Assembly (NCBI RefSeq): GCF_016428645.1
Contig: NZ_JAELXW010000003.1
Span: 62,001-126,000 of the forward strand
Reading direction: 5' to 3'
DNA: 64,000 nt
Source of the DNA: Glycomyces salinus
GTDB lineage: Bacteria > Actinomycetota > Actinomycetes > Mycobacteriales > Micromonosporaceae
This document shows positions 1-64,000 of the stretch, in pieces (position 1 is the first letter of the stretch; every line of letters starts with the position of its first letter). The notes under the pieces are model-generated. The model saw nothing but the letters and a program-made list of their open reading frames with translations. It did no database searches and had not been told where the DNA came from. Position numbers and translations under genes: made by a program.

Positions 1-1906
1 CGTCATCGCGCTCGACGCCGGCGGGGCGATCCAACTGGAGGCCATCCCCGGTCTCAGCGCCGCCGACCCGGCCGTGACGTGGGCGGCCGGCCTGCTCAAG
101 TACGCCTACGACCTGCTGATGCTCGCCTCGGTCGGCTGCACGGTCGCGGCCGCGATCTTCCTTCCCGGACGCGCCGAGGACCGCTCCAGGCTCTCGGCCC
201 AGGCGTGGCGGTGGCTGCGGATCGGCTCGGTCGCGACCGGCCTGTGGGCCCTGGTCGCGCTCGTGCGGGTTCCGGTCGAATACGCCAACACCTTCGCGCT
301 CGGATTCGACGACCTCACTCTTTCGGGTGCATGGTCGTACCTGACCCAAGCCGATCAGGGGACGAGCCTGGGAGCGACCGCGGCCTTGGCGCTCGCGGCC
401 GCGGTCGTCGCGGCCCGCTCCTTCAAGGTCTCCTGGGCCGCCGCTGCCGCCGCGGCGGCGATCGGGGCGGCGCTGCCCCCGATCTTCACCGGCCACTCGG
501 CGGCCAACGGCAACCACCAGATCGCCGTCGACGGCCTCATCATCCACGTCGTGGCCGCCTGCTTCTGGGCAGGCGGGCTGCTGGCGCTGTTCATCGCCCG
601 CGCCGACCCGGCCGTGGCGGTGCGCCGGTACTCGGCCGCGGCCGCCTTCGCCTACCCGGCGGTCGGGGCCAGCGGCCTGATCGTGTTCGGGGCCAACGTC
701 GACTTCTCCGACCTGTGGACCTCCGACTACGGGCGCATCGCGCTGGCCAAGGCGGCGCTGCTGGCGGTCGGCGGCCTCATCGGCTGGGCGCACCGGAGGC
801 GCACCATCCCGGCGGTGAACGCCGGGGACCGGCGGGCCTTCTGGCGCCTGGCCGCGGTCGAGCTGGCGGTCATGGCCGTCGCGTTCGGCCTGGCCGCGTC
901 CCTGTCGGTGACCCCGCCGCCCTCCGGCGAGCTGCCCGACCCGAACGCGGCATTCCTCGGGTTCGCCACGCCGGGCCCGATCACGTTCTCCTCGCTGATG
1001 CTCGACTGGTACCCGGCGGTGCTGGTGTGCACCGCTGCGGCGTTCGGCGTGGGCTTCTACATCGCCGGGGTGGTGCGGCTGCGGCGCCGCGGCGACGCCT
1101 GGCCGTGGATCCGGACGGCCATGTGGATCGCCGGGTGGGCGGTGGTGGTCCTGGTGACCTCGACCGGACTGGGCAAGTACGGACTGGTCCTGTTCAGCGC
1201 CCACATGGTCCAGCACATGGCCCTGAACATGCTCGCGCCGGTGTTCCTGGTCCTCGGCGCGCCGGTCACGCTCGCGCTGCGCGCGATCCGGCCGCGGCGC
1301 TCCGGCGGCCCCCGGGAGTGGCTGCTCGCGTTCGTCCACTCCCGCTTCGCCCGGCTCGTCTCCCACCCGGTCGTCGCCCTGGTCATCTACCTCACCAGCC
1401 TCTACATCATGTACTTCACCGGGATCTTCGAGTGGGCGATGAACTCCCATTTCGGGCACCTGCTGATGACCGGGCACTTCCTGGCCTCGGGGAGCCTGTT
1501 CTTCTGGATCGTCCTCGGCCCCGATCCCAAGCCGCGGCAGCTGTCGTACCCGGCGAAGGTGCTGCTGTACTTCGTGTCGATCGTCTTCCACGCCGTGTTC
1601 GGCCTGGCGCTGATGATGGGCACGGGCCTGATCGCCGAGACCTGGTACACCGGCCTGGCCGTCCCGTGGGTCGGCGACCTGCTGGCCGACCAGCGCACCG
1701 GCGGCGGCATCGCTTGGGCGTTCGGGGAGATCCCCAGCCTGATCATCATCGCCGTCCTCATCGGGCAGTGGACCCGCGCCGACGAGCGCGAAGGGCGCCG
1801 CCTCGACCGCATGGCCGAGCGGGCCAGCGCCTCCGGCCACCCCGAGGACGACCCCCACGAGGTCTACAACGCGTACCTGGCGAGCCTCGACCAGGAACGG
1901 CGCTGA
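1..1906 (+). CDS. CopD/CtaG-type fused membrane protein (5' end outside window)
   Basis: Multi-pass membrane protein combining an N-terminal CopD-like copper-resistance domain (roughly the first half) with a C-terminal caa3-type CtaG-like domain, a fusion common in actinobacteria and linked to copper delivery to cytochrome oxidase. The frame is open to the left edge, reading from base 2 (VIALDAGGAIQLEA...), so the GTG at 74 is probably not the real start and the first membrane segment lies upstream. About 634 residues are visible. The second half has the His/Met-rich segment HMVQHMALNM (about 1204-1233), typical of the CtaG family and a plausible copper site. The soluble C-terminus is charged and ends in LDQERR. 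Domain assignment is by recognition of family pattern; copper specificity is inferred. Confidence 0.85.
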   Translation, partial: VIALDAGGAIQLEAIPGLSAADPAVTWAAGLLKYAYDLLMLASVGCTVAAAIFLPGRAEDRSRLSAQAWRWLRIGSVATGLWALVALVRVPVEYANTFALGFDDLTLSGAWSYLTQADQGTSLGATAALALAAAVVAARSFKVSWAAAAAAAAIGAALPPIFTGHSAANGNHQIAVDGLIIHVVAACFWAGGLLALFIARADPAVAVRRYSAAAAFAYPAVGASGLIVFGANVDFSDLWTSDYGRIALAKAALLAVGGLIGWAHRRRTIPAVNAGDRRAFWRLAAVELAVMAVAFGLAASLSVTPPPSGELPDPNAAFLGFATPGPITFSSLMLDWYPAVLVCTAAAFGVGFYIAGVVRLRRRGDAWPWIRTAMWIAGWAVVVLVTSTGLGKYGLVLFSAHMVQHMALNMLAPVFLVLGAPVTLALRAIRPRRSGGPREWLLAFVHSRFARLVSHPVVALVIYLTSLYIMYFTGIFEWAMNSHFGHLLMTGHFLASGSLFFWIVLGPDPKPRQLSYPAKVLLYFVSIVFHAVFGLALMMGTGLIAETWYTGLAVPWVGDLLADQRTGGGIAWAFGEIPSLIIIAVLIGQWTRADEREGRRLDRMAERASASGHPEDDPHEVYNAYLASLDQERR

Positions 1907-1985
1907 CGGCCCGGCGGCGGGACGTAAGCGGAACTTAAGGTCGTTTTCTGGACCGTCCCCTCGGAGCGGTCGTAGCCTCACAAAG

Positions 1986-3128
1986 ATGAGCGACGCACAC
2001 GCCCGCATGGCGACGCGGGCCGTCCACGCCGGCGAGCCGCGGCCGCCGCGGGGCGGCTCGGTGGTATTCCCGATCTACCCGGGCACGGTGTTCGAGTCCG
2101 AGCCGGGCGAGGACGCCGGCTATCTGCGCTACGCCAACACCCCCACCCAGGAGTACCTGCACGGCAAGCTCGCGGCCCTCGAAGGCGCCGAGGCGGCCGT
2201 CGCCACCTCCTCGGGCATGGCCGCGATCGCGGCGGTGCTCCACACCTTTCTGGCGGCCGGAGACCACGTGATCGTGGCCGGGAGCGTCTACGGCGGCACC
2301 GGGGTGCTCCTGACCGAGCAGGCCGAGCGGCTGGGCTGGCGGGTCACCTTCGCCTCGGCCGACGACCCGGCCGAGTGGGCCCGGGTGCTGCGGCCAGAGA
2401 CGAAGGCGGTCTACGCCGAGTCGATCACCAATCCGCTCATCAGGGTCGGCGACCTGGCCTCGCTCTCCGGCTTCGCCCGCGAGCGGGGCCTGGCCTCGAT
2501 CGTCGACAACACCTTCTGCACGCCGGTGGTGTTCCGGCCGCACGAGCTCGGCTTCGACCTGGTGTGCCACTCGGCGACCAAGGCGCTCAACGGCCACGCC
2601 GACGTCTCGGCCGGGGTCGTCACCGGCTCGGCCGACCTGGTCGAACGGGTGCGGCGGACGACGACGCTGTACGGGCCCTGCCTGGATCCGCACGCGGCGT
2701 ACCTGCTGGCCCGAGGCATCAAGACCCTGGAGCTGCGGGTGCGGCGGCAGAACGCGAACGCGCAGGCGGTGGCCGAGTACCTGTCCGGGCACGAACAGAT
2801 CGCCGCGGTCGCCTACCCGGGCCTGCCCGGCCATCCCGACCATGCGCGGGCCCGGGCCTGGTTCGACGGTTCCGGGTCGATGCTGGCGTTCCGGCCGGCC
2901 GGCGGCCTGGAGGCCGCCGAGGTGCTCATCAAGCAGCTGCGGCTGCCGTACGCGGCGCCCAGCCTCGGCGGGGTCGAGTCGCTGATCGCCCGCCCGGCCG
3001 CCGGGAACCGGGGCCGCGACGCGGACCGGGCGCCGACCGGCGTGCCGGAGGACCTGGTGCGGTTCTCGGCCGGGATCGAGGACACCGAGGACCTGCTGGA
3101 CGACTTCGCTCAGGCCCTCGACGGCTGA
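1986..3128 (+). CDS. Cys/Met metabolism PLP-dependent lyase/synthase
   Basis: A 380-residue fold-type I PLP enzyme of the cystathionine gamma-synthase / gamma-lyase / methionine gamma-lyase family, acting in transsulfuration or sulfur amino acid breakdown in the cytosol. Visible family marks are YGGT (residues 102-105, cofactor stacking Tyr), IVDNTF with Asp174 (pyridine nitrogen contact), and SATKALNGHAD with Lys199 as the Schiff-base lysine. The C-terminal RFSAGIEDTEDLL block is also standard. Length is normal for the family. The exact reaction cannot be fixed from sequence by eye. ATG 1986 lies about 7 nt after a TAGCCT -10-like hexamer (1974-1979) and has no clear Shine-Dalgarno, so a leaderless transcript is possible. 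It converges with pxpC, the two stops being 1 nt apart. Confidence 0.88.
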   Translation: MSDAHARMATRAVHAGEPRPPRGGSVVFPIYPGTVFESEPGEDAGYLRYANTPTQEYLHGKLAALEGAEAAVATSSGMAAIAAVLHTFLAAGDHVIVAGSVYGGTGVLLTEQAERLGWRVTFASADDPAEWARVLRPETKAVYAESITNPLIRVGDLASLSGFARERGLASIVDNTFCTPVVFRPHELGFDLVCHSATKALNGHADVSAGVVTGSADLVERVRRTTTLYGPCLDPHAAYLLARGIKTLELRVRRQNANAQAVAEYLSGHEQIAAVAYPGLPGHPDHARARAWFDGSGSMLAFRPAGGLEAAEVLIKQLRLPYAAPSLGGVESLIARPAAGNRGRDADRAPTGVPEDLVRFSAGIEDTEDLLDDFAQALDG

Positions 3129-3129
3129 C

Positions 3130-4014
3130 TCAGGTGCTCCACTGCGGCACCGGGAGCGGCACGAACTTGATCCTGGTGCCGGGGCGGGCCTGGGCGCCCG
3201 CGGCCTGCGCGGCCGGTCCGACGACGCCGAGCACCGGGTAGCCGCCGGTGGTGGGGTGGTCGGCGCCGAACAGGATCGGCTGGCCGTTCGGCGGGACCTG
3301 GAGCGACCCGGCGACGATGCCCTCGCTCGGGAGCTCCCTGCCGCCCTCGGCAGGGGACAGGGTCGGGCCGCTCAGCCGCAGCCCGATCCGGTTGGAGTGC
3401 TCCGAGACCGTCCAGACCCCCTTGGTCAGTTCGGCGACCGTGTCCGGGGCGAACCAGTCCAGGCGCGGCCCCAGGTGCAGCTTCAGGACGATCTCCTCGG
3501 TCACTCCCGCCCACGGCGCGGGCCACTGCGTCGGCAGCGGCGGGTGCGCCGGGGCCGGGCCCAGCGGGATCGTGTCGCCGTCGGTCAGCGGCGCCGGGCC
3601 GAGCCCGGACAGCAGGCACGTCGAGTGCGAGCCCAGGCTCGCCTTCGGGTGCAGGCCACCGGAGAAGGCCAGGTAGGAGCGGACGCCGACCTCGGCGGGG
3701 CCCGCGTCGATCACCGAGCCGGCCGGGAGGTTCACCGGCTGGCCCCACGAGACCGGGTGCTCGTCCACGGTCACCGCGCACGGCGCCCCGCCGACCACGA
3801 CGGTCACGTTCCGGTGGGCCCGGACCGTGCAGCCGGTCAGGGTCGTCTCCAGCGCGCACGCGCCGGTCGGGTTGCCCGCCAACTGGTTCGCCAGCCTCCA
3901 CGAGGGGCGGTCGGCGGCGCCGGAGGGCGGGACGGCCAAGTGGGCCCAGCCCGCGCGCCCGGCGTCCTGGCAGGTCGTCAGCATCCCGGCTCGCAGGATC
4001 TCGATGTGGCTCAC
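3130..4014 (-). CDS. pxpC: 5-oxoprolinase subunit C (biotin-dependent carboxyltransferase family)
   Basis: Last gene of a pxpABC operon; with PxpA and PxpB it hydrolyses 5-oxoproline to glutamate using ATP. The 294-residue protein opens with the KipA/PxpC signature (QDAGRAGWAHLAVPPSGAAD at residues 14-33) and carries the later ALETTLTG and DHPTTGGYPVLG blocks of the AHS2 domain. I choose GTG 4014 because it overlaps the pxpB stop as GTGA, matching the 4-nt overlap between pxpA and pxpB; the longer open frame back to 4086 lies inside pxpB and adds an Arg/Pro-rich tail unlike the family. Confidence 0.92.
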   Translation of the reverse strand: MSHIEILRAGMLTTCQDAGRAGWAHLAVPPSGAADRPSWRLANQLAGNPTGACALETTLTGCTVRAHRNVTVVVGGAPCAVTVDEHPVSWGQPVNLPAGSVIDAGPAEVGVRSYLAFSGGLHPKASLGSHSTCLLSGLGPAPLTDGDTIPLGPAPAHPPLPTQWPAPWAGVTEEIVLKLHLGPRLDWFAPDTVAELTKGVWTVSEHSNRIGLRLSGPTLSPAEGGRELPSEGIVAGSLQVPPNGQPILFGADHPTTGGYPVLGVVGPAAQAAGAQARPGTRIKFVPLPVPQWST

Positions 4015-4667
4015 AGCCTCACCGCCACGAACCGGACCCGGGTGCCGGGCACCAGCAGGGCGGCGGGCTCGCGGTGCTCGTTCCACAGCCGCCCGGGGTT
4101 GGTCATCGTCGCGATCAGCTGCCAGCCGCCGGGGCTCGAACGCGGATACACGCCGGTATACGCCCCGGCGACGCCGACCGACCCGGCCGGGACCTGTTTG
4201 CGAGGGTCGTCCCGCCGCGGGGTGTGGCAGCGCTCCGGCAGGCCCTCGAGGTAGGCGAAGCCGGGGGTGAAGCCGCAGAACGCGGCCTCGTACTCGACCG
4301 AGGCGTGGATCTCGGCCACCTCCTCGACGCTCACCCCCCAGTGGCCGGCGACGGCCTCGATGTCGGGGCCGTCGTAGGCGATCGGGATCTCGACCGGCTC
4401 GCCGGACGGCTCGGACTCCTCGCCGAGCACCCAGTCGGGGATGTCGGCGGCCAGCAGTTCGGGCTCTTCGACCCCGTCGACCAGGACGGTGGTCGCGCCC
4501 GGGATCAGGTCGGTCGCCTCCAGGGCGCCGCTGACGCGGCGGGCCTGGAGCGCCCGGTAGCAGGCGCGCGCGGCCTCGCCGGTGCCGCAGTCGATGAGGA
4601 CGCCGCGCGGCCCGGCCGGCAGCGGTTCGAGCCGCCCGAGCGGGGTCGCCTTGGTTCGCGCGGTCAA
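4011..4667 (-). CDS. pxpB: 5-oxoprolinase subunit B (KipI/AHS1 family)
   Basis: A 218-residue AHS1/KipI-type subunit. The family hallmark GFTPGFAYLEGLP is present, followed by RRDDPRKQVPAGSVGVAG. It partners with PxpC to form the ATP-using half of 5-oxoprolinase; related proteins also act as KipI-type histidine kinase inhibitors, but the intact pxpA-pxpB-pxpC context favours the enzyme. The ATG start overlaps the pxpA stop by 4 nt (ATGA), so translation is probably coupled. Confidence 0.93.
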   Translation of the reverse strand: MTARTKATPLGRLEPLPAGPRGVLIDCGTGEAARACYRALQARRVSGALEATDLIPGATTVLVDGVEEPELLAADIPDWVLGEESEPSGEPVEIPIAYDGPDIEAVAGHWGVSVEEVAEIHASVEYEAAFCGFTPGFAYLEGLPERCHTPRRDDPRKQVPAGSVGVAGAYTGVYPRSSPGGWQLIATMTNPGRLWNEHREPAALLVPGTRVRFVAVRL

Positions 4668-5404
4668 TTGAATGCCTCCACTTTGATGCCTTTATCGTCC
4701 AATGCGGAGCGTACGGCGGCGGCCGTGCGGGCCGCGCCGGGGCTGTCGCCGTGGACGCAGATCGAGTCGGCCTCGACGCGGATGCGCTCGCCGCCCACCG
4801 CGGTCACCTCGCCCGAGGCCAGGTCCAGCGCCTGCGCCACCGCCGCTTCGGGTGTCAGCACCGCCCCCGGCTCGCCGCGGGGCACCAGGCGCCCGTCGGC
4901 GGTGTAGGCCCGATCGGCGAACGCCTCGGCGACCACGCGGATCCCCGTCTCCTTCGCGACCCGTTCGAGCGCGGTTCCGGCCCGGCACAGCAGCACCCCC
5001 ACCGACGCGATGGCCATCCCCTCGGCCACTGCGCGTGCCTGGACCTCGTCCCTTCCGGCCCGATGATAAAGCGCCCCATGCGGCTTGACGTAGCGGACCG
5101 GAGTCCCGAACGCCTCGGCGAAGACGCGGAGGGCCCCGATCTGGTAGGCGACCTCGCAGGCCAGCTCGGCGGCGGGGACGTCCATCTCGCGTCGCCCGAA
5201 TCCGGCGAGGTCCCGGTAGGAGACCTGGGCGCCGACCGACACGCCGCGCTCGGCGGCGGCGGCGCAGACGTCGCGCAGGGTGGCCGGATCCCCGGCGTGG
5301 AAGCCGCAGGCGACGTTGGCGCTGGTGACGACGCGCAGCAACGCGGCGTCATCGGTCAGCTCCCACCGCCCGAAACCCTCCCCCAGGTCCGCGTTGAGGT
5401 CCAT
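4664..5404 (-). CDS. pxpA: 5-oxoprolinase subunit A (LamB/YcsF family)
   Basis: A 246-residue LamB/YcsF-family protein, first gene of the pxpABC operon. It starts MDLNADLGEGFG, contains NVACGFHAGDP (about residues 30-40), VKPHGALY and VHGDSPGA near the C-terminus: all canonical conserved blocks. The family supplies the catalytic 5-oxoproline-binding half of 5-oxoprolinase. Transcribed away from the glycosidase gene at 5480; the 75-bp gap holds the glycosidase promoter and LacI-type operator, which could also affect this operon. Confidence 0.93.
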   Translation of the reverse strand: MDLNADLGEGFGRWELTDDAALLRVVTSANVACGFHAGDPATLRDVCAAAAERGVSVGAQVSYRDLAGFGRREMDVPAAELACEVAYQIGALRVFAEAFGTPVRYVKPHGALYHRAGRDEVQARAVAEGMAIASVGVLLCRAGTALERVAKETGIRVVAEAFADRAYTADGRLVPRGEPGAVLTPEAAVAQALDLASGEVTAVGGERIRVEADSICVHGDSPGAARTAAAVRSALDDKGIKVEAFN

Positions 5405-5422
5405 GCGTCAAAGGTATCCGAC

Positions 5423-5451
5423 TTGTCTTCGGAGACAGTGGTCGGTATGCT
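5423..5451 (+). promoter_or_regulatory. Putative promoter of the GH43-like gene
   Basis: TTGTCT (5423-5428), 17 bp, TATGCT (5446-5451): four of six matches to each consensus hexamer at ideal spacing. Transcription would start around 5458, inside the palindrome at 5455-5467, so a bound repressor would block initiation. Confidence 0.5.
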
Positions 5452-5454
5452 CTT

Positions 5455-5467
5455 GGAAAGCGCTATC
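5455..5467. promoter_or_regulatory. LacI-family-like operator
   Basis: GGAAAGCGCTATC is centred on the palindrome AGCGCT (5459-5464) and resembles the catabolite/LacI-family operator type with a central CG dyad. It sits between the putative -10 and the ribosome binding site of a glycoside hydrolase, the expected place for sugar-responsive repression. The cognate LacI gene is not in the window. Confidence 0.5.
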
Positions 5468-5479
5468 ATTGGAGGTTCC

Positions 5480-6397
5480 ATGCCCACCCCGGCCCCCGCA
5501 CCGCTGCTGACCGATCCCGTCCACGAGGGCCCCACCGACCCCACCGTCGTCTACGACCCCGACGGCGGCCGGTGGCACATGTTCTACACCCAGCGGCGCG
5601 CCGACGCACCCGACGCGGGGGTCGAATGGGTCCACGGCACCGCCATCGGACACGCCGTCGGCCCCGACGGCCGCGAATGGACCTACGCCGGAGCCCTGTT
5701 CGAGGACGGCGACACCTGGTGGGCCCCCGAGATCCTCCGCCACGACGGCACATGGCACATGTACGTCACCTTCCTCGAAGGCGTGCGAGGCGACTGGACC
5801 GGACCGGCCGAGATCCGCCACTACACCTCGACCGACCTCGTCGAATGGACCTACCGGTCCACCCTGGACCTCGACTCCGAGCGCGCCATCGACGCCGCCG
5901 TCCACCGCCTCGACGACGGCACCTGGCGCATGTGGTTCAAGGACGAGACCCGCGACTCCCACATCCACACCGCCGACTCGCCCGACCTGCTCGAATGGAA
6001 GACCACCGGGGCCGCCGTCGACGACCGCGGCCAGGAGGGCCCGACCGTGTTCGAGCTCGGCGGCGTGGGCTGGATGGTCACCGACGGCTGGTCCGGCCTG
6101 CTCGTCCACCGCTCCACCGACCTGCGCTCCTGGCACCCCCAGCCCATGCCGCTGCTGGCCGCCCCCGGCAGGCGCGCCTTCGACGAGGCCCTCGGCCACC
6201 ACGCCATGGCCCTCCCGCAGGGCGACGACGAGGCCTACCTGTACTACTTCACCCACCCCGGCGGCGGGCGCCGCTCGGCCGTCCAGGTCGCGCGCCTGAC
6301 CGTCCGCGACGGCTGGCTCCGCTGCGACCGCGACCACCCCTTCGACTACGCCCCCGACCCGGCCCGCACCCCGGCCTTCCGCGGCGGCGAAGCCTGA
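5480..6397 (+). CDS. GH43/GH32-like five-bladed beta-propeller glycosidase
   Basis: A 305-residue cytosolic protein (no signal peptide) with the pattern of a five-bladed beta-propeller glycosidase. GPTDPTVVYD (residues 16-25) provides the usual blade-1 aspartate, followed by WWAPEI (the APEI motif of blade 2), a central MWFKDE and EALGHHAMA. Repeated Trp-His-Met-Phe/Tyr strands match blade edges. Substrate is not evident; a beta-xyloside or arabinoside is typical for GH43. ATG 5480 is chosen because GGAGG (5471-5475) precedes it at correct spacing; ATG 5447 in the same frame lies before the operator and has no ribosome site. Confidence 0.78.
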   Translation: MPTPAPAPLLTDPVHEGPTDPTVVYDPDGGRWHMFYTQRRADAPDAGVEWVHGTAIGHAVGPDGREWTYAGALFEDGDTWWAPEILRHDGTWHMYVTFLEGVRGDWTGPAEIRHYTSTDLVEWTYRSTLDLDSERAIDAAVHRLDDGTWRMWFKDETRDSHIHTADSPDLLEWKTTGAAVDDRGQEGPTVFELGGVGWMVTDGWSGLLVHRSTDLRSWHPQPMPLLAAPGRRAFDEALGHHAMALPQGDDEAYLYYFTHPGGGRRSAVQVARLTVRDGWLRCDRDHPFDYAPDPARTPAFRGGEA

Positions 6398-6448
6398 TCA
6401 ACCCCCGGCGGCCGAGGGAACATGTCTCGTACCTTCCCGAGTTCGGTG

Positions 6449-6904
6449 CTAGAACAGGCCCAGGACCGCGGCCAGGACGAACATGACCAGCACCGCCAGC
6501 ACCCCGATGGCGATGTAGAGCAGCAGCTCGGGCCAGATGACGATGAGCACCACGGCGATCGCCGCCGCGATCGCGGCCGACACCCCGAAGATGCGCCAGC
6601 GGCCCGAGCGGGCCGAGGCCGCCTCGGCGCGCAGCTGCTGGTTGACCTTGGAGATGCTCGACGGGTTGGCCGGCATCGGCGTGGTCGACTGCCGGGTGTG
6701 CCAGTCCTCGTATCCGGGAGGGGGCAGCCTCTTCAGATCCGCCAGCAGCACGTCCAGCTCGGAGTAGACCTTGGCGCTCATGGCCGCGTCGATGCGCAAC
6801 TGGTACTCGGTGACGTCGAGCCTGCCGTCCTCGACAGCCTGCCGCAGCTGGTCCAACACGAGCTGCCGGTCGGACTCCGAGGCGCGCATCTGATCGCGGT
6901 CCAT
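6449..6904 (-). CDS. DUF1707 membrane protein
   Basis: A 151-residue protein. Residues 5-55 form the actinobacterial DUF1707 domain ([41 protein letters not shown]). A polar linker follows and then two transmembrane segments (about residues 105-150) ending at the C-terminus. DUF1707 proteins are thought to be small regulatory or envelope proteins; no activity is assigned. Two further DUF1707 proteins, of a non-membrane form, are encoded at 21297-22493. Confidence 0.8.
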
Positions 6905-6999
6905 CTGGGGCCACCTCCATCGTCGGGTGCAGGTTCAAGGATGCCAGCAAGCGGCAACATGCCGCACGAGACTTCCCTGTCGGCGCCGGACCTGCGACC

Positions 7000-8151
7000 A
7001 TGTGGGGAATGGACGCGCACAAGGAAGTCGTCGTCGGCGTCGGGGCCGGCGCCGAGACCACCGACATGGTGCTCAACATCGGTCCCCAGCATCCCTCCAC
7101 GCACGGGGTCCTGCGCCTGAAGCTGCGGCTCGACGGCGAGCGCGTGACCGCGTGCGAGCCGATCGTCGGCTACATGCACCGCGGCGCCGAGAAGCTCTAC
7201 GAGGTGCGCGACTACCGGCAGATCATGCTCCTGGCCAACCGCCACGACTGGCTCTCGGCCTTCGGCTCCGAGCTGGGGGTGGCCCTGGCCGCCGAGCGGC
7301 TCGGCGGCATCGAGGTGCCCGAGCGGGCGGTGTGGCTGCGCATGGCGCTGGCCGAGATGAACCGGATCCTCAACCACCTGATGTTCCTCGGCTCCTACCC
7401 GCTGGAGATCGGCGCGATCACCCCGATGTTCTACGCCTTCACCGAACGCGAGAGCCTCCAGGAGGTGTTCGAGGAGGCCAGCGGCGGGCGCATCCACTAC
7501 ATGTACAACGCGGTCGGCGGCCTCAAACGCGACGTCCCCTCCGGGTGGGAGGACCGGGCCAGGGCCGCCCTCGACCGGGTCGAGCACGGCATGGAGCGGC
7601 TGGACAAGATGCTGCGGTACAACGAGATCTTCGCGGCCCGTACCAAGGGCGTGGGCGTCCTGGACCCGGCCGTGGCCGCCTCGTACGGCGTGACCGGCCC
7701 GGTCGCGCGCGGCTCTGGCCTCGACTTCGACCTGCGCCGCGACGAGCCGTACCTGGCGTACGGCGAGCTCGACGTGCCGGTGGTGCTGCGCGAGGAGGGC
7801 GACTGCTACGCCCGGTTCATGGTCCTGCTCGACCAGGTGAGCGCCTCGATCGACCTGGCCCGCACCTGCCTGGACCGGGCGGCGCCCATGGCCGGCCCGG
7901 TGAACGTCAAGCTCCCCAAGATCTTCAAGCCGCCCGTCGGGGAGACGTACGTGTGGACCGAGAACCCCTTGGGCGCCAACGGCTACTACCTGGTCAGCGA
8001 AGGCGACAAGACCCCGTACCGCCTCAAGCTCCGCTCGGCGTCGTATTCGAACGTGCAGGCCCTGTCGACCCTCATGACCGGCTGCCTGATCCCGGACATG
8101 ATCGCCATCCTCGGCTCGATGTTCTTCGTGGTCGGCGACATCGACAAGTAG
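7000..8151 (+). CDS. nuoD: Orphan NADH-quinone oxidoreductase subunit D-like protein
   Basis: A 383-residue homologue of the 49-kDa/NuoD subunit of complex I, not flanked by any other nuo gene. [15 protein letters not shown] (residues 26-40), [30 protein letters not shown] and the C-terminal [12 protein letters not shown] block show full-length NuoD architecture. The quinone-site histidine is present (His35, aligning with bovine His59). The position aligning with bovine Tyr108, which contacts the quinone headgroup, is Trp84 (HDW instead of LDY). Stand-alone NuoD paralogues are known in actinobacteria. It could serve an alternative complex or be regulatory. ATG 7009 is an alternative start. 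Confidence 0.88.
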
Positions 8152-8154
8152 CCG

Positions 8155-8844
8155 CTACCCGCAGGAGGCGGTGATCTGGGGGATGCGGCGGTCGTCCGTT
8201 GTGGACCACCACCAGGTCTCGGCGCTGCCGCCTTCGGCGCAGTCGATTCGGGCGTAGGCGGTCAGGGCCGCGTCCGCGGCGTCGAGGCCGGGGTGGGCCG
8301 CGGCCAGATCGATCCAGTCGGGACGTTCGGCCGGGGAGAGGACGCCGAAGTCCGCGCCCGCGGGACGGCAGCCGGTGGAGACGCGGCCGATCAGCGAGGG
8401 GCCCTCGGATTCGGTCTCGATGTGGAGGCCGACGGTCAGGAACGAGCCGCTCGCGGTGCGGCGCCAGTGCTCGGCCGAGACCGGGCCCTCGACGCCGAGG
8501 TGGTCGGCCAGGTCGGCGGCGGCCTGCCGGAACGCCAGCTCGGGCTCGTCGGTGTAGACCTCGAAGGTGCGCAGGTACTCCACCCCGTCCCGCACCGGAG
8601 TGATCTCGCATTCCTGCGCCACGCCCGGTCCCACGGCGAACTCGAAGGCCGAGCCGGCCAGCGCCGAGGCGGCCACGCCCACGGCCGCGTCCGCGCCCGC
8701 GCGTCCCTCGGCGGCGTCGGCCTGCTCGCGGACCGTCGCCCGGTTCCCCAGGAACGCCGCGGCCACCAGCGCGACGGCCCAGACCGCGACGATCACGACC
8801 AGGCGCCGGCGCCAGACGGGGGAGAGCTCTGCGAACACGCCCAT
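8155..8844 (-). CDS. Hypothetical single-pass membrane protein
   Basis: A 229-residue protein with one N-terminal membrane segment (about residues 14-31, VVIVAVWAVALVAAAFL) after a short Arg-rich cytosolic tail, then an extracytoplasmic domain of about 195 residues. That domain holds four cysteines (in AQECEI, STGCRP, RIDCAE and the terminal SCG), consistent with disulfides outside the cell. I do not recognise a family. Its stop lies 4 nt from the convergent nuoD stop, and its start is near the ECF41 promoter at 8894, so the two genes diverge from one short region. Confidence 0.7.
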   Translation of the reverse strand: MGVFAELSPVWRRRLVVIVAVWAVALVAAAFLGNRATVREQADAAEGRAGADAAVGVAASALAGSAFEFAVGPGVAQECEITPVRDGVEYLRTFEVYTDEPELAFRQAAADLADHLGVEGPVSAEHWRRTASGSFLTVGLHIETESEGPSLIGRVSTGCRPAGADFGVLSPAERPDWIDLAAAHPGLDAADAALTAYARIDCAEGGSAETWWWSTTDDRRIPQITASCG

Positions 8845-8893
8845 CAGTGTGCCGCATCGGGAACTGAGACGCTCGACACGATCGCCTCCCGGA

Positions 8894-8920
8894 TGTCACA
8901 CTTCGGGGCCGCGACCCGTC
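8894..8920 (+). promoter_or_regulatory. Consensus ECF41 sigma-factor promoter
   Basis: TGTCACA (8894-8900), exactly 16 bp, CGTC (8917-8920). This is the known ECF41 target promoter (TGTCACA-N16-CGTC) with no mismatch, directly before an ECF41 gene, which indicates autoregulation. The ATG at 8929 is 9 nt after CGTC, so the transcript should be leaderless or nearly so. Confidence 0.9.
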
Positions 8921-8928
8921 CTCTGGAC

Positions 8929-9810
8929 ATGAACCGAGCAGAGACCGCCGCGAGCGAGTTCGAGGAGCTCAGGCCCCGCCTGGTCGGCGTGGCCTACGGG
9001 CTGCTGGGCACCGTCGCCGAAGCCGAGGACGCCGTCCAGGATGCCTGGATCCGACTCCAGGGCTCCGACCTCGACGCGATCGAGGACCTCACCGGCTGGC
9101 TGGTCACCACCACCTCCCGGATCGCCCTGGACGTGCTGCGCTCGGCCCGGCGCCGCCGCGAGGCCTACGTCGGGCCCTGGCTGCCCGAACCGGTCGAGAC
9201 CGCGCCGGACCCGGGCGACTCGGTCGGCCTGGCCGACTCCATGTCCTGGGCGATGCTGGTGGTCCTGGAGACGCTCAGCCCGGCCGAGCGCGCCGCCTTC
9301 GTCCTCCACGACGTGTTCGGGCTGCCGTTCGACCAGATCGGCACGGCGCTCGGCCGCAGCCCGGCCGCCTGCCGCAAGCTCGCCAGCCGGGCCCGCGAGC
9401 ACATCGAGGACCGCCAGCCGCGCTTCGACGTCGACCCCGAGGCCCACCGCGAGATCGTCCAGGCCTTCGGTGAGGCCGCCGCGTCCGGCGACATGGACCG
9501 GCTGCTGAGACTGCTGGCCTCCGACGCGGTCTTCACCTCCGACGGCGGCGGCGTCGCGCGGGCGGCCCTCCAACCGATCCACGGCGCCGACAAGATCGTC
9601 CGGTTCCTGGCCGGAACCTCCATGAAGTACGCACCGCCGCAGGTCAAGGCCACCGTGATCAACGGCAATCCCGGCCTGCTGCTGTTCCACGAGGGCCGGA
9701 TCGCAACCGTCATGGCCCTCGGCATCCGCGACGGCCGCGTCGCCACCGTCGACGTGGTCCGCAACCCCCGCAAGTTCCACGGCCTGCGAACCACCCGCAG
9801 CGCCGAATGA
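8929..9810 (+). CDS. sigJ: ECF41-type RNA polymerase sigma factor SigJ
   Basis: A 293-residue extracytoplasmic-function sigma factor. Region 2 includes AEDAVQDAWIRLQ; region 4 includes ETLSPAERAAFVLHDVFGLPF and IGTALGRSPAACRKLASRAR. The C-terminal SnoaL-like extension that defines ECF41 is present, with DGGG (in VFTSDGGGVA) and a final NPRKFHGL resembling the NPDKL motif; WLPEP is the conserved linker. In ECF41 the extension acts as a built-in regulator replacing an anti-sigma factor. ATG 8929 is chosen from the promoter position and the absence of a Shine-Dalgarno; an in-frame ATG at 8893 would lie inside the promoter. It is followed by an AhpD-like gene, the classic ECF41 partner. Confidence 0.92.
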   Translation: MNRAETAASEFEELRPRLVGVAYGLLGTVAEAEDAVQDAWIRLQGSDLDAIEDLTGWLVTTTSRIALDVLRSARRRREAYVGPWLPEPVETAPDPGDSVGLADSMSWAMLVVLETLSPAERAAFVLHDVFGLPFDQIGTALGRSPAACRKLASRAREHIEDRQPRFDVDPEAHREIVQAFGEAAASGDMDRLLRLLASDAVFTSDGGGVARAALQPIHGADKIVRFLAGTSMKYAPPQVKATVINGNPGLLLFHEGRIATVMALGIRDGRVATVDVVRNPRKFHGLRTTRSAE

Positions 9811-9824
9811 GGAAGGGATACACC

Positions 9825-10298
9825 ATGGAAGCCCGAATCGACATCATGGCCACCGAGCTCGGCCAGAAGTTCTACCGCAAGTTCAACGCCGCCACCCAGG
9901 TGCTGTACGAAGCCCAGCTCCCCGAAGCCGTCCCCAACTTGATGCTGCTGCGCGCCAGCCAGATCAACGGCTGCGGGTTCTGCACCGACATGCACAGCAA
10001 GGACGCGCTGGCGGCCGGCGAGGCCGCGCAGCGGCTCCTGCTGGTCTCGGCCTGGCGCGAGGCCACGGTCTTCACTGAGGAAGAGCGCGCCGCACTGGCC
10101 CTCACCGAGGAGGCGACCCGCATCGCCGACGCCGACACCGGCGTCAGCGACGAGGTCTGGGACGAGGCCCGCAGGCACTTCGACGACGAACAGCTCGCGG
10201 CGCTCATCTTCACGATCGTGATGATCAACGGCTACAACCGGATGAACGTCGTCGCCCAGACCCCGGCCGGCTGGTACGAGCCGGGCATGTTCGGCTGA
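9825..10298 (+). CDS. Carboxymuconolactone decarboxylase / AhpD-like protein
   Basis: A 157-residue all-alpha AhpD-like protein with the redox motif NGCGFCTDMHSKDAL (Cys-x-x-Cys plus downstream His, about residues 46-60), the proton-relay/thiol site of alkylhydroperoxidase-like members. Genes of this family are the usual targets of ECF41 factors. ATG 9825 follows GGAAGGG (9811-9817) and begins 14 nt after the sigJ stop, so the two are probably co-transcribed from the 8894 promoter. Role: peroxide or thiol stress protection, inferred from the family. The substrate is unknown. Confidence 0.87.
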   Translation: MEARIDIMATELGQKFYRKFNAATQVLYEAQLPEAVPNLMLLRASQINGCGFCTDMHSKDALAAGEAAQRLLLVSAWREATVFTEEERAALALTEEATRIADADTGVSDEVWDEARRHFDDEQLAALIFTIVMINGYNRMNVVAQTPAGWYEPGMFG

Positions 10299-10324
10299 GT
10301 AGCCGAAAGGAACACCCACACGAA

Positions 10325-10357
10325 AAAGGCCGGGACGCATTGTGCGTCCCGGCCTTT
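10325..10357. terminator. Bidirectional intrinsic terminator
   Basis: Perfect 15-bp stem (10325-10339 with 10343-10357) and a 3-nt loop, with A-rich and T-rich ends. It lies between the convergent AhpD-like and DUF1416 genes and can serve both. Confidence 0.85.
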
Positions 10358-10394
10358 CGGACTGGGTCAGGAGCTGAACCTACCCGGTCGGTCT

Positions 10395-10706
10395 TTAGCG
10401 GCTCACCGCCAGCTTGGTCTCGTTGAGGCCCTGTTCGGCCTTGACCTCGCCGGTGGCGTCACCGAAGCGCGAGAGCGCCCGCAGGGTCCACTCGCCGGGC
10501 GCGGCGAAGAAGCGGAACTGCCCGTTCTCGCCGGTCACCACCTCGGCGGTGAACTCTCCGGAGCCGTCGAGCAGGCGCACGTAGGCGCCTTGGACGAGCT
10601 CTCCCTCGTCGTTGACGACCGTTCCGGTCAGCACGGTCTCCTTCTCGATGTCGACCGACGCCGGCAGGGCGGCGTCTTGGTCGGGCGCAGCGCAGCCGTC
10701 AGACAT
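10395..10706 (-). CDS. sseC: DUF1416 protein, partner of thiosulfate sulfurtransferase
   Basis: A 103-residue protein of the DUF1416 (SseC-like) family, with a carboxypeptidase-regulatory-like beta fold pattern (VLTGTVVNDEGELVQGAYV, GENGQFRFFAAPG). In mycobacteria the same gene follows a CysA/SseA-type rhodanese, as it does here with 27 nt between the genes. Its job in sulfur transfer is not established. Two cysteine-poor stretches and no catalytic motif suggest a structural or accessory role. Confidence 0.85.
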   Translation of the reverse strand: MSDGCAAPDQDAALPASVDIEKETVLTGTVVNDEGELVQGAYVRLLDGSGEFTAEVVTGENGQFRFFAAPGEWTLRALSRFGDATGEVKAEQGLNETKLAVSR

Positions 10707-10733
10707 GGTGTTTCCTTTCCTACCGTCGCCGGA

Positions 10734-11585
10734 TCACTTCTCGCCGGGTTCGTCGCCGAGCGCGATCGGCACGCCGACCAGCGAGCCGTACTCGGTCCAG
10801 GACCCGTCGTAGTTCTTGACGTCCTCGTAGCCGAGGAGCTCGCGCAGTGCGAACCAGGTGTGGCTCGAACGCTCCCCGATGCGGCAGTAGGCGATGGTCG
10901 CCTTGTCCTCGTCCAGGCCGGCCTCGTCCACGTAGATCTCGCGGAGCTCGTCGTTGGACTTGAAGGTGCCGTCCTCGTTGGCGGCCTTGGACCACGGGAC
11001 GCTCAGCGCGGTCGGGACGTGGCCGGCGCGCTGGGACTGCTCCTGCGGCAGGTGCGCCGGGGCCAGGAGGCGGCCGGCGTACTCGTCGGGGCTGCGGACG
11101 TCGATGAGGTTCTTGGCGCCGATGGCGGCCTCGACCTCGTCGCGCTTGGCGCGCAGGTCCCAGTCGAGCGGCTGCGCCACATAGGTGGTCGCTTCGCGCT
11201 TGGGGGCCTCGGTGGTGACGTCGCGGGCGTCGAGCTCCCACTTCTTGCGGCCGCCGTCCAGGAGCTTGACGTCCTGGTGGCCGTAGAGCTTGAAGTACCA
11301 GTAGGCGTAGGCGGCGAACCAGTTGTTGTTGCCGCCGTAGAGGACGACGGTGTCGTCGTTGGCGATGCCGCGCTCACTCAGCAGCGCGGAGAACTGCTCT
11401 TGGTTGACGAAGTCGCGGCGGATCGGGTCCTGGAGGTCGTCCTTCCAGTCGATCTTGACCGCGCCCTTGATGTGTCCGGTGTCGTAGGCGGAGGTGTCCT
11501 CGTCGACCTCGACGAACACCACGCCGGGGGTGTCGAGGTTCTCTTCCGCCCAATCGGCGGTGACCAGCACGTCTTCACGAGCCAT
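10734..11585 (-). CDS. Thiosulfate sulfurtransferase (two-domain rhodanese, CysA2/SseA type)
   Basis: A 283-residue tandem rhodanese. The N-terminal inactive domain includes GHIKGAVKIDW and VVLYGG; the C-terminal active domain includes LIDVRSPDEYAG, GHVPTALSVPWS and the active-site loop CRIGERSSHTW with the catalytic Cys. It moves sulfane sulfur from thiosulfate to thiophilic acceptors such as cyanide or thiols. ATG 11585 has a good upstream AGGAGA. It lies about 200 nt downstream of a short leader peptide gene with hairpins between, which suggests attenuation control in response to cysteine or sulfur supply. Confidence 0.92.
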   Translation of the reverse strand: MAREDVLVTADWAEENLDTPGVVFVEVDEDTSAYDTGHIKGAVKIDWKDDLQDPIRRDFVNQEQFSALLSERGIANDDTVVLYGGNNNWFAAYAYWYFKLYGHQDVKLLDGGRKKWELDARDVTTEAPKREATTYVAQPLDWDLRAKRDEVEAAIGAKNLIDVRSPDEYAGRLLAPAHLPQEQSQRAGHVPTALSVPWSKAANEDGTFKSNDELREIYVDEAGLDEDKATIAYCRIGERSSHTWFALRELLGYEDVKNYDGSWTEYGSLVGVPIALGDEPGEK

Positions 11586-11691
11586 AGTTGTGTTCTCTCC
11601 TGAACGTCGTTGAGTGTGAACGAAGTTGATGTAACTGGGTGCGTGGCGGCCCGGTACGCGCTCGGTTCAGAACACAATGAGCAGGAGGAAG

Positions 11692-11782
11692 CCGGACAGA
11701 GAAATGTCCGGGGATGCGTTGAAGCCTTGCTCTTAATTTGCGCACGCTGGGCCGCTAAGCGGCGACTGCTACGAGCAGCCGC
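11692..11782 (-). promoter_or_regulatory. Candidate attenuator region between leader peptide and rhodanese gene
   Basis: Two stem-loops follow the leader stop codon on the minus strand: 11759-11782 (CTGCT/AGCAG core, touching the stop) and 11692-11711 (CCGGACA/TGTCCGG, 7 bp, 6-nt loop). Placement between a Cys-containing leader and a sulfur-metabolism operon suggests ribosome-mediated attenuation. No strong U-tract was seen, so the mechanism (termination or translation) is open. Confidence 0.4.
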
Positions 11783-11860
11783 CTAGGGCATTCGACACAG
11801 CGTCGTCGCGATCCTGCAGAAGTCGATCGCGCGCCGCTTGGTGAGCATCGGCTTGCGCAT
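11783..11860 (-). CDS. 25-residue sulfur-operon leader peptide
   Basis: A short gene encoding 25 residues, beginning MRKPMLTKRRAID and ending LCRMP before TAG. It matches the pattern of small actinobacterial leader peptides found before sulfur-assimilation genes (basic N-terminus, R-R-x-I-D, then a Cys-Arg near the end). Cys occurs twice (FCRIA and LCRMP). A TAGCGT -10-like hexamer (11873-11868 on the minus strand) precedes the ATG by 7 nt, so the message may be leaderless. It lies upstream of the rhodanese/DUF1416 operon and probably senses cysteine availability through ribosome stalling; that mechanism is inferred. Confidence 0.65.
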   Translation of the reverse strand: MRKPMLTKRRAIDFCRIATTLCRMP

Positions 11861-11931
11861 GGGCAGAACGCTAGCAGACTTCTCGGCTGGTGGCCACATC
11901 CCTCTCGGCATGCGGTACGCGTCGGGTCGCC

Positions 11932-12663
11932 TCAGGTGAGGTCGACGTCGGTCGCCGAGCCGGCGACCTCCATCGTCCCGTCAGAGAAGGAGATCTCGGT
12001 CAGTTCGATGCCGTAGGGCAGTTCGGGCAGGTCCAGGGTGGTGTTGAGCTGGGACGTGTACTCCTCCAGCAGCGCCTCGCCCTGGGGCGGCAGCGCGCCG
12101 CCGTCGGCCAGCTCGAACTCGCCGGTGACGATCTCCAGGGCGTTCCCGGCGAGGGCGATCCGCCCCTCGGTGACGAGGTCGAACCGGATGCCCTCGACCT
12201 CGGCGGTGGCCTCGAGGCGCACGGTCCCGTCGTCCTCGACGGTCGCGTCGATGTCGACGAAGTCGTCGACGAGGCTCGAGAGCGAGTCGAGCGCGATCGA
12301 GCCCTCGGCGTCGACGGTCGCGGCGGTGATCCGGCCGGTGCCGTCGGCCAGTTCCCGCCAGTCGGCCTCGATGTCGCTGGCGACCAGGTCGAGCTCGGGG
12401 AAGACCAGGCCGTCGGCGCCGACGTCGCTCAGGGTGATGTCGATCTGCTCGAGTTCGCCGCCGAACACCTGGGTGACGAAGGGCCAGCCGTGGATGGTGA
12501 CGTCGGGCCGCTGGTCGGAGTAGGCGCCGTGGTCGGCGGCGGTGTCGGCGACCTGGGAGGCCACCTGCCGCTCGGCGACGGCGTTCGCGACCCGGTCGAG
12601 CAGGGCGACCAGGGCGACGACGATGACCAGGGGGATGAGGACGCGGCGGAGGATCTTGCCCAC
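11932..12663 (-). CDS. DUF2993 (LmeA-like) lipid-binding protein
   Basis: A 243-residue protein with an N-terminal membrane anchor/signal (LIPLVIVVALVALLDRVANAVA, about residues 9-30, first 20 hydrophobic) and the DUF2993 domain: ADHGAYSDQRPDVTIHGWPF is the family's diagnostic block (IHGWPFLTQ type). The C-terminus has the expected acidic beta-strand repeats. Mycobacterial LmeA binds phospholipid in the periplasm and helps lipomannan maturation; a similar envelope role is likely. It lies 10 nt after the stop of the upstream membrane-protein gene, so the two are probably one operon. Confidence 0.83.
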   Translation of the reverse strand: MGKILRRVLIPLVIVVALVALLDRVANAVAERQVASQVADTAADHGAYSDQRPDVTIHGWPFVTQVFGGELEQIDITLSDVGADGLVFPELDLVASDIEADWRELADGTGRITAATVDAEGSIALDSLSSLVDDFVDIDATVEDDGTVRLEATAEVEGIRFDLVTEGRIALAGNALEIVTGEFELADGGALPPQGEALLEEYTSQLNTTLDLPELPYGIELTEISFSDGTMEVAGSATDVDLT

Positions 12664-12673
12664 GGAGGGTCTC

Positions 12674-13720
12674 CTAGTCGACTAGGTAGTACGCACACAA
12701 CAGATACACGACCGGTCCGGTCAGGGCGAAGGCGAGCAGGGGTCCGGCGACCCCCGCCACCGCCGGCGGGGCGGCGCCCTCGCCGTCGATGCGGCGGGCG
12801 GCGGCCAGGTAGCCGCAGGCGAGGTCGATCAGGACGGCGGTGAGGGCGACCATGAGTCCGCCGATCGCGGCGTCCCGGGGGTCGGGCCCCTCGATGACGA
12901 GGCCGGCGTAGGCGGCCGAGGCGGTGCCGCACATGGTACCGATGACCACGCCGAAGGCCCCGCGGGTGACCTGGCGGTTGATGCGCGGGTCGGGCATGAC
13001 CGCGTCGACGGCCCGGGCGGCCAGGATCGCGGTGGTGGCGGCGACGACGGCCGAGTACATCGCCGGCGGGGCCGCGCCCAGGCGCGAGAGCGCGATATAG
13101 CAGGCGTAGCCCGCGGCGCCGATCGCCAGGAGCATGGTGAAGCCGAGGTTCTCGGTGACGCCGGCGTGGTCGCGGCGGACCAGTTGGGCGGCGACGGCCG
13201 CGCCGAAGGCCCCGGCGACCAGGACGGTGACCGGCAGCAGTGAGACCGGGGTCCAGTAGACCGCGGCCCAGTCGGCGGACACCGCCACGAGCGCGCCGAC
13301 CGCCAGGGGCACCCAGGCGCCGTCGATGCGCCTGGTCCAGGTGACCGCGGCGAGCATCGCCAGTTGGAGGACGCCGATGCCGGCGGCGTAGATAGGGCGT
13401 TCGAGCTGGGCGCCGAGGATCAGCCCGGCGCCGATGACGAGGGCGACGGCCACCGGCGGGAGGCGGTGCAGCCAGTGCGGGGTCGGCGGCGGCATGGTGT
13501 GGTCCTCGGAGCGCTCGGGCTCGGCGTCCGGGAGCCGGTCGGGCTCGGAGTCGGGGGTGCTCCGGCGCGAGCGGAGGAACGATGCGGCGCGGCGCCTGCC
13601 GGACCGGCGCGGGGCCTCCTCGGGCGGCCGCCAGGCGGCCTGCTCGCCGCTGCCGTCGGCGGGGCGGGGCACCTCGGGAGGCTCGTAGCCCCAGGTCTCG
13701 TCGGGTCGGCTGTACGACAC
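12674..13720 (-). CDS. Polytopic membrane protein with Pro/Arg-rich N-terminus, unknown function
   Basis: About 348 residues. A cytosolic, Arg/Pro/Asp-rich N-terminal third (SYSRPDETWGYEPPEV, then an RRSGRRR stretch) is followed by about eight or nine hydrophobic helices from HWLHRLPPVAVAL to the C-terminal LLCAYYLVD. No transporter or enzyme motif is recognised. The start is uncertain: GTG 13720 gives the natural-looking opening MSYSRPDE; the frame is open back to 13759. It is followed immediately by the DUF2993 gene, so it may work in envelope lipid biology. Confidence 0.65.
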   Translation of the reverse strand: MSYSRPDETWGYEPPEVPRPADGSGEQAAWRPPEEAPRRSGRRRAASFLRSRRSTPDSEPDRLPDAEPERSEDHTMPPPTPHWLHRLPPVAVALVIGAGLILGAQLERPIYAAGIGVLQLAMLAAVTWTRRIDGAWVPLAVGALVAVSADWAAVYWTPVSLLPVTVLVAGAFGAAVAAQLVRRDHAGVTENLGFTMLLAIGAAGYACYIALSRLGAAPPAMYSAVVAATTAILAARAVDAVMPDPRINRQVTRGAFGVVIGTMCGTASAAYAGLVIEGPDPRDAAIGGLMVALTAVLIDLACGYLAAARRIDGEGAAPPAVAGVAGPLLAFALTGPVVYLLCAYYLVD

Positions 13721-14001
13721 GTTGGACAGCCTACGGCAAGGTCGCCGCGGAACGCTCACCTTCGCCGCCGCACCGGCGGAGGTGTCGCGTCGGCCCTCCC
13801 GTGCACAACGGGTTCGTCACGATGTGAGGTTGCAGGAAGGTGAAGCTGGTCATCCGGCCGGTGACCCTTTAGAATTACCTCTAATCTACCTACCGTCTGT
13901 AATTGCCGCCCGCCATCGACGTCGGGAAGCACAGCCTGTGCGAATGTACATCTCCGCAGGCGTCGATGTGATTGTGTGCTCAATAACAGCGGAGGCCAGC
14001 T

Positions 14002-14736
14002 GTGGAAATACTGATCCTCACCTCGAACCCGGTTCCGGATTCTCCAGAGTCGATCCTTCCCTCGCTCGAACTGCTGCCCCACCGCGCCCGCTACGCGGGC
14101 CGGGACGTCCGCGCGCTGCTCTCGGGTCCGAGCCCCGACGCCGTCATGGTCGACGCCCGCTCAGATCTGGCCGACGCCCGCGCCACCTGCCGGGTCCTCC
14201 AGGCGACCGGGCTGACCGTCCCGCTGTTCGGGATCGTCACCGAGGCGGGCCTGGCGGCGCTTCAGGCCGACTGGGGCGTGGACGACTTCCTGCTGGCCGG
14301 CGCCGGACCGGCCGAGATCGAGGCGCGGCTGCGGCTGGCCACGGGCAAGCCGAACGCGGCCGCCGCGGCGGGCCCGGCGGTGATCAGGGCCGGGGATCTG
14401 ACCGTCGACCCCGACACGTACGCGGCCAAGCTCAAGGGCCACCCGCTGGACCTGACCTATAAAGAGTTCGAGCTGCTGCGGTTCCTGGCCCAGCACCCGG
14501 GGAGGGTGTTCACCCGCGAGCAGCTGCTGCGCGAAGTGTGGGGCTACGACTACTTCGGCGGCACCAGGACTGTGGACGTGCATGTGCGGCGCCTGCGGGC
14601 CAAGCTCGGCAGCGAGTACGAGTCGATGATCGGCACGGTCCGCCAGGTCGGCTACAAGTTCGTCGCCCCGCCCCCCGACAGCCTGCGGGAGAGTGAAACG
14701 GAGCCCGAAAGAATCGGCCTCCGACAAGAAATCTGA
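14002..14736 (+). CDS. glnR: GlnR, OmpR-family nitrogen regulator
   Basis: A 244-residue orphan response regulator. The receiver-like domain has the GlnR pattern ([45 protein letters not shown]) and lacks the full acidic phosphorylation pocket of normal receivers. The winged-helix DNA-binding domain (about residues 130-228) is near-canonical: [40 protein letters not shown]. GlnR controls nitrogen assimilation genes such as glnA and amtB in actinobacteria. GTG 14002 is preceded by GGAGG (13991-13995). No kinase gene is adjacent, as expected for GlnR. The 13.72-14.0 kb upstream gap contains an AT-rich stretch likely to hold its promoter. Confidence 0.93.
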
Positions 14737-14749
14737 GGACTTAGCAGCT

Positions 14750-14780
14750 GGGCCGCGACCCCGAAACGGGGTCGCGGCCC
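14750..14780 (+). terminator. Intrinsic terminator after glnR
   Basis: Perfect 13-bp GC-rich stem (14750-14762 with 14768-14780) and a GAAAC loop, 13 nt beyond the glnR stop; it also faces the convergent GH43 gene. No long T-tract. Confidence 0.8.
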
Positions 14781-14793
14781 TGATCTCACCCGG

Positions 14794-16263
14794 TCACTCG
14801 CCCGAGGGGGCGGGGATGGAGACTCCGCGTCCCAGCGGCTCCCCGAAGTCGGGGAGGCCGTCGGAGCCGAAGTCGAACGGCTGCGCGTACGTCTGGCGGT
14901 TCGATCCGCAACCGTCGGACGACGACGGGTTGCCGTGGTAGACCAGCCACTGCTCGCTGCCGTCCGGAGACGTGAAGAACCCGTTGTGGGCCGATCCGTA
15001 GACGCCGTTCGCCGCCTGGAACACCGGCTGGTCGTACTTGGTCCACGAGCCGGCCGAGAGCGGGTCGCCGCCGGTCAGTTCGAGCAGTCCCAGCTTGTAG
15101 TCGGGGGTCTGGCACGAGGAGGCCGAGAACGTCACGAAGGTGCGGCCGTCGTGCTGGAGCACGGCCGGGGCCTCGTTGACGCGCGCTCCGACCGTCTCCC
15201 AACTGTGCGTGGGCCGGGAGATGGTCACGTGCGCTCCGGTCACGGTCCACGGGTTCGACATGGCCGCGATCCGGATGGACTGGTCGGGGCCGTCCCACTC
15301 CGACCACAGCAGGTACAGCTGCCCGCCGACCTCGAGGTAGGAGCCGTCGATGTTCCACTGGTTCGGCAGGGGCGTGCTCATGAACTCGTACGGACCCATC
15401 GGCGTGTCGCCGGTCGACCGCAGCACGTGGAGCTTCTGCCCGTCGTAGTTGGTCTGGGAGTTGCCCGAGGTGTACATCAGGTACCAGACCCCGTCGATGC
15501 GGTGGAACTCCGGCGCCCAGTGGCTGCAGCACCGGTCGGGCACGCCCGCGTCGTCCCACACGACGGTGGCCGGGGCGGTCTTGAGCCCTTCGAGGGTGGT
15601 CGCGCGGCGCATGATCACCGTCGAGTCCCACGTGGTCGTCGACAGGTAGTAGTAGCCGTCCCAGTACTCCAGCCACGGGTCGGCGCCGTCGCTGATGGGA
15701 CTCGACACGGTCCCGCCCCCGGACCCGTCGACCGGGTCGAGGTGCCATTTCTGTACGTCGGCCCCGCTGTAGTCGTATTGGGAGATCCGGTCGCCGGGCG
15801 TGGTCGACCAGTCCCACAGGTCGAGGGCCTTGTCGGAGAACCGGTTGATGAAGGAGTAGGTGCCGTCGGAGTGCTCGGTGACCTCCCATTGCTGGTTGGT
15901 GCCGTCCAGGTCGTCCCACTGGGCGATGGTGGCGCCGTTGTCGGCGTTCCACTCGTAGACGTCGAGGACCATGCCGGAGTGGCGGGCCTGGATGCGGTAG
16001 TAGCCGTCGCCGGAGTCGAGGAAGCGGAACTGCTGGTTGTCCGCGCCGGTCCGGTCCCACTGGACGAGTTCGGCGCCGGCTTCGCTCGAGCCGCCGTCGA
16101 TGTCGAGGGCGAGCCCGGAGTGGGCGCTGGTGATGACGTACCACTGGTCGGTCTGGACGGCGGCCTGTGCCGGGAGTGCTGAGGCCGCGACCAGCCCGAG
16201 GGCGGCGGTCGTCGTCGCTGTCAGGCCCGCGAGGAGGCCGCGGGCGCGTCTGGATCTTGTCAT
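14794..16263 (-). CDS. Secreted RICIN-lectin + GH43 exo-arabinofuranosidase-like enzyme
   Basis: A 489-residue secreted enzyme. A Sec signal peptide (residues 1-34) ends LPAQA-AV. A ricin-type beta-trefoil lectin follows (about 36-175) with repeated blocks such as QQFRFLDSGDGYYRIQARH. The catalytic GH43 propeller (about 185-489) has SDGADPWLEYWDGYYYLS (blade-1 Asp), HWAPEF and NIDGSYLE; the layout resembles GH43 subfamily 26 exo-1,5-alpha-L-arabinofuranosidases, which release arabinose from arabinan ends. It follows an endo-arabinanase gene on the same strand, and the two would act together on arabinan. The lectin half is almost the same as in that neighbour, including at DNA level. ATG 16263 is chosen because the signal peptide starts there. 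Confidence 0.85.
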   Translation of the reverse strand: MTRSRRARGLLAGLTATTTAALGLVAASALPAQAAVQTDQWYVITSAHSGLALDIDGGSSEAGAELVQWDRTGADNQQFRFLDSGDGYYRIQARHSGMVLDVYEWNADNGATIAQWDDLDGTNQQWEVTEHSDGTYSFINRFSDKALDLWDWSTTPGDRISQYDYSGADVQKWHLDPVDGSGGGTVSSPISDGADPWLEYWDGYYYLSTTTWDSTVIMRRATTLEGLKTAPATVVWDDAGVPDRCCSHWAPEFHRIDGVWYLMYTSGNSQTNYDGQKLHVLRSTGDTPMGPYEFMSTPLPNQWNIDGSYLEVGGQLYLLWSEWDGPDQSIRIAAMSNPWTVTGAHVTISRPTHSWETVGARVNEAPAVLQHDGRTFVTFSASSCQTPDYKLGLLELTGGDPLSAGSWTKYDQPVFQAANGVYGSAHNGFFTSPDGSEQWLVYHGNPSSSDGCGSNRQTYAQPFDFGSDGLPDFGEPLGRGVSIPAPSGE

Positions 16264-16280
16264 GGCTGCTCCAGGGGTAC

Positions 16281-16314
16281 GGCGGGCGCCCAGAGTCCGG
16301 GTGGGCGCCCCGCC
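16281..16314 (-). terminator. Intercistronic hairpin
   Basis: GGCGG-GCGCCC (16281-16291) pairs with GGGCGCCCCGCC (16303-16314) with one bulge. It lies between the two arabinan-enzyme genes; with no T-tract it may process or partially terminate the transcript. Confidence 0.45.
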
Positions 16315-16379
16315 GTTGTCTAAGGGAATAGAGCGGGTTGTGCCGGGGTGCGCGCCCGGACGCGCACCCGGTCGGAGGG

Positions 16380-17864
16380 TCAGGCGCCGTCGAGGACGGG
16401 CCAGCCGTCGGCGGTCCACTCGATCTGCTCGATGCCGAGCGAGAAGCCGCCGTTCTGGTGGTAGGAGTGGTAGGCCATCAGTCCCCGGTGGATGGACTGT
16501 CCGCCGGTGGCGACGAAGCTGCCGTGGCCGCCGAGGACGACCGTGCCGCCGCCGTTGCGCATGTCGACGCCGTTCGCGTCGAGGAACGGTCCGGTCGGCG
16601 AGTCGGAGCGGCCCACGGTGATCTGGTAGGTCGAGTTCGCTCCGTCGCAGCACCTGCCGATGGAGACGAACAGGTAGTACTGGCCGTCGCGCTCGATCAT
16701 CGAGGGGCCCTCGATGCCGCCGTCCTTGGTGGCCAGGCGGATCGGCTGGGCACCGGCCGCGGGCTTGCCCGAGGGCCAGTCGAGTTGGACGGTGTGGATG
16801 CCCTGCCACCAGGAGCCGTAGACCATCCAGTGGGTCCCCGAGCCGTCGACGACGATGTTGGGGTCGATGGCGTTGTACGGATCGCCTTCGTAGGACTGGA
16901 GGACCTCGCCCTCGTCGACCCACTGGTAGTCCGGGTCGTCGGGGTTCAGGGTCGTGTTGGTGGCCAGTCCGATCAGCGACCGCTGGTTCCCGAAGGTCGA
17001 GGCCGAGTAGTACAGGTAGTACTTGCCCTGCGCGGCGTCGAAGAAGATCTCCGGGGCCCACAGGTTGTCGACGCCCGAGATCTGCTGAGTGAGCCAGGAG
17101 GGCTTGGTGTCCCACACGGTGCCGACGTTCTGCCAGGTGCGGCCGTCGTCGGTCGAGCGGCGGATGGGGATGTTGCCGTCGCCGAAGCGGCCGTCGCCGG
17201 TGGCGAACACGTACCAGTCCTCGCCGTTGCAGCCGGCCCACAGTGCCGGGTCGTGGGCGCCGAGGTCACCGCTCAGGCTCGAAGGCTGGGTGGGGCCGGC
17301 GTCGCATTGGGAGGGCTCTCCTGTGCCGCCGTCGTCGACCTCGTGCAGCTCCCACCTCTGGGCCTCGGAGCCGCTGTAGGTGTACTGCGAGATGCGCGCT
17401 CCCGGTTCGGTCGAGGACTCCCACAGGTCGAGGGCCTTGTCGGAGAACCGGTTCGTGAAGGAGTACGAGCCGTCGTCGTGCTCGGTCACCGACCACTGCT
17501 GGTTGGTGCCGCCGAGGTCGTCGTACTGGGCGATGGTGGCGCCGTTGTCGGCGTTCCACTCCCACACGTCCAGGACCATGCCGGAGTGGCGGGCCTGGAT
17601 CCGGTAGTAGCCGTCGCCGGAGTCGAGGAAGCGGAACTGCTGGTTCTCCGCTCCGGTGGCGTTCCACTGGATCAGTTCGGCGCCGGGCTCGGTCGAGACG
17701 CCGTCGATGTCGAGTGTGAGTCCGGAGTGGGAGCTGGTGATGTTGTACCAGGTCCCTGGCGTGACCGCCGCGTTGCCGGTGGCCGGGTTGAGCATCGTCA
17801 GCCCGGCGGCGGCCAGGACCGCGGCTCCGAGGCCGGCGAGCGCGGCCGTCCGTCTGCGTCGCAT
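16380..17864 (-). CDS. Secreted RICIN-lectin + GH43 endo-1,5-alpha-arabinanase
   Basis: A 494-residue secreted enzyme. The signal peptide (1-32) starts MRRRRTAALAG and ends GNA-AV. A ricin-type lectin domain spans about 35-175. The catalytic domain (about 205-494) has LGAHDPALW (catalytic base Asp), NLWAPEIFFD, YNAIDPNIVV and EGPSMIERDGQYYLF with the expected acid/base Glu. This is the AbnA-like GH43 pattern, cutting internal 1,5-arabinan bonds. First gene of the pair; a promoter with an overlapping palindrome lies at 17908-17936, so it is likely induced by arabinose-containing sugars. GAGGAG precedes the ATG. Confidence 0.87.
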   Translation of the reverse strand: MRRRRTAALAGLGAAVLAAAGLTMLNPATGNAAVTPGTWYNITSSHSGLTLDIDGVSTEPGAELIQWNATGAENQQFRFLDSGDGYYRIQARHSGMVLDVWEWNADNGATIAQYDDLGGTNQQWSVTEHDDGSYSFTNRFSDKALDLWESSTEPGARISQYTYSGSEAQRWELHEVDDGGTGEPSQCDAGPTQPSSLSGDLGAHDPALWAGCNGEDWYVFATGDGRFGDGNIPIRRSTDDGRTWQNVGTVWDTKPSWLTQQISGVDNLWAPEIFFDAAQGKYYLYYSASTFGNQRSLIGLATNTTLNPDDPDYQWVDEGEVLQSYEGDPYNAIDPNIVVDGSGTHWMVYGSWWQGIHTVQLDWPSGKPAAGAQPIRLATKDGGIEGPSMIERDGQYYLFVSIGRCCDGANSTYQITVGRSDSPTGPFLDANGVDMRNGGGTVVLGGHGSFVATGGQSIHRGLMAYHSYHQNGGFSLGIEQIEWTADGWPVLDGA

Positions 17865-17907
17865 GATCGGGGCTCCTCACTGAGTGTTGATCGATAAAGT
17901 AGTGAAA

Positions 17908-17936
17908 ATGTTAGCCAAAACATCGATATCTATCAA
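17908..17936 (-). promoter_or_regulatory. Promoter and LacI-type operator of the arabinan gene pair
   Basis: On the minus strand: TTGATA (17936-17931), 17 bp, TAACAT (17913-17908). The palindrome ATGTT-N6-AACAT (17908-17923) overlaps the -10 and spacer; its ATGTTAGC half equals half of the ATGTTAGCGCTAACAT operator type used by LacI-family sugar regulators. Sugar-responsive repression is inferred. Confidence 0.55.
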
Positions 17937-17967
17937 CCCCTATGCGGCCTCGCGTGTGGACGCGAAA

Positions 17968-17994
17968 GCGCCCGCCGCGAATCGCGGCGGGCGC
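17968..17994 (-). terminator. Terminator after the subtilase gene
   Basis: Perfect 12-bp stem GCGCCCGCCGCG (17968-17979) / CGCGGCGGGCGC (17983-17994), 3-nt loop, 20 nt past the protease stop codon. Confidence 0.75.
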
Positions 17995-18014
17995 CTTCAC
18001 TGTTCAGAGACCGG

Positions 18015-21000
18015 TCAGGTCACGATGTTGACGACCGTCGACCCGATGGTCTCGCCTTCGGAGGCGTAGTCCAACGTCCCCAGATACCGGGCACCGGACT
18101 CCAGGCCGGACCACGACAGGTTCACGTCGAACTCCTCGCCGAGAGCGACCTCCTGTTCGACCGGGTCCACGGCGAGGTTGCCCTCGTCGCCGCCCGGCAC
18201 CACCCAGGAGTGCAGCGTCGAATCGACACTGTCCGGGCCCGCCCACAGGTCGACGTACACCACGAAGGTGTAGCCGCCCGGGAGCGTGACCGACTCGTTC
18301 GACCCTCCGGCGGCCGACAGGCCGACCAGCGTCAGCGACCCGTCGTCGCCTTTGAGGTAGACGAACAGGTCCAGGTCGGTCCCCGCCGGATGCTCCTCGT
18401 CGAAGGTCGCGAAGCGCACCATCGAGGCGTCGGCCGGGGTGGTGAACTCCCAGGCCTTGACGTGGGAGTTCTCGACCGGGTCGTCGGTCGGGAAGGACCC
18501 GCTGGTCGGGTCGGTCAGCGTCGCCTCGTTGCGGTCGGAGGCGACGATGCCGTTCACGCTCGTGCTGATCGAGCCGTCGAAGCCGGCGGTGCCGGTCAGC
18601 GTCGCCGCTCCCGGCGCGCCGTCGAGGGTGGTCTCCTCGGCCATGCTGAGCATGGCCGGCTTCACCGTGATCGGCGAGGTGACCTCGTGGCGGTTCCAGC
18701 CGCCGCCGATCTGCTTCCAGGTGAGCGAGCCGAAGGCCCACTCGTCGAAGGCGGCGTCGGTGCGGGTGACGGTCAGCTCGTACGTAGCCGACTCGCCAGG
18801 ACGCAGGTACAGCCAGCGCTGGTCGACCGAGGCGGTCGTGCCCTCGGGGGCGTCGACCTTGGCCATGTAGAGGGCCGCCCGATCGTCCACGTTGGTCACC
18901 GTGCGCTCGACGGTGTAGGCGCCGGCGACCTGCGCGACCGTGATCGACGGGTAGTTCAGCTGCGACGGCTCGATCGAGCCGAACAGATCGCAGGTCTCGG
19001 CGATCTTGTGCGCCTCGGGAGTGCCGCAGATGTACTGGACCCAGTCGGACGGGCCGGAATCGTAGACCAGGCCGGGGTTGAACATGTCCCGGCCGTCGAC
19101 GTGCCCGGAGCCGTAGTCGAACGGCGTGGCGTCCTCGCCGCTGCGCTGGATCGGGTCGCCGTCGAGGTCGGTGGTGTAGGCGGTGGTCATCATCGCCGAC
19201 TTGACCGTCATCGGGGACCAGTCCGGGTTCGCCGACATCAGCAGCGCGCCCAGGCCCGCCACGTGCGGGCTCGACATGGACGTGCCCTGCGCCGCCGCGT
19301 AGTCGTTGCCGCGGTTGACGTCGGGCACCATGCCCGCCAGCACCTCGGCGCCGGGCGCGGTGACGTCGGGCTTGAGCAGGTTCTGCCCGGCGGCCAGTCC
19401 CGGACCGTTGGAGGAGAACGCGGTGACCTCGGGCGCGTTCTGCCCGATGCGCTCGGAGGTCGTCACCGACACCGTCGGGTCCCCGGTCTGGCCGAGCCAG
19501 TCGACCAGGTCCAGGCCGTCGGTGTAGGAGACGTGCATGACCGGGACGGCCTGCGAGGTGACCACCGAGGCCGGGCCGCGGTCGTCGACGTCGCGCACGA
19601 CCAGCGCCGTGCCGCCGGCGGCGGCGACCTCATTGGCCATGTCGGTGAACAGGTTGCCGCGTTCGCAGAGGATGCCGAAGCCCTCGGTCTTCGCCGGGTC
19701 CAGGGTGCCCGGGTCACAGCCCGCTGCGGCCTCGGAGTCGGCGTCGTCGAACGCGGCGTCGGAGGCGGACTTGAGCGGGAAGTCCATGGCGCCGTTGATG
19801 GCGCCGACGGTCGTGGTGGTGTCGCCGTAAGTCAGATCGGACCGGTAGGTCATGTCGTGCGTCGAGGCGGCGACGGTGGTCACCCACGGCTCCTGGTGGT
19901 CCACGGTGGACCCGGGGCCGTCGTTGCCGGCGCTGGCGGCGATGAAGACGCCCGAGGCGGCGGCGTTGAAGAACGCCAGCGAGATGGCGTTGACGAACTC
20001 GGGCGTGCCGCCTCCGCCGATCGAGAAGTTGATGACGTCGACGCCGTCGTTGACCGCGGCCTCGATGCCGGACACGAGGTCGGCGCCGGGGCAGCCGCCC
20101 CAGCAGACCTTGTAGGCGGCGACGCGCGCGGCCGGGGCCATGCCCGAGACCGTGCCGAACTCCTCGCCGTCCATGGTCACCGGGGCCTGGTAGTTGCCGG
20201 CCGCGGTCGTCATGGTGTGGGTGCCGTGCCCGTCGGAGTCCCGCGGGGAGGCGTAGTGGCCGGGAGTGTCGCCGTTGCCGCGCGAGTCGAACCAGCGGGC
20301 GCCGATCAGCTTGTTGTTGCAGGTGATATTGCCGTCGGGGTCCTCATCCTGCCCCTCTTCGCACTCGCCCTGCCACTTCTGGTCGATGACGTCCTGGTCG
20401 GGGCGGGGCTCGGGCAGGGGCTCCAGAGACGGGTTCTCGGGCCAGACCCCGGTGTCGAGAACGCCGACGATGACGCCCTCACCGGCCCGCTCGGGGTCCT
20501 CGAAGTACCGGTTCCAGGAGCCGTGGCGGCCCTCCAGACCCAGGAAGTCGGGGGTGGTGGCGGTGTTGAGCTGGTAGACCTCGTCCCGCTCGACCGAGAG
20601 GATCTCGTCGCTGGCGGCCAGTTCCTCGGCCTGCTCGGCGGTCAGCTCGGTGGCGAAGCCGTTGAACACGGTGTCGTATTCGGACACCGCATCGAGGCCG
20701 TGTTCGTCGATCACGTCCTCGCGCTCGGCGGCGAGGTGGTCGCGGTACTCCTCGACCGCGGCCGAGTCGAAGTCGATGGACTCTCCCTCTTCGGGGGCGG
20801 TGGCCTGCAGTCCGGACTGGTCGCCCTCGTAGGTGGCGACGGGCTCGTCCTCGAGTTGGACGAAGTAGTAGCCGTCGGTGTACTCGACCGGTTCGGCCGG
20901 TGCCTCCTTGAGGTATTCGGGCGATACCTCGGGGAGACCGGGCGGGTCGGCCGCGGCCGGACCGGCCGCGGTGACTATTCCGGCCACGACTATGGGGACG

Positions 21001-21083
21001 GTCGCCGCGGCCAGGGTGATCCTGGCCCCGGTTCTGACGCGCCCCTTCGCGTGTCTGGATATACGGGGGATGGGAGATCCCAT
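18015..21083 (-). CDS. Secreted S8 subtilisin-like serine protease
   Basis: A 1022-residue secreted subtilase. Signal peptide about residues 1-45 (GPAAA-DP). An I9-type inhibitor propeptide follows (about 70-170). Catalytic triad: Asp210 (VGVLDTGVWPE), His286 (DSDGHGTHT), Ser602 (GTSMSSPHVAG); oxyanion Asn387 (SAGNDGPG). A protease-associated (PA) domain is inserted between about 430 and 550, as in cucumisin-like S8A members. The C-terminal 300 residues are Fn3/PPC-like beta-domains. Plant-subtilase-like architecture is common in actinobacterial exoproteases. ATG 21083 is chosen because GAGGAG precedes it; an upstream in-frame ATG at 21137 lacks a site. Confidence 0.9.
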   Translation of the reverse strand: MGSPIPRISRHAKGRVRTGARITLAAATVPIVVAGIVTAAGPAAADPPGLPEVSPEYLKEAPAEPVEYTDGYYFVQLEDEPVATYEGDQSGLQATAPEEGESIDFDSAAVEEYRDHLAAEREDVIDEHGLDAVSEYDTVFNGFATELTAEQAEELAASDEILSVERDEVYQLNTATTPDFLGLEGRHGSWNRYFEDPERAGEGVIVGVLDTGVWPENPSLEPLPEPRPDQDVIDQKWQGECEEGQDEDPDGNITCNNKLIGARWFDSRGNGDTPGHYASPRDSDGHGTHTMTTAAGNYQAPVTMDGEEFGTVSGMAPAARVAAYKVCWGGCPGADLVSGIEAAVNDGVDVINFSIGGGGTPEFVNAISLAFFNAAASGVFIAASAGNDGPGSTVDHQEPWVTTVAASTHDMTYRSDLTYGDTTTTVGAINGAMDFPLKSASDAAFDDADSEAAAGCDPGTLDPAKTEGFGILCERGNLFTDMANEVAAAGGTALVVRDVDDRGPASVVTSQAVPVMHVSYTDGLDLVDWLGQTGDPTVSVTTSERIGQNAPEVTAFSSNGPGLAAGQNLLKPDVTAPGAEVLAGMVPDVNRGNDYAAAQGTSMSSPHVAGLGALLMSANPDWSPMTVKSAMMTTAYTTDLDGDPIQRSGEDATPFDYGSGHVDGRDMFNPGLVYDSGPSDWVQYICGTPEAHKIAETCDLFGSIEPSQLNYPSITVAQVAGAYTVERTVTNVDDRAALYMAKVDAPEGTTASVDQRWLYLRPGESATYELTVTRTDAAFDEWAFGSLTWKQIGGGWNRHEVTSPITVKPAMLSMAEETTLDGAPGAATLTGTAGFDGSISTSVNGIVASDRNEATLTDPTSGSFPTDDPVENSHVKAWEFTTPADASMVRFATFDEEHPAGTDLDLFVYLKGDDGSLTLVGLSAAGGSNESVTLPGGYTFVVYVDLWAGPDSVDSTLHSWVVPGGDEGNLAVDPVEQEVALGEEFDVNLSWSGLESGARYLGTLDYASEGETIGSTVVNIVT

Positions 21084-21296
21084 TCGATGAGCTCCTCTCA
21101 AGGGGGACGGCGCTGCGGAGGGTGAGATGCAGCGCACGAAAGCGAGCCTATTGTGAGCACGACTCGGTGTAAACCCTCATATGAGGAGATTTCGACGCCC
21201 CGGCGAGACTGTTACACGGCCGTGACATCAAGCAAGAAGTTATTCACTGAATTCGATGTACACGGGCTCCCGGCCATGGCCCGGGGTGACGGAGCG

Positions 21297-21875
21297 CTAC
21301 CAGCGCCACCACAGGAAGCGCCGCTCGTAGCGGATCCGCACCCTGCCGTACTTGTTGCGGCCGTTCACCACCAGGTGGGGGCCGCCGTCGCCGTGGCAGT
21401 CGATCTTGACGTTGCCGCCGTGGATCTGGACTTCCTCCTCCTCGGCGGAGGCGCCCCGCGGAAGGACCACGGTGAGCGAGGCGTGCGTCAGGGCGATGTC
21501 GATCGCGACCTCCCGGCTGGTGAACCTCGCTTCCCTCATGTCGAGCTTCACCGCCCCGTGGGTGGGCTCGACGACGATGCGGGAGGGGACCGTCCAGTTG
21601 CCGTCGCGCACGGCCCTGCCGTGGACCGGGCTCAACCGCAGTTCCCGGGTCGACTTCCCGGGCCCCTTCGGGATCGCGACCGCGCCGCCGTCAGCAGGCA
21701 GGTCGGCCAGGAGTCGCTCGACCTCCGCGTAGGTCTTGGCCTCGTAGACCTCGCGCGAGCGCTGGTCGAACTCGGCCAGGTCGAGGCGTCCGTCCTGCAC
21801 GGCGGCGTGGAGGCGGGCGACGATCGCCTCGCGTTCGTCGTTGGAGATCCGGAGGTTCGGGTCGGGCTCGGTCAT
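21297..21875 (-). CDS. DUF1707 protein, third gene of a three-gene operon
   Basis: A 192-residue soluble protein. DUF1707 occupies residues 6-60 (LRISNDEREAIVARLHAAV, GRLDLAEFDQRSREVYEAKT). A beta-rich C-terminal domain follows (about 85-190), of the cell-wall-active-antibiotic-response/LiaF-like pattern, ending KYGRVRIRYERRFLWWRW. It is a paralogue of the gene just upstream, with an identical last ten residues (RYERRFLWWRW type), so the pair is a tandem duplication. Function not established; LiaF-like domains are linked to envelope-stress sensing. Confidence 0.8.
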   Translation of the reverse strand: MTEPDPNLRISNDEREAIVARLHAAVQDGRLDLAEFDQRSREVYEAKTYAEVERLLADLPADGGAVAIPKGPGKSTRELRLSPVHGRAVRDGNWTVPSRIVVEPTHGAVKLDMREARFTSREVAIDIALTHASLTVVLPRGASAEEEEVQIHGGNVKIDCHGDGGPHLVVNGRNKYGRVRIRYERRFLWWRW

Positions 21876-21908
21876 GCGCTGGTTCTCCGTTCGCTTCTGC
21901 CGCGGGGG

Positions 21909-22493
21909 CTACCAGCGCCACCACAGGAAGCGGCGCTCATAGCGGATCTTGACCGAGCCGAACCAGTTGTTGCCGCTGACCCTGATGCTGGGTCCGCCGC
22001 TGTCGTGGCAGCCGTTGTGCATCGATCCGCCGTGCAACTGGACGCCGTCGTCGACGGCCGAGGCGCCCCTGGGAAGGACCACCTCCACCGACGAGAACGC
22101 GAGCCCGACCTCCAGGACGACGTCCCGGCTGCTGAACTCCGCGTGGCGGCAGTCGAGCTTGACCGAGCCGTACTTGGGCTTGGCGACGATGCGCGAGGGG
22201 ACGGTCCATCCGCCTTCGCGCTTGACCGAGCTGAAGGAGGGTGCCAGCTCCAGGTCGGGGACGCGGGCGCTCGGCCGCGGCACGCCCGGGACCGAGAGCG
22301 CCCCGGTCTCCTCCGGCAAGTCGGTGAGCAGGCGCTCGACCTCGGCGTAGGTCTTGGCCTCGTAGACCTTCTGGGAGCGCTCGGCGAACTCGTCGAGTTC
22401 GAGGCGGCCCTCCTCGGTGGCGGACTGGAGGCGGCCGATGATCGCCTCGCGTTCGGCATTGGAGATGCGGATGTTCGGGTCGGGCGTGGACAT
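21909..22493 (-). CDS. DUF1707 protein, paralogue of its neighbour
   Basis: A 194-residue protein with the same two-domain plan as the downstream gene: DUF1707 (IRISNAEREAIIGRLQSA, YEAKTYAEVERLLTDL) and a LiaF-like beta domain ending FGSVKIRYERRFLWWRW. ATG 22493 is chosen: an AGGTAACCC site precedes it and DUF1707 begins at residue 8. The frame is open far upstream (to 23159), but that part lies inside the preceding gene and has no domain. Stop-to-start spacing to the next gene is 33 nt. Confidence 0.8.
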   Translation of the reverse strand: MSTPDPNIRISNAEREAIIGRLQSATEEGRLELDEFAERSQKVYEAKTYAEVERLLTDLPEETGALSVPGVPRPSARVPDLELAPSFSSVKREGGWTVPSRIVAKPKYGSVKLDCRHAEFSSRDVVLEVGLAFSSVEVVLPRGASAVDDGVQLHGGSMHNGCHDSGGPSIRVSGNNWFGSVKIRYERRFLWWRW

Positions 22494-22498
22494 GCGGG

Positions 22499-22936
22499 TT
22501 ACCTTCTGCGTTGGCTTGCGGCGAGCCGACGGGGGCGGCGCACCAGACCGCCGTTGCACCATTCGTCGTAGTCGAACAGGTCCGGCTGTCGGATGAGCGC
22601 CTTGGTGTTCTCGGCCCACAGTCCAACATACTGGTCGCGTGTCTCTTGTGCCTTGTCCAGCAGCTTGTCGACCCGCTTGCGGGTGTGCACCCTGAACCGG
22701 GTCCGCACCGCGTCTCCGGAGTATATGTAGAGCACGTGCAGGGCGAACGAGCGCTTCGGGCAGGTCGGCTCCGCCGCCAGCTCGAGCCAGGTGCCGGCGA
22801 GTTCGTCGGTGGCGAGCGTGAGGTCCCATTGGCGCCCCTCGGGTGCGGTCGAGTACGGGTCCAGGGCCCAGTCCCGGATCTCGTCCACGGTGGGGAGCGC
22901 CGGGTGCGCGAACCCGGCGAACGACGCTTCGGTCAC
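22499..22936 (-). CDS. Hypothetical protein upstream of the DUF1707 pair
   Basis: A 145-residue soluble protein, rich in Trp and Asp at the start (ALPTVDEIRDWALDP, LATDELAGTWLELA) and basic at the C-terminus (GLVRRPRRLAASQRRR). I do not recognise a family. GTG 22936 follows GGGAG at a 5-nt gap. Its stop is 5 nt before the next ATG, so it is the first gene of a three-gene operon with the DUF1707 pair. The region beyond it (22937-23152) is the 3' flank of tnpB and shows no gene. Confidence 0.6.
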   Translation of the reverse strand: MTEASFAGFAHPALPTVDEIRDWALDPYSTAPEGRQWDLTLATDELAGTWLELAAEPTCPKRSFALHVLYIYSGDAVRTRFRVHTRKRVDKLLDKAQETRDQYVGLWAENTKALIRQPDLFDYDEWCNGGLVRRPRRLAASQRRR

Positions 22937-23152
22937 CTACACTCCCGGCGGCTTCAGGTGGATCGAACAATGCTCGCCCCGATCGTAACCTGCCGGTACC
23001 GGTACCACCGCCCTCGTGACGCTCGCCCTCAGGTACTTCCACTGCCCTTCCGACCGGCCCCGTCGTCGGGCCGTGGCCGGTATCACCTGTCGCTGAAACC
23101 TTTGCATGGAGCCAGCATCCCGGTCGTTTCCGGCCTGGAAGTCCGTGCGCGT

Positions 23153-24598
23153 CTACCACAACGTCGGTTGCGTGTAGGCGTGCTTACGGTCCTCGTTTCT
23201 GTCCCGTGGTACGGGTGTTGCGCCGACGGCCCGCCCACCGGCAGTTATACCGGTGGTTGCGCGGGTCTGGTTGTCGGCTCGGCGAGGGTTCGGCACTTTC
23301 GTGCCCTGGTCTCCGGCCACTCCGGTACCAGTCGAGCAGACCGCTGCCAGAGCGGCCAGGTTCAATGCGGCGTTCTCGTCCCGATCCTTGACCAGGCCGC
23401 ACGCTTCGCACTTGAACACCCGGATGTGCAGCGGCAGCTTGGCTTTCACCGCGCCACACCCCGAGCAGGTCTTCGAAGAGGGGAACCACCGATCGGCCAC
23501 CACGAGCTGGCCGCCTCGCCAGTCGGTCTTGTAGGTCAACTGTCGGCGGATCTCACCGAACCCGGCGTCGGCGATCTTGCGGGCCAGGCGCCGGTTGCGC
23601 AGCATCCCGGCCACGTTCAGATCCTCGACGGCCACCGTGCCGTACTCGGCGGCCAGGTTGGTGGTGGTCTTGTGGAGGGCGTCGGCGCGGAGGTTCGCCA
23701 CCCGATGATGGATTCGGTTGCGCTCGGCATTGGCCCTGAGCCACCGGCGTGAGGGCTGCTGCCCGGTTCGTTTGTCCGGACCCTGACGGCGGGAGACCAG
23801 ACGCGAGGCGCGCCGCAACTTCTGGAGCGCGGCCTCGTAGTGCTGTGGGTTCGCGATGAACTCGGTGTTGCCGTCGGAGTCGGCGGTCACGGCCAGGTGC
23901 GTGACGCCCAAGTCGACCCCGACCGCCGTGTTGGGATGGCGCGGGGTGGTCTTGGCGCGTTCGACCTCGACCTGGAAGGCCACGAACCAGCGCCCGCGTT
24001 CGAACCGCACCGTAGCAGAAAGGATTCGGGCGGTCCCATTCGCGATCCTGCGCTCGAGTTTGGAGGTCTTCTCGTGGACCCGGATCGTGCCCAGCCGGGG
24101 CAGGGTCACATGCCGCCGATCCGGTTCCACGCGGATGGTTCCGGTCCAGAATCGACACGACAGCTGCGCCCGACCCTTGCGCTTGCGGCGTGGCACGCCC
24201 ATCTTGGGGCCTTCGCGGTCACCGCGCTTGGATTTGGCGAAGTTGTCGAAGGCAGTCGCAGCGGCCGTCAGCCCGGTGTTGTAAGCCTCTTTGGAGTTCT
24301 CGGCCCACCACCCGGCCAGGCGCGGATCGGTCCGCTTGGCGGCATTGAACGCACGCCGCAGTGCCGGGAGCGACCACGGCCGCCACTCGGTCAATTCTTC
24401 GTCGGCGATGCCGTAGGTGGCCTCGGCCGCCCGCTGCGACCAGGCAGCCATTACCCAGGACACGGCCCAGTTGTAGGCCACTCGCGCCCCGCCGCAATGC
24501 GACCGCAGCGCCGACTCCTGCCCACTGTTGGGGTCGAGAGCGAACCGATAGGCCTGCAACACACACCCTGGCCGCGCCTTGAAGCGCCCACCCGCCAT
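23153..24598 (-). CDS. tnpB: TnpB-type RNA-guided nuclease (IS605/IS607-like OrfB)
   Basis: A 481-residue TnpB. RuvC residues are intact: Asp229 (VGVDLGVTHLA), Glu325 (VAVEDLNV), Asp407 (DRDENAALN). The zinc ribbon is CSGCG (Cys378, Cys381) and CEAC (Cys397, Cys400). The N-terminal OrfB helix-turn-helix region is present. A C-terminal tail of about 60 residues follows the RuvC core. Known TnpBs cut DNA guided by an omega-RNA that overlaps the 3' end of the gene; here that RNA would run from about 23.3 kb to below 23.15 kb. No tnpA lies nearby, so it is a non-autonomous or domesticated copy. The left flank (24600-24740) is AT-rich with a CAATTG-AG-CAATTG repeat. Confidence 0.9.
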   Translation of the reverse strand: MAGGRFKARPGCVLQAYRFALDPNSGQESALRSHCGGARVAYNWAVSWVMAAWSQRAAEATYGIADEELTEWRPWSLPALRRAFNAAKRTDPRLAGWWAENSKEAYNTGLTAAATAFDNFAKSKRGDREGPKMGVPRRKRKGRAQLSCRFWTGTIRVEPDRRHVTLPRLGTIRVHEKTSKLERRIANGTARILSATVRFERGRWFVAFQVEVERAKTTPRHPNTAVGVDLGVTHLAVTADSDGNTEFIANPQHYEAALQKLRRASRLVSRRQGPDKRTGQQPSRRWLRANAERNRIHHRVANLRADALHKTTTNLAAEYGTVAVEDLNVAGMLRNRRLARKIADAGFGEIRRQLTYKTDWRGGQLVVADRWFPSSKTCSGCGAVKAKLPLHIRVFKCEACGLVKDRDENAALNLAALAAVCSTGTGVAGDQGTKVPNPRRADNQTRATTGITAGGRAVGATPVPRDRNEDRKHAYTQPTLW

Positions 24599-24739
24599 AT
24601 GTCACCACCCTTGATGAAGCAATTGAGCAATTGTCAGACACATGTACTACATATCAAATATCCCAGTGTGCCTGAGGTGACGCAATAGCCCACAAGAGTG
24701 ATTTTTTGTATATATTATTCATGAACGGCTTGTATGCCC

Positions 24740-25600
24740 TCAACGGTGCATCGCCTGGGTGAGCGCCTCTATCCGGGCTCCGATGTCGTGGAGGTCGGAC
24801 AGGTCCGGGTCCCAGCCGCGGGACAGCAGGAGCTCCCGCAGCTCGGTCAGCCACTTCCGTGGATGCTCCATGACATCGGCGGCGTTCAGGGTCATCACCT
24901 CCCAGCCGAGGCCGTGCAGGGCGTGGTGGCGGTGGCGGTCGTGAAGCTCGGCTTCCGTGCCCGTGTGGGCGTCCATGCCGTCGTGCTCGATCCCGACCTT
25001 CCACGCGTCCCAGCCCAGGTCGAGGAACGCCGAGCGCCCGTCGGCGGTCCTGACCCGCAGCTGCGGGGTCGGCGCGGGCAGGCCGGCGTCGCGGATCAGG
25101 CAGCGCGTCCACGACTCCATCGGCGACTCGGCCCTGGGGTCGGCGGCCAGGAGGGCGGCGTTGGCGCGTCTGAGGCGGTTCCCGTGGACCTTCTCGAGGG
25201 CCGCCGCCAGGCTCCTGGCGTCGATGCCGCCGCGCAGGAACTGGTCGGCTGCGGCCACCGCCTCCAGGCGCGGCAGCCCGGCGGCCAGATCGACGAGGGT
25301 GCGGGCGCGGTGGGTGACCGGCAGGCCGTCGACGACGGCCGTGTCCTCCACGGGCAGGCCCGGAGCGTACTCGAGGGGCCATTCGTGTTCGGCCACGCCG
25401 GGCGGCAGGACGTCGAAGCCCTGGATCCAGGCGGCGGTGCGGCCGGTGGCGGTGAGGCTGAGATCGGCCTCGAATGCCTCCTCGAAGCGCTTGCGCAGTC
25501 CTGCGCCGGTCGAAGCGGACGGTTCGGCGATCGCGGTGCGGTATGCGGGAATCTGCATCATGCGCCAAGTGTCGTGACGCCGATACCGAGCGTCAATCAT
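24740..25600 (-). CDS. DUF559/PD-(D/E)XK-like protein with AbiEi-type layout
   Basis: A 286-residue protein. The N-terminal half has the pattern DVLPPGVAEHEW...GLPVTHRARTLVDLAAGLP seen in actinobacterial AbiEi-like/DUF559 proteins; the C-terminal half has an endonuclease-like fold: SPMESWTRCLIRDAGLPAP, FLDLGWDAWKVGIEHDG (D-x-(E) core) and HDRHRHHALHGLGWEV. Such proteins resemble very-short-patch-repair nucleases and are common and usually isolated in actinobacteria. The start is ambiguous: ATG 25600, or ATG 25558/25561, which gives a shorter MMQIPAYRTAI opening. One DnaA-box-like TGTGGATAA (25613-25621) lies just upstream. Confidence 0.72.
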   Translation of the reverse strand: MIDARYRRHDTWRMMQIPAYRTAIAEPSASTGAGLRKRFEEAFEADLSLTATGRTAAWIQGFDVLPPGVAEHEWPLEYAPGLPVEDTAVVDGLPVTHRARTLVDLAAGLPRLEAVAAADQFLRGGIDARSLAAALEKVHGNRLRRANAALLAADPRAESPMESWTRCLIRDAGLPAPTPQLRVRTADGRSAFLDLGWDAWKVGIEHDGMDAHTGTEAELHDRHRHHALHGLGWEVMTLNAADVMEHPRKWLTELRELLLSRGWDPDLSDLHDIGARIEALTQAMHR

Positions 25601-25680
25601 TCACGTTCGGCCTGTGGATAACTTCCGGCATTCGAGGCGAAACGGCGGAAAGAGCGTCCACTGCGGCGCCACATCGGATA

Positions 25681-25717
25681 CGCCGATGGCCGGGCGCGAA
25701 GCGCCCGGCCATCGGCG
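25681..25717. terminator. Strong 17-bp hairpin terminator
   Basis: Perfect inverted repeat, 25681-25697 with 25701-25717, GAA loop. It begins 9 nt after the stop of the Pro-rich membrane protein gene (minus strand). Confidence 0.85.
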
Positions 25718-25725
25718 ATCAGGGT

Positions 25726-26592
25726 CTAAAGGTAGTAGTAGTCGCAGATCTTCCAGGTGCCGCCCTCTTCGACGACGACGAACACCGAGTCGACGTCGGC
25801 GTTCTCGGAGGCCTCGTTCGGCTCCTCGTCGTCCCAGGTCCAGTTGGCCCACACCTCGGTCTGCCCGTTGTTCTCACGGGACATGCCCCAGATCAGGAAG
25901 TTGTAGTCGGGGGCGTAGTCCTCGGCCCATTCGAGTTCCCACTCGAGGTTCTCGGTCGGGTTCTCGCACATCAGCTGCGACATGGCGTCGGTGTCGCCGT
26001 CGTCGGCCAGCACCTTCCACTCGATCGCGACGCCCTCGGGCGTGCTCACGTCGTAGTTGTCGGAGTTGATCGGCGAGCCCCAGCCCTCGTAGTTGCCCGA
26101 ACCGGAGTCCTCGGTCGGCTCCTCCTCCGTGGGCTCCTCGGTCGGCTCGGGCTCCTCCTCGGTGGTCTCGTCCTCGGCGGCCTCGCTGGTCCCGCCGTCT
26201 CCGGCCTCGTTGGAGTCATCGTCGTCGAGCATGCCCGGCACGACCAGGATCGCCACGACCCCGAGCACGACGACCAGGGCCACGACTATCCCGAGCACCA
26301 GCGGCAGCTTGTTGCCTCCGCCGGTCTGCGGCATCACCTGCGGCGGCAGCGGCGACGGCGCACCCGGCGGGTAGCCCGGCTGCACGCCCAGCGGCGGCGT
26401 CATGCCCGGGTTCGTAGGCGGCGGCTGCGAGGGGTACTGCTGCGGCTGGTTGAGCTCGTAGTTCTGCGGCCCGGGCGGCGGAGCGCTGTTGTAGCCCTGT
26501 CCGTAACCCTGGGAGTAGGGGTCGCTGGGCTGCTGCGGCGGTTGGCCGCCCGGCTGATTCGGGTCGTAGCCGCCAGGGGGCGGGTATGTCAT
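25726..26592 (-). CDS. Pro/Gln-rich single-pass membrane protein with acidic stalk
   Basis: A 288-residue protein in four parts: a cytosolic Pro/Gln/Gly/Tyr-rich tail (residues 1-93, PPQQPSDPYSQGYGQGYN type), one membrane helix (about 96-118, LPLVLGIVVALVVVLGVVAI), a Glu/Thr-rich stalk (120-165), and an extracellular domain of about 115 residues ending KICDYYYL. The C-terminal domain has an NTF2/DUF4878-like pattern (TPEGVAIEWKVLADDGDTDAM, GGTWKICD). This layout is frequent in actinobacterial envelope proteins of unknown function. The low-complexity parts are under weak constraint. Ends in a strong terminator. Confidence 0.7.
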   Translation of the reverse strand: MTYPPPGGYDPNQPGGQPPQQPSDPYSQGYGQGYNSAPPPGPQNYELNQPQQYPSQPPPTNPGMTPPLGVQPGYPPGAPSPLPPQVMPQTGGGNKLPLVLGIVVALVVVLGVVAILVVPGMLDDDDSNEAGDGGTSEAAEDETTEEEPEPTEEPTEEEPTEDSGSGNYEGWGSPINSDNYDVSTPEGVAIEWKVLADDGDTDAMSQLMCENPTENLEWELEWAEDYAPDYNFLIWGMSRENNGQTEVWANWTWDDEEPNEASENADVDSVFVVVEEGGTWKICDYYYL

Positions 26593-26863
26593 CGCTCGTG
26601 CCTCTGCTCTTGGGGATGGGTTCTCTGGTGAAGTGGTTTTCCACCGGGGCCTAACCGATCGTACAGCGCCTCTGCTATTGGCGTGGACGGCGCGGACCGG
26701 CGGTTACCGTGCGTCGCACACCCGGTGCGATCCGGCCTCGCGTTGAGGGTCTAAGATTCATGGCCCGGCGCCGGAAGGCGCCGGTTGCGACTCCGCCAGC
26801 GTGCCCGACCTCCCGGAGCGATCGGCTGGGCCGTACCGAGAAGTGCAGGCCGCGAAAACCCAG

Positions 26864-28768
26864 CTAGTACCCGAGGTTCAACGTATGGCTGCGACCGTTC
26901 AATCCGTGGGTCTTTGGACGCTGATGATCGGCCCGTTCCTGGTGGCGACGTGGGCGGTCGTGCGCTGTCGGCGTTCCGCCGGCCTCTCCGAGCCGTTCGG
27001 GCCACCCGACCGGGTCGGCGAGGTCGCCGAGGCGGTCGAGGCCGCCCGCGGCGGATCGGGCCAGGCCCCCGAGCAGCGCGAGCGGGCCATGCGGAACCTG
27101 GTCGACGCGATGCAGAACGAGGGCATCGAGGCCCATATGCGCATCCAGCTCATCCAGGACCTGGTCGACCTGGGCGGCAAGGAGATGGCGCTGCGCCTCG
27201 ATCCGGTCGTGGAGTCCTCGGAGGTGGACATCGAGGTGCGGCTGGAGGCCGCCGAGCACCTGGGCCGGTACAGCGCCCGCGAAGGTGCGCGCGCCCTGGA
27301 GGCGATCGCCACCGATCCCACGGTCGACGACCAGAGCCGCCTGGACGCGGCCAGCGCCCTGGTCGACTGCTCCGACCGCCCGGCCGGGATCGCGCTGATG
27401 CGCCTGGTCACCGACGACGCCGCCAGCGAGTACGTGCGCCACGGCGCGGCCAACATGCTGCGGCGCGTCGACCGCACCTCGGCGGCCATGGCCTTCGGGT
27501 TCCTGGCCTCCTCGCCGCTGATCAGCTCCCGGCTGCGCATCATCTGCGCCGAGCAGCTCGCCGACGACGACCCGGTCGCCGCGATCAAGGCCCTGTGGCG
27601 TCTGATCAAGGGCGTAGAGTCCATCATGGACTACAATCTCGGGATCGACGCCGCCGAAGCCGTCCACGGCATCTGCCCCGACGGCGGCATCGAGGCGTTC
27701 AGCGCACTCGCGACCGACCCGTCCTTCCCTTGGCACGGCCGCATCGAGGCGGCCTACCGGCTCGGTCGCCTCGGCGTCTCCGACGGTTTCGACCTGCTCA
27801 GCGACTTCGCCCGCGCCGATGAGCTCGATGACGCCCTGGGGCTGGCCGCCCTCGACCGGCTCTTCCAGCTCGAGAACGAGACCGGCACCCTCGATGCCGA
27901 CGAATAAGCGCCTGCAACCCACGTAGGTGGCCCTGACCTCCAGGTGGTGGAGGTCGCGGCGGTCACCGAGCCAGTACGGGCTGTCGGAGTCCAGGAGCGA
28001 TTCCCACGTCGCCTGGTCCTCGGCGTCCAGGTAGTCGCGGTTCCAGTCGGCCCACCGCCGCAGGGCGTCGATCGCGTGCTCCAGCTCCGGGCCCTCCAGC
28101 GGCGCGGGGATCGCGACCGCCTCGTTGTACTCGCGCACCCCGGTCAGCCCGGCGTGCTCCAGCGCCACGTTCCAGCCGTAGGGCAGCGGCTTCGCCCGGT
28201 GCGCGCGGTTCTCGGCCTCCAACCGCCGGGAGGCCGCCTCGGCCAGACGCAGTTCGAGGCCCGGCCGGCCCACCCCCAGGTCGCGCGGCAGGAACTGCGG
28301 TCTGATCCCGCCCTCGCCGAGCGCGAGCCGCCCGCCGGGAGCCAGGAGACCGGCCAGTCCGTCGAGGACGGCCTGCTGGTCGGCGGCGTGGTGGACCACG
28401 TGCCCGGCCCAGATCAGGTCCGCCGGGCCGCCCAGGACCTCGGAAAGTCGGCCGTCCTGGTCGAGGTCGACCACGGCCGTCTCGACCGCGAGACCGGCCT
28501 CGTCGGCGCGCTTGCGCGCGACGGCGACCATCTCGGGCTCGGCGTCGACGGCGACCACCCGCGCTTCGGGGAGGCGCTCGGCCAGCGCCAGCGCCATGCC
28601 CGCGGCCCCGCACCCGACGTCGGCCGCGAGCCGGTCGCCCGGCTCGGTCAGCACTCCGGCGAGCCGCCGGTAGCCGTCGGTGTGCGCCTCGGCCTTCTGC
28701 CTGAACCACACCGCGGCCTCGCCGAAGTCGATCGCGGCATCGGTGTCCGGGAACGGGTTCTCAGACAT
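26864..28768 (-). CDS. SAM-dependent methyltransferase with stop-less 3' extension
   Basis: Class I methyltransferase in its first about 285 residues: VGCGAAGMALAL (SAM-binding motif I), VVAVDAEPEM (motif II acidic end), ADLIWAGHVVHHAADQQAVL and LLAPGGRLALGEG. Related proteins end just after a final VRATYVG-type strand, which here falls near 27913. No stop follows: the frame continues for about 350 more codons antisense through the HEAT-like gene to 26864. The extension is low in domain content (repeated Gly/Asp/Val/Glu) and reads like the antisense of a GC-rich gene. Either a stop was lost or the true protein is a long fusion. Confidence is high for the enzyme part and low for the extension. 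Confidence 0.6.
   Translation of the reverse strand: MSENPFPDTDAAIDFGEAAVWFRQKAEAHTDGYRRLAGVLTEPGDRLAADVGCGAAGMALALAERLPEARVVAVDAEPEMVAVARKRADEAGLAVETAVVDLDQDGRLSEVLGGPADLIWAGHVVHHAADQQAVLDGLAGLLAPGGRLALGEGGIRPQFLPRDLGVGRPGLELRLAEAASRRLEAENRAHRAKPLPYGWNVALEHAGLTGVREYNEAVAIPAPLEGPELEHAIDALRRWADWNRDYLDAEDQATWESLLDSDSPYWLGDRRDLHHLEVRATYVGCRRLFVGIEGAGLVLELEEPVEGGQPQGVIELIGAGEVAEQVETVGDAEATEPVGRLDAAVPREGRVGRECAERLDAAVGADAVDGFGGVDPEIVVHDGLYALDQTPQGLDRGDRVVVGELLGADDAQPGADQRRGGQEPEGHGRRGAVDAPQHVGRAVAHVLAGGVVGDQAHQRDPGRAVGAVDQGAGRVQAALVVDRGIGGDRLQGARTFAGAVPAQVLGGLQPHLDVHLRGLHDRIEAQRHLLAAQVDQVLDELDAHMGLDALVLHRVDQVPHGPLALLGGLARSAAGGLDRLGDLADPVGWPERLGEAGGTPTAHDRPRRHQERADHQRPKTHGLNGRSHTLNLGY
26885..27907 (+). 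CDS. HEAT-repeat-like protein with N-terminal membrane anchor
   Basis: About 340 residues. A hydrophobic anchor (residues 9-25, GLWTLMIGPFLVATWAV) is followed by repeated helical pairs of 30-35 residues (DVEVRLEAAEHLGRYSAREG, QSRLDAASALVDCSD, LRIICAEQLADDD), the pattern of HEAT/armadillo repeats used for protein binding. The partner is unknown. ATG 26885 is preferred over 26801 because it gives an N-terminal anchor and a weak GAGG lies upstream. The whole gene is covered on the other strand by the long 3' extension of the methyltransferase frame. Confidence 0.68.
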   Translation: MAATVQSVGLWTLMIGPFLVATWAVVRCRRSAGLSEPFGPPDRVGEVAEAVEAARGGSGQAPEQRERAMRNLVDAMQNEGIEAHMRIQLIQDLVDLGGKEMALRLDPVVESSEVDIEVRLEAAEHLGRYSAREGARALEAIATDPTVDDQSRLDAASALVDCSDRPAGIALMRLVTDDAASEYVRHGAANMLRRVDRTSAAMAFGFLASSPLISSRLRIICAEQLADDDPVAAIKALWRLIKGVESIMDYNLGIDAAEAVHGICPDGGIEAFSALATDPSFPWHGRIEAAYRLGRLGVSDGFDLLSDFARADELDDALGLAALDRLFQLENETGTLDADE

Positions 28769-28868
28769 GGCCCGAAGCTATCATCCGACTCGGCCGATTG
28801 TTGGCGCCGAATGTGTTGCCGGTTGTTGGGAATCTGGATTGTCGGACCCTTGATCTACGGTTTGTGGC

Positions 28869-30014
28869 GTGAAGCAGACGGTGACTGTGAAGCTCGAACC
28901 TGATGTGGCGCAGCGCGCCGCGCTGGTGACGACACTGTCGGTCTGCAATGCCGAGGCCAACCGGGTCGCGAGGATCGCCTTCGCCCATCGCGACGAAGCC
29001 GGGCGGATCGAGCGTGAATACGCCCTGCGCGGACGGGCCTACGAGCAGGTGAAAGGCACCGGGATCGGCGCGCAGTTGGCCCAGCATGTAATCAAGAAGG
29101 TCCGTGACCCCTACACCACCATCCACGCGCAAGTTAGGACCGGAAAACTACGCGGCAATCGCGCTCGGGCCGCAACCAGCAGACCCGTTGCCTTCCGGCC
29201 AGGTGCGGCTCAGCCGTTCGACGACCGGTGCCTGTCCTGGGACTTCCAGGAGAGGACCATCTCGATCCGTACTGCTTCCGGACGGCTCAAGGGAGTACGG
29301 TTCGCTGCCTCGCGCCGGCACCTGAAGGTTCTTCAAGCGCACCGGGCGGGCGAGTCGGACCTGTTCGAACGCGATGGGGAGCTCTATCTGGCCGCGACCG
29401 TGCAGATCCCCGAGCGTGAGCGGTTCGAACCGGTCGATTTCATCGGAGTCGACCGCGGAATCGTCAACCTCGCCACCACCAGCGACGGGGACAACCACCA
29501 GGGCCGGGGTCTGGAGCGCTACCGCAGGCGGCAGGCACGTGTGCGGGCAAAGCTCCAGTCCAAAGGCACCAAGTCCGCGAAGAAACTGTTGAAGAAGCGC
29601 GCGAGGAAGGAATCGCGGCACGCTTCGCATGTGAATCACAAGGTCAGCAAGGAGATCGTGTCCGTGGCCGAACGCACCGGTCGCGGCATCGCCCTCGAGG
29701 AACTCGGTGGCATCCGCGAGCGGGTACGGCTTTCCCGGTCCCAGCGGGGCAGGATCTCGAATTGGCCTTTCCACCAGCTCGGCAGGTTTATCGCCTACAA
29801 GGCGCAGCGTGCCGGGGTGCCGGTGGTCGAGGTGGACGCGCGGCACACCAGTCAGATGTGTCCGCTGTGTCACCACACTGAGAAGGTCAATCGAAGTTCG
29901 AGAGACGAGCTCGAATGTCGTGGGTGCGGTCTCGCTGGACCGGCCGACATCGTCGCCGCCATCAACGTGCGTGCACGGGGACGGTTGGCGTGGGCTGTTA
30001 GTCAAGGGTCCTAA
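28869..30014 (+). CDS. tnpB: TnpB-type nuclease, second unrelated copy
   Basis: A 381-residue TnpB-like protein, only distantly similar to the one at 23153. RuvC residues: Asp195 (IGVDRGIVNLA), Glu277 (IALEELGG), Asp360 (GPADIVAAINV). Zinc ribbon: CPLC (Cys331, Cys334) and CRGC (Cys350, Cys353). The basic linker around KKLLKKRARKESRH is typical of the RuvC insertion. Shorter than the other copy and lacking its N-terminal extension. No tnpA adjoins. The 3' flank (30015-30141) may hold the omega-RNA tail and element end. GTG/ATG choice: the start at 28869 gives MKQTVTVKLEPD, a normal OrfB opening. Confidence 0.85.
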   Translation: MKQTVTVKLEPDVAQRAALVTTLSVCNAEANRVARIAFAHRDEAGRIEREYALRGRAYEQVKGTGIGAQLAQHVIKKVRDPYTTIHAQVRTGKLRGNRARAATSRPVAFRPGAAQPFDDRCLSWDFQERTISIRTASGRLKGVRFAASRRHLKVLQAHRAGESDLFERDGELYLAATVQIPERERFEPVDFIGVDRGIVNLATTSDGDNHQGRGLERYRRRQARVRAKLQSKGTKSAKKLLKKRARKESRHASHVNHKVSKEIVSVAERTGRGIALEELGGIRERVRLSRSQRGRISNWPFHQLGRFIAYKAQRAGVPVVEVDARHTSQMCPLCHHTEKVNRSSRDELECRGCGLAGPADIVAAINVRARGRLAWAVSQGS

Positions 30015-30141
30015 CGTCTCCACTCACGTCGCAGCCAGCGGCGGCGAGCGAGGGACAAGCTCCCGGCCCAGCCGGAAGCCACCTGACGGTAGACATGAAT
30101 CTTCCTGGTCCTGTAGGCGGACCTCCACATCAAGATGCGGC

Positions 30142-30786
30142 CTATGCCGCACGGCGGTGCTCGGGGACGGGGAGCGAGGCCAGCATGGCGCGGGCCAGGC
30201 CGGCCTGAATGAGCGCCGCACCCCGCAGGACCAGCGGAAGCAGCAGCGAGAGGACGATCCCGGCCATCAGGCTCACCAGGGACGCCGAGGCGTACGAATC
30301 GTCGAGTCCGAGCCACCGGGTGGCTTCGTGGAGGCCGTGCTCGCCGCCCGCCCGGTCGATGATCCAGCCGTACAGCGGCCAGGTCAGAGAGCCGAGCGCC
30401 GCGACCCACCAGGAAAGGGCGATGCAGAACCCGAAGACCGCGACCGGGAAGGAAATGACGATCCACAAGAGATTAAGCCAAGACTGGATGCAGGTGAGCG
30501 GATTCAGGAACCTGCGCAGGCGCGAGGCCCCCTCCGGCGGCTGCGCGTAATACGGTGCGGGCAGTTCCGCGTCCAGTACCGTCGCGAGCTGCGCCCGCCC
30601 GATCGCGCCGAAACCGCGCGCGGCGTGGAGCGCCACGGCCAGGACCGCCACACCGACCCACACGACGGCCAGGCCCGCCCCGACCGAGAATCCGGTTGCG
30701 GCGATCACGAATGCGGGCAGTGCTATGGGAAAGCTCGACAGGAGGTATGCGGTGTCGAGACCGATGCGTTTCGAAATCGTCTTCAT
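30142..30786 (-). pseudogene. Sensor-domain fragment, probably truncated histidine kinase
   Basis: A 214-residue membrane protein with about five hydrophobic helices and a conserved loop (LLSSFPIALPAFVI, RRFLNPLTCIQSWLNLLW), matching the actinobacterial 'sensor domain' that normally forms the N-terminus of HisKA_3 histidine kinases. It stops after LASLPVPEHRRAA with no kinase part. The missing 3' half would lie exactly where the TnpB element at 28869-30014 ends, so truncation by that element, or loss during its arrival, is plausible. A stand-alone sensor-domain protein is also possible. No response regulator gene is adjacent. Confidence 0.6.
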
Positions 30787-30969
30787 GCCTCAACGCTATG
30801 GCCGGCTGCGCTCCCTTACGAGCCGGTGACCAGGTCAATCGAGGGTAGGGACAGCCCTACCACGATGCGTCGCAACGGAAGACGCACAGCGCACGGGCAC
30901 TCCTGCGCTCCGGGCCGCCGCCGATGACGCCCTTCGTTTTTCGGCTCCGATGGCGCATACTCGGGTGTC

Positions 30970-31917
30970 ATGGAACTCGCCGCTCTCGGAATCGACGCCG
31001 AGGCCGAGCGCGCCTACCGGTTCCTGATCGACCACGGCGAGGCCGCGGCGCCCGAGGTGGCCGCCGACCTCGGCTGCTCCCACCCGACCGCGGTCGCCGA
31101 GCTGGAGCGCCTGGTCGCCTTCGGCCTGGTCGCCGTCGACGGCGAGCGCTACCGGGCCGGGCCGCCCGAGCTGGCGCTGCGCTCGCTCTTGATGGGCCGC
31201 AGGTCCGAGCTCTCGCGCGCCGAAGCGGCACTGGCCGACCTGGCCGAGCGTTTCCGCAGCCAGAGCGGGCGCCGATCGGTGCGCGAGGTCGTGGAGGTGG
31301 TCAGCGGCGCCGAGGCGATCCGCAACCGCTTCATGCAGATCCAGCGAGCCGCCGAACGCACGGTGCGCGCCTTCGTCAAGGCCGAGCCGTCGGTGGTCAG
31401 CTCCGCCGAGAACGACGCCGAAGACGAAGCGGTCGAGCGGGGCGTGGCCTACCAGGTCGTCGTCGAGCGCGCCATGCTCGACCGGCCCGGCATGATCGGG
31501 CACATCCGCGACTCGATGCGCGCCGGAGAGCGCGTTCGCGCGACCGAGTCGGTGCCGCTGCGCATGGTCATGGCCGACGACTCGGCCGCCCTGGTCCCGC
31601 TCGGCTCGACCGACCGGCCCGGGGCGCTGATCGTGCACCAGTCGGGCCTCCTGGAGGCCCTGGAGGCGCTGTTCGAGATGACCTGGGAGCAGTCCGAGGA
31701 GCTGTTCGCAGAGACCGGTGCCCCCGGCGAGGACGAGGACACCCTGGACGAACAGATCCTCGCCCTGCTCGGCCAGGGCTTCGGCGACAAGGCGGTGGCT
31801 CGAAACCTGGACGTCTCGCCGAGAACGGTGCAGAGAAGACTCCGCCACCTGATGGACCAGGCAGGGGCCTCCACCAGATTCCAACTGGGCCTATGGCTCG
31901 GCCGCACCCGCCCCTGA
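30970..31917 (+). CDS. TrmB/LuxR-type two-domain transcriptional regulator
   Basis: A 315-residue regulator. The N-terminal winged-helix (residues 5-60, AAPEVAADLGCSHPTAVAELERL) is TrmB-like; a middle sensory domain runs to about 235; the C-terminal LuxR-type HTH is LLGQGFGDKAVARNLDVSPRTVQRRL. The TrmB-LuxR layout is common in actinobacteria, often near secondary-metabolite or stress genes. No clear target neighbour. ATG 30970 is near a TACTC... upstream stretch with no strong Shine-Dalgarno. Confidence 0.8.
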   Translation: MELAALGIDAEAERAYRFLIDHGEAAAPEVAADLGCSHPTAVAELERLVAFGLVAVDGERYRAGPPELALRSLLMGRRSELSRAEAALADLAERFRSQSGRRSVREVVEVVSGAEAIRNRFMQIQRAAERTVRAFVKAEPSVVSSAENDAEDEAVERGVAYQVVVERAMLDRPGMIGHIRDSMRAGERVRATESVPLRMVMADDSAALVPLGSTDRPGALIVHQSGLLEALEALFEMTWEQSEELFAETGAPGEDEDTLDEQILALLGQGFGDKAVARNLDVSPRTVQRRLRHLMDQAGASTRFQLGLWLGRTRP

Positions 31918-31978
31918 CCGCGCAGGCAGGCTGCGATACCGGACTCCGGACCGCGCCGCACCGGGTTCGGACGAGGCA

Positions 31979-32455
31979 TCAGTCGCCGGCCCACGCTCGA
32001 CGCCGCAAGGAGAGCTCGTAGTTCAGCATCTCGCAGATATAGCGAAGTGACGCGGGCGCACTGAGTCCGAACCTGTAGCAGTGCAGCGCGGCGGGCGCAT
32101 TCCGCTGCCCGTCCAAGCCGATGATACGACCCTGAAAGCTCCTATGCTGCTTGACGACCTCGAAGCCCCAGATCCGGTCCCACCGGAACGTCTGGCGCCG
32201 CCCGAGTCGGCGGATGAAGGTGATCTCGTCTCGGTCCACGATGATCCTGCATGGAATGGACACAGCCTGCACGAACGTATAGATAAGGAGGATAATCACC
32301 CATAGCACGCCAAAAATGACGAAGCGGGATTCGGTGTCAGGTCTCCTGAAGACCCAAGCGACGGCCAAGACGATCGACATGACGCCGGCCACCGCGCTCC
32401 CTCCGACGGCGCCGCCGAATGCGGCCCTGCACCTGATGACCCTGGGGTACTCCAT
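31979..32455 (-). CDS. PH-domain-like small membrane protein
   Basis: About 158 residues from ATG 32455. Two hydrophobic helices (about 20-70) are followed by a compact domain with IDRDEITFIRRLGRRQTFRWDRI-type strands (bacterial PH/DUF2581-like pattern) and a C-terminal helix (LRYICEMLNYELSLRRRAW). The frame continues upstream to 32713, but that part contains what looks like another gene's remnant (see 32501-32575) and overlaps the MBL gene start, so a start at 32455 or 32467 is preferred. Function unknown. Confidence 0.55.
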   Translation of the reverse strand: MEYPRVIRCRAAFGGAVGGSAVAGVMSIVLAVAWVFRRPDTESRFVIFGVLWVIILLIYTFVQAVSIPCRIIVDRDEITFIRRLGRRQTFRWDRIWGFEVVKQHRSFQGRIIGLDGQRNAPAALHCYRFGLSAPASLRYICEMLNYELSLRRRAWAGD

Positions 32456-32500
32456 GCCCCTCAGCATATTCGGCACGGGCCACGCCGGAACTCGGTTGGT

Positions 32501-32575
32501 GATCGCGACCAGCGGGCCGATCTCCAAGGCCGCCCATATCGTGCCGTCCGGCCCGGCAGCGATGCCGTGGGGCAT
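32501..32575 (-). pseudogene. Remnant resembling a streptogramin (Vgb) lyase blade
   Basis: On the minus strand this encodes MPHGIAAGPDGTIWAALEIG (first 20 residues), a hallmark of virginiamycin B lyase-like propeller repeats (PHGIAxGPDGxxW). Only about 25 codons remain; flanking sequence reads into unrelated frame. It is probably a scrap left by recombination at the border of the accessory region. Confidence 0.35.
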
Positions 32576-32603
32576 CGGTTCGGGAGAGACTCGGCAAGGC
32601 GAT

Positions 32604-33359
32604 ATGGTCGACACCATGCGGATCACGGTTCTCGGCGGCTGCGGCGCCTGGCCGGAGGCCGGGAAGTCATGCAGCGGATTCTTGGTGGAACACCAGGACT
32701 TCCGACTCGTCATCGACCTCGGATACGCGACTCTGCCGCACCTGCTCGAGCACTCGGCCCCACACCAGATCGAGGCGGTGCTGATCAGTCACGGTCATCC
32801 GGACCACTGCGCAGACCTGAACCCGCTGCTGCGAGCCAGGGCGCTCAATGACGCACCGCCTCCCGCGCTGCCGGTCTACGCGCCACCGGGAGAACTGGAC
32901 GCGGTACTCGCCCTGGATCGGCCCGGAATGCTCGACGACGCCTACGACCTGCACGAATTTGAACCAGGTGAGCGGATCCCGCTGGGCCCCTTCGATATCA
33001 CGACGCGACTGCTGCCACACTCGAGAACCAATGCGGGCATCCGCCTCTCGGCCGACGACCAAACCCTCGCCTACACCGGCGACACCGGCCCCGAACCGTA
33101 CATCGCGGATCTGGCGCGGGACGCGGACTTGTTCATCGCGGAAGCCACCTATGCCGAGCAAGTGCCACGGGACCTTGCTCTCCAACTCTCCAGCGCCCGT
33201 GAAGCCGGCGAAAACGCCGCCGAAGCCCGAGCGGACCGCCTCCTCCTCACCCACCTGTGGCCCGGGTCGGACCCACAACCGTTCATCGAAGCGGCACGAC
33301 GGTCCTACACCGGCGAAATAGCGGTAGCCGAACCTCGCCTGGTCATCGATCTCGCCTGA
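32604..33359 (+). CDS. MBL-fold metallo-hydrolase
   Basis: About 251 residues. The metallo-beta-lactamase signature SHGHPDHCADLN (HxHxDH, about residues 60-71), a later TGDTGPEP (metal-bridging Asp) and LLTHLWPG (final His) are all present, matching the RNase Z/ElaC-like hydrolase superfamily (ycnE/YhfI-type). Two metal ions are expected; the substrate is unknown. ATG 32604 or 32616 may be used; GGCAAGG lies before 32604. It diverges from the PH-like gene. Confidence 0.85.
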   Translation: MVDTMRITVLGGCGAWPEAGKSCSGFLVEHQDFRLVIDLGYATLPHLLEHSAPHQIEAVLISHGHPDHCADLNPLLRARALNDAPPPALPVYAPPGELDAVLALDRPGMLDDAYDLHEFEPGERIPLGPFDITTRLLPHSRTNAGIRLSADDQTLAYTGDTGPEPYIADLARDADLFIAEATYAEQVPRDLALQLSSAREAGENAAEARADRLLLTHLWPGSDPQPFIEAARRSYTGEIAVAEPRLVIDLA

Positions 33360-33409
33360 TCCGTCGCCACGGAGTCGCCGCCCCCGGTGACCGCGGTCCT
33401 GGCGCGATG

Positions 33410-34708
33410 TCACCGTTGACGTAGCCTCGCCCTCCAGTTGCGGACGCCTCTTACACCCCATGAGATCGCGCCGATGATCGCGGTGGACAGGCCCGAGGTG
33501 AGCAGACCCTGACGGAACGCCGCCCAGTCTCCGACCATCCGTTCGAGCACGTTCGCGTCCGCCGGTCCGAGATTCAGCGCGATCACCGCCACTACGACGC
33601 CGAACAACGCTATCTGGGTGGCCCTCTCCAGCATCAGATCGACCAGTGCGAGGACCGAATTCGCCAGCCGCATGCCCTCCCGCCGAAGCCCTATCCGGGG
33701 GAGCCCGGACTGCCAGGCGGCGACGGCCTCGACTATCTGGGCGGTGAGCCAAACGTGGCGCTGGGAACCGTCGTCGCTGGTCAACCAGGAACCCTCGTCG
33801 CTTCCGGAGCCTGTGGTCGTCTGCGAGTCGAGGAGGTACCTGACCGCTCTGAGGCACGCCGACCGTGCTCGGTGGTCATGGCTCCCTGAGAGCGCCAGCA
33901 GGCACCAGACGCTGCCGCTGTTGAGGCATTTGTGGACCGGCTGGGGCGCGTCGTGATCGGGAGGCGTGTGCCATTCGTCGATGCTGCTGGGCCACCGGCC
34001 GGTGACTCGCTGCTGCTTCACCAGGTACTCGGTCGCCAGCCGGAACCGTTGGGGCGGCACCGAGGCGGCCCGGAGGGCGACGATCACCTGACCGGTGGTG
34101 GCCGGGTTCGGTCTGGCGGAGCTCGTGACGCCCCAGCCGTGGCTGTCGTTGTCCTGGCATCGCAGCAGGTAAGTGACCATCTTGCCGCGCAGGTCCGGCT
34201 GGTGGTCCCAAAGTGAGAACGCCCAGAGGGCCACAGCGGTGGGCATGGTGCGGGGCAGCTCGAAGTGACTCGGAGTGGAGGAGACCGAGCCGTCGCGCCG
34301 GTCGACGCAGTTCTCCAGGAATCGCAGGGCCTTCTCGATCACTTCATCGCTTCTGCTGTTCGTGGTCTTGTGCAGGGCGATCAGGGCCCAGGCCGTCGGT
34401 TCGGCTCCCGAGTACGCGAACTCGGCGCTGGGAAACGATCCGTCGCCGTTCTGGCGGTCCCGGAGCCATGCCTGCGTGCGCTCCAGGTGGGGATTCCCGA
34501 CTGAGGCGGCGACATCGCCGCCGAGGTCACGCAGCGCTTCGACGGCGAGGACCGCGTCCACCGTTCCGCCCCAGACGGATGGTTCATCGACTCCGGCGGA
34601 CACCGGCCATGCTGAGGTTTCCGCCAACCGATTGCGGGTGATCCATTTGGCCGCAAGTGTGAGACAACGGTTGAGTTCGTCTTCGGTGGGCCATCGGCGC
34701 TTGGGCAT
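33410..34708 (-). CDS. Alpha/alpha-toroid (prenyltransferase/squalene-oxidase-repeat-like) membrane protein
   Basis: A 432-residue protein. Residues 1-345 contain repeats of the terpene-cyclase/prenyltransferase-like barrel: TQAWLRDRQNGDGSFPSAEF, GAEPTAWALIALHKT, LLRCQDNDSHGWGVTSSA, VYLLDSQ... with QxxDGSF-type turns. Two membrane helices at the C-terminus (about 358-378 and 400-420) anchor it. The catalytic DxDD of cyclases is not seen, so it is probably a binding scaffold rather than an enzyme. It is unrelated to its neighbours, has a relatively AT-rich upstream region, and may be an accessory or conflict-system gene. GGGAGGT (34714-34720, minus) precedes the ATG. Confidence 0.65.
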   Translation of the reverse strand: MPKRRWPTEDELNRCLTLAAKWITRNRLAETSAWPVSAGVDEPSVWGGTVDAVLAVEALRDLGGDVAASVGNPHLERTQAWLRDRQNGDGSFPSAEFAYSGAEPTAWALIALHKTTNSRSDEVIEKALRFLENCVDRRDGSVSSTPSHFELPRTMPTAVALWAFSLWDHQPDLRGKMVTYLLRCQDNDSHGWGVTSSARPNPATTGQVIVALRAASVPPQRFRLATEYLVKQQRVTGRWPSSIDEWHTPPDHDAPQPVHKCLNSGSVWCLLALSGSHDHRARSACLRAVRYLLDSQTTTGSGSDEGSWLTSDDGSQRHVWLTAQIVEAVAAWQSGLPRIGLRREGMRLANSVLALVDLMLERATQIALFGVVVAVIALNLGPADANVLERMVGDWAAFRQGLLTSGLSTAIIGAISWGVRGVRNWRARLRQR

Positions 34709-35217
34709 CGCGCACCTCCCCGGTCTGGATCGGGGACGGACCGCCTTGTGGAGGACGGGCGGCGGCGCGCATCCCTAGATCGTTGGTAGGGCTCTCGATG
34801 CGCCGTTGCACGACAGCTGCAAACTTCAAATCATAGTGACAGACCTGAAACACTCATGAGAACTTAGCATTCGTTAAGTTAAATATTATAACCTCCAAGT
34901 CCGGATTCCATGCCGAAGTATTGGAGTGGATTGACACAGTTGTGTCCCAAGCTAATCGGAGTCCGTTTCTCCAGCTCATGCTGTGGATCGAAGTGCCGAG
35001 GTTTGACGGAAGCAGAGTGATCCCAAGATCGCAATAGTCCGAACAGACATTGACATGTCAGAATCTATACATCGAGCCGAGCGGCGGAGTTCGTTTGCCG
35101 GTACTCTCCTGAACACGCCGCCTGGATCCTGGGTCGAAGCCGGTGACGACTCGAGGCAGTGGAGAGCACCGACTTCCGTGTCCCCCACGGGTTGTGGCGA
35201 ATCAGTAACATGTCGGC
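34709..35217. other. AT-rich intergenic region
   Basis: No gene seen. It holds an AT-rich core (34860-34900) with a perfect TATAAT -10 on the minus strand (34890-34885; no good -35) facing the toroid gene, a TGACATGTCA palindrome (35050-35059), and TAACAT (35206-35211) 7 nt before the lipoprotein ATG on the plus strand, consistent with a leaderless start. Confidence 0.45.
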
Positions 35218-36489
35218 ATGTCTCGTTCATGCACCTCTCATTGGCTTCGGCTGCTTTGCGCCAGTCTCGTCCTGGTCGCCGCAGTCGGCTGCACTTCCGA
35301 CGAAGGGACCCTGAGCGGCGGTGACTCGGCCTCTGCCTCTGCCGATCCCGTCGAAGAGGAGACCATTCCGCCGCTGGCGTTCTCTCCTGAGCCGGACGCC
35401 GCAGTCGAAGCCCAGGACTACTTCGTGGATGGGACGGTGCTCTACTCCCTTGAGTACGGCACCTCCTACTACGACGAGAACGAAGCGATCATCCGCGCCA
35501 TCGATTTCGAAGAGGACATGGAGGTCGGCCAGGCAGTCCCGGAGCACGACCGGCCCTTCGAAGACGTCCTCGACCAGAGCGACACCGCATTCGTCAAGAC
35601 CGGCGACGAGGTCGTCCTGCTCCACGCCTGGGAGGAGTCGGGAACGGTGAGCCTGCGGGCCTTCGGCGCGGACGACGGCGGGCTTCACTACACCGGCGAA
35701 GCCGAGTCCGAGATCGACGGGCAAGGGCTGTCGATCGTGCAGGCCGATGAGCAGCACGTGCTCGTGGTCATGGACGGATACCGCCGGGTCGATTATCAGA
35801 GCTATGAGAGTGCGATGTCGTTCCTGTTCGACACGGCCACCGGCGACCTGCTCTGGTCGGGTGCCGACTTCGACGCGGCCGGGGTCCTGGAGGGGGCGGT
35901 CGGCGGCGTCGCCTACACCGAGGATGAGCGGCAGGAGCTCCGAGTCGTCGATTTCGAGGACGGAGCCGTCGGATACAGCTACGAGACCGACAGGCGACTC
36001 AAGGTCGACGACATCGGGGGCGGACTGCTGCTGATGGTCGAAGGCGAGCACTTCGAGGGTGTCTTCGCAGACGACGTCTACCATGCCGCCGTCGTGGACT
36101 TGGAGATGACGGAGGTACTGGTCGAAGCAGACACGGTTGCCACGCCGTCGTGCTTCTACGATCAGGTCGCGATAGTCGGATGCCTGAACTGGGACAGCGA
36201 GGAGATCTCGGCGTTCACGGCCGAGGAGGGGCAGATCCTCTGGACGGCGGACGACGTCGGAGGAGATCGGCTGATTCCGGACCGCTGGCTGGCATCGTTC
36301 GGGGGAGTGTTCTACATGGACAACGCCGAAGGAGCCCGCCCACCTGTGGCGATCGAAGCCGCTACGGGGGAATGGTTGGCGGAGGACCTGGTGCCGGGCA
36401 TGGTCGAGGTCGGTCCCGGCTACGCGGTCGCGATCGAGCAAGCCTGGAGTCATACCTCCATAGGCGTCTTCGCCGAGGTGGAGCAGTGA
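35218..36489 (+). CDS. PQQ/WD-like propeller lipoprotein
   Basis: A 423-residue lipoprotein: signal with lipobox VAAVGC (Cys25), an acidic linker, then about seven repeats of propeller strands (ATGDLLWSGADFDAAGV, EEGQILWTADDVGGDRL, AATGEWLAEDLVPGM) with the W/Y-x-aspartate endings of PQQ-like blades. It is attached to the outer face of the membrane and is probably a scaffold or ligand-binding protein; no enzyme motif is seen. Slightly lower GC and relaxed wobble use compared with the left half of the window suggest foreign origin, starting the accessory stretch. Confidence 0.75.
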   Translation: MSRSCTSHWLRLLCASLVLVAAVGCTSDEGTLSGGDSASASADPVEEETIPPLAFSPEPDAAVEAQDYFVDGTVLYSLEYGTSYYDENEAIIRAIDFEEDMEVGQAVPEHDRPFEDVLDQSDTAFVKTGDEVVLLHAWEESGTVSLRAFGADDGGLHYTGEAESEIDGQGLSIVQADEQHVLVVMDGYRRVDYQSYESAMSFLFDTATGDLLWSGADFDAAGVLEGAVGGVAYTEDERQELRVVDFEDGAVGYSYETDRRLKVDDIGGGLLLMVEGEHFEGVFADDVYHAAVVDLEMTEVLVEADTVATPSCFYDQVAIVGCLNWDSEEISAFTAEEGQILWTADDVGGDRLIPDRWLASFGGVFYMDNAEGARPPVAIEAATGEWLAEDLVPGMVEVGPGYAVAIEQAWSHTSIGVFAEVEQ

Positions 36490-36625
36490 GCTCGCCGGAG
36501 AGATGACCGATGCTCTGCTCGTCGGTAGTATCAGCCCATGAGCGGAGCCACCACCTCGAGACGATGCCGGATCGTGACGGAGCAGCCTGGAGCCGGTGAG
36601 CGAATCGAGACGCGAGGTGCCTCGA

Positions 36626-36700
36626 ATGAACAGTTATGAGCGTGGATACGGCAGGGGCCGCGATCCGAGGGCGGCGCTGACTGACCTGGTGGAGGGTTGA
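36626..36700 (+). CDS. 24-residue coupled upstream ORF
   Basis: Encodes a 24-residue peptide starting MNSYERGYGRGRDP and ending TDLVEG. Its TGA overlaps the next ATG as TGATG (36698-36702), and its last codons supply the GGAGGG ribosome site of the next gene. It may couple translation to the NTF2-like gene, or be a random short frame. Confidence 0.3.
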   Translation: MNSYERGYGRGRDPRAALTDLVEG

Positions 36701-37662
36701 TGGCTGTGTTTCGGCGGACTCGGCGGCTCGGAAGGAAGCTCGCGGCGGCCAGCGGGCCGGGCGGGAGCCAGTCCGTCTCCAGCGTGCCGGGAGTTCCAGA
36801 GGACGAGGACTTCCAGGACCCTCCTCGGCACTGGGGGCGTGTCGGGGCACTAGTCGGAGTCTGGGCCCTGGTGCTGGGAGGCGGAGCCTGGTTCGCTCCA
36901 GCATTTGCCTCCGGAGGGGGGAACGACGCCACTGACCCGCGAGATGAAGCACCACCGACCGCCACCTCAGCGGCATGGAGCTACCTGCGATATGGAACGA
37001 ACGGAGAAACTGAGCGTGCTCAGCGGATAGTGTGCGACGGGGCGAATCAAGGACTTACTCCTGCTGACCTTCAGACACTTCGCGACGAGATTTCGGCCGA
37101 CTACCTTGAGGGCCGGACACCGGACCTTGACGTGAGTATCGACGAGTCCTCGGCGGTTGAAGAGGGCTACTCGATCAAGGTAACGGTCTTCTACGTCTCC
37201 GGAAGACAGGAACCGAGGACCTTCATAGTCACCGTTCAGGGTGTCAATGATGAGGAGTACTGCGTCTCTGATGTCGCACTTTCAGATGAGTCAGCCAATG
37301 ACGGTGAGTCGGTCGAGGACGATCCTGAACAGACCGCATCCGATTACCTTGCACTCCTCCTTGGAGCTAGAGATGCGGAGCCTGCGATTGCTGCTCAGTG
37401 CGATCCGTACAAAGGCGTTGACCCAGATGAGCTTGTCGAAGCCATCTCAGAGTGGGAGGCTCAGAACGGCGCATCTACGGGATATGTCGTAGATACTGAG
37501 CTCACCGAGGCGTCGGACGAGAATCTCAGCATTATCAAGGTTGAAGCGGCACTTGAGGGGGACTTCCAGACTCTGGACCTCACGTTTGAGGTTGGCGTGC
37601 AACCCGACTGCGTCAACTCTCTCGAAGGCGGCGACGAGCTGATGGCCCCTGATGGAGATTGA
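36700..37662 (+). CDS. Membrane-anchored protein with two NTF2-like domains
   Basis: About 320 residues. A basic cytosolic tail and Gly/Pro linker precede one membrane helix (about residues 48-68, VGALVGVWALVLGGGAWFAP). Two similar extracellular domains follow, opening AAWSYLRYGTNGE (about 90) and ASDYLALLLGARDAE (about 210), each with an ADL/DEL helix, a Cys near its start and end (VCDGANQ...YCVSD; QCDPYKG...DCVNS) and a beta-strand set, matching NTF2/TcpC-type domains. That fold builds VirB8-like ring proteins in Gram-positive conjugation, but no other transfer gene is adjacent. GGAGG precedes ATG 36700. Confidence 0.6.
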   Translation: MAVFRRTRRLGRKLAAASGPGGSQSVSSVPGVPEDEDFQDPPRHWGRVGALVGVWALVLGGGAWFAPAFASGGGNDATDPRDEAPPTATSAAWSYLRYGTNGETERAQRIVCDGANQGLTPADLQTLRDEISADYLEGRTPDLDVSIDESSAVEEGYSIKVTVFYVSGRQEPRTFIVTVQGVNDEEYCVSDVALSDESANDGESVEDDPEQTASDYLALLLGARDAEPAIAAQCDPYKGVDPDELVEAISEWEAQNGASTGYVVDTELTEASDENLSIIKVEAALEGDFQTLDLTFEVGVQPDCVNSLEGGDELMAPDGD

Positions 37663-37731
37663 GTTCCACTCAGGATTCGGCGACACGTAGCCGTTGGTGG
37701 TTGACTTCGCTCCGATGATCACGCAGCATTA

Positions 37732-37766
37732 AGGCTCGCACACCTATCGTACGGGTGCGCGAGCCT
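37732..37766 (+). terminator. Imperfect hairpin terminator
   Basis: AGGCTCGCACACC (37732-37744) and GGTGCGCGAGCCT (37754-37766) pair with one mismatch, followed by AACTT. It lies 70 nt after the NTF2-like gene. Confidence 0.6.
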
Positions 37767-37789
37767 AACTTCATATGGAAGATTAAGCC

Positions 37790-37835
37790 GCCGCCCGGTG
37801 GCCCACAGTCGGCAAACTTCGTGCCACCGGGCGGC
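37790..37835 (+). promoter_or_regulatory. Long stem-loop in the 5' leader of the next gene
   Basis: Perfect 13-bp inverted repeat GCCGCCCGGTGGC (37790-37802) / GCCACCGGGCGGC (37823-37835) with a 20-nt loop. It ends 10 nt before the AAAGGAG ribosome site (37845-37851) of the gene at 37860, so it may control translation or transcript stability. Confidence 0.45.
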
Positions 37836-37859
37836 TCTCGACCAAAGGAGCGAACCCCG

Positions 37860-38729
37860 TTGGTTCTCCAGACCATACCCGAATTCAGGCTGCCTGGAAA
37901 CAACGAACAGACGGCGTTTCTCAACCGCCGCGCTGCCGCTGAAACCTGCCTTGAACAGGACGTTCACGCCTTCGCGTGGGCTCACGAAGACATCGATCCG
38001 CACCATCTCAGCCACCTGGCCGACACCCCCGGTGCCTACCGGTACGACCCGGCCGACCACGACCCGACCATCCCCGAGAGCGACCCGCGTTCACCGCGAT
38101 ACGAGCCGCCTCACCTCCGACACCAGTCAGGAGACACATGGATCATCGACCGGGCCCGCCCCTACGATCCCGACGACCCGGGCCCGTACGGCTCGCCCGG
38201 CTGGTACCAGGACACCCGCACCGGTCGCCATCGACGCGGAGAACGTCCCGATCCACTTCCCGAAACCAGCCAGGACACCGGACCGAACCGGCCGAGGCCG
38301 GGACCGAGACGGGAAGGGCGCTGGCAGGTCGGCCAGCACGAAGAGACTGAACCGAGGCTGCCCGCGGTCGCCCTCGAATCCGCTGAGGCTGAGCAGTTCA
38401 GTTCTCTCCGCGAGGGCGCTTGGTATCGCTTCCTCTCGGGCTCGCAGATCCTCCACGAAACGCACTACTCGCAGAGCGAGCCCGCGCGAGAGCGCCTTAT
38501 CGCGTTGCTGCGCAATCTGCTCGACCTCATCCTGCGTCTCCTGGGGCTCGGAGGGCGCACGCCCGAGCCCGACCGAGATCTCGCTCCTGGAGTCCCGGAA
38601 GCCGGGCGGGCCTTGGCGGCCGGCAGAGCGGCAGCGCGGGTGTACCCGCCCGCTGCCGCCCCTTATATCGCCCAATGGGAGCGCCAATTCGACAGCGCGG
38701 CCTACGTCCGTCAGGAGGTGATCGCATGA
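37860..38729 (+). CDS. Hypothetical Arg/Pro/Asp-rich protein
   Basis: About 289 residues from TTG 37860, which follows AAAGGAG at a 9-nt gap; the frame is open upstream to 37755. The N-terminal half is disordered and full of Asp/Pro/Arg (YDPADHDPTIPESDP, DTGPNRPRPGPRREG). A globular or amphipathic part follows (SAEAEQFSSLREGAWYRFLSG) with a Leu-rich helix near RLIALLRNLLDLILRLLGLG, ending VRQEVIA. No family recognised. Its TGA overlaps the next ATG (ATGA), so it is coupled to the small protein downstream. Confidence 0.5.
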   Translation: MVLQTIPEFRLPGNNEQTAFLNRRAAAETCLEQDVHAFAWAHEDIDPHHLSHLADTPGAYRYDPADHDPTIPESDPRSPRYEPPHLRHQSGDTWIIDRARPYDPDDPGPYGSPGWYQDTRTGRHRRGERPDPLPETSQDTGPNRPRPGPRREGRWQVGQHEETEPRLPAVALESAEAEQFSSLREGAWYRFLSGSQILHETHYSQSEPARERLIALLRNLLDLILRLLGLGGRTPEPDRDLAPGVPEAGRALAAGRAAARVYPPAAAPYIAQWERQFDSAAYVRQEVIA

Positions 38730-39004
38730 ACAGGCGATCCATGGCCTCTGCCTCGGTAGCCGGAGCCGAGATCGACGGCAGGCGAGTCGAATTCACTCCG
38801 CTCCCGTTCCAAGCGCGGCTGCGGGTCACCTTCTACGAGGTAGATCCCGCGGTGCTCGGCTCGGTGATCGATCTTGACACCGACGAGCCTGGACTGCGGG
38901 TCTCGGCACCACTCCACCTGGAATGGGGGAACGCTCACGCCGATCAGCTCGTCACCGAGGCCACCCGAATCTGGGCTTCGCTGGCCTCAGACTGTGAGGG
39001 CTGA
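38726..39004 (+). CDS. Hypothetical 92-residue protein
   Basis: Small soluble protein with a beta-alpha pattern (VEFTPLPFQARLRVTFYEVD, GLRVSAPLHLEWGNAHADQL). AGGAGG (38713-38717) precedes it and its ATG overlaps the previous stop, so the two are co-translated. Not recognised. A Glu/Asp-rich, nuclease-free sequence suggests a partner or chaperone of the upstream protein. Confidence 0.5.
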   Translation: MNRRSMASASVAGAEIDGRRVEFTPLPFQARLRVTFYEVDPAVLGSVIDLDTDEPGLRVSAPLHLEWGNAHADQLVTEATRIWASLASDCEG

Positions 39005-39012
39005 CCAGGGTC

Positions 39013-39038
39013 GGGGCAGGGGAAAGCACCCCTGTCCC
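39013..39038 (+). terminator. Terminator before the effector cassette
   Basis: GGGGCAGGGG / CCCCTGTCCC stem (39013-39022 with 39029-39038, one G-T wobble), closely following the 38726 gene. Confidence 0.65.
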
Positions 39039-39084
39039 ACTATATGAATACATCGGGGAATTCTCGGGGCACACCGGTTCGATT

Positions 39085-39098
39085 TGCCCTGCTACATT
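39085..39098 (+). promoter_or_regulatory. Extended -10 element, shared with 61771
   Basis: TGCCCTGCTA-CATT: an extended -10 (TGC-TACATT). The 10-mer TGCCCTGCTA recurs at 61771-61780 in the second promoter before WXG100-like genes. Transcript would start near 39105, about 90 nt before the ATG at 39194. Confidence 0.35.
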
Positions 39099-39193
39099 GA
39101 GCAACGGAAATCAAACGATGACCGAGAGTGATATCCCACTCTCATGACACCCCCTGAAACCTCATGTCCTGCTGAAACGACGGCGGCTCGCTG

Positions 39194-39568
39194 ATGGCCG
39201 GTGCCGAAGTCTTCAGTATGGAGCCCGACAAGGTCTACGACGCGGTCGAGGCCCTGTTCGGTGTCGAAGTGGCCATCCGATCGGCCGGAGACGAACTGCT
39301 GGGCGAGTGTGAATCGACCGCCGAAGCTTTGACGTCCGGCCATTGCGCCATCGGCGACGCTCTCGACAGCGCGGCGAACTTCTGGTGCGGCGGTCAGGCC
39401 GCCCGACTCGCCACGCTGGTCGGCAACCTGGGTGAGTACCTGGCGACCGCCGCCGAGCAGACCGTGGAGATCGACGAGTACACCTCCGACGACTTCGCGC
39501 GGTACGCCGACCACGAACTCTTCCCGGGACGGGCCGCCGAGCAGGGGTCCGCCAGGCCGGATTGGTGA
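39194..39568 (+). CDS. WXG100-like small secreted protein
   Basis: A 124-residue all-helical protein with no signal peptide. It contains SAANFWCGGQAARLATLVGN, a variant WxG turn between two long helices, the hallmark fold of ESX/type VII substrates, and a polar C-terminal tail. It is 9 nt upstream of the DUF1023 hydrolase gene, matching the usual pairing of a small helical partner with a large effector. No secretion core lies in the window; export would need one elsewhere. Confidence 0.6.
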   Translation: MAGAEVFSMEPDKVYDAVEALFGVEVAIRSAGDELLGECESTAEALTSGHCAIGDALDSAANFWCGGQAARLATLVGNLGEYLATAAEQTVEIDEYTSDDFARYADHELFPGRAAEQGSARPDW

Positions 39569-39577
39569 GTTCCCTGC

Positions 39578-41371
39578 ATGAGCGAACTGAACTGGGAAGA
39601 CCTGCGCGACACCGATTTCTGCGTGATGAAGACGCTGGCAGAGAGGATGGACACCTACATCGCCGGCATGGTGGAGCAGGCAGAGGTCCTCACGGAGGAC
39701 GTGGCGAGCAAGCACCTCAGCACCGATCACTACGAAGGCGACACCGCGGACGCCGTCCGCGACCAAGTCGGCTATGTGGCCGACAGCTTCCAGGACGACC
39801 TCAGCATCTACGTGAACGTCAAGATCAAGGCCACACTTGAAGACGCGCATAAAGAGCTCGCCGCCGCCCAGCAGGACCTCGAGGAGTTGCTGGGGAACAT
39901 CGAAGCCGGCAAGTTCGCGATCACGGGCCCGGCCGACGATCACCGAGTCGAGCTCTCGGAAGACCTGCTCTACGACATATCCGAGCTCAATCCGCCATCG
40001 CTCCTGTTGTCGCGTACTCGCTTCACCGAAGCCGACTTGAATGCCGACACCGGCCGCCACTTGGTTGCGACGGAGCTGAACCACGCCGCTGAAGACCTAG
40101 CCGATGCGTTCGGCCAGGCCCTGACAGCGATCATGACTCGCGCCCACGAAGCGGAGAGCGAGGCGGTGAGCGTCCTCAAGTCGATCCTCGACGAACCGGC
40201 GGCGCAGCCGCCGCCTCTGGGGGCCACCTACGACGACTTGATCGACGATTACCAGGAAGCGGCCGACGATCGAAATGTCGACTTCCTCAACGAGCTGACG
40301 TCAGGGGACTCCGAGGCGACCCCGAACGGAGTCAACGAATGGTGGAACGACCTCGATCAAGACGAACGCGACGCCCTTCTGGAGGAGTACCCGGGCCTCC
40401 TCGGGCCACTCGACGGCCTCCCAGCCGAGGTGCGTAACGATGCCAACCATGTGAACCTCCACAACGAGATCGATTCGATAGAGCAGCAGCTCGCAGAAAT
40501 GGACGCGACACTTGACGAGTACCCGTACGGAGGCTCGTTCGACGAGCAGGAATACCTTTCGCTGCAGAACCAGCTCGAAAACCTCAACTCGCTGCAAGAC
40601 CGGCTGGAGACAGGCGAGGAGAACGGCGAGGACCTCTATCTGCTCGACTTCGACTCCGCCGTAGACGGGCAGGCTGTCGTCTCGGTCGGCAACCCCGATA
40701 CCGCCGACCACACCGCGGTCTATGTACCCGGAACGACGTCAGATCTCGAAGGGATCGGCGGACTGGTGGACGATGCCGCAGTCATTCAGGGTGATGACAA
40801 CGACTGGGGGCCGGCAGGAGAAGAGACCGCGGTGGTGATGTGGCTCGGTTATGACGCGTCTGATAGCGCATACCCGACTCACAATGACAAGATCAACCCC
40901 GAAGCCTGGTCAGCCAGCTACGCGGAGGACGCCCGCGAGGACCTGTACAACTTCGTAGAGGGCATCGACGCCAGCCACGAGGGAGAATCTCATACCACCC
41001 TGATGGGCCATTCATGCGGCAGCTCAGTCGTTGGAGCTACTGCCAGGGACTATCAGGTCGCAGCGGACCAGATCGTCGACTTCGGCAATCCGGGCCTCAT
41101 GGTCGATACAGCGGACTCGCTCAGCGGCGGTGCCGACAGTGTCTGGTCCACCAGGGCCGATGGAGACGCGATCACCACTGCCGCCGGACTTTCGTACCCA
41201 CTTGGAATTGACCCGGTCGCACCGGAGTTCGGCGGCCAGACATTCGATTCAGAAGCGATCGGCGACGGCGGATGTTCTATCCATAGTGGGTACCTCAAGG
41301 ACGACAAAGGTGCAGATCCGAATATAGCCAGAGAGCACATGGTCGACATCATCACCGGACAGAAACAATGA
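39578..41371 (+). CDS. Helical N-terminal + DUF1023 alpha/beta hydrolase, candidate type VII effector
   Basis: A 597-residue protein. Residues 1-280 are long amphipathic helices with a YEGDTADAVRDQ turn (YxG in place of WxG), like the LXG/WXG export part. Residues 330-597 form an alpha/beta hydrolase of the DUF1023 family: TAVYVPGTTSDL, nucleophile elbow LMGHSCGSSVVG with Ser479, and a late GGCSIHSGYL and REHMVDI His. Likely an esterase or lipase acting outside the producer. The next gene, a lipoprotein, overlaps by 4 nt and is a plausible immunity factor. Substrate is unknown. Confidence 0.72.
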   Translation: MSELNWEDLRDTDFCVMKTLAERMDTYIAGMVEQAEVLTEDVASKHLSTDHYEGDTADAVRDQVGYVADSFQDDLSIYVNVKIKATLEDAHKELAAAQQDLEELLGNIEAGKFAITGPADDHRVELSEDLLYDISELNPPSLLLSRTRFTEADLNADTGRHLVATELNHAAEDLADAFGQALTAIMTRAHEAESEAVSVLKSILDEPAAQPPPLGATYDDLIDDYQEAADDRNVDFLNELTSGDSEATPNGVNEWWNDLDQDERDALLEEYPGLLGPLDGLPAEVRNDANHVNLHNEIDSIEQQLAEMDATLDEYPYGGSFDEQEYLSLQNQLENLNSLQDRLETGEENGEDLYLLDFDSAVDGQAVVSVGNPDTADHTAVYVPGTTSDLEGIGGLVDDAAVIQGDDNDWGPAGEETAVVMWLGYDASDSAYPTHNDKINPEAWSASYAEDAREDLYNFVEGIDASHEGESHTTLMGHSCGSSVVGATARDYQVAADQIVDFGNPGLMVDTADSLSGGADSVWSTRADGDAITTAAGLSYPLGIDPVAPEFGGQTFDSEAIGDGGCSIHSGYLKDDKGADPNIAREHMVDIITGQKQ

Positions 41372-42078
41372 ATCGAATGTTCGCTCGATCCGCACTCGCG
41401 ACTCTAGTCGCGCTGACCCTGCTCCTTGGAGGATGCATGTCTCAGGAATCGCTTCCCGAACGAGAGTTCGACCAGGCTGAGGCTTATCCGTTGTTGGAGC
41501 AGATTGTCAGAGACACGGCCGATGGGCTACCGGACTTTCCCGGATTTGGGAGACGCAGGTATATGAATGAGGAGGATTGCTCTCAAATCGGATCCCAATA
41601 TGAGGGCTGGGTCTCCATCGAAATCAGGTATGTGTTTAGTGCCGAAGATTCCGTGACCGATCTCGTTCGAGTCGAGTACACGAATCTCCTACGTCAAATG
41701 TGGACAGAATCTGGCTATGATCTCCATAGGGACGATGGCAACGGAGACGGACCAGGATCTATGGAGGCCAGGCGGCCCGATGGAGTCAACTTGTGGTGGA
41801 CCGTTGCAGGCGATGAAGGTGGTGTCTCTCTTACGCTCCAGTCCGGCTGCGTGCAGTCCACCCCGGGATTTGAGAAGCCCGACTACATCGCGCCGGCCGG
41901 TGGCGTTCCGCTCGAGGAAGATCTCGCAGCCGACCGAATGAAGCCATCGCCAGAGCCCTCGGCCGACGCGATCGCTCCCTTCGAAGGAACCCAACCGGCC
42001 GCACCGGCAGGCACTGTTTCTTGGAGTGGGCAACTAGAGAAGTTAGATTCTCGGGAGACCGACGACGGTCCGCTCTGA
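41368..42078 (+). CDS. Lipoprotein coupled to the DUF1023 hydrolase
   Basis: A 236-residue lipoprotein, lipobox LLLGGC (Cys23). The mature part carries two further Cys (EEDCSQIG and QSGCVQST), giving a likely disulfide, and a Trp/Tyr-rich middle (VNLWWTVAGDEGG). ATG overlaps the hydrolase stop (ATGA), so the two are made together. Placed at the outer face of the membrane, it could protect the cell from the hydrolase; this is inferred only from position. Codon use is relaxed (more A/T wobble) relative to the left half of the window. Confidence 0.6.
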   Translation: MNRMFARSALATLVALTLLLGGCMSQESLPEREFDQAEAYPLLEQIVRDTADGLPDFPGFGRRRYMNEEDCSQIGSQYEGWVSIEIRYVFSAEDSVTDLVRVEYTNLLRQMWTESGYDLHRDDGNGDGPGSMEARRPDGVNLWWTVAGDEGGVSLTLQSGCVQSTPGFEKPDYIAPAGGVPLEEDLAADRMKPSPEPSADAIAPFEGTQPAAPAGTVSWSGQLEKLDSRETDDGPL

Positions 42079-42115
42079 ACCGGGGCGGCTTGCCGAAGTC
42101 GGTGGTCGGCTCTCG

Positions 42116-42400
42116 ATGGTCGAGCGTTTCCACAGCACTCCGGAAGGCTGGAGGTACACCGAGCGAGTCTACGAGGTCAGGCACCGCGACACGAATCGGC
42201 CCGAGCCCGATGAAGCTGCCGCACTGCCGGGACCCACCGACACCGATGCCCGTTGCGAACGCAGCGGCCAAGTCAGTCCCGAGAACCTGCTCTCGGAACG
42301 TTCGTGCCTGACATGCGGCAAGCCGCATTCGCGGCAGCTTGGAGTCCCTTGGTTCGGGGACGAATCGATCGAATTGTCGTGGCTCCCCCGTACGATCTGA
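42116..42400 (+). CDS. Possible small gene of unknown function
   Basis: A 94-residue frame beginning VERFHSTPEGWRYTERVYEV and holding two C-x-x-C-type cysteines (SCLTCGKPH). Wobble GC is fairly high and composition looks coding. Support is weak: no clear ribosome site and no recognised family; the rest of 42079-42433 holds nothing else I can support. Confidence 0.3.
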   Translation: MVERFHSTPEGWRYTERVYEVRHRDTNRPEPDEAAALPGPTDTDARCERSGQVSPENLLSERSCLTCGKPHSRQLGVPWFGDESIELSWLPRTI

Positions 42401-42433
42401 ATCAGAAGCACGGCCGAATCAAGGAGCAACTAA

Positions 42434-42772
42434 ATGACGCGATACCTGATCTCGTTCGACGACGGATGGATGACCTTCCCCAGGGAGGAGCTGCCCGACG
42501 TGGCCAGAGCCTCCCTCAAGGTCGTCGAAGAGGCTAAGAAAGCCGGAGTGTGGGTGATCGGTGTTGGGCTGGAGAGCCAGCGCGCATCCGTCGTGTCCAC
42601 CGATGGGGAGATAGCCGAAGGGCCGTTTCCGGAGACCAAGGCGGTGCTCGGTGGGCTCTCGATCGTCGACGTCGAGACACGCGAGGAAGCCCTGGAATGG
42701 GCCGCGAAGATGGCAGCCGCCTGCCGGTGCCCGCAGGAGGTGCGGGAGCTCCTTCCAGACCCGGATGTCTGA
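42434..42772 (+). CDS. YciI-family protein
   Basis: A 112-residue ferredoxin-like-fold protein. The family pattern is present: MTRYLISFDDGWM opening, AKKAGVWVIGVGLE, VSTDGEIAEGPFPETKAVLGG and a final VDVETREEALEWA block. YciI-like enzymes are dioxygenase-like or transferases acting on small polyketide-type molecules; the active site His/Asp pair is not clearly conserved here. It is co-directional with, but not tightly linked to, the lipoprotein gene. Confidence 0.8.
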   Translation: MTRYLISFDDGWMTFPREELPDVARASLKVVEEAKKAGVWVIGVGLESQRASVVSTDGEIAEGPFPETKAVLGGLSIVDVETREEALEWAAKMAAACRCPQEVRELLPDPDV

Positions 42773-42804
42773 CAAAGGACTTCGGCGCATCGAAGTCCGG
42801 AGCT

Positions 42805-43977
42805 TTACGCCTCTCCGAGTGGGGCGCCCATCTGCTCCATGAACGCGACCGGGTCAACGGCTCCGGCGGGGCTCCGGTCCGCCTCCAGGTGGACTTCATA
42901 GTGCAGGTGCGGTCCCGAGGAGCGTCCGGACGAACCGACGTATCCGAGGAGCTGCCCGGCCTGCACCGTGTCGCCTACCTGCACCAATGGTGCCTGTCCG
43001 AAGTGGCAGTACCTGGTGAGGTAGTCACCGGCGTGCACGATGTTCACGTACCAGCCGCAGCCCGCCACCTCGGGGGAACCGTCCACGTCGCAGGAGTACG
43101 GGCCTCCGTTCAGGCTCGCGTTGCATTCGGAGGTGATCACGGTCCCGGCGGCGGCGGCCACCACTTCCGTGCCGCGCGGGGCGCCGAGGTCGACGCCGTA
43201 GTGCGTGGGCCGCTCCGGGGTGCGGAAGCCCGACCAGACCGGGGCCCGCACCGGAACGGTCCAGCCCGCGGCCGAGATCTCGCCGGCTGCCGCGCAGCTT
43301 CCCAGCTCGGTCGACACGTTGGCGACGCGGGCACCGCCGTTCGTGAGCGTGTTGACGATGTCGATGGCCGTCGGCTGGTGCTTCGCGTAGGCGTCCGGGA
43401 AGGCCGAGACCTGGACGGCCTGGGCGGCGTCGGTGAGGGCCATGTTCTCCCAGCCGTCGATGGTCAGGAGCTTGTCGTAGAACTTCTCGGCGGCGACCGC
43501 CGGGTTCATGAGCTCCTCGACGCTGCCCCAGCCGGAGGCCGGACGCTGCTGGAACAGTCCCACGGAATCGTGGTCGTAGCCCACTCCCTCGTCGGACAGC
43601 TCCATGCTGGAGGGGTGGGCCGGGTTGGCGAGGTTCTTCAGGCCGCTCTCCTGCATCGAGGTGGCGATCGCGATGATCCAGCCCCGGCTCGGGACCTCCA
43701 TCTCCTGCCCCACCGCGACGATGATCGCGGCGTTCCTGATCTGGTCGGAGCCGTAGCCGCCAATCGAAGGGAACTCGGCGTCGGGGTCGATCTCGACGTT
43801 CGAACCGCAGCCGGCGAGCAGGGTCTCCTGGTTCGGGTCGTCCCGCTGGTCGGTAAGCAATTGCACGACCGCCACCACCGCGCCGATGCAGCAGACCGAG
43901 AGGAATGCCACGGTCCAGATCATGGGCCTGAGGCGTTTGGGGATGCGGGGGGATCGGGGTTCGTCTGTCGTGGTCAC
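42805..43977 (-). CDS. Lytic transglycosylase + M23 peptidase, VirB1-like (last gene of T4SS operon)
   Basis: A 390-residue membrane-anchored wall hydrolase. A cytosolic tail and one membrane helix (about residues 22-40) lead to a soluble part with ESGLKNLANPAH and DSVGLFQQRPASGWG (goose/VirB1-like lysozyme fold) and then a LytM/M23 domain (about 250-375): HYGVDLG and GRSSGPHLHYEVH, giving the His/Asp/His zinc set. Both activities would open peptidoglycan for a transfer channel. The start overlaps the previous gene's stop by 4 nt (ATGA). It is the last gene of the minus-strand secretion operon. Confidence 0.83.
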   Translation of the reverse strand: MTTTDEPRSPRIPKRLRPMIWTVAFLSVCCIGAVVAVVQLLTDQRDDPNQETLLAGCGSNVEIDPDAEFPSIGGYGSDQIRNAAIIVAVGQEMEVPSRGWIIAIATSMQESGLKNLANPAHPSSMELSDEGVGYDHDSVGLFQQRPASGWGSVEELMNPAVAAEKFYDKLLTIDGWENMALTDAAQAVQVSAFPDAYAKHQPTAIDIVNTLTNGGARVANVSTELGSCAAAGEISAAGWTVPVRAPVWSGFRTPERPTHYGVDLGAPRGTEVVAAAAGTVITSECNASLNGGPYSCDVDGSPEVAGCGWYVNIVHAGDYLTRYCHFGQAPLVQVGDTVQAGQLLGYVGSSGRSSGPHLHYEVHLEADRSPAGAVDPVAFMEQMGAPLGEA

Positions 43978-44516
43978 GGCGACTCCCAGTCGATCGCCGA
44001 GACCAACCAGTCCTTACTCGTCCATCCGTTGGCGCTCTCAGACATGGACAGGATCAGGGTGCCGGTGTCCGTAGGGATGGAGACCCGGTTGCCTTCGGCG
44101 GTAGCTTCGCCTTCGATGCTTTGGGCGGGAACCGATGTCGGGTCGACCTGCTCCATCGCCGCGGCCCGGTCCTCGGTGAGGTAAGGGGCGATCGACTCGT
44201 ACCAGGCCGCTTGGTCGAGTCCGTCGGGGTTGAGCCAGGCCTCGGCGAAGGCGAGCGCGCGGTCGACTGCCTCTTCAGGTAGTTCCTCGGCCGCGTAGCA
44301 GTCCTCGCCTTCGCAGTCGAACGTGGCGATGCCGTCGTCGGCCGTCATCTGATCCGGGATCTCGGACTCGTCCGATGATTCGCCGTTCCCCGAGGTGCTG
44401 CCGCTGAGCGGGGTGTCGTCGCGGGTCTGGGCGAGGGCGAGCGCGATGATGACCACGACGAGGATGATCGCCACGATGCCATAGCGGGAGAAGACGATCC
44501 GGAACAATCGTCGCAA
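43974..44516 (-). CDS. VirB8/TcpC-like membrane protein
   Basis: A 180-residue bitopic protein: short basic tail, membrane helix (about residues 12-30, YGIVAIILVVVIIALALAQ), a Ser/Glu linker, and an NTF2-like domain (EAVDRALAFAEAWLNPDG, NRVSIPTDTGTLILSMS). This is the VirB8/TcpC layout of Gram-positive type IV systems. Overlaps the next start by 4 nt. The pair of NTF2-like proteins at 36700 is a different gene with two such domains. Confidence 0.65.
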   Translation of the reverse strand: MRRLFRIVFSRYGIVAIILVVVIIALALAQTRDDTPLSGSTSGNGESSDESEIPDQMTADDGIATFDCEGEDCYAAEELPEEAVDRALAFAEAWLNPDGLDQAAWYESIAPYLTEDRAAAMEQVDPTSVPAQSIEGEATAEGNRVSIPTDTGTLILSMSESANGWTSKDWLVSAIDWESP

Positions 44517-44518
44517 TG

Positions 44519-46384
44519 TCAGGACCCCCTTTGTGGCCTGTAGACCCCGTCACCCGAGGTCGATGCGGTGCTCGGGGCCTGCTGGCCGGGCTGGTGGTCC
44601 GGCGGCGCGGAGCGGGTCTCGGTGCGTTCGGCGGTCCGGACCGAACCCCGGTCCGCCTGGCCTTCGGGGCGAGTTTGATCCCGGGTGCGCTCGACGATCC
44701 GCTCACGCTCTCTCTCGATCTCCCGTTCCTTCTCGGTGTCCCTTCGCCTGCCCAGCAGGGCGTCGGCCGGGCCGCCGCCGGCGACCAGGTTGTTTATTCG
44801 GCGAAACGGGCGCAGCAGCATCCACGCCGCCACACCTAGGAGCCCTATGAGGATGACCTGCATGGGCACGGGCAGAGTGGTGCCCAGGATTCGACCCGTG
44901 GCGAAGATGTAGATCACCGCCGCCAGAGAGAACACAGCCACGTTGATGACCGCGCCGAGCACCGTGTTGACCAGGCGCTTGAACGGTCCGCCCGCGGGGC
45001 GCAGGATCGCGATCGTGCCGACGATCGGCAGCGCGACGATCGCGAAGCGGACGATCATGAAGCCCAGGATGATCAGGACCGAAGCGGTGATGTCGAAGAG
45101 CGCGAAGAACAGGGAGGTCAGCAGTGTCAGCAGGCCGGTTCCAGTCCGCTCCCAAGCGCGTTCGCCGCTTAGGTGCGCGTAGGCCTCGGGGTCTTCCTGC
45201 TGGATTTGGGCCACGAGGTTGCGCCAGAGTTCCTGTTTCTCTTCGATGAGCCTGTCGCGAATCTCAGGGTCCGAGGCGGCTTCGTTGTCGATCCAACTAA
45301 AAGCCTGGGCCGAATAGAGCGCCCTGCCGTACTTGTAGGCCACATTCGAACTGGAGACCACAGGGTTGCCGTCTTCGGTTACGATCTCACCATTCTCTCG
45401 CTCGTACTCGAATTCTTCGCTCTGTCCGAGCATGGTCCGCAGCCAATTTTGGTAGAGCACTTCGTTCGAGACAAGATCCGAGGCGAGGACTGAAGCGGAG
45501 CGGGTATCGATGCAGAAATTCGGGTTGTTGCGGTTCCGATCCAGCATTTCCTCGACCTCATCTTCGGTTAGGTCGGAGCCGTCGATGCAGTCTGCAGCTG
45601 AGTCGTCTTGAATCAGAGTGGTGCTCAAGTTCATGCCGACCTTGAGAGCCTCATCGGTGTAGTTCGCGGACTGAACCGGCCAACGTACGACCGCAGTGAC
45701 CAATACAAGAATGAGTGCGGCCCAAGCGACGGTGGTGACTGCGTTGTTCATGTCGGCTTGGCGGCTGCGCCACAAGAGGTAAATGCCGATGACACCAACC
45801 GTGACAGCTCCGAAGACGGTGAAGACTTGTTCGTAGACAAGCTGTGAGACCGTCTCCATGAAGCCGTTCGACCAACCCCACATCCGATCGGGCTCCCAAG
45901 CAGCCTGTCGCAGCGAGTTCGAGGCGCCGATGACGGATTTCGAGACGTTGAACTCCATGTTCGCCAGAGCATTCGCGGTGTCGGCCCCGTTAGGAAGGGA
46001 GATCGAATTGACGCACGAGCCGCTGATGCTCATCTCCTGGGAACCGTACATCGGCAATTGGTATCCCGCGTAGCCGTAGCGGCTGTAGGTGCCGACACCG
46101 GTGCTCTTATCGAGCTCGCTTGGCTCGGCGAACCAGCCGGCCATGCCGGAGTCAGGGGTCGAAGGCTGCGGTTCGACCTCGCAGTCCAGTTCGGTGCCGG
46201 TGGGCAGCACGTCGACGCAGGCGACCCAGTCGTTGTGCCACTCGTAGTCGGTGCACCCCTCCTCGCCCTGCGCGCCCGCGGAGGTCGGCATGAGGAACAG
46301 GGCGCCGGCGGCGGTCGCCAGTACCAGGATTATTCGGGCCAGTTTTCGCGCTATGCGAGGAGTTTTTCGGGAGGGGTGGGCCAC
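44519..46384 (-). CDS. VirB6/TrbL-like polytopic T4SS membrane protein
   Basis: A 621-residue protein. A cleavable signal (VAHPSRKTPRIARK then LILVLATAAGALFLMPTSAG) is followed by a Cys-rich extracytoplasmic part (five Cys in the first about 100 residues), about seven to eight membrane helices between roughly 170 and 520, and a highly charged cytosolic tail of Arg/Glu repeats (EREIERERERIVERT type) ending RPQRGS. This is the channel-type (VirB6/TrbL) component of Gram-positive conjugation systems. GTG 46384 overlaps the upstream TAG as TAGTG, supporting coupled translation; the frame continues upstream but only inside the ATPase gene. Confidence 0.75.
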   Translation of the reverse strand: MAHPSRKTPRIARKLARIILVLATAAGALFLMPTSAGAQGEEGCTDYEWHNDWVACVDVLPTGTELDCEVEPQPSTPDSGMAGWFAEPSELDKSTGVGTYSRYGYAGYQLPMYGSQEMSISGSCVNSISLPNGADTANALANMEFNVSKSVIGASNSLRQAAWEPDRMWGWSNGFMETVSQLVYEQVFTVFGAVTVGVIGIYLLWRSRQADMNNAVTTVAWAALILVLVTAVVRWPVQSANYTDEALKVGMNLSTTLIQDDSAADCIDGSDLTEDEVEEMLDRNRNNPNFCIDTRSASVLASDLVSNEVLYQNWLRTMLGQSEEFEYERENGEIVTEDGNPVVSSSNVAYKYGRALYSAQAFSWIDNEAASDPEIRDRLIEEKQELWRNLVAQIQQEDPEAYAHLSGERAWERTGTGLLTLLTSLFFALFDITASVLIILGFMIVRFAIVALPIVGTIAILRPAGGPFKRLVNTVLGAVINVAVFSLAAVIYIFATGRILGTTLPVPMQVILIGLLGVAAWMLLRPFRRINNLVAGGGPADALLGRRRDTEKEREIERERERIVERTRDQTRPEGQADRGSVRTAERTETRSAPPDHQPGQQAPSTASTSGDGVYRPQRGS

Positions 46385-49300
46385 TACTTCTCCTCCCCGG
46401 GAGTGGTGTTGAGGTAGTCGAGCAGGCCGTGCACCCAGCCGAAGTCGGCCCGGATGCGCTGGACCCGGCCGTCGACGTCGCGCATGACGAACTCGCGGTA
46501 CGGCAGGCGCTTGGTCTCGGCGGCGTCCACTTCGCTCAGCGAGGCGAGGACCTGCTCGTAGCCCACGCCGGTGGGCACGCGCAGCATCTGGAGCGCCTCG
46601 GAGGCCACATCGGCGTCCTCGGCGATGCGGCCGACGAAGACGGTGCTGACCAGGTTCTGGACGTCGAGGCTGAGGATGTCCCTGGGGTTCTGGCTGGCCA
46701 CGAGCGCGGCCAGGTTCCACTTCCGGGAGTCGCGGGCCAGGCGCACCAGGAAGGAGCGGCCGGACTTCCAGCCCTCCATGAAGTGGGCCTCGTCGAGGCC
46801 GACGAGCTTGCGGCGGTTCATGTCCCCGCCGTAGGCGCGGCGGACCGCGAGGCGGTGGGCGGTGTGGAGCATCGGCAGGGCCAGGGCCTCCTCGGCGCTC
46901 CAGTACTCGCGCTCGATGCCCAGGTCTGGCAGCCGCAGGCCGGCCATGGTGATGACGGTCAGGGCGGTGTCGTCCTCGAGCACGCCCCTGTCGGGGGTGC
47001 CGAAGAAGAGCTTCGCCAGGGGCATCTCGGCGGCGTCGAGCAGCAGGGCGGCCAGTTCGGCGCCGTCACCTGTGACGTGGTCCTCGGCGTCCTGCAGCGA
47101 CTCGACGATGTCCTCGAGCGCGGAGTCCTCCTCGGCCGGGACGTGCCGGGCCGCGTGGCGCAGCAGGCGGGCGGTCGAGGCTTCGCGCTGGACCTGCGGG
47201 GGCAGGAGCATCGCGCAGATGTCCTGCACTAGCATCCGGCGTTCGGATCGGGCGTTGGAGACGGCGATGTCGTACTCGCGCTGGCCCTCCGGGGTGTCGT
47301 CGAAGTGCTCCCGCCTGGGCGAGGGGATGAGCGCGTACGGCGCCAGCGTGCCGTATTCGGAGCCGGTCAGGTTCAGCACCCGCGAATACGGCTTGAGGTC
47401 GGGCATCTCGCACAGCTTGGCGAGCGGGCCGGACGGGTCGAGCAGGGTCACCTGGACGCCGCGGCGGGCCGCCAGGTAGCCGAGGGCGCCCATGAGCGTG
47501 GACTTGCCGCCGCCGGGTTCGGCGACGAAGACGCTCAGGCCGGACTTCTCACGGACTTCGGTGGCGAAGTGCAGGTCCAGGAAGACCGGCCTCCTGCACG
47601 TTCCGGCGGTGCGCCCGATGAGGTCGCCGCGCCGGTCGCCGACGGTGGAGGCGGCCTGTGGCAGCGCCGCGGCGAAGAGCTTGACCGGCATCCGCCGCAC
47701 ATACCCGGTCTGCGCGACCGGTTCGCCGGGGACGAACTCGCGGGCCAGCCAGTCCTGGTTCTTGGGGTGCTGGAGGCTGATGCGCATCTCCCGCTGGTAC
47801 ATCTGCATCAGCGTGCGGGCCCGCTCCAGGCACTCTTCCTTGGTGTCGGCGGTGACGGCCAGGCGGTGCCAGCCGTGGGCGCGGGCGGCGTCGATCGGGA
47901 GGCCCGTGGTCATCTCGTCGCCGACGCCGAGGGCGCGCTCGGCGAGGCGCTGGAGCTCGGGCGGGGCGTCCATGGCGTGGTCGTCGTAGTCGCGCTGCTG
48001 GCTTCGGATCATGCGCAGGCGGTGGTCGAGGTCGCGGAAGGCCTCGCCGGGGCCGAGGATGTCGACGCGGCTGGACAGTTCGATCGGCCACGGGCAGCGC
48101 TCGTGGAAGTGCAGCCAGGGCTCGTGGCGCTGGGGGATCTCGAGTTCCTCCATGCGGCCGACGGTGAGGATCGCGGTGTGCTTCTCCTCGCCGGTGAGCC
48201 GGTTGACGAGCTTGACGGTGGAGCCGTACGGGCTGCGGTAGCGCTCGATGGACTCGCTGAGGGCGAGGACGTCGCCGGGGCTCCAGTCGCTGTCGTGGCC
48301 CGAGAGCAGCCGCGGCGGCTCCATGCCGAGGGCGACCGAGCGGTAGACGAGCCATTCGAGCTCGGAGGTCGTGGCGCGTCGGGCGCGCACGCCGAACGAG
48401 CCGAGGACCTCGTCGAACTGGAGGCTGCGCTTCTCGATGCGCTCGCGCTCGGAGAGCTTGGTGCCGCGGCCGAACATGCGGCCGACCTTCTCGCCGAGGT
48501 TGTCGAACATGGACCTGCGGGTGAAGGTGATGCCCAGGAACGTCTGGCCCTCGGCATGGGAGAGCTGGTGGAGGTGGCGCTGGGCGGCGACGAGGTGGTC
48601 GGCCCAGCTGGTGCCGCCGGGGACGGTGCGCAGCGGGTGGGCCGTGGCCTGGTCGACGTTGCGGGCCCACTGGTCGGCCTGGAACGGCTGGGTAGTGCGC
48701 CTGAGGTGGACTCGCATTCCGGCGAGGCCGGCGAACTGCTCGGCGATGGCGGTGATGAGCGCTTCGCGCTCGAGGTCGGGGCGGAAGGACCACCGGACGC
48801 CGGGCAGCTTGTACCAGGCGGTGACGGTGTTGGGAGTGAAGGTGGCGTGCCCGGCGATCTCGGTCAGCGACAGGTCGCGGAGCGGGGCGCGCTCCTTCTC
48901 CTGCTTGACCGGCTTGACGCGAGACGGCTTCGGCTCACCGGTGGTGGCGAGCTCCTCCGCGCTGGGCTTTTTGACCGGTACGAGCTCCTGCGAAGGGGCT
49001 CGTCGTTGAGCTGTGGAAACTCTCCCGCGCCCCTGGTCAGGTGCCTGTGGATAACTCGGCGCGGATTGTGGATAACTCTGTGGGTGCTGTGGATAACCCT
49101 GTGAATTCCCGCTGGTCGGAGCCTGTGGATAAGCCTGTGCGCCACCCTGTGGATAACTCGACCGTTCCTGTGGATAACCCTGTGGAGAAGGTGCGGTCGG
49201 AGGGCTCGTCGGCGCAGGTGGAGTCGCGTGTCGGGATCCGTTCTGCGAGCGCGCCTGCTCCGCCGGTTGCTGCTGCCCGGCGGGCTCGGTCCGGCCCTGC

Positions 49301-49476
49301 TGCCTGACCGTGTCCGTCCTGCCGTGCTCCTTGACCGGCTCCGCCCTGAAGACGGCGTCGGCCAGGGCGGTGGCGTCGTCGTCGAGGTCGCCGGAGCGTT
49401 CGCGGTCGCGGACCGGGGCGGGAGGCCGGGGGGCGGAGAACTTGGCGACGGGCTGTCGGCGATCCTCGCCGCTCAT
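46384..49476 (-). CDS. VirB4/TraC-like ATPase with embedded DnaA-box repeat
   Basis: A 1030-residue T4SS ATPase. Walker A is AEPGGGKST (residues 652-660) and Walker B LVGLDEAHF (892-899); the SCO6880/TraC-type N-domain runs from about 195 to 640. The first about 200 residues are Pro/Gln/Ser-rich and disordered. Within it, six YPQ units (residues 101-103, 108-110, 116-118, 128-130, 135-137, 142-144) are each encoded by TAT CCA CAG, so the DNA contains six perfect DnaA boxes (see 49046-49177). VirB4 ATPases power pilus/secretion assembly. Neighbours on both sides are T4SS genes with 4-nt overlaps. Confidence 0.88.
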   Translation of the reverse strand: MSGEDRRQPVAKFSAPRPPAPVRDRERSGDLDDDATALADAVFRAEPVKEHGRTDTVRQQGRTEPAGQQQPAEQARSQNGSRHATPPAPTSPPTAPSPQGYPQERSSYPQGGAQAYPQAPTSGNSQGYPQHPQSYPQSAPSYPQAPDQGRGRVSTAQRRAPSQELVPVKKPSAEELATTGEPKPSRVKPVKQEKERAPLRDLSLTEIAGHATFTPNTVTAWYKLPGVRWSFRPDLEREALITAIAEQFAGLAGMRVHLRRTTQPFQADQWARNVDQATAHPLRTVPGGTSWADHLVAAQRHLHQLSHAEGQTFLGITFTRRSMFDNLGEKVGRMFGRGTKLSERERIEKRSLQFDEVLGSFGVRARRATTSELEWLVYRSVALGMEPPRLLSGHDSDWSPGDVLALSESIERYRSPYGSTVKLVNRLTGEEKHTAILTVGRMEELEIPQRHEPWLHFHERCPWPIELSSRVDILGPGEAFRDLDHRLRMIRSQQRDYDDHAMDAPPELQRLAERALGVGDEMTTGLPIDAARAHGWHRLAVTADTKEECLERARTLMQMYQREMRISLQHPKNQDWLAREFVPGEPVAQTGYVRRMPVKLFAAALPQAASTVGDRRGDLIGRTAGTCRRPVFLDLHFATEVREKSGLSVFVAEPGGGKSTLMGALGYLAARRGVQVTLLDPSGPLAKLCEMPDLKPYSRVLNLTGSEYGTLAPYALIPSPRREHFDDTPEGQREYDIAVSNARSERRMLVQDICAMLLPPQVQREASTARLLRHAARHVPAEEDSALEDIVESLQDAEDHVTGDGAELAALLLDAAEMPLAKLFFGTPDRGVLEDDTALTVITMAGLRLPDLGIEREYWSAEEALALPMLHTAHRLAVRRAYGGDMNRRKLVGLDEAHFMEGWKSGRSFLVRLARDSRKWNLAALVASQNPRDILSLDVQNLVSTVFVGRIAEDADVASEALQMLRVPTGVGYEQVLASLSEVDAAETKRLPYREFVMRDVDGRVQRIRADFGWVHGLLDYLNTTPGEEK
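49046..49177. repeat. Cluster of six perfect DnaA boxes inside the VirB4-like gene
   Basis: TGTGGATAA (= TTATCCACA on the coding strand) occurs at 49046-49054, 49067-49075, 49088-49096, 49124-49132, 49148-49156 and 49169-49177, all in the same orientation. Start-to-start spacings are 21, 21, 36, 24 and 21 bp, all in codon phase. A partial copy (TGTGGAGAA, 49181-49189) follows. Each copy codes Tyr-Pro-Gln by TAT-CCA-CAG. It is not known whether DnaA binds here. Confidence 0.9.
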
Positions 49477-49862
49477 AGGCGCTCCTCTTGTCGGGCGGTC
49501 TCCACGAGTGTGGGACGGAGCCGGATCGATCGGGTCGAGAACGCCGGGATTCGCTTCTCGGCGCCTGCCTCTCGGGTGTGCTTCCAGTCGGTCAGGAGGG
49601 TGCGGAGCACGGTCGTCGCCGGGCGGTCGGCGTCGACGTAGCGGAAGATCAGGGAGGTCGCGACCAGGGCCAGGGAGATCTCGATCGAGGGGAAGAGATT
49701 GACGTCGCCGGTGAAGAGCCAGTAGACGAACATGAACAGGGCAAGCAGCGCGGCGAAGACCCCGTACTGGGCGTAGGGCAGGTGGATCGGGAGGGTGTAC
49801 CCGGGCGGGCCTAGGTAGAGCAGCCGGGCGCGGTAGATGTCGTCGTCAGTGCGCAGGCGCAT
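49473..49862 (-). CDS. PrgI/VirB3-like T4SS membrane protein
   Basis: A 129-residue protein with two closely spaced membrane helices (about residues 30-48 and 58-74, VFAALLALFMFVYWLF and SIEISLALVATSLIF) near the N-terminus and a basic C-terminal tail. This is the PrgI/VirB3-like layout always found just before a VirB4-type ATPase, as here (ATG of the ATPase overlaps its stop by 4 nt). Confidence 0.75.
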   Translation of the reverse strand: MRLRTDDDIYRARLLYLGPPGYTLPIHLPYAQYGVFAALLALFMFVYWLFTGDVNLFPSIEISLALVATSLIFRYVDADRPATTVLRTLLTDWKHTREAGAEKRIPAFSTRSIRLRPTLVETARQEERL

Positions 49863-49907
49863 GGGCGTCCTCCATCCAGGCTGGCTCGGTGGCGGGGCGG
49901 GCGGGAG

Positions 49908-50201
49908 CTACTCGTTCTCGCTGAAGAGGACGTCGACGAGTCCGCCGCCCACGGCCACCAGTACGACCGCGCCGGCGATGAAGGCGATGCCGAGGATCGC
50001 GATGGTCGAGGACGTCAGCACCCGGCTGACCTCTCCCTTGTTGGCTCTTGCGATGAAGATGAGTCCGAGGATCGCGAGCAGGATCGGGGCGATGCGGCTC
50101 AGGAAGAAGCTGATGATCCCCTGGGTGTTGATCTCGGCATCCTGTGCCTGCACGTGGGCGGCCACCGTCCAGAGCGTGTCTTTAATCATCGTCAGTCCCA
50201 T
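49908..50201 (-). CDS. TrbC/VirB2-like pilin subunit, first gene of T4SS operon
   Basis: A 97-residue protein with two hydrophobic helices (about 32-50, FLSRIAPILLAILGLIFIA, and 62-85, STIAILGIAFIAGAVVLVAV) joined by a basic loop, the layout of TrbC/VirB2-type pilin precursors. GTG/ATG choices at residues 1 and 5 are equivalent (MGLTMIKD). First gene of the operon running to 42805; the palindrome at 50410-50427 lies 209 nt upstream and could control it. Confidence 0.7.
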   Translation of the reverse strand: MGLTMIKDTLWTVAAHVQAQDAEINTQGIISFFLSRIAPILLAILGLIFIARANKGEVSRVLTSSTIAILGIAFIAGAVVLVAVGGGLVDVLFSENE

Positions 50202-50409
50202 CTCGTCACATGGGCCACATAGACCTCATGTTATGCAAGGTTCATTCATGTAACTTGTCTCCCAACCCGACGGGGGGTCTGCGTTCATCATATGCCGGTC
50301 CCCTGACTCAGCGCACTGTCGTCGGCCCGATGCGCAATCGCGAAACCGGTCGTTCATCAAGTGAACCGCGGCCACTCGGATGTTTCAATGACCTGCGGCT
50401 TATCACCCT

Positions 50410-50427
50410 GTGTCGGGAATCCGACAC
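50410..50427. promoter_or_regulatory. 18-bp palindromic operator, copy 1
   Basis: GTGTCGG-GAAT-CCGACAC, perfect 7-bp arms. Located between the sulfotransferase stop and the T4SS operon, and 16/18 identical to the site at 51749-51766. Likely a TetR-type binding site; no TetR gene is visible. Confidence 0.5.
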
Positions 50428-50460
50428 TGCAATGGGGCATTGTCGAGCGGTCGTGGGCGG

Positions 50461-51648
50461 TCATTGGCCCCAGTAGTCGCCGAACTCCCGGTCGACCCGG
50501 TCTGCGTCGATGCCGTATCGGGACAATCGGTACTGATGGCCTCGCTTCGAGTCGGGGCGCTCCAGCACCGACCGCAGGGTGTCCTCCTCGGCGCCGGTCC
50601 AGCCCATCTCCAACTCCCCGAACAGGATCGGCAACTCTCCGTGCGGGTTGTCGGTGAGCCGATCGTACGAGACATCGATGAACCGCCCGGGCGCGGCGCC
50701 GGCGCGGACGCGGCGGGCCGCCTCGATTCCCTGCGGGAAGATCCCCAGCCACTCCGGGCCTATCGGTGCCGGGTCCACAGTGCGGTAGGTCAGTGCGCGG
50801 GCGGTCTCGACCAGGGAGCACCAAGAGCCCATCACCGTCGACGGCGCCCGGTGCGTCCATACGATCGTCGCGCCGTCGAACACCTTCAGCAGCACGTCGA
50901 GGTTGAACAGGTGGAACGGGGCTTTGAGCATCCAGCGCCGCCGCGGGAGGCCGAACTGGAGGACCTGGAGCACGCGCCGGTAGTGCTCGTAGTCCGGGGT
51001 GAAGTCGTGGGCGTCGAGCCAGGCGAGGTAGGCCGGCATCGAAGCGCGGGTGGTGAAGTTGTGCCCGTGGGGCAGCGCGAACACGCATTCCTCGGGCTGC
51101 AACGCCTCCAGGGGGTGGATCCGGTTCCATCCGGGAGCCGCCATGCCCCCGAGCCTGCCCATGGCGCGCGCCTGCCTGATCCGGCGCCGCTTGAGCTTCT
51201 CGTCGGCCCCGCTCAAGTCGGTGTTCACCAGCTCCCACAGCAGCGGCGCCCGGTTGCCGTGGTGCGCGGACAGCATCCGGTGCGTCAGGGTGGTGCCGGT
51301 GCGGGGCAGACCCGTCACGACCACCGGGCGCTCGATCGGCTCGCGCGCTATCTCGGAGCGCTCGGCCACCAGGCGCTCGACGCGCAGGTAACTGGCCATG
51401 CGGCGGGTCAGGTCGTCGACGAAGCCCTCCCAGCCGAACAGCGAGATCCCCTCGGTCTCGGCGGCGCAGTCGAGCAGGAACCGGTAGGACTCCACGAACT
51501 CCGGAGCTAGGGCCGCATCCGCCTCTGCCAGGCGTTCGGCCTTGGAGAGCATGCGGTCGAAGACCCGGCCCGGGTGGGCGCGGGCGCCCCGGACTCTGGC
51601 CGCACCGAGAGTATTGACGAGACTTACCCAAGGTGCGGTGCGTCGCAT
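50461..51648 (-). CDS. PAPS-dependent sulfotransferase
   Basis: A 395-residue Sulfotransfer_3-type enzyme. The 5'-phosphosulfate loop is VVTGLPRTGTTLTHRMLS (about residues 109-126) and the 3'-phosphate region includes WTHRAPSTVMGSWCSL; RFIDVSYDRLTDNP is the usual late block. It transfers sulfate from PAPS to an unknown acceptor, typically a lipid or glycan. ATG 51648; divergent from the membrane gene at 51856 with an operator between. Confidence 0.85.
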   Translation of the reverse strand: MRRTAPWVSLVNTLGAARVRGARAHPGRVFDRMLSKAERLAEADAALAPEFVESYRFLLDCAAETEGISLFGWEGFVDDLTRRMASYLRVERLVAERSEIAREPIERPVVVTGLPRTGTTLTHRMLSAHHGNRAPLLWELVNTDLSGADEKLKRRRIRQARAMGRLGGMAAPGWNRIHPLEALQPEECVFALPHGHNFTTRASMPAYLAWLDAHDFTPDYEHYRRVLQVLQFGLPRRRWMLKAPFHLFNLDVLLKVFDGATIVWTHRAPSTVMGSWCSLVETARALTYRTVDPAPIGPEWLGIFPQGIEAARRVRAGAAPGRFIDVSYDRLTDNPHGELPILFGELEMGWTGAEEDTLRSVLERPDSKRGHQYRLSRYGIDADRVDREFGDYWGQ

Positions 51649-51748
51649 GCGAACTCCTTGCCGGCGGGGAGGAATGCGAAGATTCTTACATATCGTGGGC
51701 TGTCGTGTGGTGTCACGTGACGGCGGCGGGCGGCCCTGCTGTCACACT

Positions 51749-51766
51749 GTGTCGATAATCCGACAC
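51749..51766. promoter_or_regulatory. 18-bp palindromic operator, copy 2
   Basis: GTGTCG-ATAATC-CGACAC; differs from the site at 50410-50427 at two central positions. It sits between the divergent sulfotransferase and membrane-protein genes, so one regulator may control both, and through copy 1 the T4SS operon too. Confidence 0.5.
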
Positions 51767-51855
51767 TAAACTCGGTGCTCCCGGTGTCCTACTCTCGATA
51801 CCTGGAATGCACCGGAGAATAGACCCCGAACCGAACCTACGAGCCGGAGACCACT

Positions 51856-52653
51856 ATGGACGCCATCGATGACATCGCCGGACGGCTCACCGTCGCGGCG
51901 ATCGCATTCGCCGTCGCCGGCCTCGTCCTGGCCTCGCTCGCGGCGATAGCGCTCGGCGGCGTGCGCGCCGCCGAGAAGTGGCCCAGCGCGCCCCGCCCCC
52001 GAGTCGGACGGCCGGTCGCCCTGGCCGGGGCCATGTTCGGCCTCATCGTCCTCGCCCTGGCGGCCGGCCTGCTCTCCCTGGCGCGCATCGGCACCGGGCT
52101 CGACCCCAACCTGCGGGTCCTGCTCGCGGTCGGCATCGACCTGGCCGTGCTCGCCGTCGGCGTGCTCGCCGTGAACTACGTGGCCGGGCGCGTCGAAGTG
52201 CGCGCCCTGATCACCGAGGCCGAGCGCCCGCCCCAGCCGCCCCCGATCCCCGTCTCCGGCGACCCCACCCGCTACCAGGTCCCCGACCGCACCGAGGTCC
52301 CGGTCGACCACAACGGCACCATGCACGCCCCCGGCCCCCGGCGGCCCGCCGGGCCGATGGCCCCCGACACGGCCGCGACCGGGAACCTCAGGCAGGTCTC
52401 CGGCGGCGTCCCGACCATCCCGACCGACACCCGGCCCGGATGGGTGTTCCAGGACAAGGGCACCGGAGCCTTCTACGCGGCCGTCGCACAGAGCAGGGGC
52501 GGCATCAGCCTGCTGGCGCTCGACGACTTCACCGTCGCCCGCACCGCCTCGCTGGTCGGCCCCCTCGAACTGGTCGGCTCGGTCGAGGCCACCGTGTGGC
52601 CCCTGGAGAACGGCCAGAACCACGACGAGCAGGCCGCCTCCACCACCGAATAA
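51856..52653 (+). CDS. Hypothetical membrane protein
   Basis: A 265-residue protein with three to four N-terminal hydrophobic helices (about 10-36, 53-78, 87-108), then a Pro-rich linker and a soluble C-terminal part including TRPGWVFQDKGTGAFYAAVA. No family recognised. The 3' end (last about 180 bp) is overlapped on the other strand by the long PEGA-like frame at 52473. An operator lies upstream at 51749. Confidence 0.65.
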   Translation: MDAIDDIAGRLTVAAIAFAVAGLVLASLAAIALGGVRAAEKWPSAPRPRVGRPVALAGAMFGLIVLALAAGLLSLARIGTGLDPNLRVLLAVGIDLAVLAVGVLAVNYVAGRVEVRALITEAERPPQPPPIPVSGDPTRYQVPDRTEVPVDHNGTMHAPGPRRPAGPMAPDTAATGNLRQVSGGVPTIPTDTRPGWVFQDKGTGAFYAAVAQSRGGISLLALDDFTVARTASLVGPLELVGSVEATVWPLENGQNHDEQAASTTE

Positions 52654-54359
52654 CGCACCTGCTCGGGAGCCTTCGGGACGGCGCGACTGGAACCCCGGAC
52701 CGACCGCGGTTCCGGTAGTATTTCCGTATGCTCAGCCGCTTCGGGATCGAACCACCCGAGACCCCCTTGATCCGGCCATCCGAGCAAGACGCGGCCGCCG
52801 CCGCCGAACTCGGTTCGGTCCTCGACATGATGCGCCGGAGCCCCGCCCCCGAACCCGAGCCCGGGCAGGTGCTCCGGACGACCGCCGTGGCCTGGCTGCG
52901 CCTGGCCGCCGAATGCCGCGACGCCGCCGCCGTCATGGGCTTCGGCGAAGTCGGCGAACGACTCTACGAACTGGGGAAGGCGTCCGCCGCGATCGGCCTC
53001 CAACTGGTCGCGCTCTCGATCCGCCTGGAATCCGCCTGCCACCGCGGCATCCGCCTCGGCCCCGAACTGCCCCGCAGCAGCGGGCGCCGCTACACCGGCC
53101 GGCGCGTCGAAGCGAACCGCCGATAACGAGGTGGCCGTCAGCGTCGCCGAGTAGCGCCGCAGCTCCCAGCCCTCGAAACCGGGAGTCATCTCGACGCGCG
53201 CCAACGCCTCGACCGCACCCGACGCGCCGACCTCCGTGTCCAGGACCGAATCGGGGCCGAGTTCGACCTCGGTGCCCGCTCCCACCAGCACCTCCGGGGG
53301 CGGCGGGACCTCCACGGTCACGCGATGCGTCCCCGGCGCGAGCCGGTACTCGTTGACACCCCAGATCGAGGGGACGGGCTCGCCGTCGATCACGACCCGG
53401 GGCGCGGACATCCACGGGCGCACCTCGGGCGGATAGTCCTCCCCGAACTGGCGCGCTCGCTTGGCGGCCCTGGCCACCTCCTGCTCGTCCACGATCGTTC
53501 CGAGCGGCGCTTCGGGCCGATGCGGGGCCTGGACGTAGGCGAGGTTCACCCGGAGCCCGGCGGCGGGCGAGACGTCCCGAGGATCGACCGGCCGCCACGT
53601 CCCGACCGGGCACGGTGTCTCCCGGTACTCCGCGACCGGCAGGCCGAATCTCAGGCGGGCCTCGGCGATCCGGTTCCACACCCGCTCGATCAGCAGGCCG
53701 ATCCGATAGAACAGGATGCCGCCCAAGATCGAGGCGAGGACGTACCCCACGAGGGCCAGATAAATGATCAGGCGCGATTGGGATTCGCCGGAATCGAATT
53801 GAAGCAGTGTCAAGCCGACGGCGGCGAATCCGGCCAGGCTCCCGAGGACTGCGAGCACCGCGGTCACCGCGCGCCCCATGCGCGGCGGGACCGACCGGGT
53901 CGGCAGCAGGAACCACTGGCGTACGAGCTCCGGAACGGGGCCCTCGTCGAGGCGCTGGGGCACGAACGAGGTCACGCGGGTGAACAGTCCCCGTTTGACC
54001 TCAATCGGCCAGTAGGCGCCGGAAGCGCCGCTCTGGATCTGAAGCAGGTAGCGGCCCGGCTCCAGATCGATGTCGACCCTTCCGAATCCGGTGGCCACCG
54101 GCTCACCGTCGATGAGCGCCACCGGAGTGAAAGGCCGCGGCTCGTCGAGCTCCTCGATGCCGCCGAGCAGGTCCGACTCCAGAATCAGGATGCCCTTCTC
54201 GGGCGAGGGAAGGCCCCTGGATCCGACCCCGCTCCTGACCCAGATCGAATACATCGCGTGCGAGAACACGGTCCGGCTCCCGAGCGGATGCTTCGCGAGC
54301 TCGTATGGAGCGGCGGCATCCTGCCCGAGAGCCTGCAGCCAGCGGAAGTTCAGACCCAT
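52473..54359 (-). CDS. PEGA-like two-domain membrane protein (copy a)
   Basis: A 628-codon frame; about 420 residues resemble its paralogues. Domain 1 (about residues 85-125): IDGEPVATGFGRVDIDLEPG, LLQIQSGASGAYWPIEV. Two membrane helices (about 165-220). Domain 2 (about 305-340): RVVIDGEPVPSIWGVNEYRL, APGTHRVTVEVPPP. Short PEGA-like beta domains usually present or anchor surface proteins. Past the RRYSATLTATS strand, where the paralogue at 55863 ends in TLTRYSGRIW, the frame continues about 200 codons antisense through the gene at 52728; this is probably accidental. The start overlaps the previous gene. Confidence 0.6.
   Translation of the reverse strand: MGLNFRWLQALGQDAAAPYELAKHPLGSRTVFSHAMYSIWVRSGVGSRGLPSPEKGILILESDLLGGIEELDEPRPFTPVALIDGEPVATGFGRVDIDLEPGRYLLQIQSGASGAYWPIEVKRGLFTRVTSFVPQRLDEGPVPELVRQWFLLPTRSVPPRMGRAVTAVLAVLGSLAGFAAVGLTLLQFDSGESQSRLIIYLALVGYVLASILGGILFYRIGLLIERVWNRIAEARLRFGLPVAEYRETPCPVGTWRPVDPRDVSPAAGLRVNLAYVQAPHRPEAPLGTIVDEQEVARAAKRARQFGEDYPPEVRPWMSAPRVVIDGEPVPSIWGVNEYRLAPGTHRVTVEVPPPPEVLVGAGTEVELGPDSVLDTEVGASGAVEALARVEMTPGFEGWELRRYSATLTATSLSAVRFDAPAGVAAPAAAGQFGAEADAAVAGGFQADRERDQLEADRGGRLPQFVESFADFAEAHDGGGVAAFGGQAQPGHGGRPEHLPGLGFGGGAPAHHVEDRTEFGGGGRVLLGWPDQGGLGWFDPEAAEHTEILPEPRSVRGSSRAVPKAPEQVRYSVVEAACSSWFWPFSRGHTVASTEPTSSRGPTSEAVRATVKSSSASRLMPPLLCATAA
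52728..53126 (+). CDS. Hypothetical protein, leaderless start
   Basis: A 132-residue, mostly helical protein (LRTTAVAWLRLAAECRDAAAV, GERLYELGKASAAIGLQLVAL) with a basic Arg-rich end. TAGTAT (52716-52721) precedes the ATG by 6 nt, a good -10 for a leaderless message. It lies entirely antisense to the 3' part of the frame 52473-54359; at most one of the two is likely translated over this stretch. Confidence 0.5.
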   Translation: MLSRFGIEPPETPLIRPSEQDAAAAAELGSVLDMMRRSPAPEPEPGQVLRTTAVAWLRLAAECRDAAAVMGFGEVGERLYELGKASAAIGLQLVALSIRLESACHRGIRLGPELPRSSGRRYTGRRVEANRR

Positions 54360-55537
54360 AATCGCGCGGCCTGTTGGGCCAGGTTGCCGAGAAGATTCAG
54401 GACCGGCTTGAGTTTGTCGATCACTTCGAGCACGAACCTGATGATCTTCGCGGCCCGCTCGGAGATGCGCAGCACCTGCTTGATCGAGTTGAGGGCCCTC
54501 ATGATCAGCGAAGCGATCTTGGCGACGCCCTGCGCGACCATGCCCGCCGTCCAGGCGCCGAACGTCGCCACCGCGGCCGCGGCCTGCGGCAGCAGCCGCG
54601 TCAGCGCCCAAGAGACACCCTTGGCGATCAGATCGACGATGTCCTGCCGCAGCATCTTCGCCAAGTTCGCCATCTCGGTGAGCAGCGCCTGCAGCGCCAC
54701 CGCCAGGTAGCCCAGGACATTGGTGGACTCGCCGAGGTCCTCGACGCGAACGCGCGCCGTGTCGCCGTCTTGGCCGACCCAGTCCGAGAGGGCGTCTACT
54801 CCCACCTCTTTGACGTGGTCGCCGACCTGTGCGGCGCCTTCGGCCACGGTGCCCCACATCTCGGCCGACTTCTTCATGCGGCTCTCGTTCCCCGACACCA
54901 GGCCCACCAGGTCCTCCAGCGGCTGGAAGGCCTGGATGAGGAAGTCGATCAGGGTTCCGGCGAGCCACTGGACCGGGTCGAACTTCGGGTCGCCGATGTG
55001 CTCGACGAACGCCGTGTACTGCTTCATCGCGTCGCCGACGGCGAGGAGGTCGCCCGCCAGGCTCGTGGTGAGATTGGTGATCGCACCGAAGTCGGTCAAG
55101 CTGTCGATCTTCTGAGCGTTCTGGAACGTGTTGATCCCCAGAGTGAGCGGCGAAGCGGCGCTCTGCAGCATGTTGTTTCCGGAGACGTTGCTGTGGGATC
55201 GGCCGTCGTAGGCGATGCTGCCGTCGTCGTTGCGACCGCTGACCCGCACATCGGATCCGACCGTGTCGCCGTCGTAGCGGAGGTGGGCCGGCATGTTGCC
55301 GTACATGCCGAAGCCCTGATGGGTGTTGGTGTACGACTCGTTCCCGTCATCGGGGACGTACTGCGAGGCCCACTGGTGGAGTCCGCTCGTCTGCCCGTCG
55401 AAGTCGGCCTTGCGGGAGCCTTCGCCGGTGGTCGCGTCGTAGTAGTCCTTCCACTGGCCGCCCCAGGCGCCGTCCTCGGCGACCGTGGGAGATTGGCTGG
55501 GGGCGTTGTCCTGCCAGTTCAGTTCGTCGTCGGACAT
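54350..55537 (-). CDS. Long helical type VII-like protein
   Basis: A 395-residue protein. An acidic N-terminus (DDELNWQDNAPSQSPTVAED) is followed by long helices. The mid/C-terminal conserved blocks QPLEDLVGLVSGNESRMKKS and LSDWVGQDGDTARVRVEDL are shared with the fused protein at 60368. The final part is hydrophobic and Ala-rich. No signal peptide. ATG 55537 overlaps the upstream gene's stop (TGATG). It belongs to the minus-strand operon 57068 to 52473. Confidence 0.7.
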   Translation of the reverse strand: MSDDELNWQDNAPSQSPTVAEDGAWGGQWKDYYDATTGEGSRKADFDGQTSGLHQWASQYVPDDGNESYTNTHQGFGMYGNMPAHLRYDGDTVGSDVRVSGRNDDGSIAYDGRSHSNVSGNNMLQSAASPLTLGINTFQNAQKIDSLTDFGAITNLTTSLAGDLLAVGDAMKQYTAFVEHIGDPKFDPVQWLAGTLIDFLIQAFQPLEDLVGLVSGNESRMKKSAEMWGTVAEGAAQVGDHVKEVGVDALSDWVGQDGDTARVRVEDLGESTNVLGYLAVALQALLTEMANLAKMLRQDIVDLIAKGVSWALTRLLPQAAAAVATFGAWTAGMVAQGVAKIASLIMRALNSIKQVLRISERAAKIIRFVLEVIDKLKPVLNLLGNLAQQAARLWV

Positions 55538-55866
55538 CACAGATCACCCGAATCGATCCGGTCGGCGATCCTGGAGAGCTCAGCGGCGATCTCGTCGTCG
55601 TTGCCCTCGTGGTCCTCCGCGCACTTGTCGAGCGCGGAGGCCAGACCGTCTATGGCGGTCCGGGTCTCCTCGAACGTCGGGTGCACGAAGCCGTTCATGC
55701 CGGCGAAGTAGACGGCCGCGAACGGAAGTCCGCCGAGCCCCCACATCCACAGGTCCGGGTCCGCCTCCTTGGCGTAGTCGGCCAGGGAACCGGCCTCGTC
55801 CGCCACTCCTCGGAGGATCTCGGCGGCCGATCTGAGCTGTTCGGCATCGATGTCGATAGAGGTCAT
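55537..55866 (-). CDS. EspC-like small secreted protein
   Basis: A 109-residue protein: helix-turn-helix with WMWGLGGLPF (a variant WxG turn) and a C-terminal helix (DHEGNDDEIAAELSRIADRI). Typical of ESX-associated EspC/WXG100-like proteins. The same region forms the N-terminus of the fused gene at 60368. Overlaps both neighbours by 4 nt. Confidence 0.7.
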   Translation of the reverse strand: MTSIDIDAEQLRSAAEILRGVADEAGSLADYAKEADPDLWMWGLGGLPFAAVYFAGMNGFVHPTFEETRTAIDGLASALDKCAEDHEGNDDEIAAELSRIADRIDSGDL

Positions 55867-57068
55867 GGGGAGTTCCTCGGGGGCTCAGCGGTCCAGATCC
55901 GACCCGAATATCGAGTCAGAGTCAGACCGTCGGCGTTCATTGTCGATTTGATCTGCGCGTAGCCTTCGATCTCGGTGACCGACCCTTCACGCAGATCCAG
56001 GTCGAACAGAAGTCTAGAAGATCCCAACAAATCCACCTCGGTGCCCTTGTCCAGCAACGGTGCCGGGCGCGGGATCGCGACCTCCAGAAGGTCGTGCGAA
56101 CCGGGGGGCAGGCGGTACTCGTTCAGACCCCAGATCGCCGGCAGCTCGCGGTCGTCGAGGGTGATTCGGGGCGGCTCCACCCAGGGCAGGCCGCGCCTGC
56201 GCACCGTTGCCGCCTTGCGTTCCCCGGCGGCGTGGTCCCACCGCATGTCGCGCACCAGCGCCCGCCGCTCTCGCTTCCACCAGCGACCCATGCCCTCCAG
56301 CTCCTCGCCTATGACCTCGACGAACGGCGCGTCCGGATCCTGTCGGCGGCCCGGGATAGGCTGGGCCGCCACGGGTGCCTCCGGTAGCGGCGTACGACGG
56401 ACTTCGAGCGGCTGGATCGAGTGGAAGCTGTCGTACAGGAAGACGACGTGGATGCGCAGGATCGCGCCCGAACCGGGATCGGGCTCGCTCAGGTCGTCGG
56501 GGTCGACCGGACGCCAGGTGATGTCCTCGCCCACCGGCTCGAACCGGGCGACCGACCGGCCGAGACGCCTGGGGCCCAGCCGGAAGCACCGGTAGAACCG
56601 CCGCATGCGCTCTGACAGGACGCCGCTGTAGAACGGTTCGGCGACGACCGAGGACAATCGCACCTCGCCGCCCTCGGGAACCTCCACGGGCCAGTGGCGG
56701 CCCGACGCCCCGGCCTGGACTTGGACCAGGTGCCTTCCCGCCGGAACCGCGATCCGGCCCCTCCCGCGGCCCGTGGCCGCGGGGGCGCCGTCGATCAGGA
56801 TCACCGGGAAATGCCCCGGCCAACGCAGCAGTTGGTACTCGTTGCCCTTGGGCGGCAGCGGTTCACCCGGCTCCGGCCGTCGAACCCGAGGTTGGCGGGC
56901 CCGCGTGATCATCCTGGAGGAAATGCGGATCGTCCCGCACCCTTCGGGCACCCCGCCGACCCTCCCGGTCGCGACCGGGAACGGTGAACGCGCGTGCGGC
57001 CTGAAGCGGTGCGCGCCGGACAGCCTGCCGAACAGCAGGACGAGGTAGCGGACGAGTCGTTGCAGCAT
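55863..57068 (-). CDS. PEGA-like two-domain protein (copy b)
   Basis: A 401-residue paralogue of 52473-54359: domain 1 GAPAATGRGRGRIAVPAGRH then LVQVQAGASGRHWPVEV; domain 2 ELPAIWGLNEYRLPPG and LLEVAIPRP. It lacks the two clear membrane helices of copy a; a hydrophobic N-terminus (LVRYLVLLFGRL) may anchor it. First gene of the minus-strand operon; GGGAGG precedes ATG 57068. Confidence 0.7.
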   Translation of the reverse strand: MLQRLVRYLVLLFGRLSGAHRFRPHARSPFPVATGRVGGVPEGCGTIRISSRMITRARQPRVRRPEPGEPLPPKGNEYQLLRWPGHFPVILIDGAPAATGRGRGRIAVPAGRHLVQVQAGASGRHWPVEVPEGGEVRLSSVVAEPFYSGVLSERMRRFYRCFRLGPRRLGRSVARFEPVGEDITWRPVDPDDLSEPDPGSGAILRIHVVFLYDSFHSIQPLEVRRTPLPEAPVAAQPIPGRRQDPDAPFVEVIGEELEGMGRWWKRERRALVRDMRWDHAAGERKAATVRRRGLPWVEPPRITLDDRELPAIWGLNEYRLPPGSHDLLEVAIPRPAPLLDKGTEVDLLGSSRLLFDLDLREGSVTEIEGYAQIKSTMNADGLTLTRYSGRIWTAEPPRNSP

Positions 57069-57127
57069 CGGGTCCTCCCGGACGGGCGCTCGACCTGGTC
57101 GCGTGCGCGACCCGGCTGGCGTCCGGT

Positions 57128-57139
57128 TGCTACGGTTGA
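57128..57139 (+). promoter_or_regulatory. Extended -10 element before the EspB-like gene
   Basis: TGCTACGGTTGA: extended -10 (TGC-TACGGT). It matches the TGCTAnnnTGA pattern of the elements at 39085 and 61771. Confidence 0.3.
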
Positions 57140-57180
57140 TACCGAGACCGGCCACGACCCCAGCCGAGGTGAGCACCCTC

Positions 57181-58734
57181 ATGAGCGACAGCCAGTTCGA
57201 ACAGGAAGCATACGGAGGGCTCGAACCCGCCACGGCGTCCGCAATGTCCGCGGAACCGGCGTTCGGCGACGTCGAGGGCGAACTCGCGGCCGGCGGCAGC
57301 GGCGGCAACGATGTCGGCCTCGTCCCGCCCGGTTGGCGTCGGCCCTGCTCGACCGCCGACTGCGGCAATCCTACCGAGCACCCCGCCGAGGACCAGTGGC
57401 AGCGCCTGGTCTCGGCCGTGCCGGTCCAGGACCAGCTGTACCGTCTCAAGCCCCGAATCGACGGCATGTCCTACCCGACCGAGGAGGACTTCCGCACCGC
57501 GGTGGCGGCCGTCCGGCCCGAGCACGCCGACGAGCACTCCCTGGCCAGGCTGCGCGCCGGATGGACCGAAGAGGTCGGCGGCAAGCTCGGGGACTGGTCG
57601 GAGCGGATCCGGTCCAACCTGACCGACCTGGCCGAGGGCTGGTCGGGAACCGACTTCGACGCGTTCGTGACCATGGCCAACGGGACCAGGGAGCTGGTCG
57701 ACGGGATCCTCGAGGACGTCGACGCGACCGTCTCGCAGCTCGAGTCCACTGAAGAGAACATCTACACCCTCCAAGGCGGCGACTCCGGGGAGATCCCCTA
57801 CCCCGCGCCGCAGTTCTGGATCGAAGGCGAATGGCACAGCTGGGTCGCCATGCACATCAGGCCCGCCTGGTGGCACGGCGACTGCATCAAGTACACCTGC
57901 CAGGACGCCGAGAGCGCGGTGGAGCTGGCCGGAGTCGACCCCGACCTGGCCACCGAGATCATCGACTACATCGACGACCGCGTCGACCACTGGATCCGGC
58001 ACTACGAGAACCCGGCGAACATCGAGGCCGACGGCCTCGACCCCAAGGGCATCACGCTCGAAGAGGCCAAGGACATGGCCGTGGCCGACGCCATGGACAA
58101 CTTCGGGGGCGTGATCGACCAGAACCAGAGCGACTACGAATCGCGCCACCAGGGCATCGACGAGGAGATCGACCAGCGCAGCGCCGACAACGACGCCGAG
58201 CAGCAGGGCATGCGGACCACCGCCAGCGACAAGCCTTACCCCGACGGTGCCGACGAGTCGAAGATGGACCTCGAATCGCCGTCGATGGAGCAGCCGAGCG
58301 GGACCGCCTCGCCCGAGACCACCCAGGACCCGTCGGTGGACCCGCCCGAAGGCCGGGCACCCGACGACGATTCCGGCGGCGGTGGCGCGGACCCCGAAGA
58401 CGAGGGCCCCGGCGGCCTCGCCAGCGGCGGGCCCGGCGGAGGCGGCGGCGGAATCGGCGGCGCGGCCCCCGGCGGCAGCCTCGGATCGCCCGGCGGCGGG
58501 TCTCCCTCGCCGGGAGGGGCCGGAACCGGAGCGGCCGTGGGCGCCGGAGCGGCGGCGGGAGGAGCGGCCGCCGCGGGTGCGGGCAGAGGCGCCACCACCG
58601 GCATGATGGGCGGCGCGGGCGGCGCCGGACGCCCGATGGGCGGCGAGAACACCGAACGCGATCCCGACGTCGATCTGAACGAAGACCGGAACATGTGGGG
58701 CTTCGTCAGCGAAGACGACGACCCCTACGCCTAA
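57181..58734 (+). CDS. EspB/PPE-like C-x4-C and WxG substrate protein
   Basis: A 517-residue protein. Conserved order: CSTADC (C-x4-C, about residues 58-63), a helical pair joined by WSGTDFDAF (WxG turn), IYTLQGGDSGEIPYPAP, then IRPAWWHGDC. The C-terminal third is a disordered Gly/Pro tail, as in EspB/EspK-type substrates. A homologue at 62988 shares every block. GAGGTGAG precedes ATG 57181. Diverges from the PEGA-like (b) gene. Confidence 0.7.
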   Translation: MSDSQFEQEAYGGLEPATASAMSAEPAFGDVEGELAAGGSGGNDVGLVPPGWRRPCSTADCGNPTEHPAEDQWQRLVSAVPVQDQLYRLKPRIDGMSYPTEEDFRTAVAAVRPEHADEHSLARLRAGWTEEVGGKLGDWSERIRSNLTDLAEGWSGTDFDAFVTMANGTRELVDGILEDVDATVSQLESTEENIYTLQGGDSGEIPYPAPQFWIEGEWHSWVAMHIRPAWWHGDCIKYTCQDAESAVELAGVDPDLATEIIDYIDDRVDHWIRHYENPANIEADGLDPKGITLEEAKDMAVADAMDNFGGVIDQNQSDYESRHQGIDEEIDQRSADNDAEQQGMRTTASDKPYPDGADESKMDLESPSMEQPSGTASPETTQDPSVDPPEGRAPDDDSGGGGADPEDEGPGGLASGGPGGGGGGIGGAAPGGSLGSPGGGSPSPGGAGTGAAVGAGAAAGGAAAAGAGRGATTGMMGGAGGAGRPMGGENTERDPDVDLNEDRNMWGFVSEDDDPYA

Positions 58735-58749
58735 AGGGAAGTGACGCAG

Positions 58750-59100
58750 ATGGCGATCCAGCGGACGCGCACCTTCGACCCGGCCGCTCTCGAGCGCTAC
58801 CGGGTCTTCCTCGAAGACCTGCTCGACGAGCTCGAGAACGAGATCGTCCCGGTCCTGCGCGACGGGACGCTGAAGAAGGCCCCGGCCTTCGGCTCGACCC
58901 CCGGCGCGTACCAGAACGCCGGCGAACAGTACGCCGAGTTCCACGCCACCACCTGGCGCAACCTCCAGTACCTGCGGGGCACTCTCCACGGCATGATCAA
59001 CGGGCTCCAGCACGCCATCGACACCGGCGGCGAGACGGACGACTGGATAATCCAGCAGCTCCCGAAGGTGATGCCCGGGAGCGACGACATCTACACGTGA
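58750..59100 (+). CDS. WXG100-like partner protein (copy 1)
   Basis: A 116-residue helical protein (from ATG 58750), with FHATTWRNLQYLRGTLHGM and a Trp-Ile-Ile tail. Homologue at 61830-62159 (FHSTTWQSLEGIRSSLYGL). Follows the EspB-like gene by 15 nt; likely the small binding partner of it. Confidence 0.65.
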   Translation: MAIQRTRTFDPAALERYRVFLEDLLDELENEIVPVLRDGTLKKAPAFGSTPGAYQNAGEQYAEFHATTWRNLQYLRGTLHGMINGLQHAIDTGGETDDWIIQQLPKVMPGSDDIYT

Positions 59101-60368
59101 GACTCGCCCTTCCGGGGCCAACTGCGCGGCGGGTGCCAGAAGTCGCCAGGGTTACGGCCGTCGCTGCGAGCGGCGAGATTGCGGGCCCGCTTCGAGACCC
59201 GATGCGCGATCTGCGGTGCGGGGCCGGTCAAGCGCTGCTCTGTGTCGTCCCAGATTCGGAACACCCGGACCGGGACTTGGAGCACCGCGATGTCATCCGT
59301 GTTCTTCACCTCGAAGGCGAACTCGTGGCGGACGGTGGAGCCGTCGAGCGGATCGGGACCGTACTCGGCTCGGAAACGGTGCTCGCCCGCCGCGAGCGAG
59401 TAGTACCAGGTCGACCAGTCGCTCGGGACCTCGACGCCGTCGATCCACAGTCGCGGCCGCCCCGCGTGGGCCAGCGCCAACTCCCGGTTCGAGCCCGCAT
59501 AGGCCGCGACGCCGTCTGATCCCCGTGAGAGGCGGTAGAAGAACAGGTCGAACACCACCGCGACACCGAGCGCGGTGCCGGTCTGGCGCCAGGTTCGCAG
59601 GTCCTCGGGGGAGGGGAACGCGAACGCACCGTTGCCGACCGAACGGTGCACCGGCTCGAGTCGCGCCGACTTCGCCCGCCTGTGGAAGCGGCGGGTCGAG
59701 ACGATGCCGATCGTGACTCCGGCGATCAGCGCCAGCGCGCCGGCGGCCGCGACGACGGCGGCCACTTCCGCCACCACTCCTTCGGGCAAGACCGCTGCGA
59801 GTGTCGCAGATAGCGCGAGGACCACCGTGCCGGCCACGGCCATGAGGCAGCCGACACCCGAACGGTTGGATTCCGAGGCGCTCAGGACCGGCATGTAGTC
59901 GGAGCCGTCCCGCACCCGGTACAGCCGGGTGCGGTACTCGCTCTGGTGCCGCACCGCCACCGAATGCCCGGCGGTGAAGCAGACGCGCTCCCCCGGCGCC
60001 AAGTCGAACTCGGAGCTGGCCGCGTCGGCGCCCTGCACCTCGACCCGATGCCCACCCGGCGGCAACTCGATCTGATACCTTCCGTCCCCGGCCGCGACCG
60101 GCCGACCGTCCAAGACCAGCACACCAGTGGCGTCGGCGGTCTCGGAGGTGCACACGAAGACGTCCAACACCCCGAGAGCCTCACCTGCGTACACAGGCGC
60201 TGACCGCCCCGCCCGATACTCCTCGACCGAACTGAAGCCGACCACCAATTCGCCGTCGGCACGATAGGTCAACCCGGACGCGTCCCGGTAGGCCAGCAAT
60301 GGAGCATCATCGACATCACCGGGCCCACGAAACCCATGCCGCGCCTCCGGCGACTTCGAACCCACCAC
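59091..60368 (-). CDS. PEGA-like two-domain membrane protein (copy c)
   Basis: A 425-residue paralogue of copies a and b: GRPVAAGDGRYQIELPPGGH, two membrane helices (about 160-215), and LWIDGVEVPSDWSTWYYSLA. GTG 60368 overlaps the upstream TAG (TAGTG). Its 3' end overlaps the convergent gene at 58750 by 10 nt. Confidence 0.7.
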   Translation of the reverse strand: MVGSKSPEARHGFRGPGDVDDAPLLAYRDASGLTYRADGELVVGFSSVEEYRAGRSAPVYAGEALGVLDVFVCTSETADATGVLVLDGRPVAAGDGRYQIELPPGGHRVEVQGADAASSEFDLAPGERVCFTAGHSVAVRHQSEYRTRLYRVRDGSDYMPVLSASESNRSGVGCLMAVAGTVVLALSATLAAVLPEGVVAEVAAVVAAAGALALIAGVTIGIVSTRRFHRRAKSARLEPVHRSVGNGAFAFPSPEDLRTWRQTGTALGVAVVFDLFFYRLSRGSDGVAAYAGSNRELALAHAGRPRLWIDGVEVPSDWSTWYYSLAAGEHRFRAEYGPDPLDGSTVRHEFAFEVKNTDDIAVLQVPVRVFRIWDDTEQRLTGPAPQIAHRVSKRARNLAARSDGRNPGDFWHPPRSWPRKGESHV

Positions 60369-61615
60369 TACCCGTCGAACCCGTCGGCGATGTCGCCAGC
60401 CGAAGGGCTGCCGCTGCCCGCGAGCGTGCCGACCATGCCGACCGACTTGAACCCGGCCTCTGCGAGCGGCTTCGCCGCCGTCTCGAAAACCGTCGCGACC
60501 CGCGACAAGATGCGGTTCGCCTGCACGAACGTGTCGGCGACCCTGCCGTACCGGTTCAAGCACGTGATGGTGGTCGCGATGCCAGAGCGGATTGAGTTCG
60601 CCATCGCGGCCGCGGTCGAGGCGCCGAACGTCGGGGCTGCCGCGGCGAACGCGGCCGCCCAGCTGATCGCCCAGTTCGTGATCAGCTGCGAGATCTGGCT
60701 CAGGATCGTCTTGCGGATCAGGGTCGCGATCATCTCGCACAACTGCATGAGGCCCTGAAGCACTTGGATCTGATCCCCAAGCTTGAACACCGACTCGGCG
60801 AAGTCCTTGATCTTCTCCCGCGCAAGGTCCCCGTCCTGGCCAGACCACTCGCTGAGTCCGCCTTCGGGGAGCTTCGCTATCTCCTCACCGATGGGCGGCA
60901 GGGCGCCCTTGAGGCCGTCCCAGCGCTGGATCTCGGCGGCCATGCGCTCGCCGTTGCCGGTGACCATGCCGAGTAGGTCGTCAAGGGGCTGGATGAGAGA
61001 GATGAGGAAGTCCAGGCCCGCCGAGATCAAGAACGACAGCGGGTTGACGGCGGCATCGATCACGTCCCAGCCCCAGCCCGCGGCACTGGCGGCCAGGTCC
61101 ATCACCGAATTGACTGCCTCGCCGGCGTCGTCAGCGCGACCGACGGCCAAGATCTTTTGGAAGACCTCGTAGCCGCCGGTGACCGCCTTCGTAGGGGCCT
61201 GTTTCCAAGCTCCGGAGTCGACCAACCCCACCGGCCCCGGACCGTGGTAGCTGTCGCCGCCGTCGGTGAAGGTCGATCCGCCCCAGTCGATACTGCCGCC
61301 GAGACCCTCGGGGTCGAACTTCGAGAACTCCCGGGCCATGTCCATGTCCGTGGTCTCCCACGCCTCGCGGCAGTCTTTGAGCCGGTCGGCATGACCCTCG
61401 ATCCCCACGTTCATCATGCGGAACAGCTCGCGGAGGTCTGCGACCAGGGAGTAATAGCCCGGCGAGAGGAACAGACCCGGGACGCCCCAGGCCATCATGT
61501 CCAGCCCGTCGTCATTGGCCTTCCCCTCGAGTTCCTGAGCAGCCGGCATCTGCGCTCGGAGGACTTGCTCAGCGTCGGAGAGCTGCTGGGGAGTGACACC
61601 TACTGGCTCGCTCAT
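60368..61615 (-). CDS. Fused EspC-like + long helical type VII-like protein
   Basis: A 415-residue protein equal to a fusion of the 55537 small protein (residues 1-105, MAWGVPGLFL turn) and the 54350 protein (LSEWSGQDGDLAREKIKDF, QPLDDLLGMVTGNGERMAA). In the other module these are separate overlapping genes. Long Ala-rich helices fill the C-terminus. Confidence 0.75.
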   Translation of the reverse strand: MSEPVGVTPQQLSDAEQVLRAQMPAAQELEGKANDDGLDMMAWGVPGLFLSPGYYSLVADLRELFRMMNVGIEGHADRLKDCREAWETTDMDMAREFSKFDPEGLGGSIDWGGSTFTDGGDSYHGPGPVGLVDSGAWKQAPTKAVTGGYEVFQKILAVGRADDAGEAVNSVMDLAASAAGWGWDVIDAAVNPLSFLISAGLDFLISLIQPLDDLLGMVTGNGERMAAEIQRWDGLKGALPPIGEEIAKLPEGGLSEWSGQDGDLAREKIKDFAESVFKLGDQIQVLQGLMQLCEMIATLIRKTILSQISQLITNWAISWAAAFAAAAPTFGASTAAAMANSIRSGIATTITCLNRYGRVADTFVQANRILSRVATVFETAAKPLAEAGFKSVGMVGTLAGSGSPSAGDIADGFDG

Positions 61616-61770
61616 GTCCGGTCACCTCAATGGGATTCAGAGAATATGGAACCTGTCTCTCTGAATATATCCAAGTGTTCCGAACGACCCAAGCATGCGC
61701 TGACCAGGGACAGCACTGCGACTCAGCGGTTCCTCGCACCCGCGGCCTCGAGGCCCACGGGGTGTGGTAC

Positions 61771-61784
61771 TGCCCTGCTAACCT
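61771..61784 (+). promoter_or_regulatory. Extended -10 element, shared with 39085
   Basis: TGCCCTGCTA-ACCT: extended -10 (TGC-TAACCT). Transcript would start near 61791, 38 nt before the ATG at 61830; GGAGG (61821-61825) follows. Confidence 0.4.
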
Positions 61785-61829
61785 GAATTCGTCACGAGAC
61801 CTGAACGCATCCTCATCCCCGGAGGCCCC

Positions 61830-62159
61830 ATGCCAGAGCGCAAGCTAGATCCAGAAGCCATGCGTGAGTTCCAGCGCACAGTCCGAGAGAAGTTGCTGGA
61901 CAAGCTCGAGGACGACCTGATGCCGATGTTCAAAGGCGATCGGGTGCTCAGTCGCGAACCACGCTGGGGCGACCTCCCATCGAACAGCAATGCCAAGACC
62001 GAATACTCGACATTCCATTCGACGACCTGGCAGAGCCTTGAGGGTATCCGCAGTTCGCTATACGGCTTGCTCGAGCGGCTAGACGAGTCGATCGAAGCGC
62101 ACGAAAGTTCCGAGACCACGAACGCTTCGGGCCTCGATGGATATGGTGACCAGCTCTGA
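61830..62159 (+). CDS. WXG100-like partner protein (copy 2)
   Basis: A 109-residue helical protein, homologue of 58750-59100. Here it precedes, rather than follows, the EspB-like gene. A polar C-terminal tail ends GYGDQL. The operon continues with a lipoprotein and the second EspB-like gene. Confidence 0.65.
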   Translation: MPERKLDPEAMREFQRTVREKLLDKLEDDLMPMFKGDRVLSREPRWGDLPSNSNAKTEYSTFHSTTWQSLEGIRSSLYGLLERLDESIEAHESSETTNASGLDGYGDQL

Positions 62160-62218
62160 AGCTGAAGTTGTCGGTCACGTCTTTCAAACGACTCGAGACC
62201 CAAAGGGAGATTGAACGA

Positions 62219-62983
62219 ATGAGATCCGCGACAATTCGCCTGATCGCATCAAGCGGGATCCTGGCCGTACTGGCAGCGGGCTGCGGCGATGGCGATGGCG
62301 AAGGTGAAGATGGCGACAACGGCGAGAACGGATCGGGCGACACCTCGAACCCCGTTACCGAGGAGATGCGCTCCTGGGACGGCTGCGAGGTACTCGATGA
62401 CCTGCAGCCGATCATGGACTACATGCAGATCGAAGCCATTCAGGGCGACGAAGGCTTCAACAGTTCCCGCTATGGGGAGGGACTTGACCAACAGGCCGCT
62501 ACCTGCAGTGGCCAGGTCACGGTCTCGTCGTGGGAATACAGCGACGGCACTCCTCGAGTCAATGACGGTGAACTTTGGGTGAGCATCATTCCATGGGACA
62601 CTGAAGAGGAAGCACAAGCTAGCTACCAAGCGAGATCGGTCGATGATGTCGAAGCTCAGCTGGGACAGAGCTCGACTCTCCAGGAAACCGACCGCGTCGA
62701 ACTCGGATCTGAATGGGATGAAGGCGTGCTCTTGGTATTGGAGGACGAGCAAGCGCGCTTTCTCAACGCCTACGCCCGTGACGGCAACTGGTTGCTGACG
62801 GTGAGTATCCGCTATAACGACAATAGTGGTGACGAGTACTTCAACGAGAACCAGGAAATCCTCGATGGCACGATCGAGGATTACACCTATTCGTTCGACG
62901 ATGAAGAGCTCCAACAGTGGCTGGTGGACGAGTACGTGCCCACAGTGCATCAGGATATTACCGATATGACCGGTCAGGAGTAG
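62219..62983 (+). CDS. Acidic lipoprotein
   Basis: A 254-residue lipoprotein (lipobox LAAGC, Cys20) with a Gly/Asp/Glu-rich linker and a soluble Trp/Tyr-rich domain (VTVSSWEYSDGTPRV, WLLTVSIRYNDNSGDEY). GGGAGA (62204-62209) precedes ATG. Ends 4 nt before the next gene's start region. Possibly an immunity or anchoring lipoprotein for this module; not recognised. Confidence 0.6.
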   Translation: MRSATIRLIASSGILAVLAAGCGDGDGEGEDGDNGENGSGDTSNPVTEEMRSWDGCEVLDDLQPIMDYMQIEAIQGDEGFNSSRYGEGLDQQAATCSGQVTVSSWEYSDGTPRVNDGELWVSIIPWDTEEEAQASYQARSVDDVEAQLGQSSTLQETDRVELGSEWDEGVLLVLEDEQARFLNAYARDGNWLLTVSIRYNDNSGDEYFNENQEILDGTIEDYTYSFDDEELQQWLVDEYVPTVHQDITDMTGQE

Positions 62984-62987
62984 TGCG

Positions 62988-64000
62988 ATGAGCGACGGCG
63001 TCGACTACGGCGAATACGAGGAAGACGAATACGCTGAGATGGAGCAGGGCGGCGACTCCGACGAGTCCAGCCGCTTCGAGCGGAACTTCGTGAACGCCCG
63101 CGGCTGCACCAATGGAAGCTGCGAGAATCAGAACAACCCTGGAGAAGAGCCGTGGCTGCAGTTGATGTCGTGCATCCCCGTCACTGGCCAGATCGGGAAA
63201 ATCAAACCTATTCCTTCAGGTATGGCCACGCCCAATGACATGGAAGTCAGCGAGATCGTAGAGCAGCTCCGTGGTTCGGACGGGGACGATTACGCGATCC
63301 AAGCCATCAAAGAAGGATGGCAGGACTTCATGGATGTCTTTCAGCCACTCGAAGGTCATCTGCAAACTGCACTAGAGGCGCTGAGCCAGGAGTGGACCGG
63401 CGACGACTATGACGCTTTCGAGGAACAGGTCGAAATCGTCAAGGGGAATCTCGCTAAGGTCAAGGAGGATATCGGCTCGGCCGATGGGCAAGGCGGTGGA
63501 AACGGGATTCTCGCCATGCTAGAGCAGAAACAGTTGTCGATCTATGCTCTCCAAGGCGGTGACGCCGGCGAGGTTCTGTTCCCGGCTCCACTGGTATGGG
63601 TTGACGGCCGCGGTTTCTGGAAGTCCGCGCAGTTTCACGTGAGGCCGGCGTTCTGGGCCGGAGAGTGCGAGATCATCGATGATGCTTGCGCGAATGATAG
63701 CGGAAACGATATCCTGGAGTTGGCTGGCTATCCCGACAACGACGATTATCGGAACGAAGTCACTCAATTCGAGACCGATCGCGCCGCATATTACGAGTCG
63801 AATGGGTACAGTCCGAGCGAAGCCCAGAGCATGGCCGAAGAAGACGCGAACGCTCAAGTGACGCAGGACGTCGACGACCTGGACGAGGATTACCAGCAGC
63901 GACTGGACAACATCACCACCGACATCACAACCCGTCGAGATATGGCAGACGATGAAGTCGGAGGCTTCAGTCCCACAGTGAGCAACTCCGATGCCACCAG
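62988..64000 (+). CDS. EspB-like C-x4-C substrate protein, copy 2 (3' end outside window)
   Basis: The first 337 residues of a protein homologous to 57181-58734: CTNGSC (C-x4-C), WTGDDYDAF (WxG turn), IYALQGGDAGEVLFPAP and HVRPAFWAGEC. It continues past the right edge, so its tail is unseen. CAGGAG (62975-62980) precedes ATG 62988. Codon use is more A/T at wobble positions than in copy 1, so the two are not a recent duplication. Confidence 0.7.
   Translation, partial: MSDGVDYGEYEEDEYAEMEQGGDSDESSRFERNFVNARGCTNGSCENQNNPGEEPWLQLMSCIPVTGQIGKIKPIPSGMATPNDMEVSEIVEQLRGSDGDDYAIQAIKEGWQDFMDVFQPLEGHLQTALEALSQEWTGDDYDAFEEQVEIVKGNLAKVKEDIGSADGQGGGNGILAMLEQKQLSIYALQGGDAGEVLFPAPLVWVDGRGFWKSAQFHVRPAFWAGECEIIDDACANDSGNDILELAGYPDNDDYRNEVTQFETDRAAYYESNGYSPSEAQSMAEEDANAQVTQDVDDLDEDYQQRLDNITTDITTRRDMADDEVGGFSPTVSNSDAT

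What the first reader, a model, noticed from the sequence alone, without database searches (positions are those of the whole stretch)
52473..64000. Tandem divergent modules of type VII-like proteins without a secretion core
Two adjacent modules each have a minus-strand arm (EspC-like plus long helical protein plus PEGA-like membrane proteins) and a plus-strand arm (EspB-like C-x4-C/WxG protein plus small helical partner). Each minus arm is tightly overlapped (4-nt or TGATG/TAGTG). No EccB-E or MycP exists here, so it may be a secreted adaptor or surface-display system that uses a remote ESX core. I cannot match the combination to a described system.
Basis: partly seen in the sequence, partly recalled or inferred. 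Interest (0 to 1): 0.75.

Follow-up and report, generated by a model that had tools for sequence, protein, structure and literature searches.

The report
Remote type VII substrate cassette island
An actinomycete carries a fixed genomic site where gene cassettes for probable type VII secretion cargo, including a protein family seen almost only in its genus, sit far from the genome's single secretion machine.

Summary
The genes are real and the observation mostly holds. Two kinds of cassette alternate on opposite strands. Minus strand: an EspC-like protein (C), a WXG100_2-type helical protein (H), and beta-sandwich proteins, most with a membrane hairpin (P); C and H are one fused gene in module 2. 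Plus strand: a large WXG protein with a paired-cysteine head and Gly-rich arm (D), a small helical partner (E) and, in module 2, a lipoprotein (F). The island runs 5-6 kb past the window with a third C-H-P set. In 15 species-level loci its left border is the same; the content is shuffled. D occurs in 22 of 22 Glycomyces genomes and, full length, in no other genus of a 200-genome sample of the order. All 22 have exactly one EccB; in the 4 genomes where D and EccB share a contig they are at least 232 kb apart. D's C-terminal tail recurs in ESX-locus proteins of other genera. Best reading: accessory substrates of one distant ESX machine, analogous to espACD. The two arms are separate cassettes. 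Export is inferred; surface display is not supported. D and E are new families of a known kind.

The parts
52473..54359 (-). P1a: beta-sandwich / membrane hairpin / beta-sandwich protein; homologous part about 53136-54359, the last ~220 codons are probably a chimeric read-through
   Evidence: aligns to residues 1-448 of the 450-aa ortholog L078:14934-16286 over P1a residues 3-408
54350..55537 (-). H1: long helical WXG100_2-type protein, start GTG 55540 or ATG 55537
   Evidence: PF25547 E 1.4e-5, 25.5 bits, cut-off 27
55537..55866 (-). C1: EspC-like small helical protein with C-terminal H-EGN-D signal
   Evidence: PF10824 E 1.2e-4, 22.9 bits, cut-off 23.5; invariant Asp in 23 of 23 aligned rows
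55863..57068 (-). P1b: P-family member without a detected membrane stretch; start uncertain
   Evidence: ATGA overlap with C1
57169..58734 (+). D1: large WXG protein with C-x4-C, Gly-rich arm and end NMWGFVSEDDDPYA; start GTG 57169 or ATG 57181
   Evidence: alignment A5; WXG100 E 0.002, 18.8 bits, cut-off 27.3; model
58750..59100 (+). E1: small helical partner gene of D1
   Evidence: alignment A6; gene order
59091..60371 (-). P2: beta-sandwich / membrane hairpin / beta-sandwich protein, start GTG 60371
   Evidence: model pTM 0.81; TAGTG overlap
60368..61615 (-). CH2: EspC-like part fused to the N-terminus of an H domain
   Evidence: PF25547 E 2.5e-4, 21.5 bits, cut-off 27; aligns with both a C gene and an H gene of the genome
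61830..62159 (+). E2: small helical partner gene
   Evidence: alignment A6
62219..62983 (+). F2: lipoprotein with lipobox AAGC, start ATG 62219
   Evidence: alignment A7; lipobox pattern in 36 of 41 F genes
62988..64000 (+). D2: second large WXG protein, cut by the window end; complete as L009:2989-4674, 561 aa
51856..52653 (+). mem265: conserved left border gene of the island
   Evidence: same place in 15 loci
52728..52973 (+). remnant of the ~245-aa gene that follows mem265 in relatives
   Evidence: tblastn E 5.8e-9, 39% identity to L076:8164-8862

Best explanation
This is an accessory type VII substrate island at a fixed genomic site in Glycomyces, holding interchangeable cassettes of two kinds. 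In C-H(-P) cassettes, C and H pair; C carries the C-terminal signal that the EccC motor reads, and the pair is exported by the single distant ESX machine. P is a cognate, mostly membrane-anchored protein with cytoplasmic beta domains that most likely docks or holds the pair at the membrane. In E-(F)-D cassettes, E is the dedicated helical partner of the WXG domain of D; D is exported with its paired-cysteine head and Gly-rich arm, and F is a lipoprotein outside the membrane, a candidate receptor or anchor for exported D. Shown: gene families, gene pairing, C-H fusions in both orders, the signal motif, the tail motif shared with ESX-locus proteins of other genera, one EccB per genome, the fixed site with variable content. 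Inferred: export of C/H and D/E, binding of E to D, inward-facing P, contact of F with D.
For: C matches T7SS_ESX_EspC in 20 of 23 rows. The pattern hydrophobic-xxx-D-xx-h-xxx-H fits 19 of 23 rows against 12 of 4600 shuffles; PMC3935865 proposes it as an extended T7SS signal (passages). H matches WXG100_2 in 20 of 26 rows. C and H are fused with C first (window 60368-61615) and with C last (L081:19458-20747, PF10824 27.5 bits over cut-off 23.5 at residues 326-420). Of 112 D rows, 90 have E beside them on the same strand; of the other 22, 16 are shorter tail-sharing paralogs and 6 lie at contig ends (one gene is counted twice, as window and L009 overlap). D-tail model: 134 distinct proteins hit among 2291 (142 rows); besides D and its paralogs these include L073:8983-10302 (E 1.1e-5; beside EccC-, EccD-, EsxA/B- and MycP-like genes, assigned by eye) and L075:9426-10604 (E 0.0056; just after an EccB-like gene, by eye). 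Own genome: one EccB, in a locus with EccE-, MycP-, EsxA/B-, EccC- and EccD-like genes, by eye. One EccB in 22 of 22; D in 22 of 22. F lipobox in 36 of 41.
Against: No export data. The window's own C and H score just under the Pfam cut-offs (22.9 of 23.5; 25.5 and 21.5 of 27). E has no convincing match, so its partnership with D rests on gene order, counted on loci fetched because they hold D. The 412-aa ESX-locus protein of the own genome, whose end ETWLREDDVNWG looks alike by eye, is not supported by the tail model (E 3.3), and a third tail protein outside the genus, L074:9370-10758, scores only E 0.11 with no core gene seen in the stretch read. Both L074 and L075 were fetched because their tails matched. 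H domains elsewhere belong to toxin-type proteins. P1b has no membrane stretch.
Confidence: 0.68

Rival explanations
1. The island is a polymorphic-toxin type locus: C-H is the delivery module, and P and D are themselves effectors used against competing bacteria.
For: A C-H pair in G. tenuis is followed by a deaminase-type gene (L058:13145-13855, PF14440 E 7.2e-9), others by various genes. H matches lie in open frames of up to 3033 residues in other genera. Cassette content varies between species.
Against: The D and P rows match no toxin family in Pfam, and D has a conserved, not variable, C-terminus. The constant neighbours of D are E and often F. Immunity genes were not searched for.
Confidence: 0.15
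2. The genes serve the neighbouring type IV-like cluster (VirB4-like ATPase, PrgI-like protein) as part of a conjugation or envelope machine.
For: VirB4-like, PrgI-like and p97 genes flank mem265 in 15 of 15 loci that carry mem265.
Against: 69 of 84 loci with D show none of these three genes in the stretch read, and the tail and signal motifs point to ESX.
Confidence: 0.07
3. The proteins form a membrane-bound cytoplasmic complex that is not exported; the WXG and EspC-like folds were reused for protein binding.
For: P looks inward-facing (inference); no export has been measured.
Against: C keeps the export-type signal; F, with a lipobox in 36 of 41, is encoded between E and D in 39 of 90 cases.
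Confidence: 0.08

Closest known systems
espACD operon of mycobacterial ESX-1
   Same: Small EspC-like protein and larger helical WXG-type partner; PMC2891827 (passages) reports EspA and EspC in culture filtrate, lost in the deletion strain, and that optimal EsxA/EsxB secretion needs the operon. That espACD lies away from the ESX-1 locus is recalled.
   Different: H is closer to WXG100_2 than to EspA (EspA_EspE matches 3 of 26 H rows, best E 0.0032), and the third gene is a beta-sandwich, mostly membrane protein; likeness to EspD was not tested.
EspC / WXG100_2 delivery pairs of actinobacterial polymorphic toxins
   Same: C-H pair, YbaB genes nearby, C-H followed by a variable gene.
   Different: The slot after H holds P here, not a recognised toxin.
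EspB
   Same: WXG motif, Gly-rich arm; tail-region sequence match E 6.2e-5.
   Different: No match of D to the EspB PPE model (two H rows match it weakly, best E 0.0048) and no PDB fold match at E<=0.001.
Tail-bearing WXG proteins inside ESX loci of other genera
   Same: Same type of C-terminal tail and Gly-rich arm (L073:8983-10302, L075:9426-10604).
   Different: They sit beside core genes; by eye their heads lack the D-type cysteines and no E gene was labelled near them.

Membership tests
EspC family (PF10824) | Match to the EspC model | tested here: inconclusive
   20 of 23 rows at E<=0.1, best 3.6e-12; the window member scores 22.9 against cut-off 23.5
EspC family (PF10824) | C-terminal YxxxD/E-type export signal | tested here: met
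   Invariant Asp 23 of 23; four residues before it Y 9, H 8, W 3, M 2, A 1; extended pattern 19 of 23 vs 12 of 4600 shuffles. The window member has H, not Y
WXG100_2 (PF25547) | Match to the model | tested here: inconclusive
   20 of 26 rows at E<=0.1, best 2e-7; both window members below the cut-off
EspA/EspE (PF18879) | Match to the model | tested here: not met
   3 of 26 H rows, best E 0.0032; not listed for the window member
EspB | PE/PPE-type helical fold | tested here: not met
   No Foldseek hit at E<=0.001; EspB_PPE not among the 4 families matched by 24 D rows; only the tail region matches
WXG100 domain in D | W-x-G between two helices | tested here: met
   W and G invariant 24 of 24; helices 143-155 and 161-201 either side in the model; WXG100 model matches 9 of 24 at E<=0.1, the window member below cut-off
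ESX / type VII core locus | EccB-EccE and MycP beside the substrates | tested here: not met
   Only EccB match of the genome is on another contig; same in 21 relatives as far as contigs show
Type VII substrate | EccC-dependent export | not testable with these tools
   needs proteomics of an eccC deletion
PEGA domain | Match to the PEGA model | tested here: not met
   Not among the 13 families matched by 24 P rows at E<=0.1; structure likeness only local
DUF3558 lipoproteins | Match to PF12079 | tested here: not met
   1 of 11 F rows at E 0.073

The most novel reading that the evidence does not exclude
D, E and F make up a genus-specific envelope system: the one ESX machine of Glycomyces exports several sequence-divergent D proteins, each with its own E chaperone, and they assemble through the paired-cysteine head into a surface or secretion-associated structure held by the F lipoprotein, while P membrane proteins choose which substrate pair is presented to EccC. 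A single core would thus be multiplexed by swapping cassettes at a fixed site.
Probability: 0.18. Interest if true: 0.65.

Novelty: new variant of a known kind. Interest (0 to 1): 0.48.

Why it matters
If right, a genus with one ESX core has multiplied its cargo instead of its machines, unlike M. tuberculosis with its five ESX clusters (PMC4791881, abstract in the listing). With 2 to 8 D match rows per genome it offers a system, in a genus not known to me as a pathogen, for asking how one EccC selects many substrates. The shared tail motif suggests a second recognition element besides YxxxD/E that simple deletions can test.

Tried and rejected
D as an EspB homologue: rejected as a membership claim. 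P as a Pfam PEGA protein: no model match; kept as a fold-level likeness. F as DUF3558: rejected. Anti-phage defence: no PADLOC match in 10 proteins. Virus origin: a viral-contig scan with A1 confirmed none of 43 pattern stretches. Plasmid origin: no match of the CH2 protein in the plasmid collection at E<=1e-3. P outside the genus: 4 genomes with weak matches covering only model positions 287-379; in the loci read around them the four genes labelled P had no H neighbour, and the one weak hit close to an H gene (G060 contig 46) was not called as a gene. NCBIfam named none of the seven island proteins tried. Own-genome ESX tail: the model gave E 3.3, so the likeness by eye is not counted as evidence. 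Literature: no paper in the searched library holds Glycomyces with 'type VII secretion' or with 'ESX'; other searches were seen as listings, and only PMC3935865 and PMC2891827 were opened, for passages.

Limits: genes were called by a home-made codon-usage score, not a standard gene finder, so starts are uncertain. D-E pairing was counted on loci fetched because they hold D. D, E, F, P, H and C labels come from my own models, built from these same genes and iterated once. Handles G070, G105, G119 and G169 are taken as G. sp. TRM65418, G. harbinensis, G. arizonensis and G. tenuis from equal contig lengths; so one row of A8 and two of A10 repeat a gene (L056 and L084).
Full report
What is there. 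The window is part of contig C135 of an unnamed 5.37 Mb genome in 211 contigs. Genomes of the same genus are named Glycomyces, so the host is taken as a Glycomyces. The genes of 52.4-64.0 kb have coding-type codon use. On the minus strand, module 1 reads P1b, C1, H1, P1a and module 2 reads CH2, P2. On the plus strand, module 1 reads D1, E1 and module 2 reads E2, F2, D2.

Beyond the window. The next 5-6 kb hold the rest of D2, a P gene on the plus strand and a third minus-strand set H, C, P, followed by two genes that match YbaB (L009). Another E-F-D run lies about 31 kb further (L010:15552-18252). C-H pairs with no D in the stretch read stand elsewhere in the genome (L011, L012, L013), and an H-P pair at L014. 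The two arms are therefore separate cassettes.

A fixed site with variable content. Of the loci scanned, 15 carry mem265 (14 other strains, one of them a MAG, plus the window), and all 15 have VirB4-like, PrgI-like and p97 genes to its left. L076 and the window have extra genes between p97 and mem265, L087 one between VirB4 and PrgI. Ten of the 16 sites listed show a YbaB pair to the right of the last D; in the other six the stretch ends first or differs. Between the borders D-E and E-F-D usually remain, while C, H and P genes change number, place and direction. Where relatives keep a ~245-aa gene, a 100-aa gene, a ~315-aa helical gene (weak PPE match in L050, below cut-off) and P, the window has the inverted P-C-H-P arm and only a fragment of the ~245-aa gene at 52728-52973 (tblastn E 5.8e-9). 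In L107 the same four-gene arm stands beside an intact block, so arrival of the arm and loss of the block could be separate events. The fragment lies under the part of P1a beyond residue 408, where homology to its ortholog ends.

The C-H pair. C matches the EspC model in 20 of 23 rows and has an invariant Asp preceded at -4 by Y (9), H (8), W (3), M (2) or A (1); the wider pattern fits 19 of 23 rows against 12 of 4600 shuffles. PMC3935865 (passages) proposes this wider pattern as an extended T7SS signal. H matches WXG100_2 in 20 of 26 rows, and also PPE in 5 and EspB_PPE in 2. The two are fused with C first (window 60368-61615) and with C last (L081:19458-20747), which argues that they bind each other. 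H is not special to the genus: 32 of 101 genomes of the order have a match at E<=1e-6, some in open frames above 1300 residues, up to 3033. In G. tenuis a C-H pair precedes a deaminase-type gene (L058).

The D-E-F unit. D has two invariant head cysteines (C-x4-C in 22 of 24), a WXG hairpin, a small beta region, a long helix, a Gly-rich arm and a conserved end (model mean pLDDT 68, structured about residues 55-370). Of 112 D rows, 90 have E on the same strand beside them (E-F-D 39, D-E 31, E-D 20); of the other 22, 16 are paralogs of 376-468 residues that share mainly the tail and 6 lie at contig ends. One gene is counted twice because window and L009 overlap. D was found in 22 of 22 Glycomyces genomes, with 2-8 match rows each, some of them fragments. 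In a 200-genome sample of the order 13 had a match: 5 of the genus with full-length matches and 8 others with partial matches to the tail or the WXG part. E was found in the same 5 and weakly in one other. In the named collection 78 loci were kept, 76 of Glycomyces and 2 of one MAG; that scan used one peptide pattern, so absence elsewhere is not proof.

The link to ESX. 22 of 22 Glycomyces genomes have one EccB match. Comparing positions, EccB and a D share a contig in 4 genomes (G070, G210, G211, G215), at 232 kb or more; in the other 18 they are on different contigs. In the own genome the EccB contig (C150) also holds genes that look like EccE, MycP, EsxA, EsxB, EccC and EccD (by eye). A model of D's last ~28 residues hit 134 proteins of 2291; outside the genus these are L073:8983-10302 (E 1.1e-5) and L075:9426-10604 (E 0.0056), both beside core-type genes, and L074:9370-10758 (E 0.11), with none seen. 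L073 had been fetched for its WXG part, L074 and L075 for their tails. The own ESX-locus protein with a similar-looking end scored E 3.3. A simple motif test on the last 60 residues hit 83 of 117 D-labelled proteins and 0 of 1539 others; shuffled tails hit 11 of 2340 and 34 of 30780.

The P proteins. Of 26 P rows, 23 have a hydrophobic stretch, often two, with Lys/Arg on both sides; P1b and two short pieces have none. The model of P2 (pTM 0.81) shows a beta sandwich on each side of a helical hairpin. The one PDB hit under E 0.001 aligns poorly (rmsd 17); local matches of 51-77 columns at E 0.003-0.3, with high probability, include a carboxypeptidase D and a glucan-binding protein, and in viral models a carboxypeptidase-regulatory-like protein. 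No signal peptide is apparent by eye, so I read both domains as cytoplasmic; this is inference.

How it likely works and what is novel. The best reading is a set of accessory substrates and helpers of one distant ESX machine, as espACD is for ESX-1 (PMC2891827, passages). Export, partner binding and topology are inferred. The D, E and P representatives tried have no NCBIfam name and no PADLOC match. So D/E is a new family pair of a known kind, and C-H-P is a known pair with an unusual third gene.

Noticed in passing
window 52728-52973 (+): Fragment of a ~245-aa gene that relatives keep after mem265; a scar of cassette replacement, under the extended end of P1a.
   Followed up: yes
window 42805-50201 (-): Type IV-like cluster: VirB4-like ATPase (AAA_10 E 4.8e-20; NCBIfam TcpF 77.5 bits, far below its cut-off), PrgI-like and small membrane proteins, and a peptidase-like protein (by eye); its end marks the left border of the island in 15 of 15 loci.
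   Followed up: partly
window 39194-41371 (+): Small gene without a Pfam match followed by a 597-aa protein with an alpha/beta hydrolase domain (PF06259 E 6e-20); by eye another type VII-type effector pair.
   Followed up: no
window 50461-51648 (-): Sulfotransferase-family gene between p97 and mem265; the other 14 loci with mem265 have none of this length there (L076 has two other genes).
   Followed up: no
L058:9261-10751; also L063 and 15 of the loci L089-L104: A ~107-aa plus ~385-aa pair, divergent from D-E, whose larger protein shares D's C-terminal tail; L058's has a WXG100 match below cut-off. A second probable substrate pair beside D-E.
   Followed up: partly
L058:11721-13855 (taken as G. 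tenuis): YbaB-like gene (by eye), EspC-like, WXG100_2-type and a deaminase-type gene in a row: a polymorphic-toxin-like cassette using the same C-H pair.
   Followed up: partly
L181 and L016 (own contig C150): The ESX core contig has several kilobases of poorly scoring, divergent genes between the EsxA/B-like pair and EccC, including a 412-aa protein ending ETWLREDDVNWG...
   Followed up: partly
L078:17984-19276 and L081:19458-20747: H domain with an EspC-like domain fused at its C-terminus (Pfam-tested in L081, by eye in L078), the reverse order of the window fusion.
   Followed up: yes
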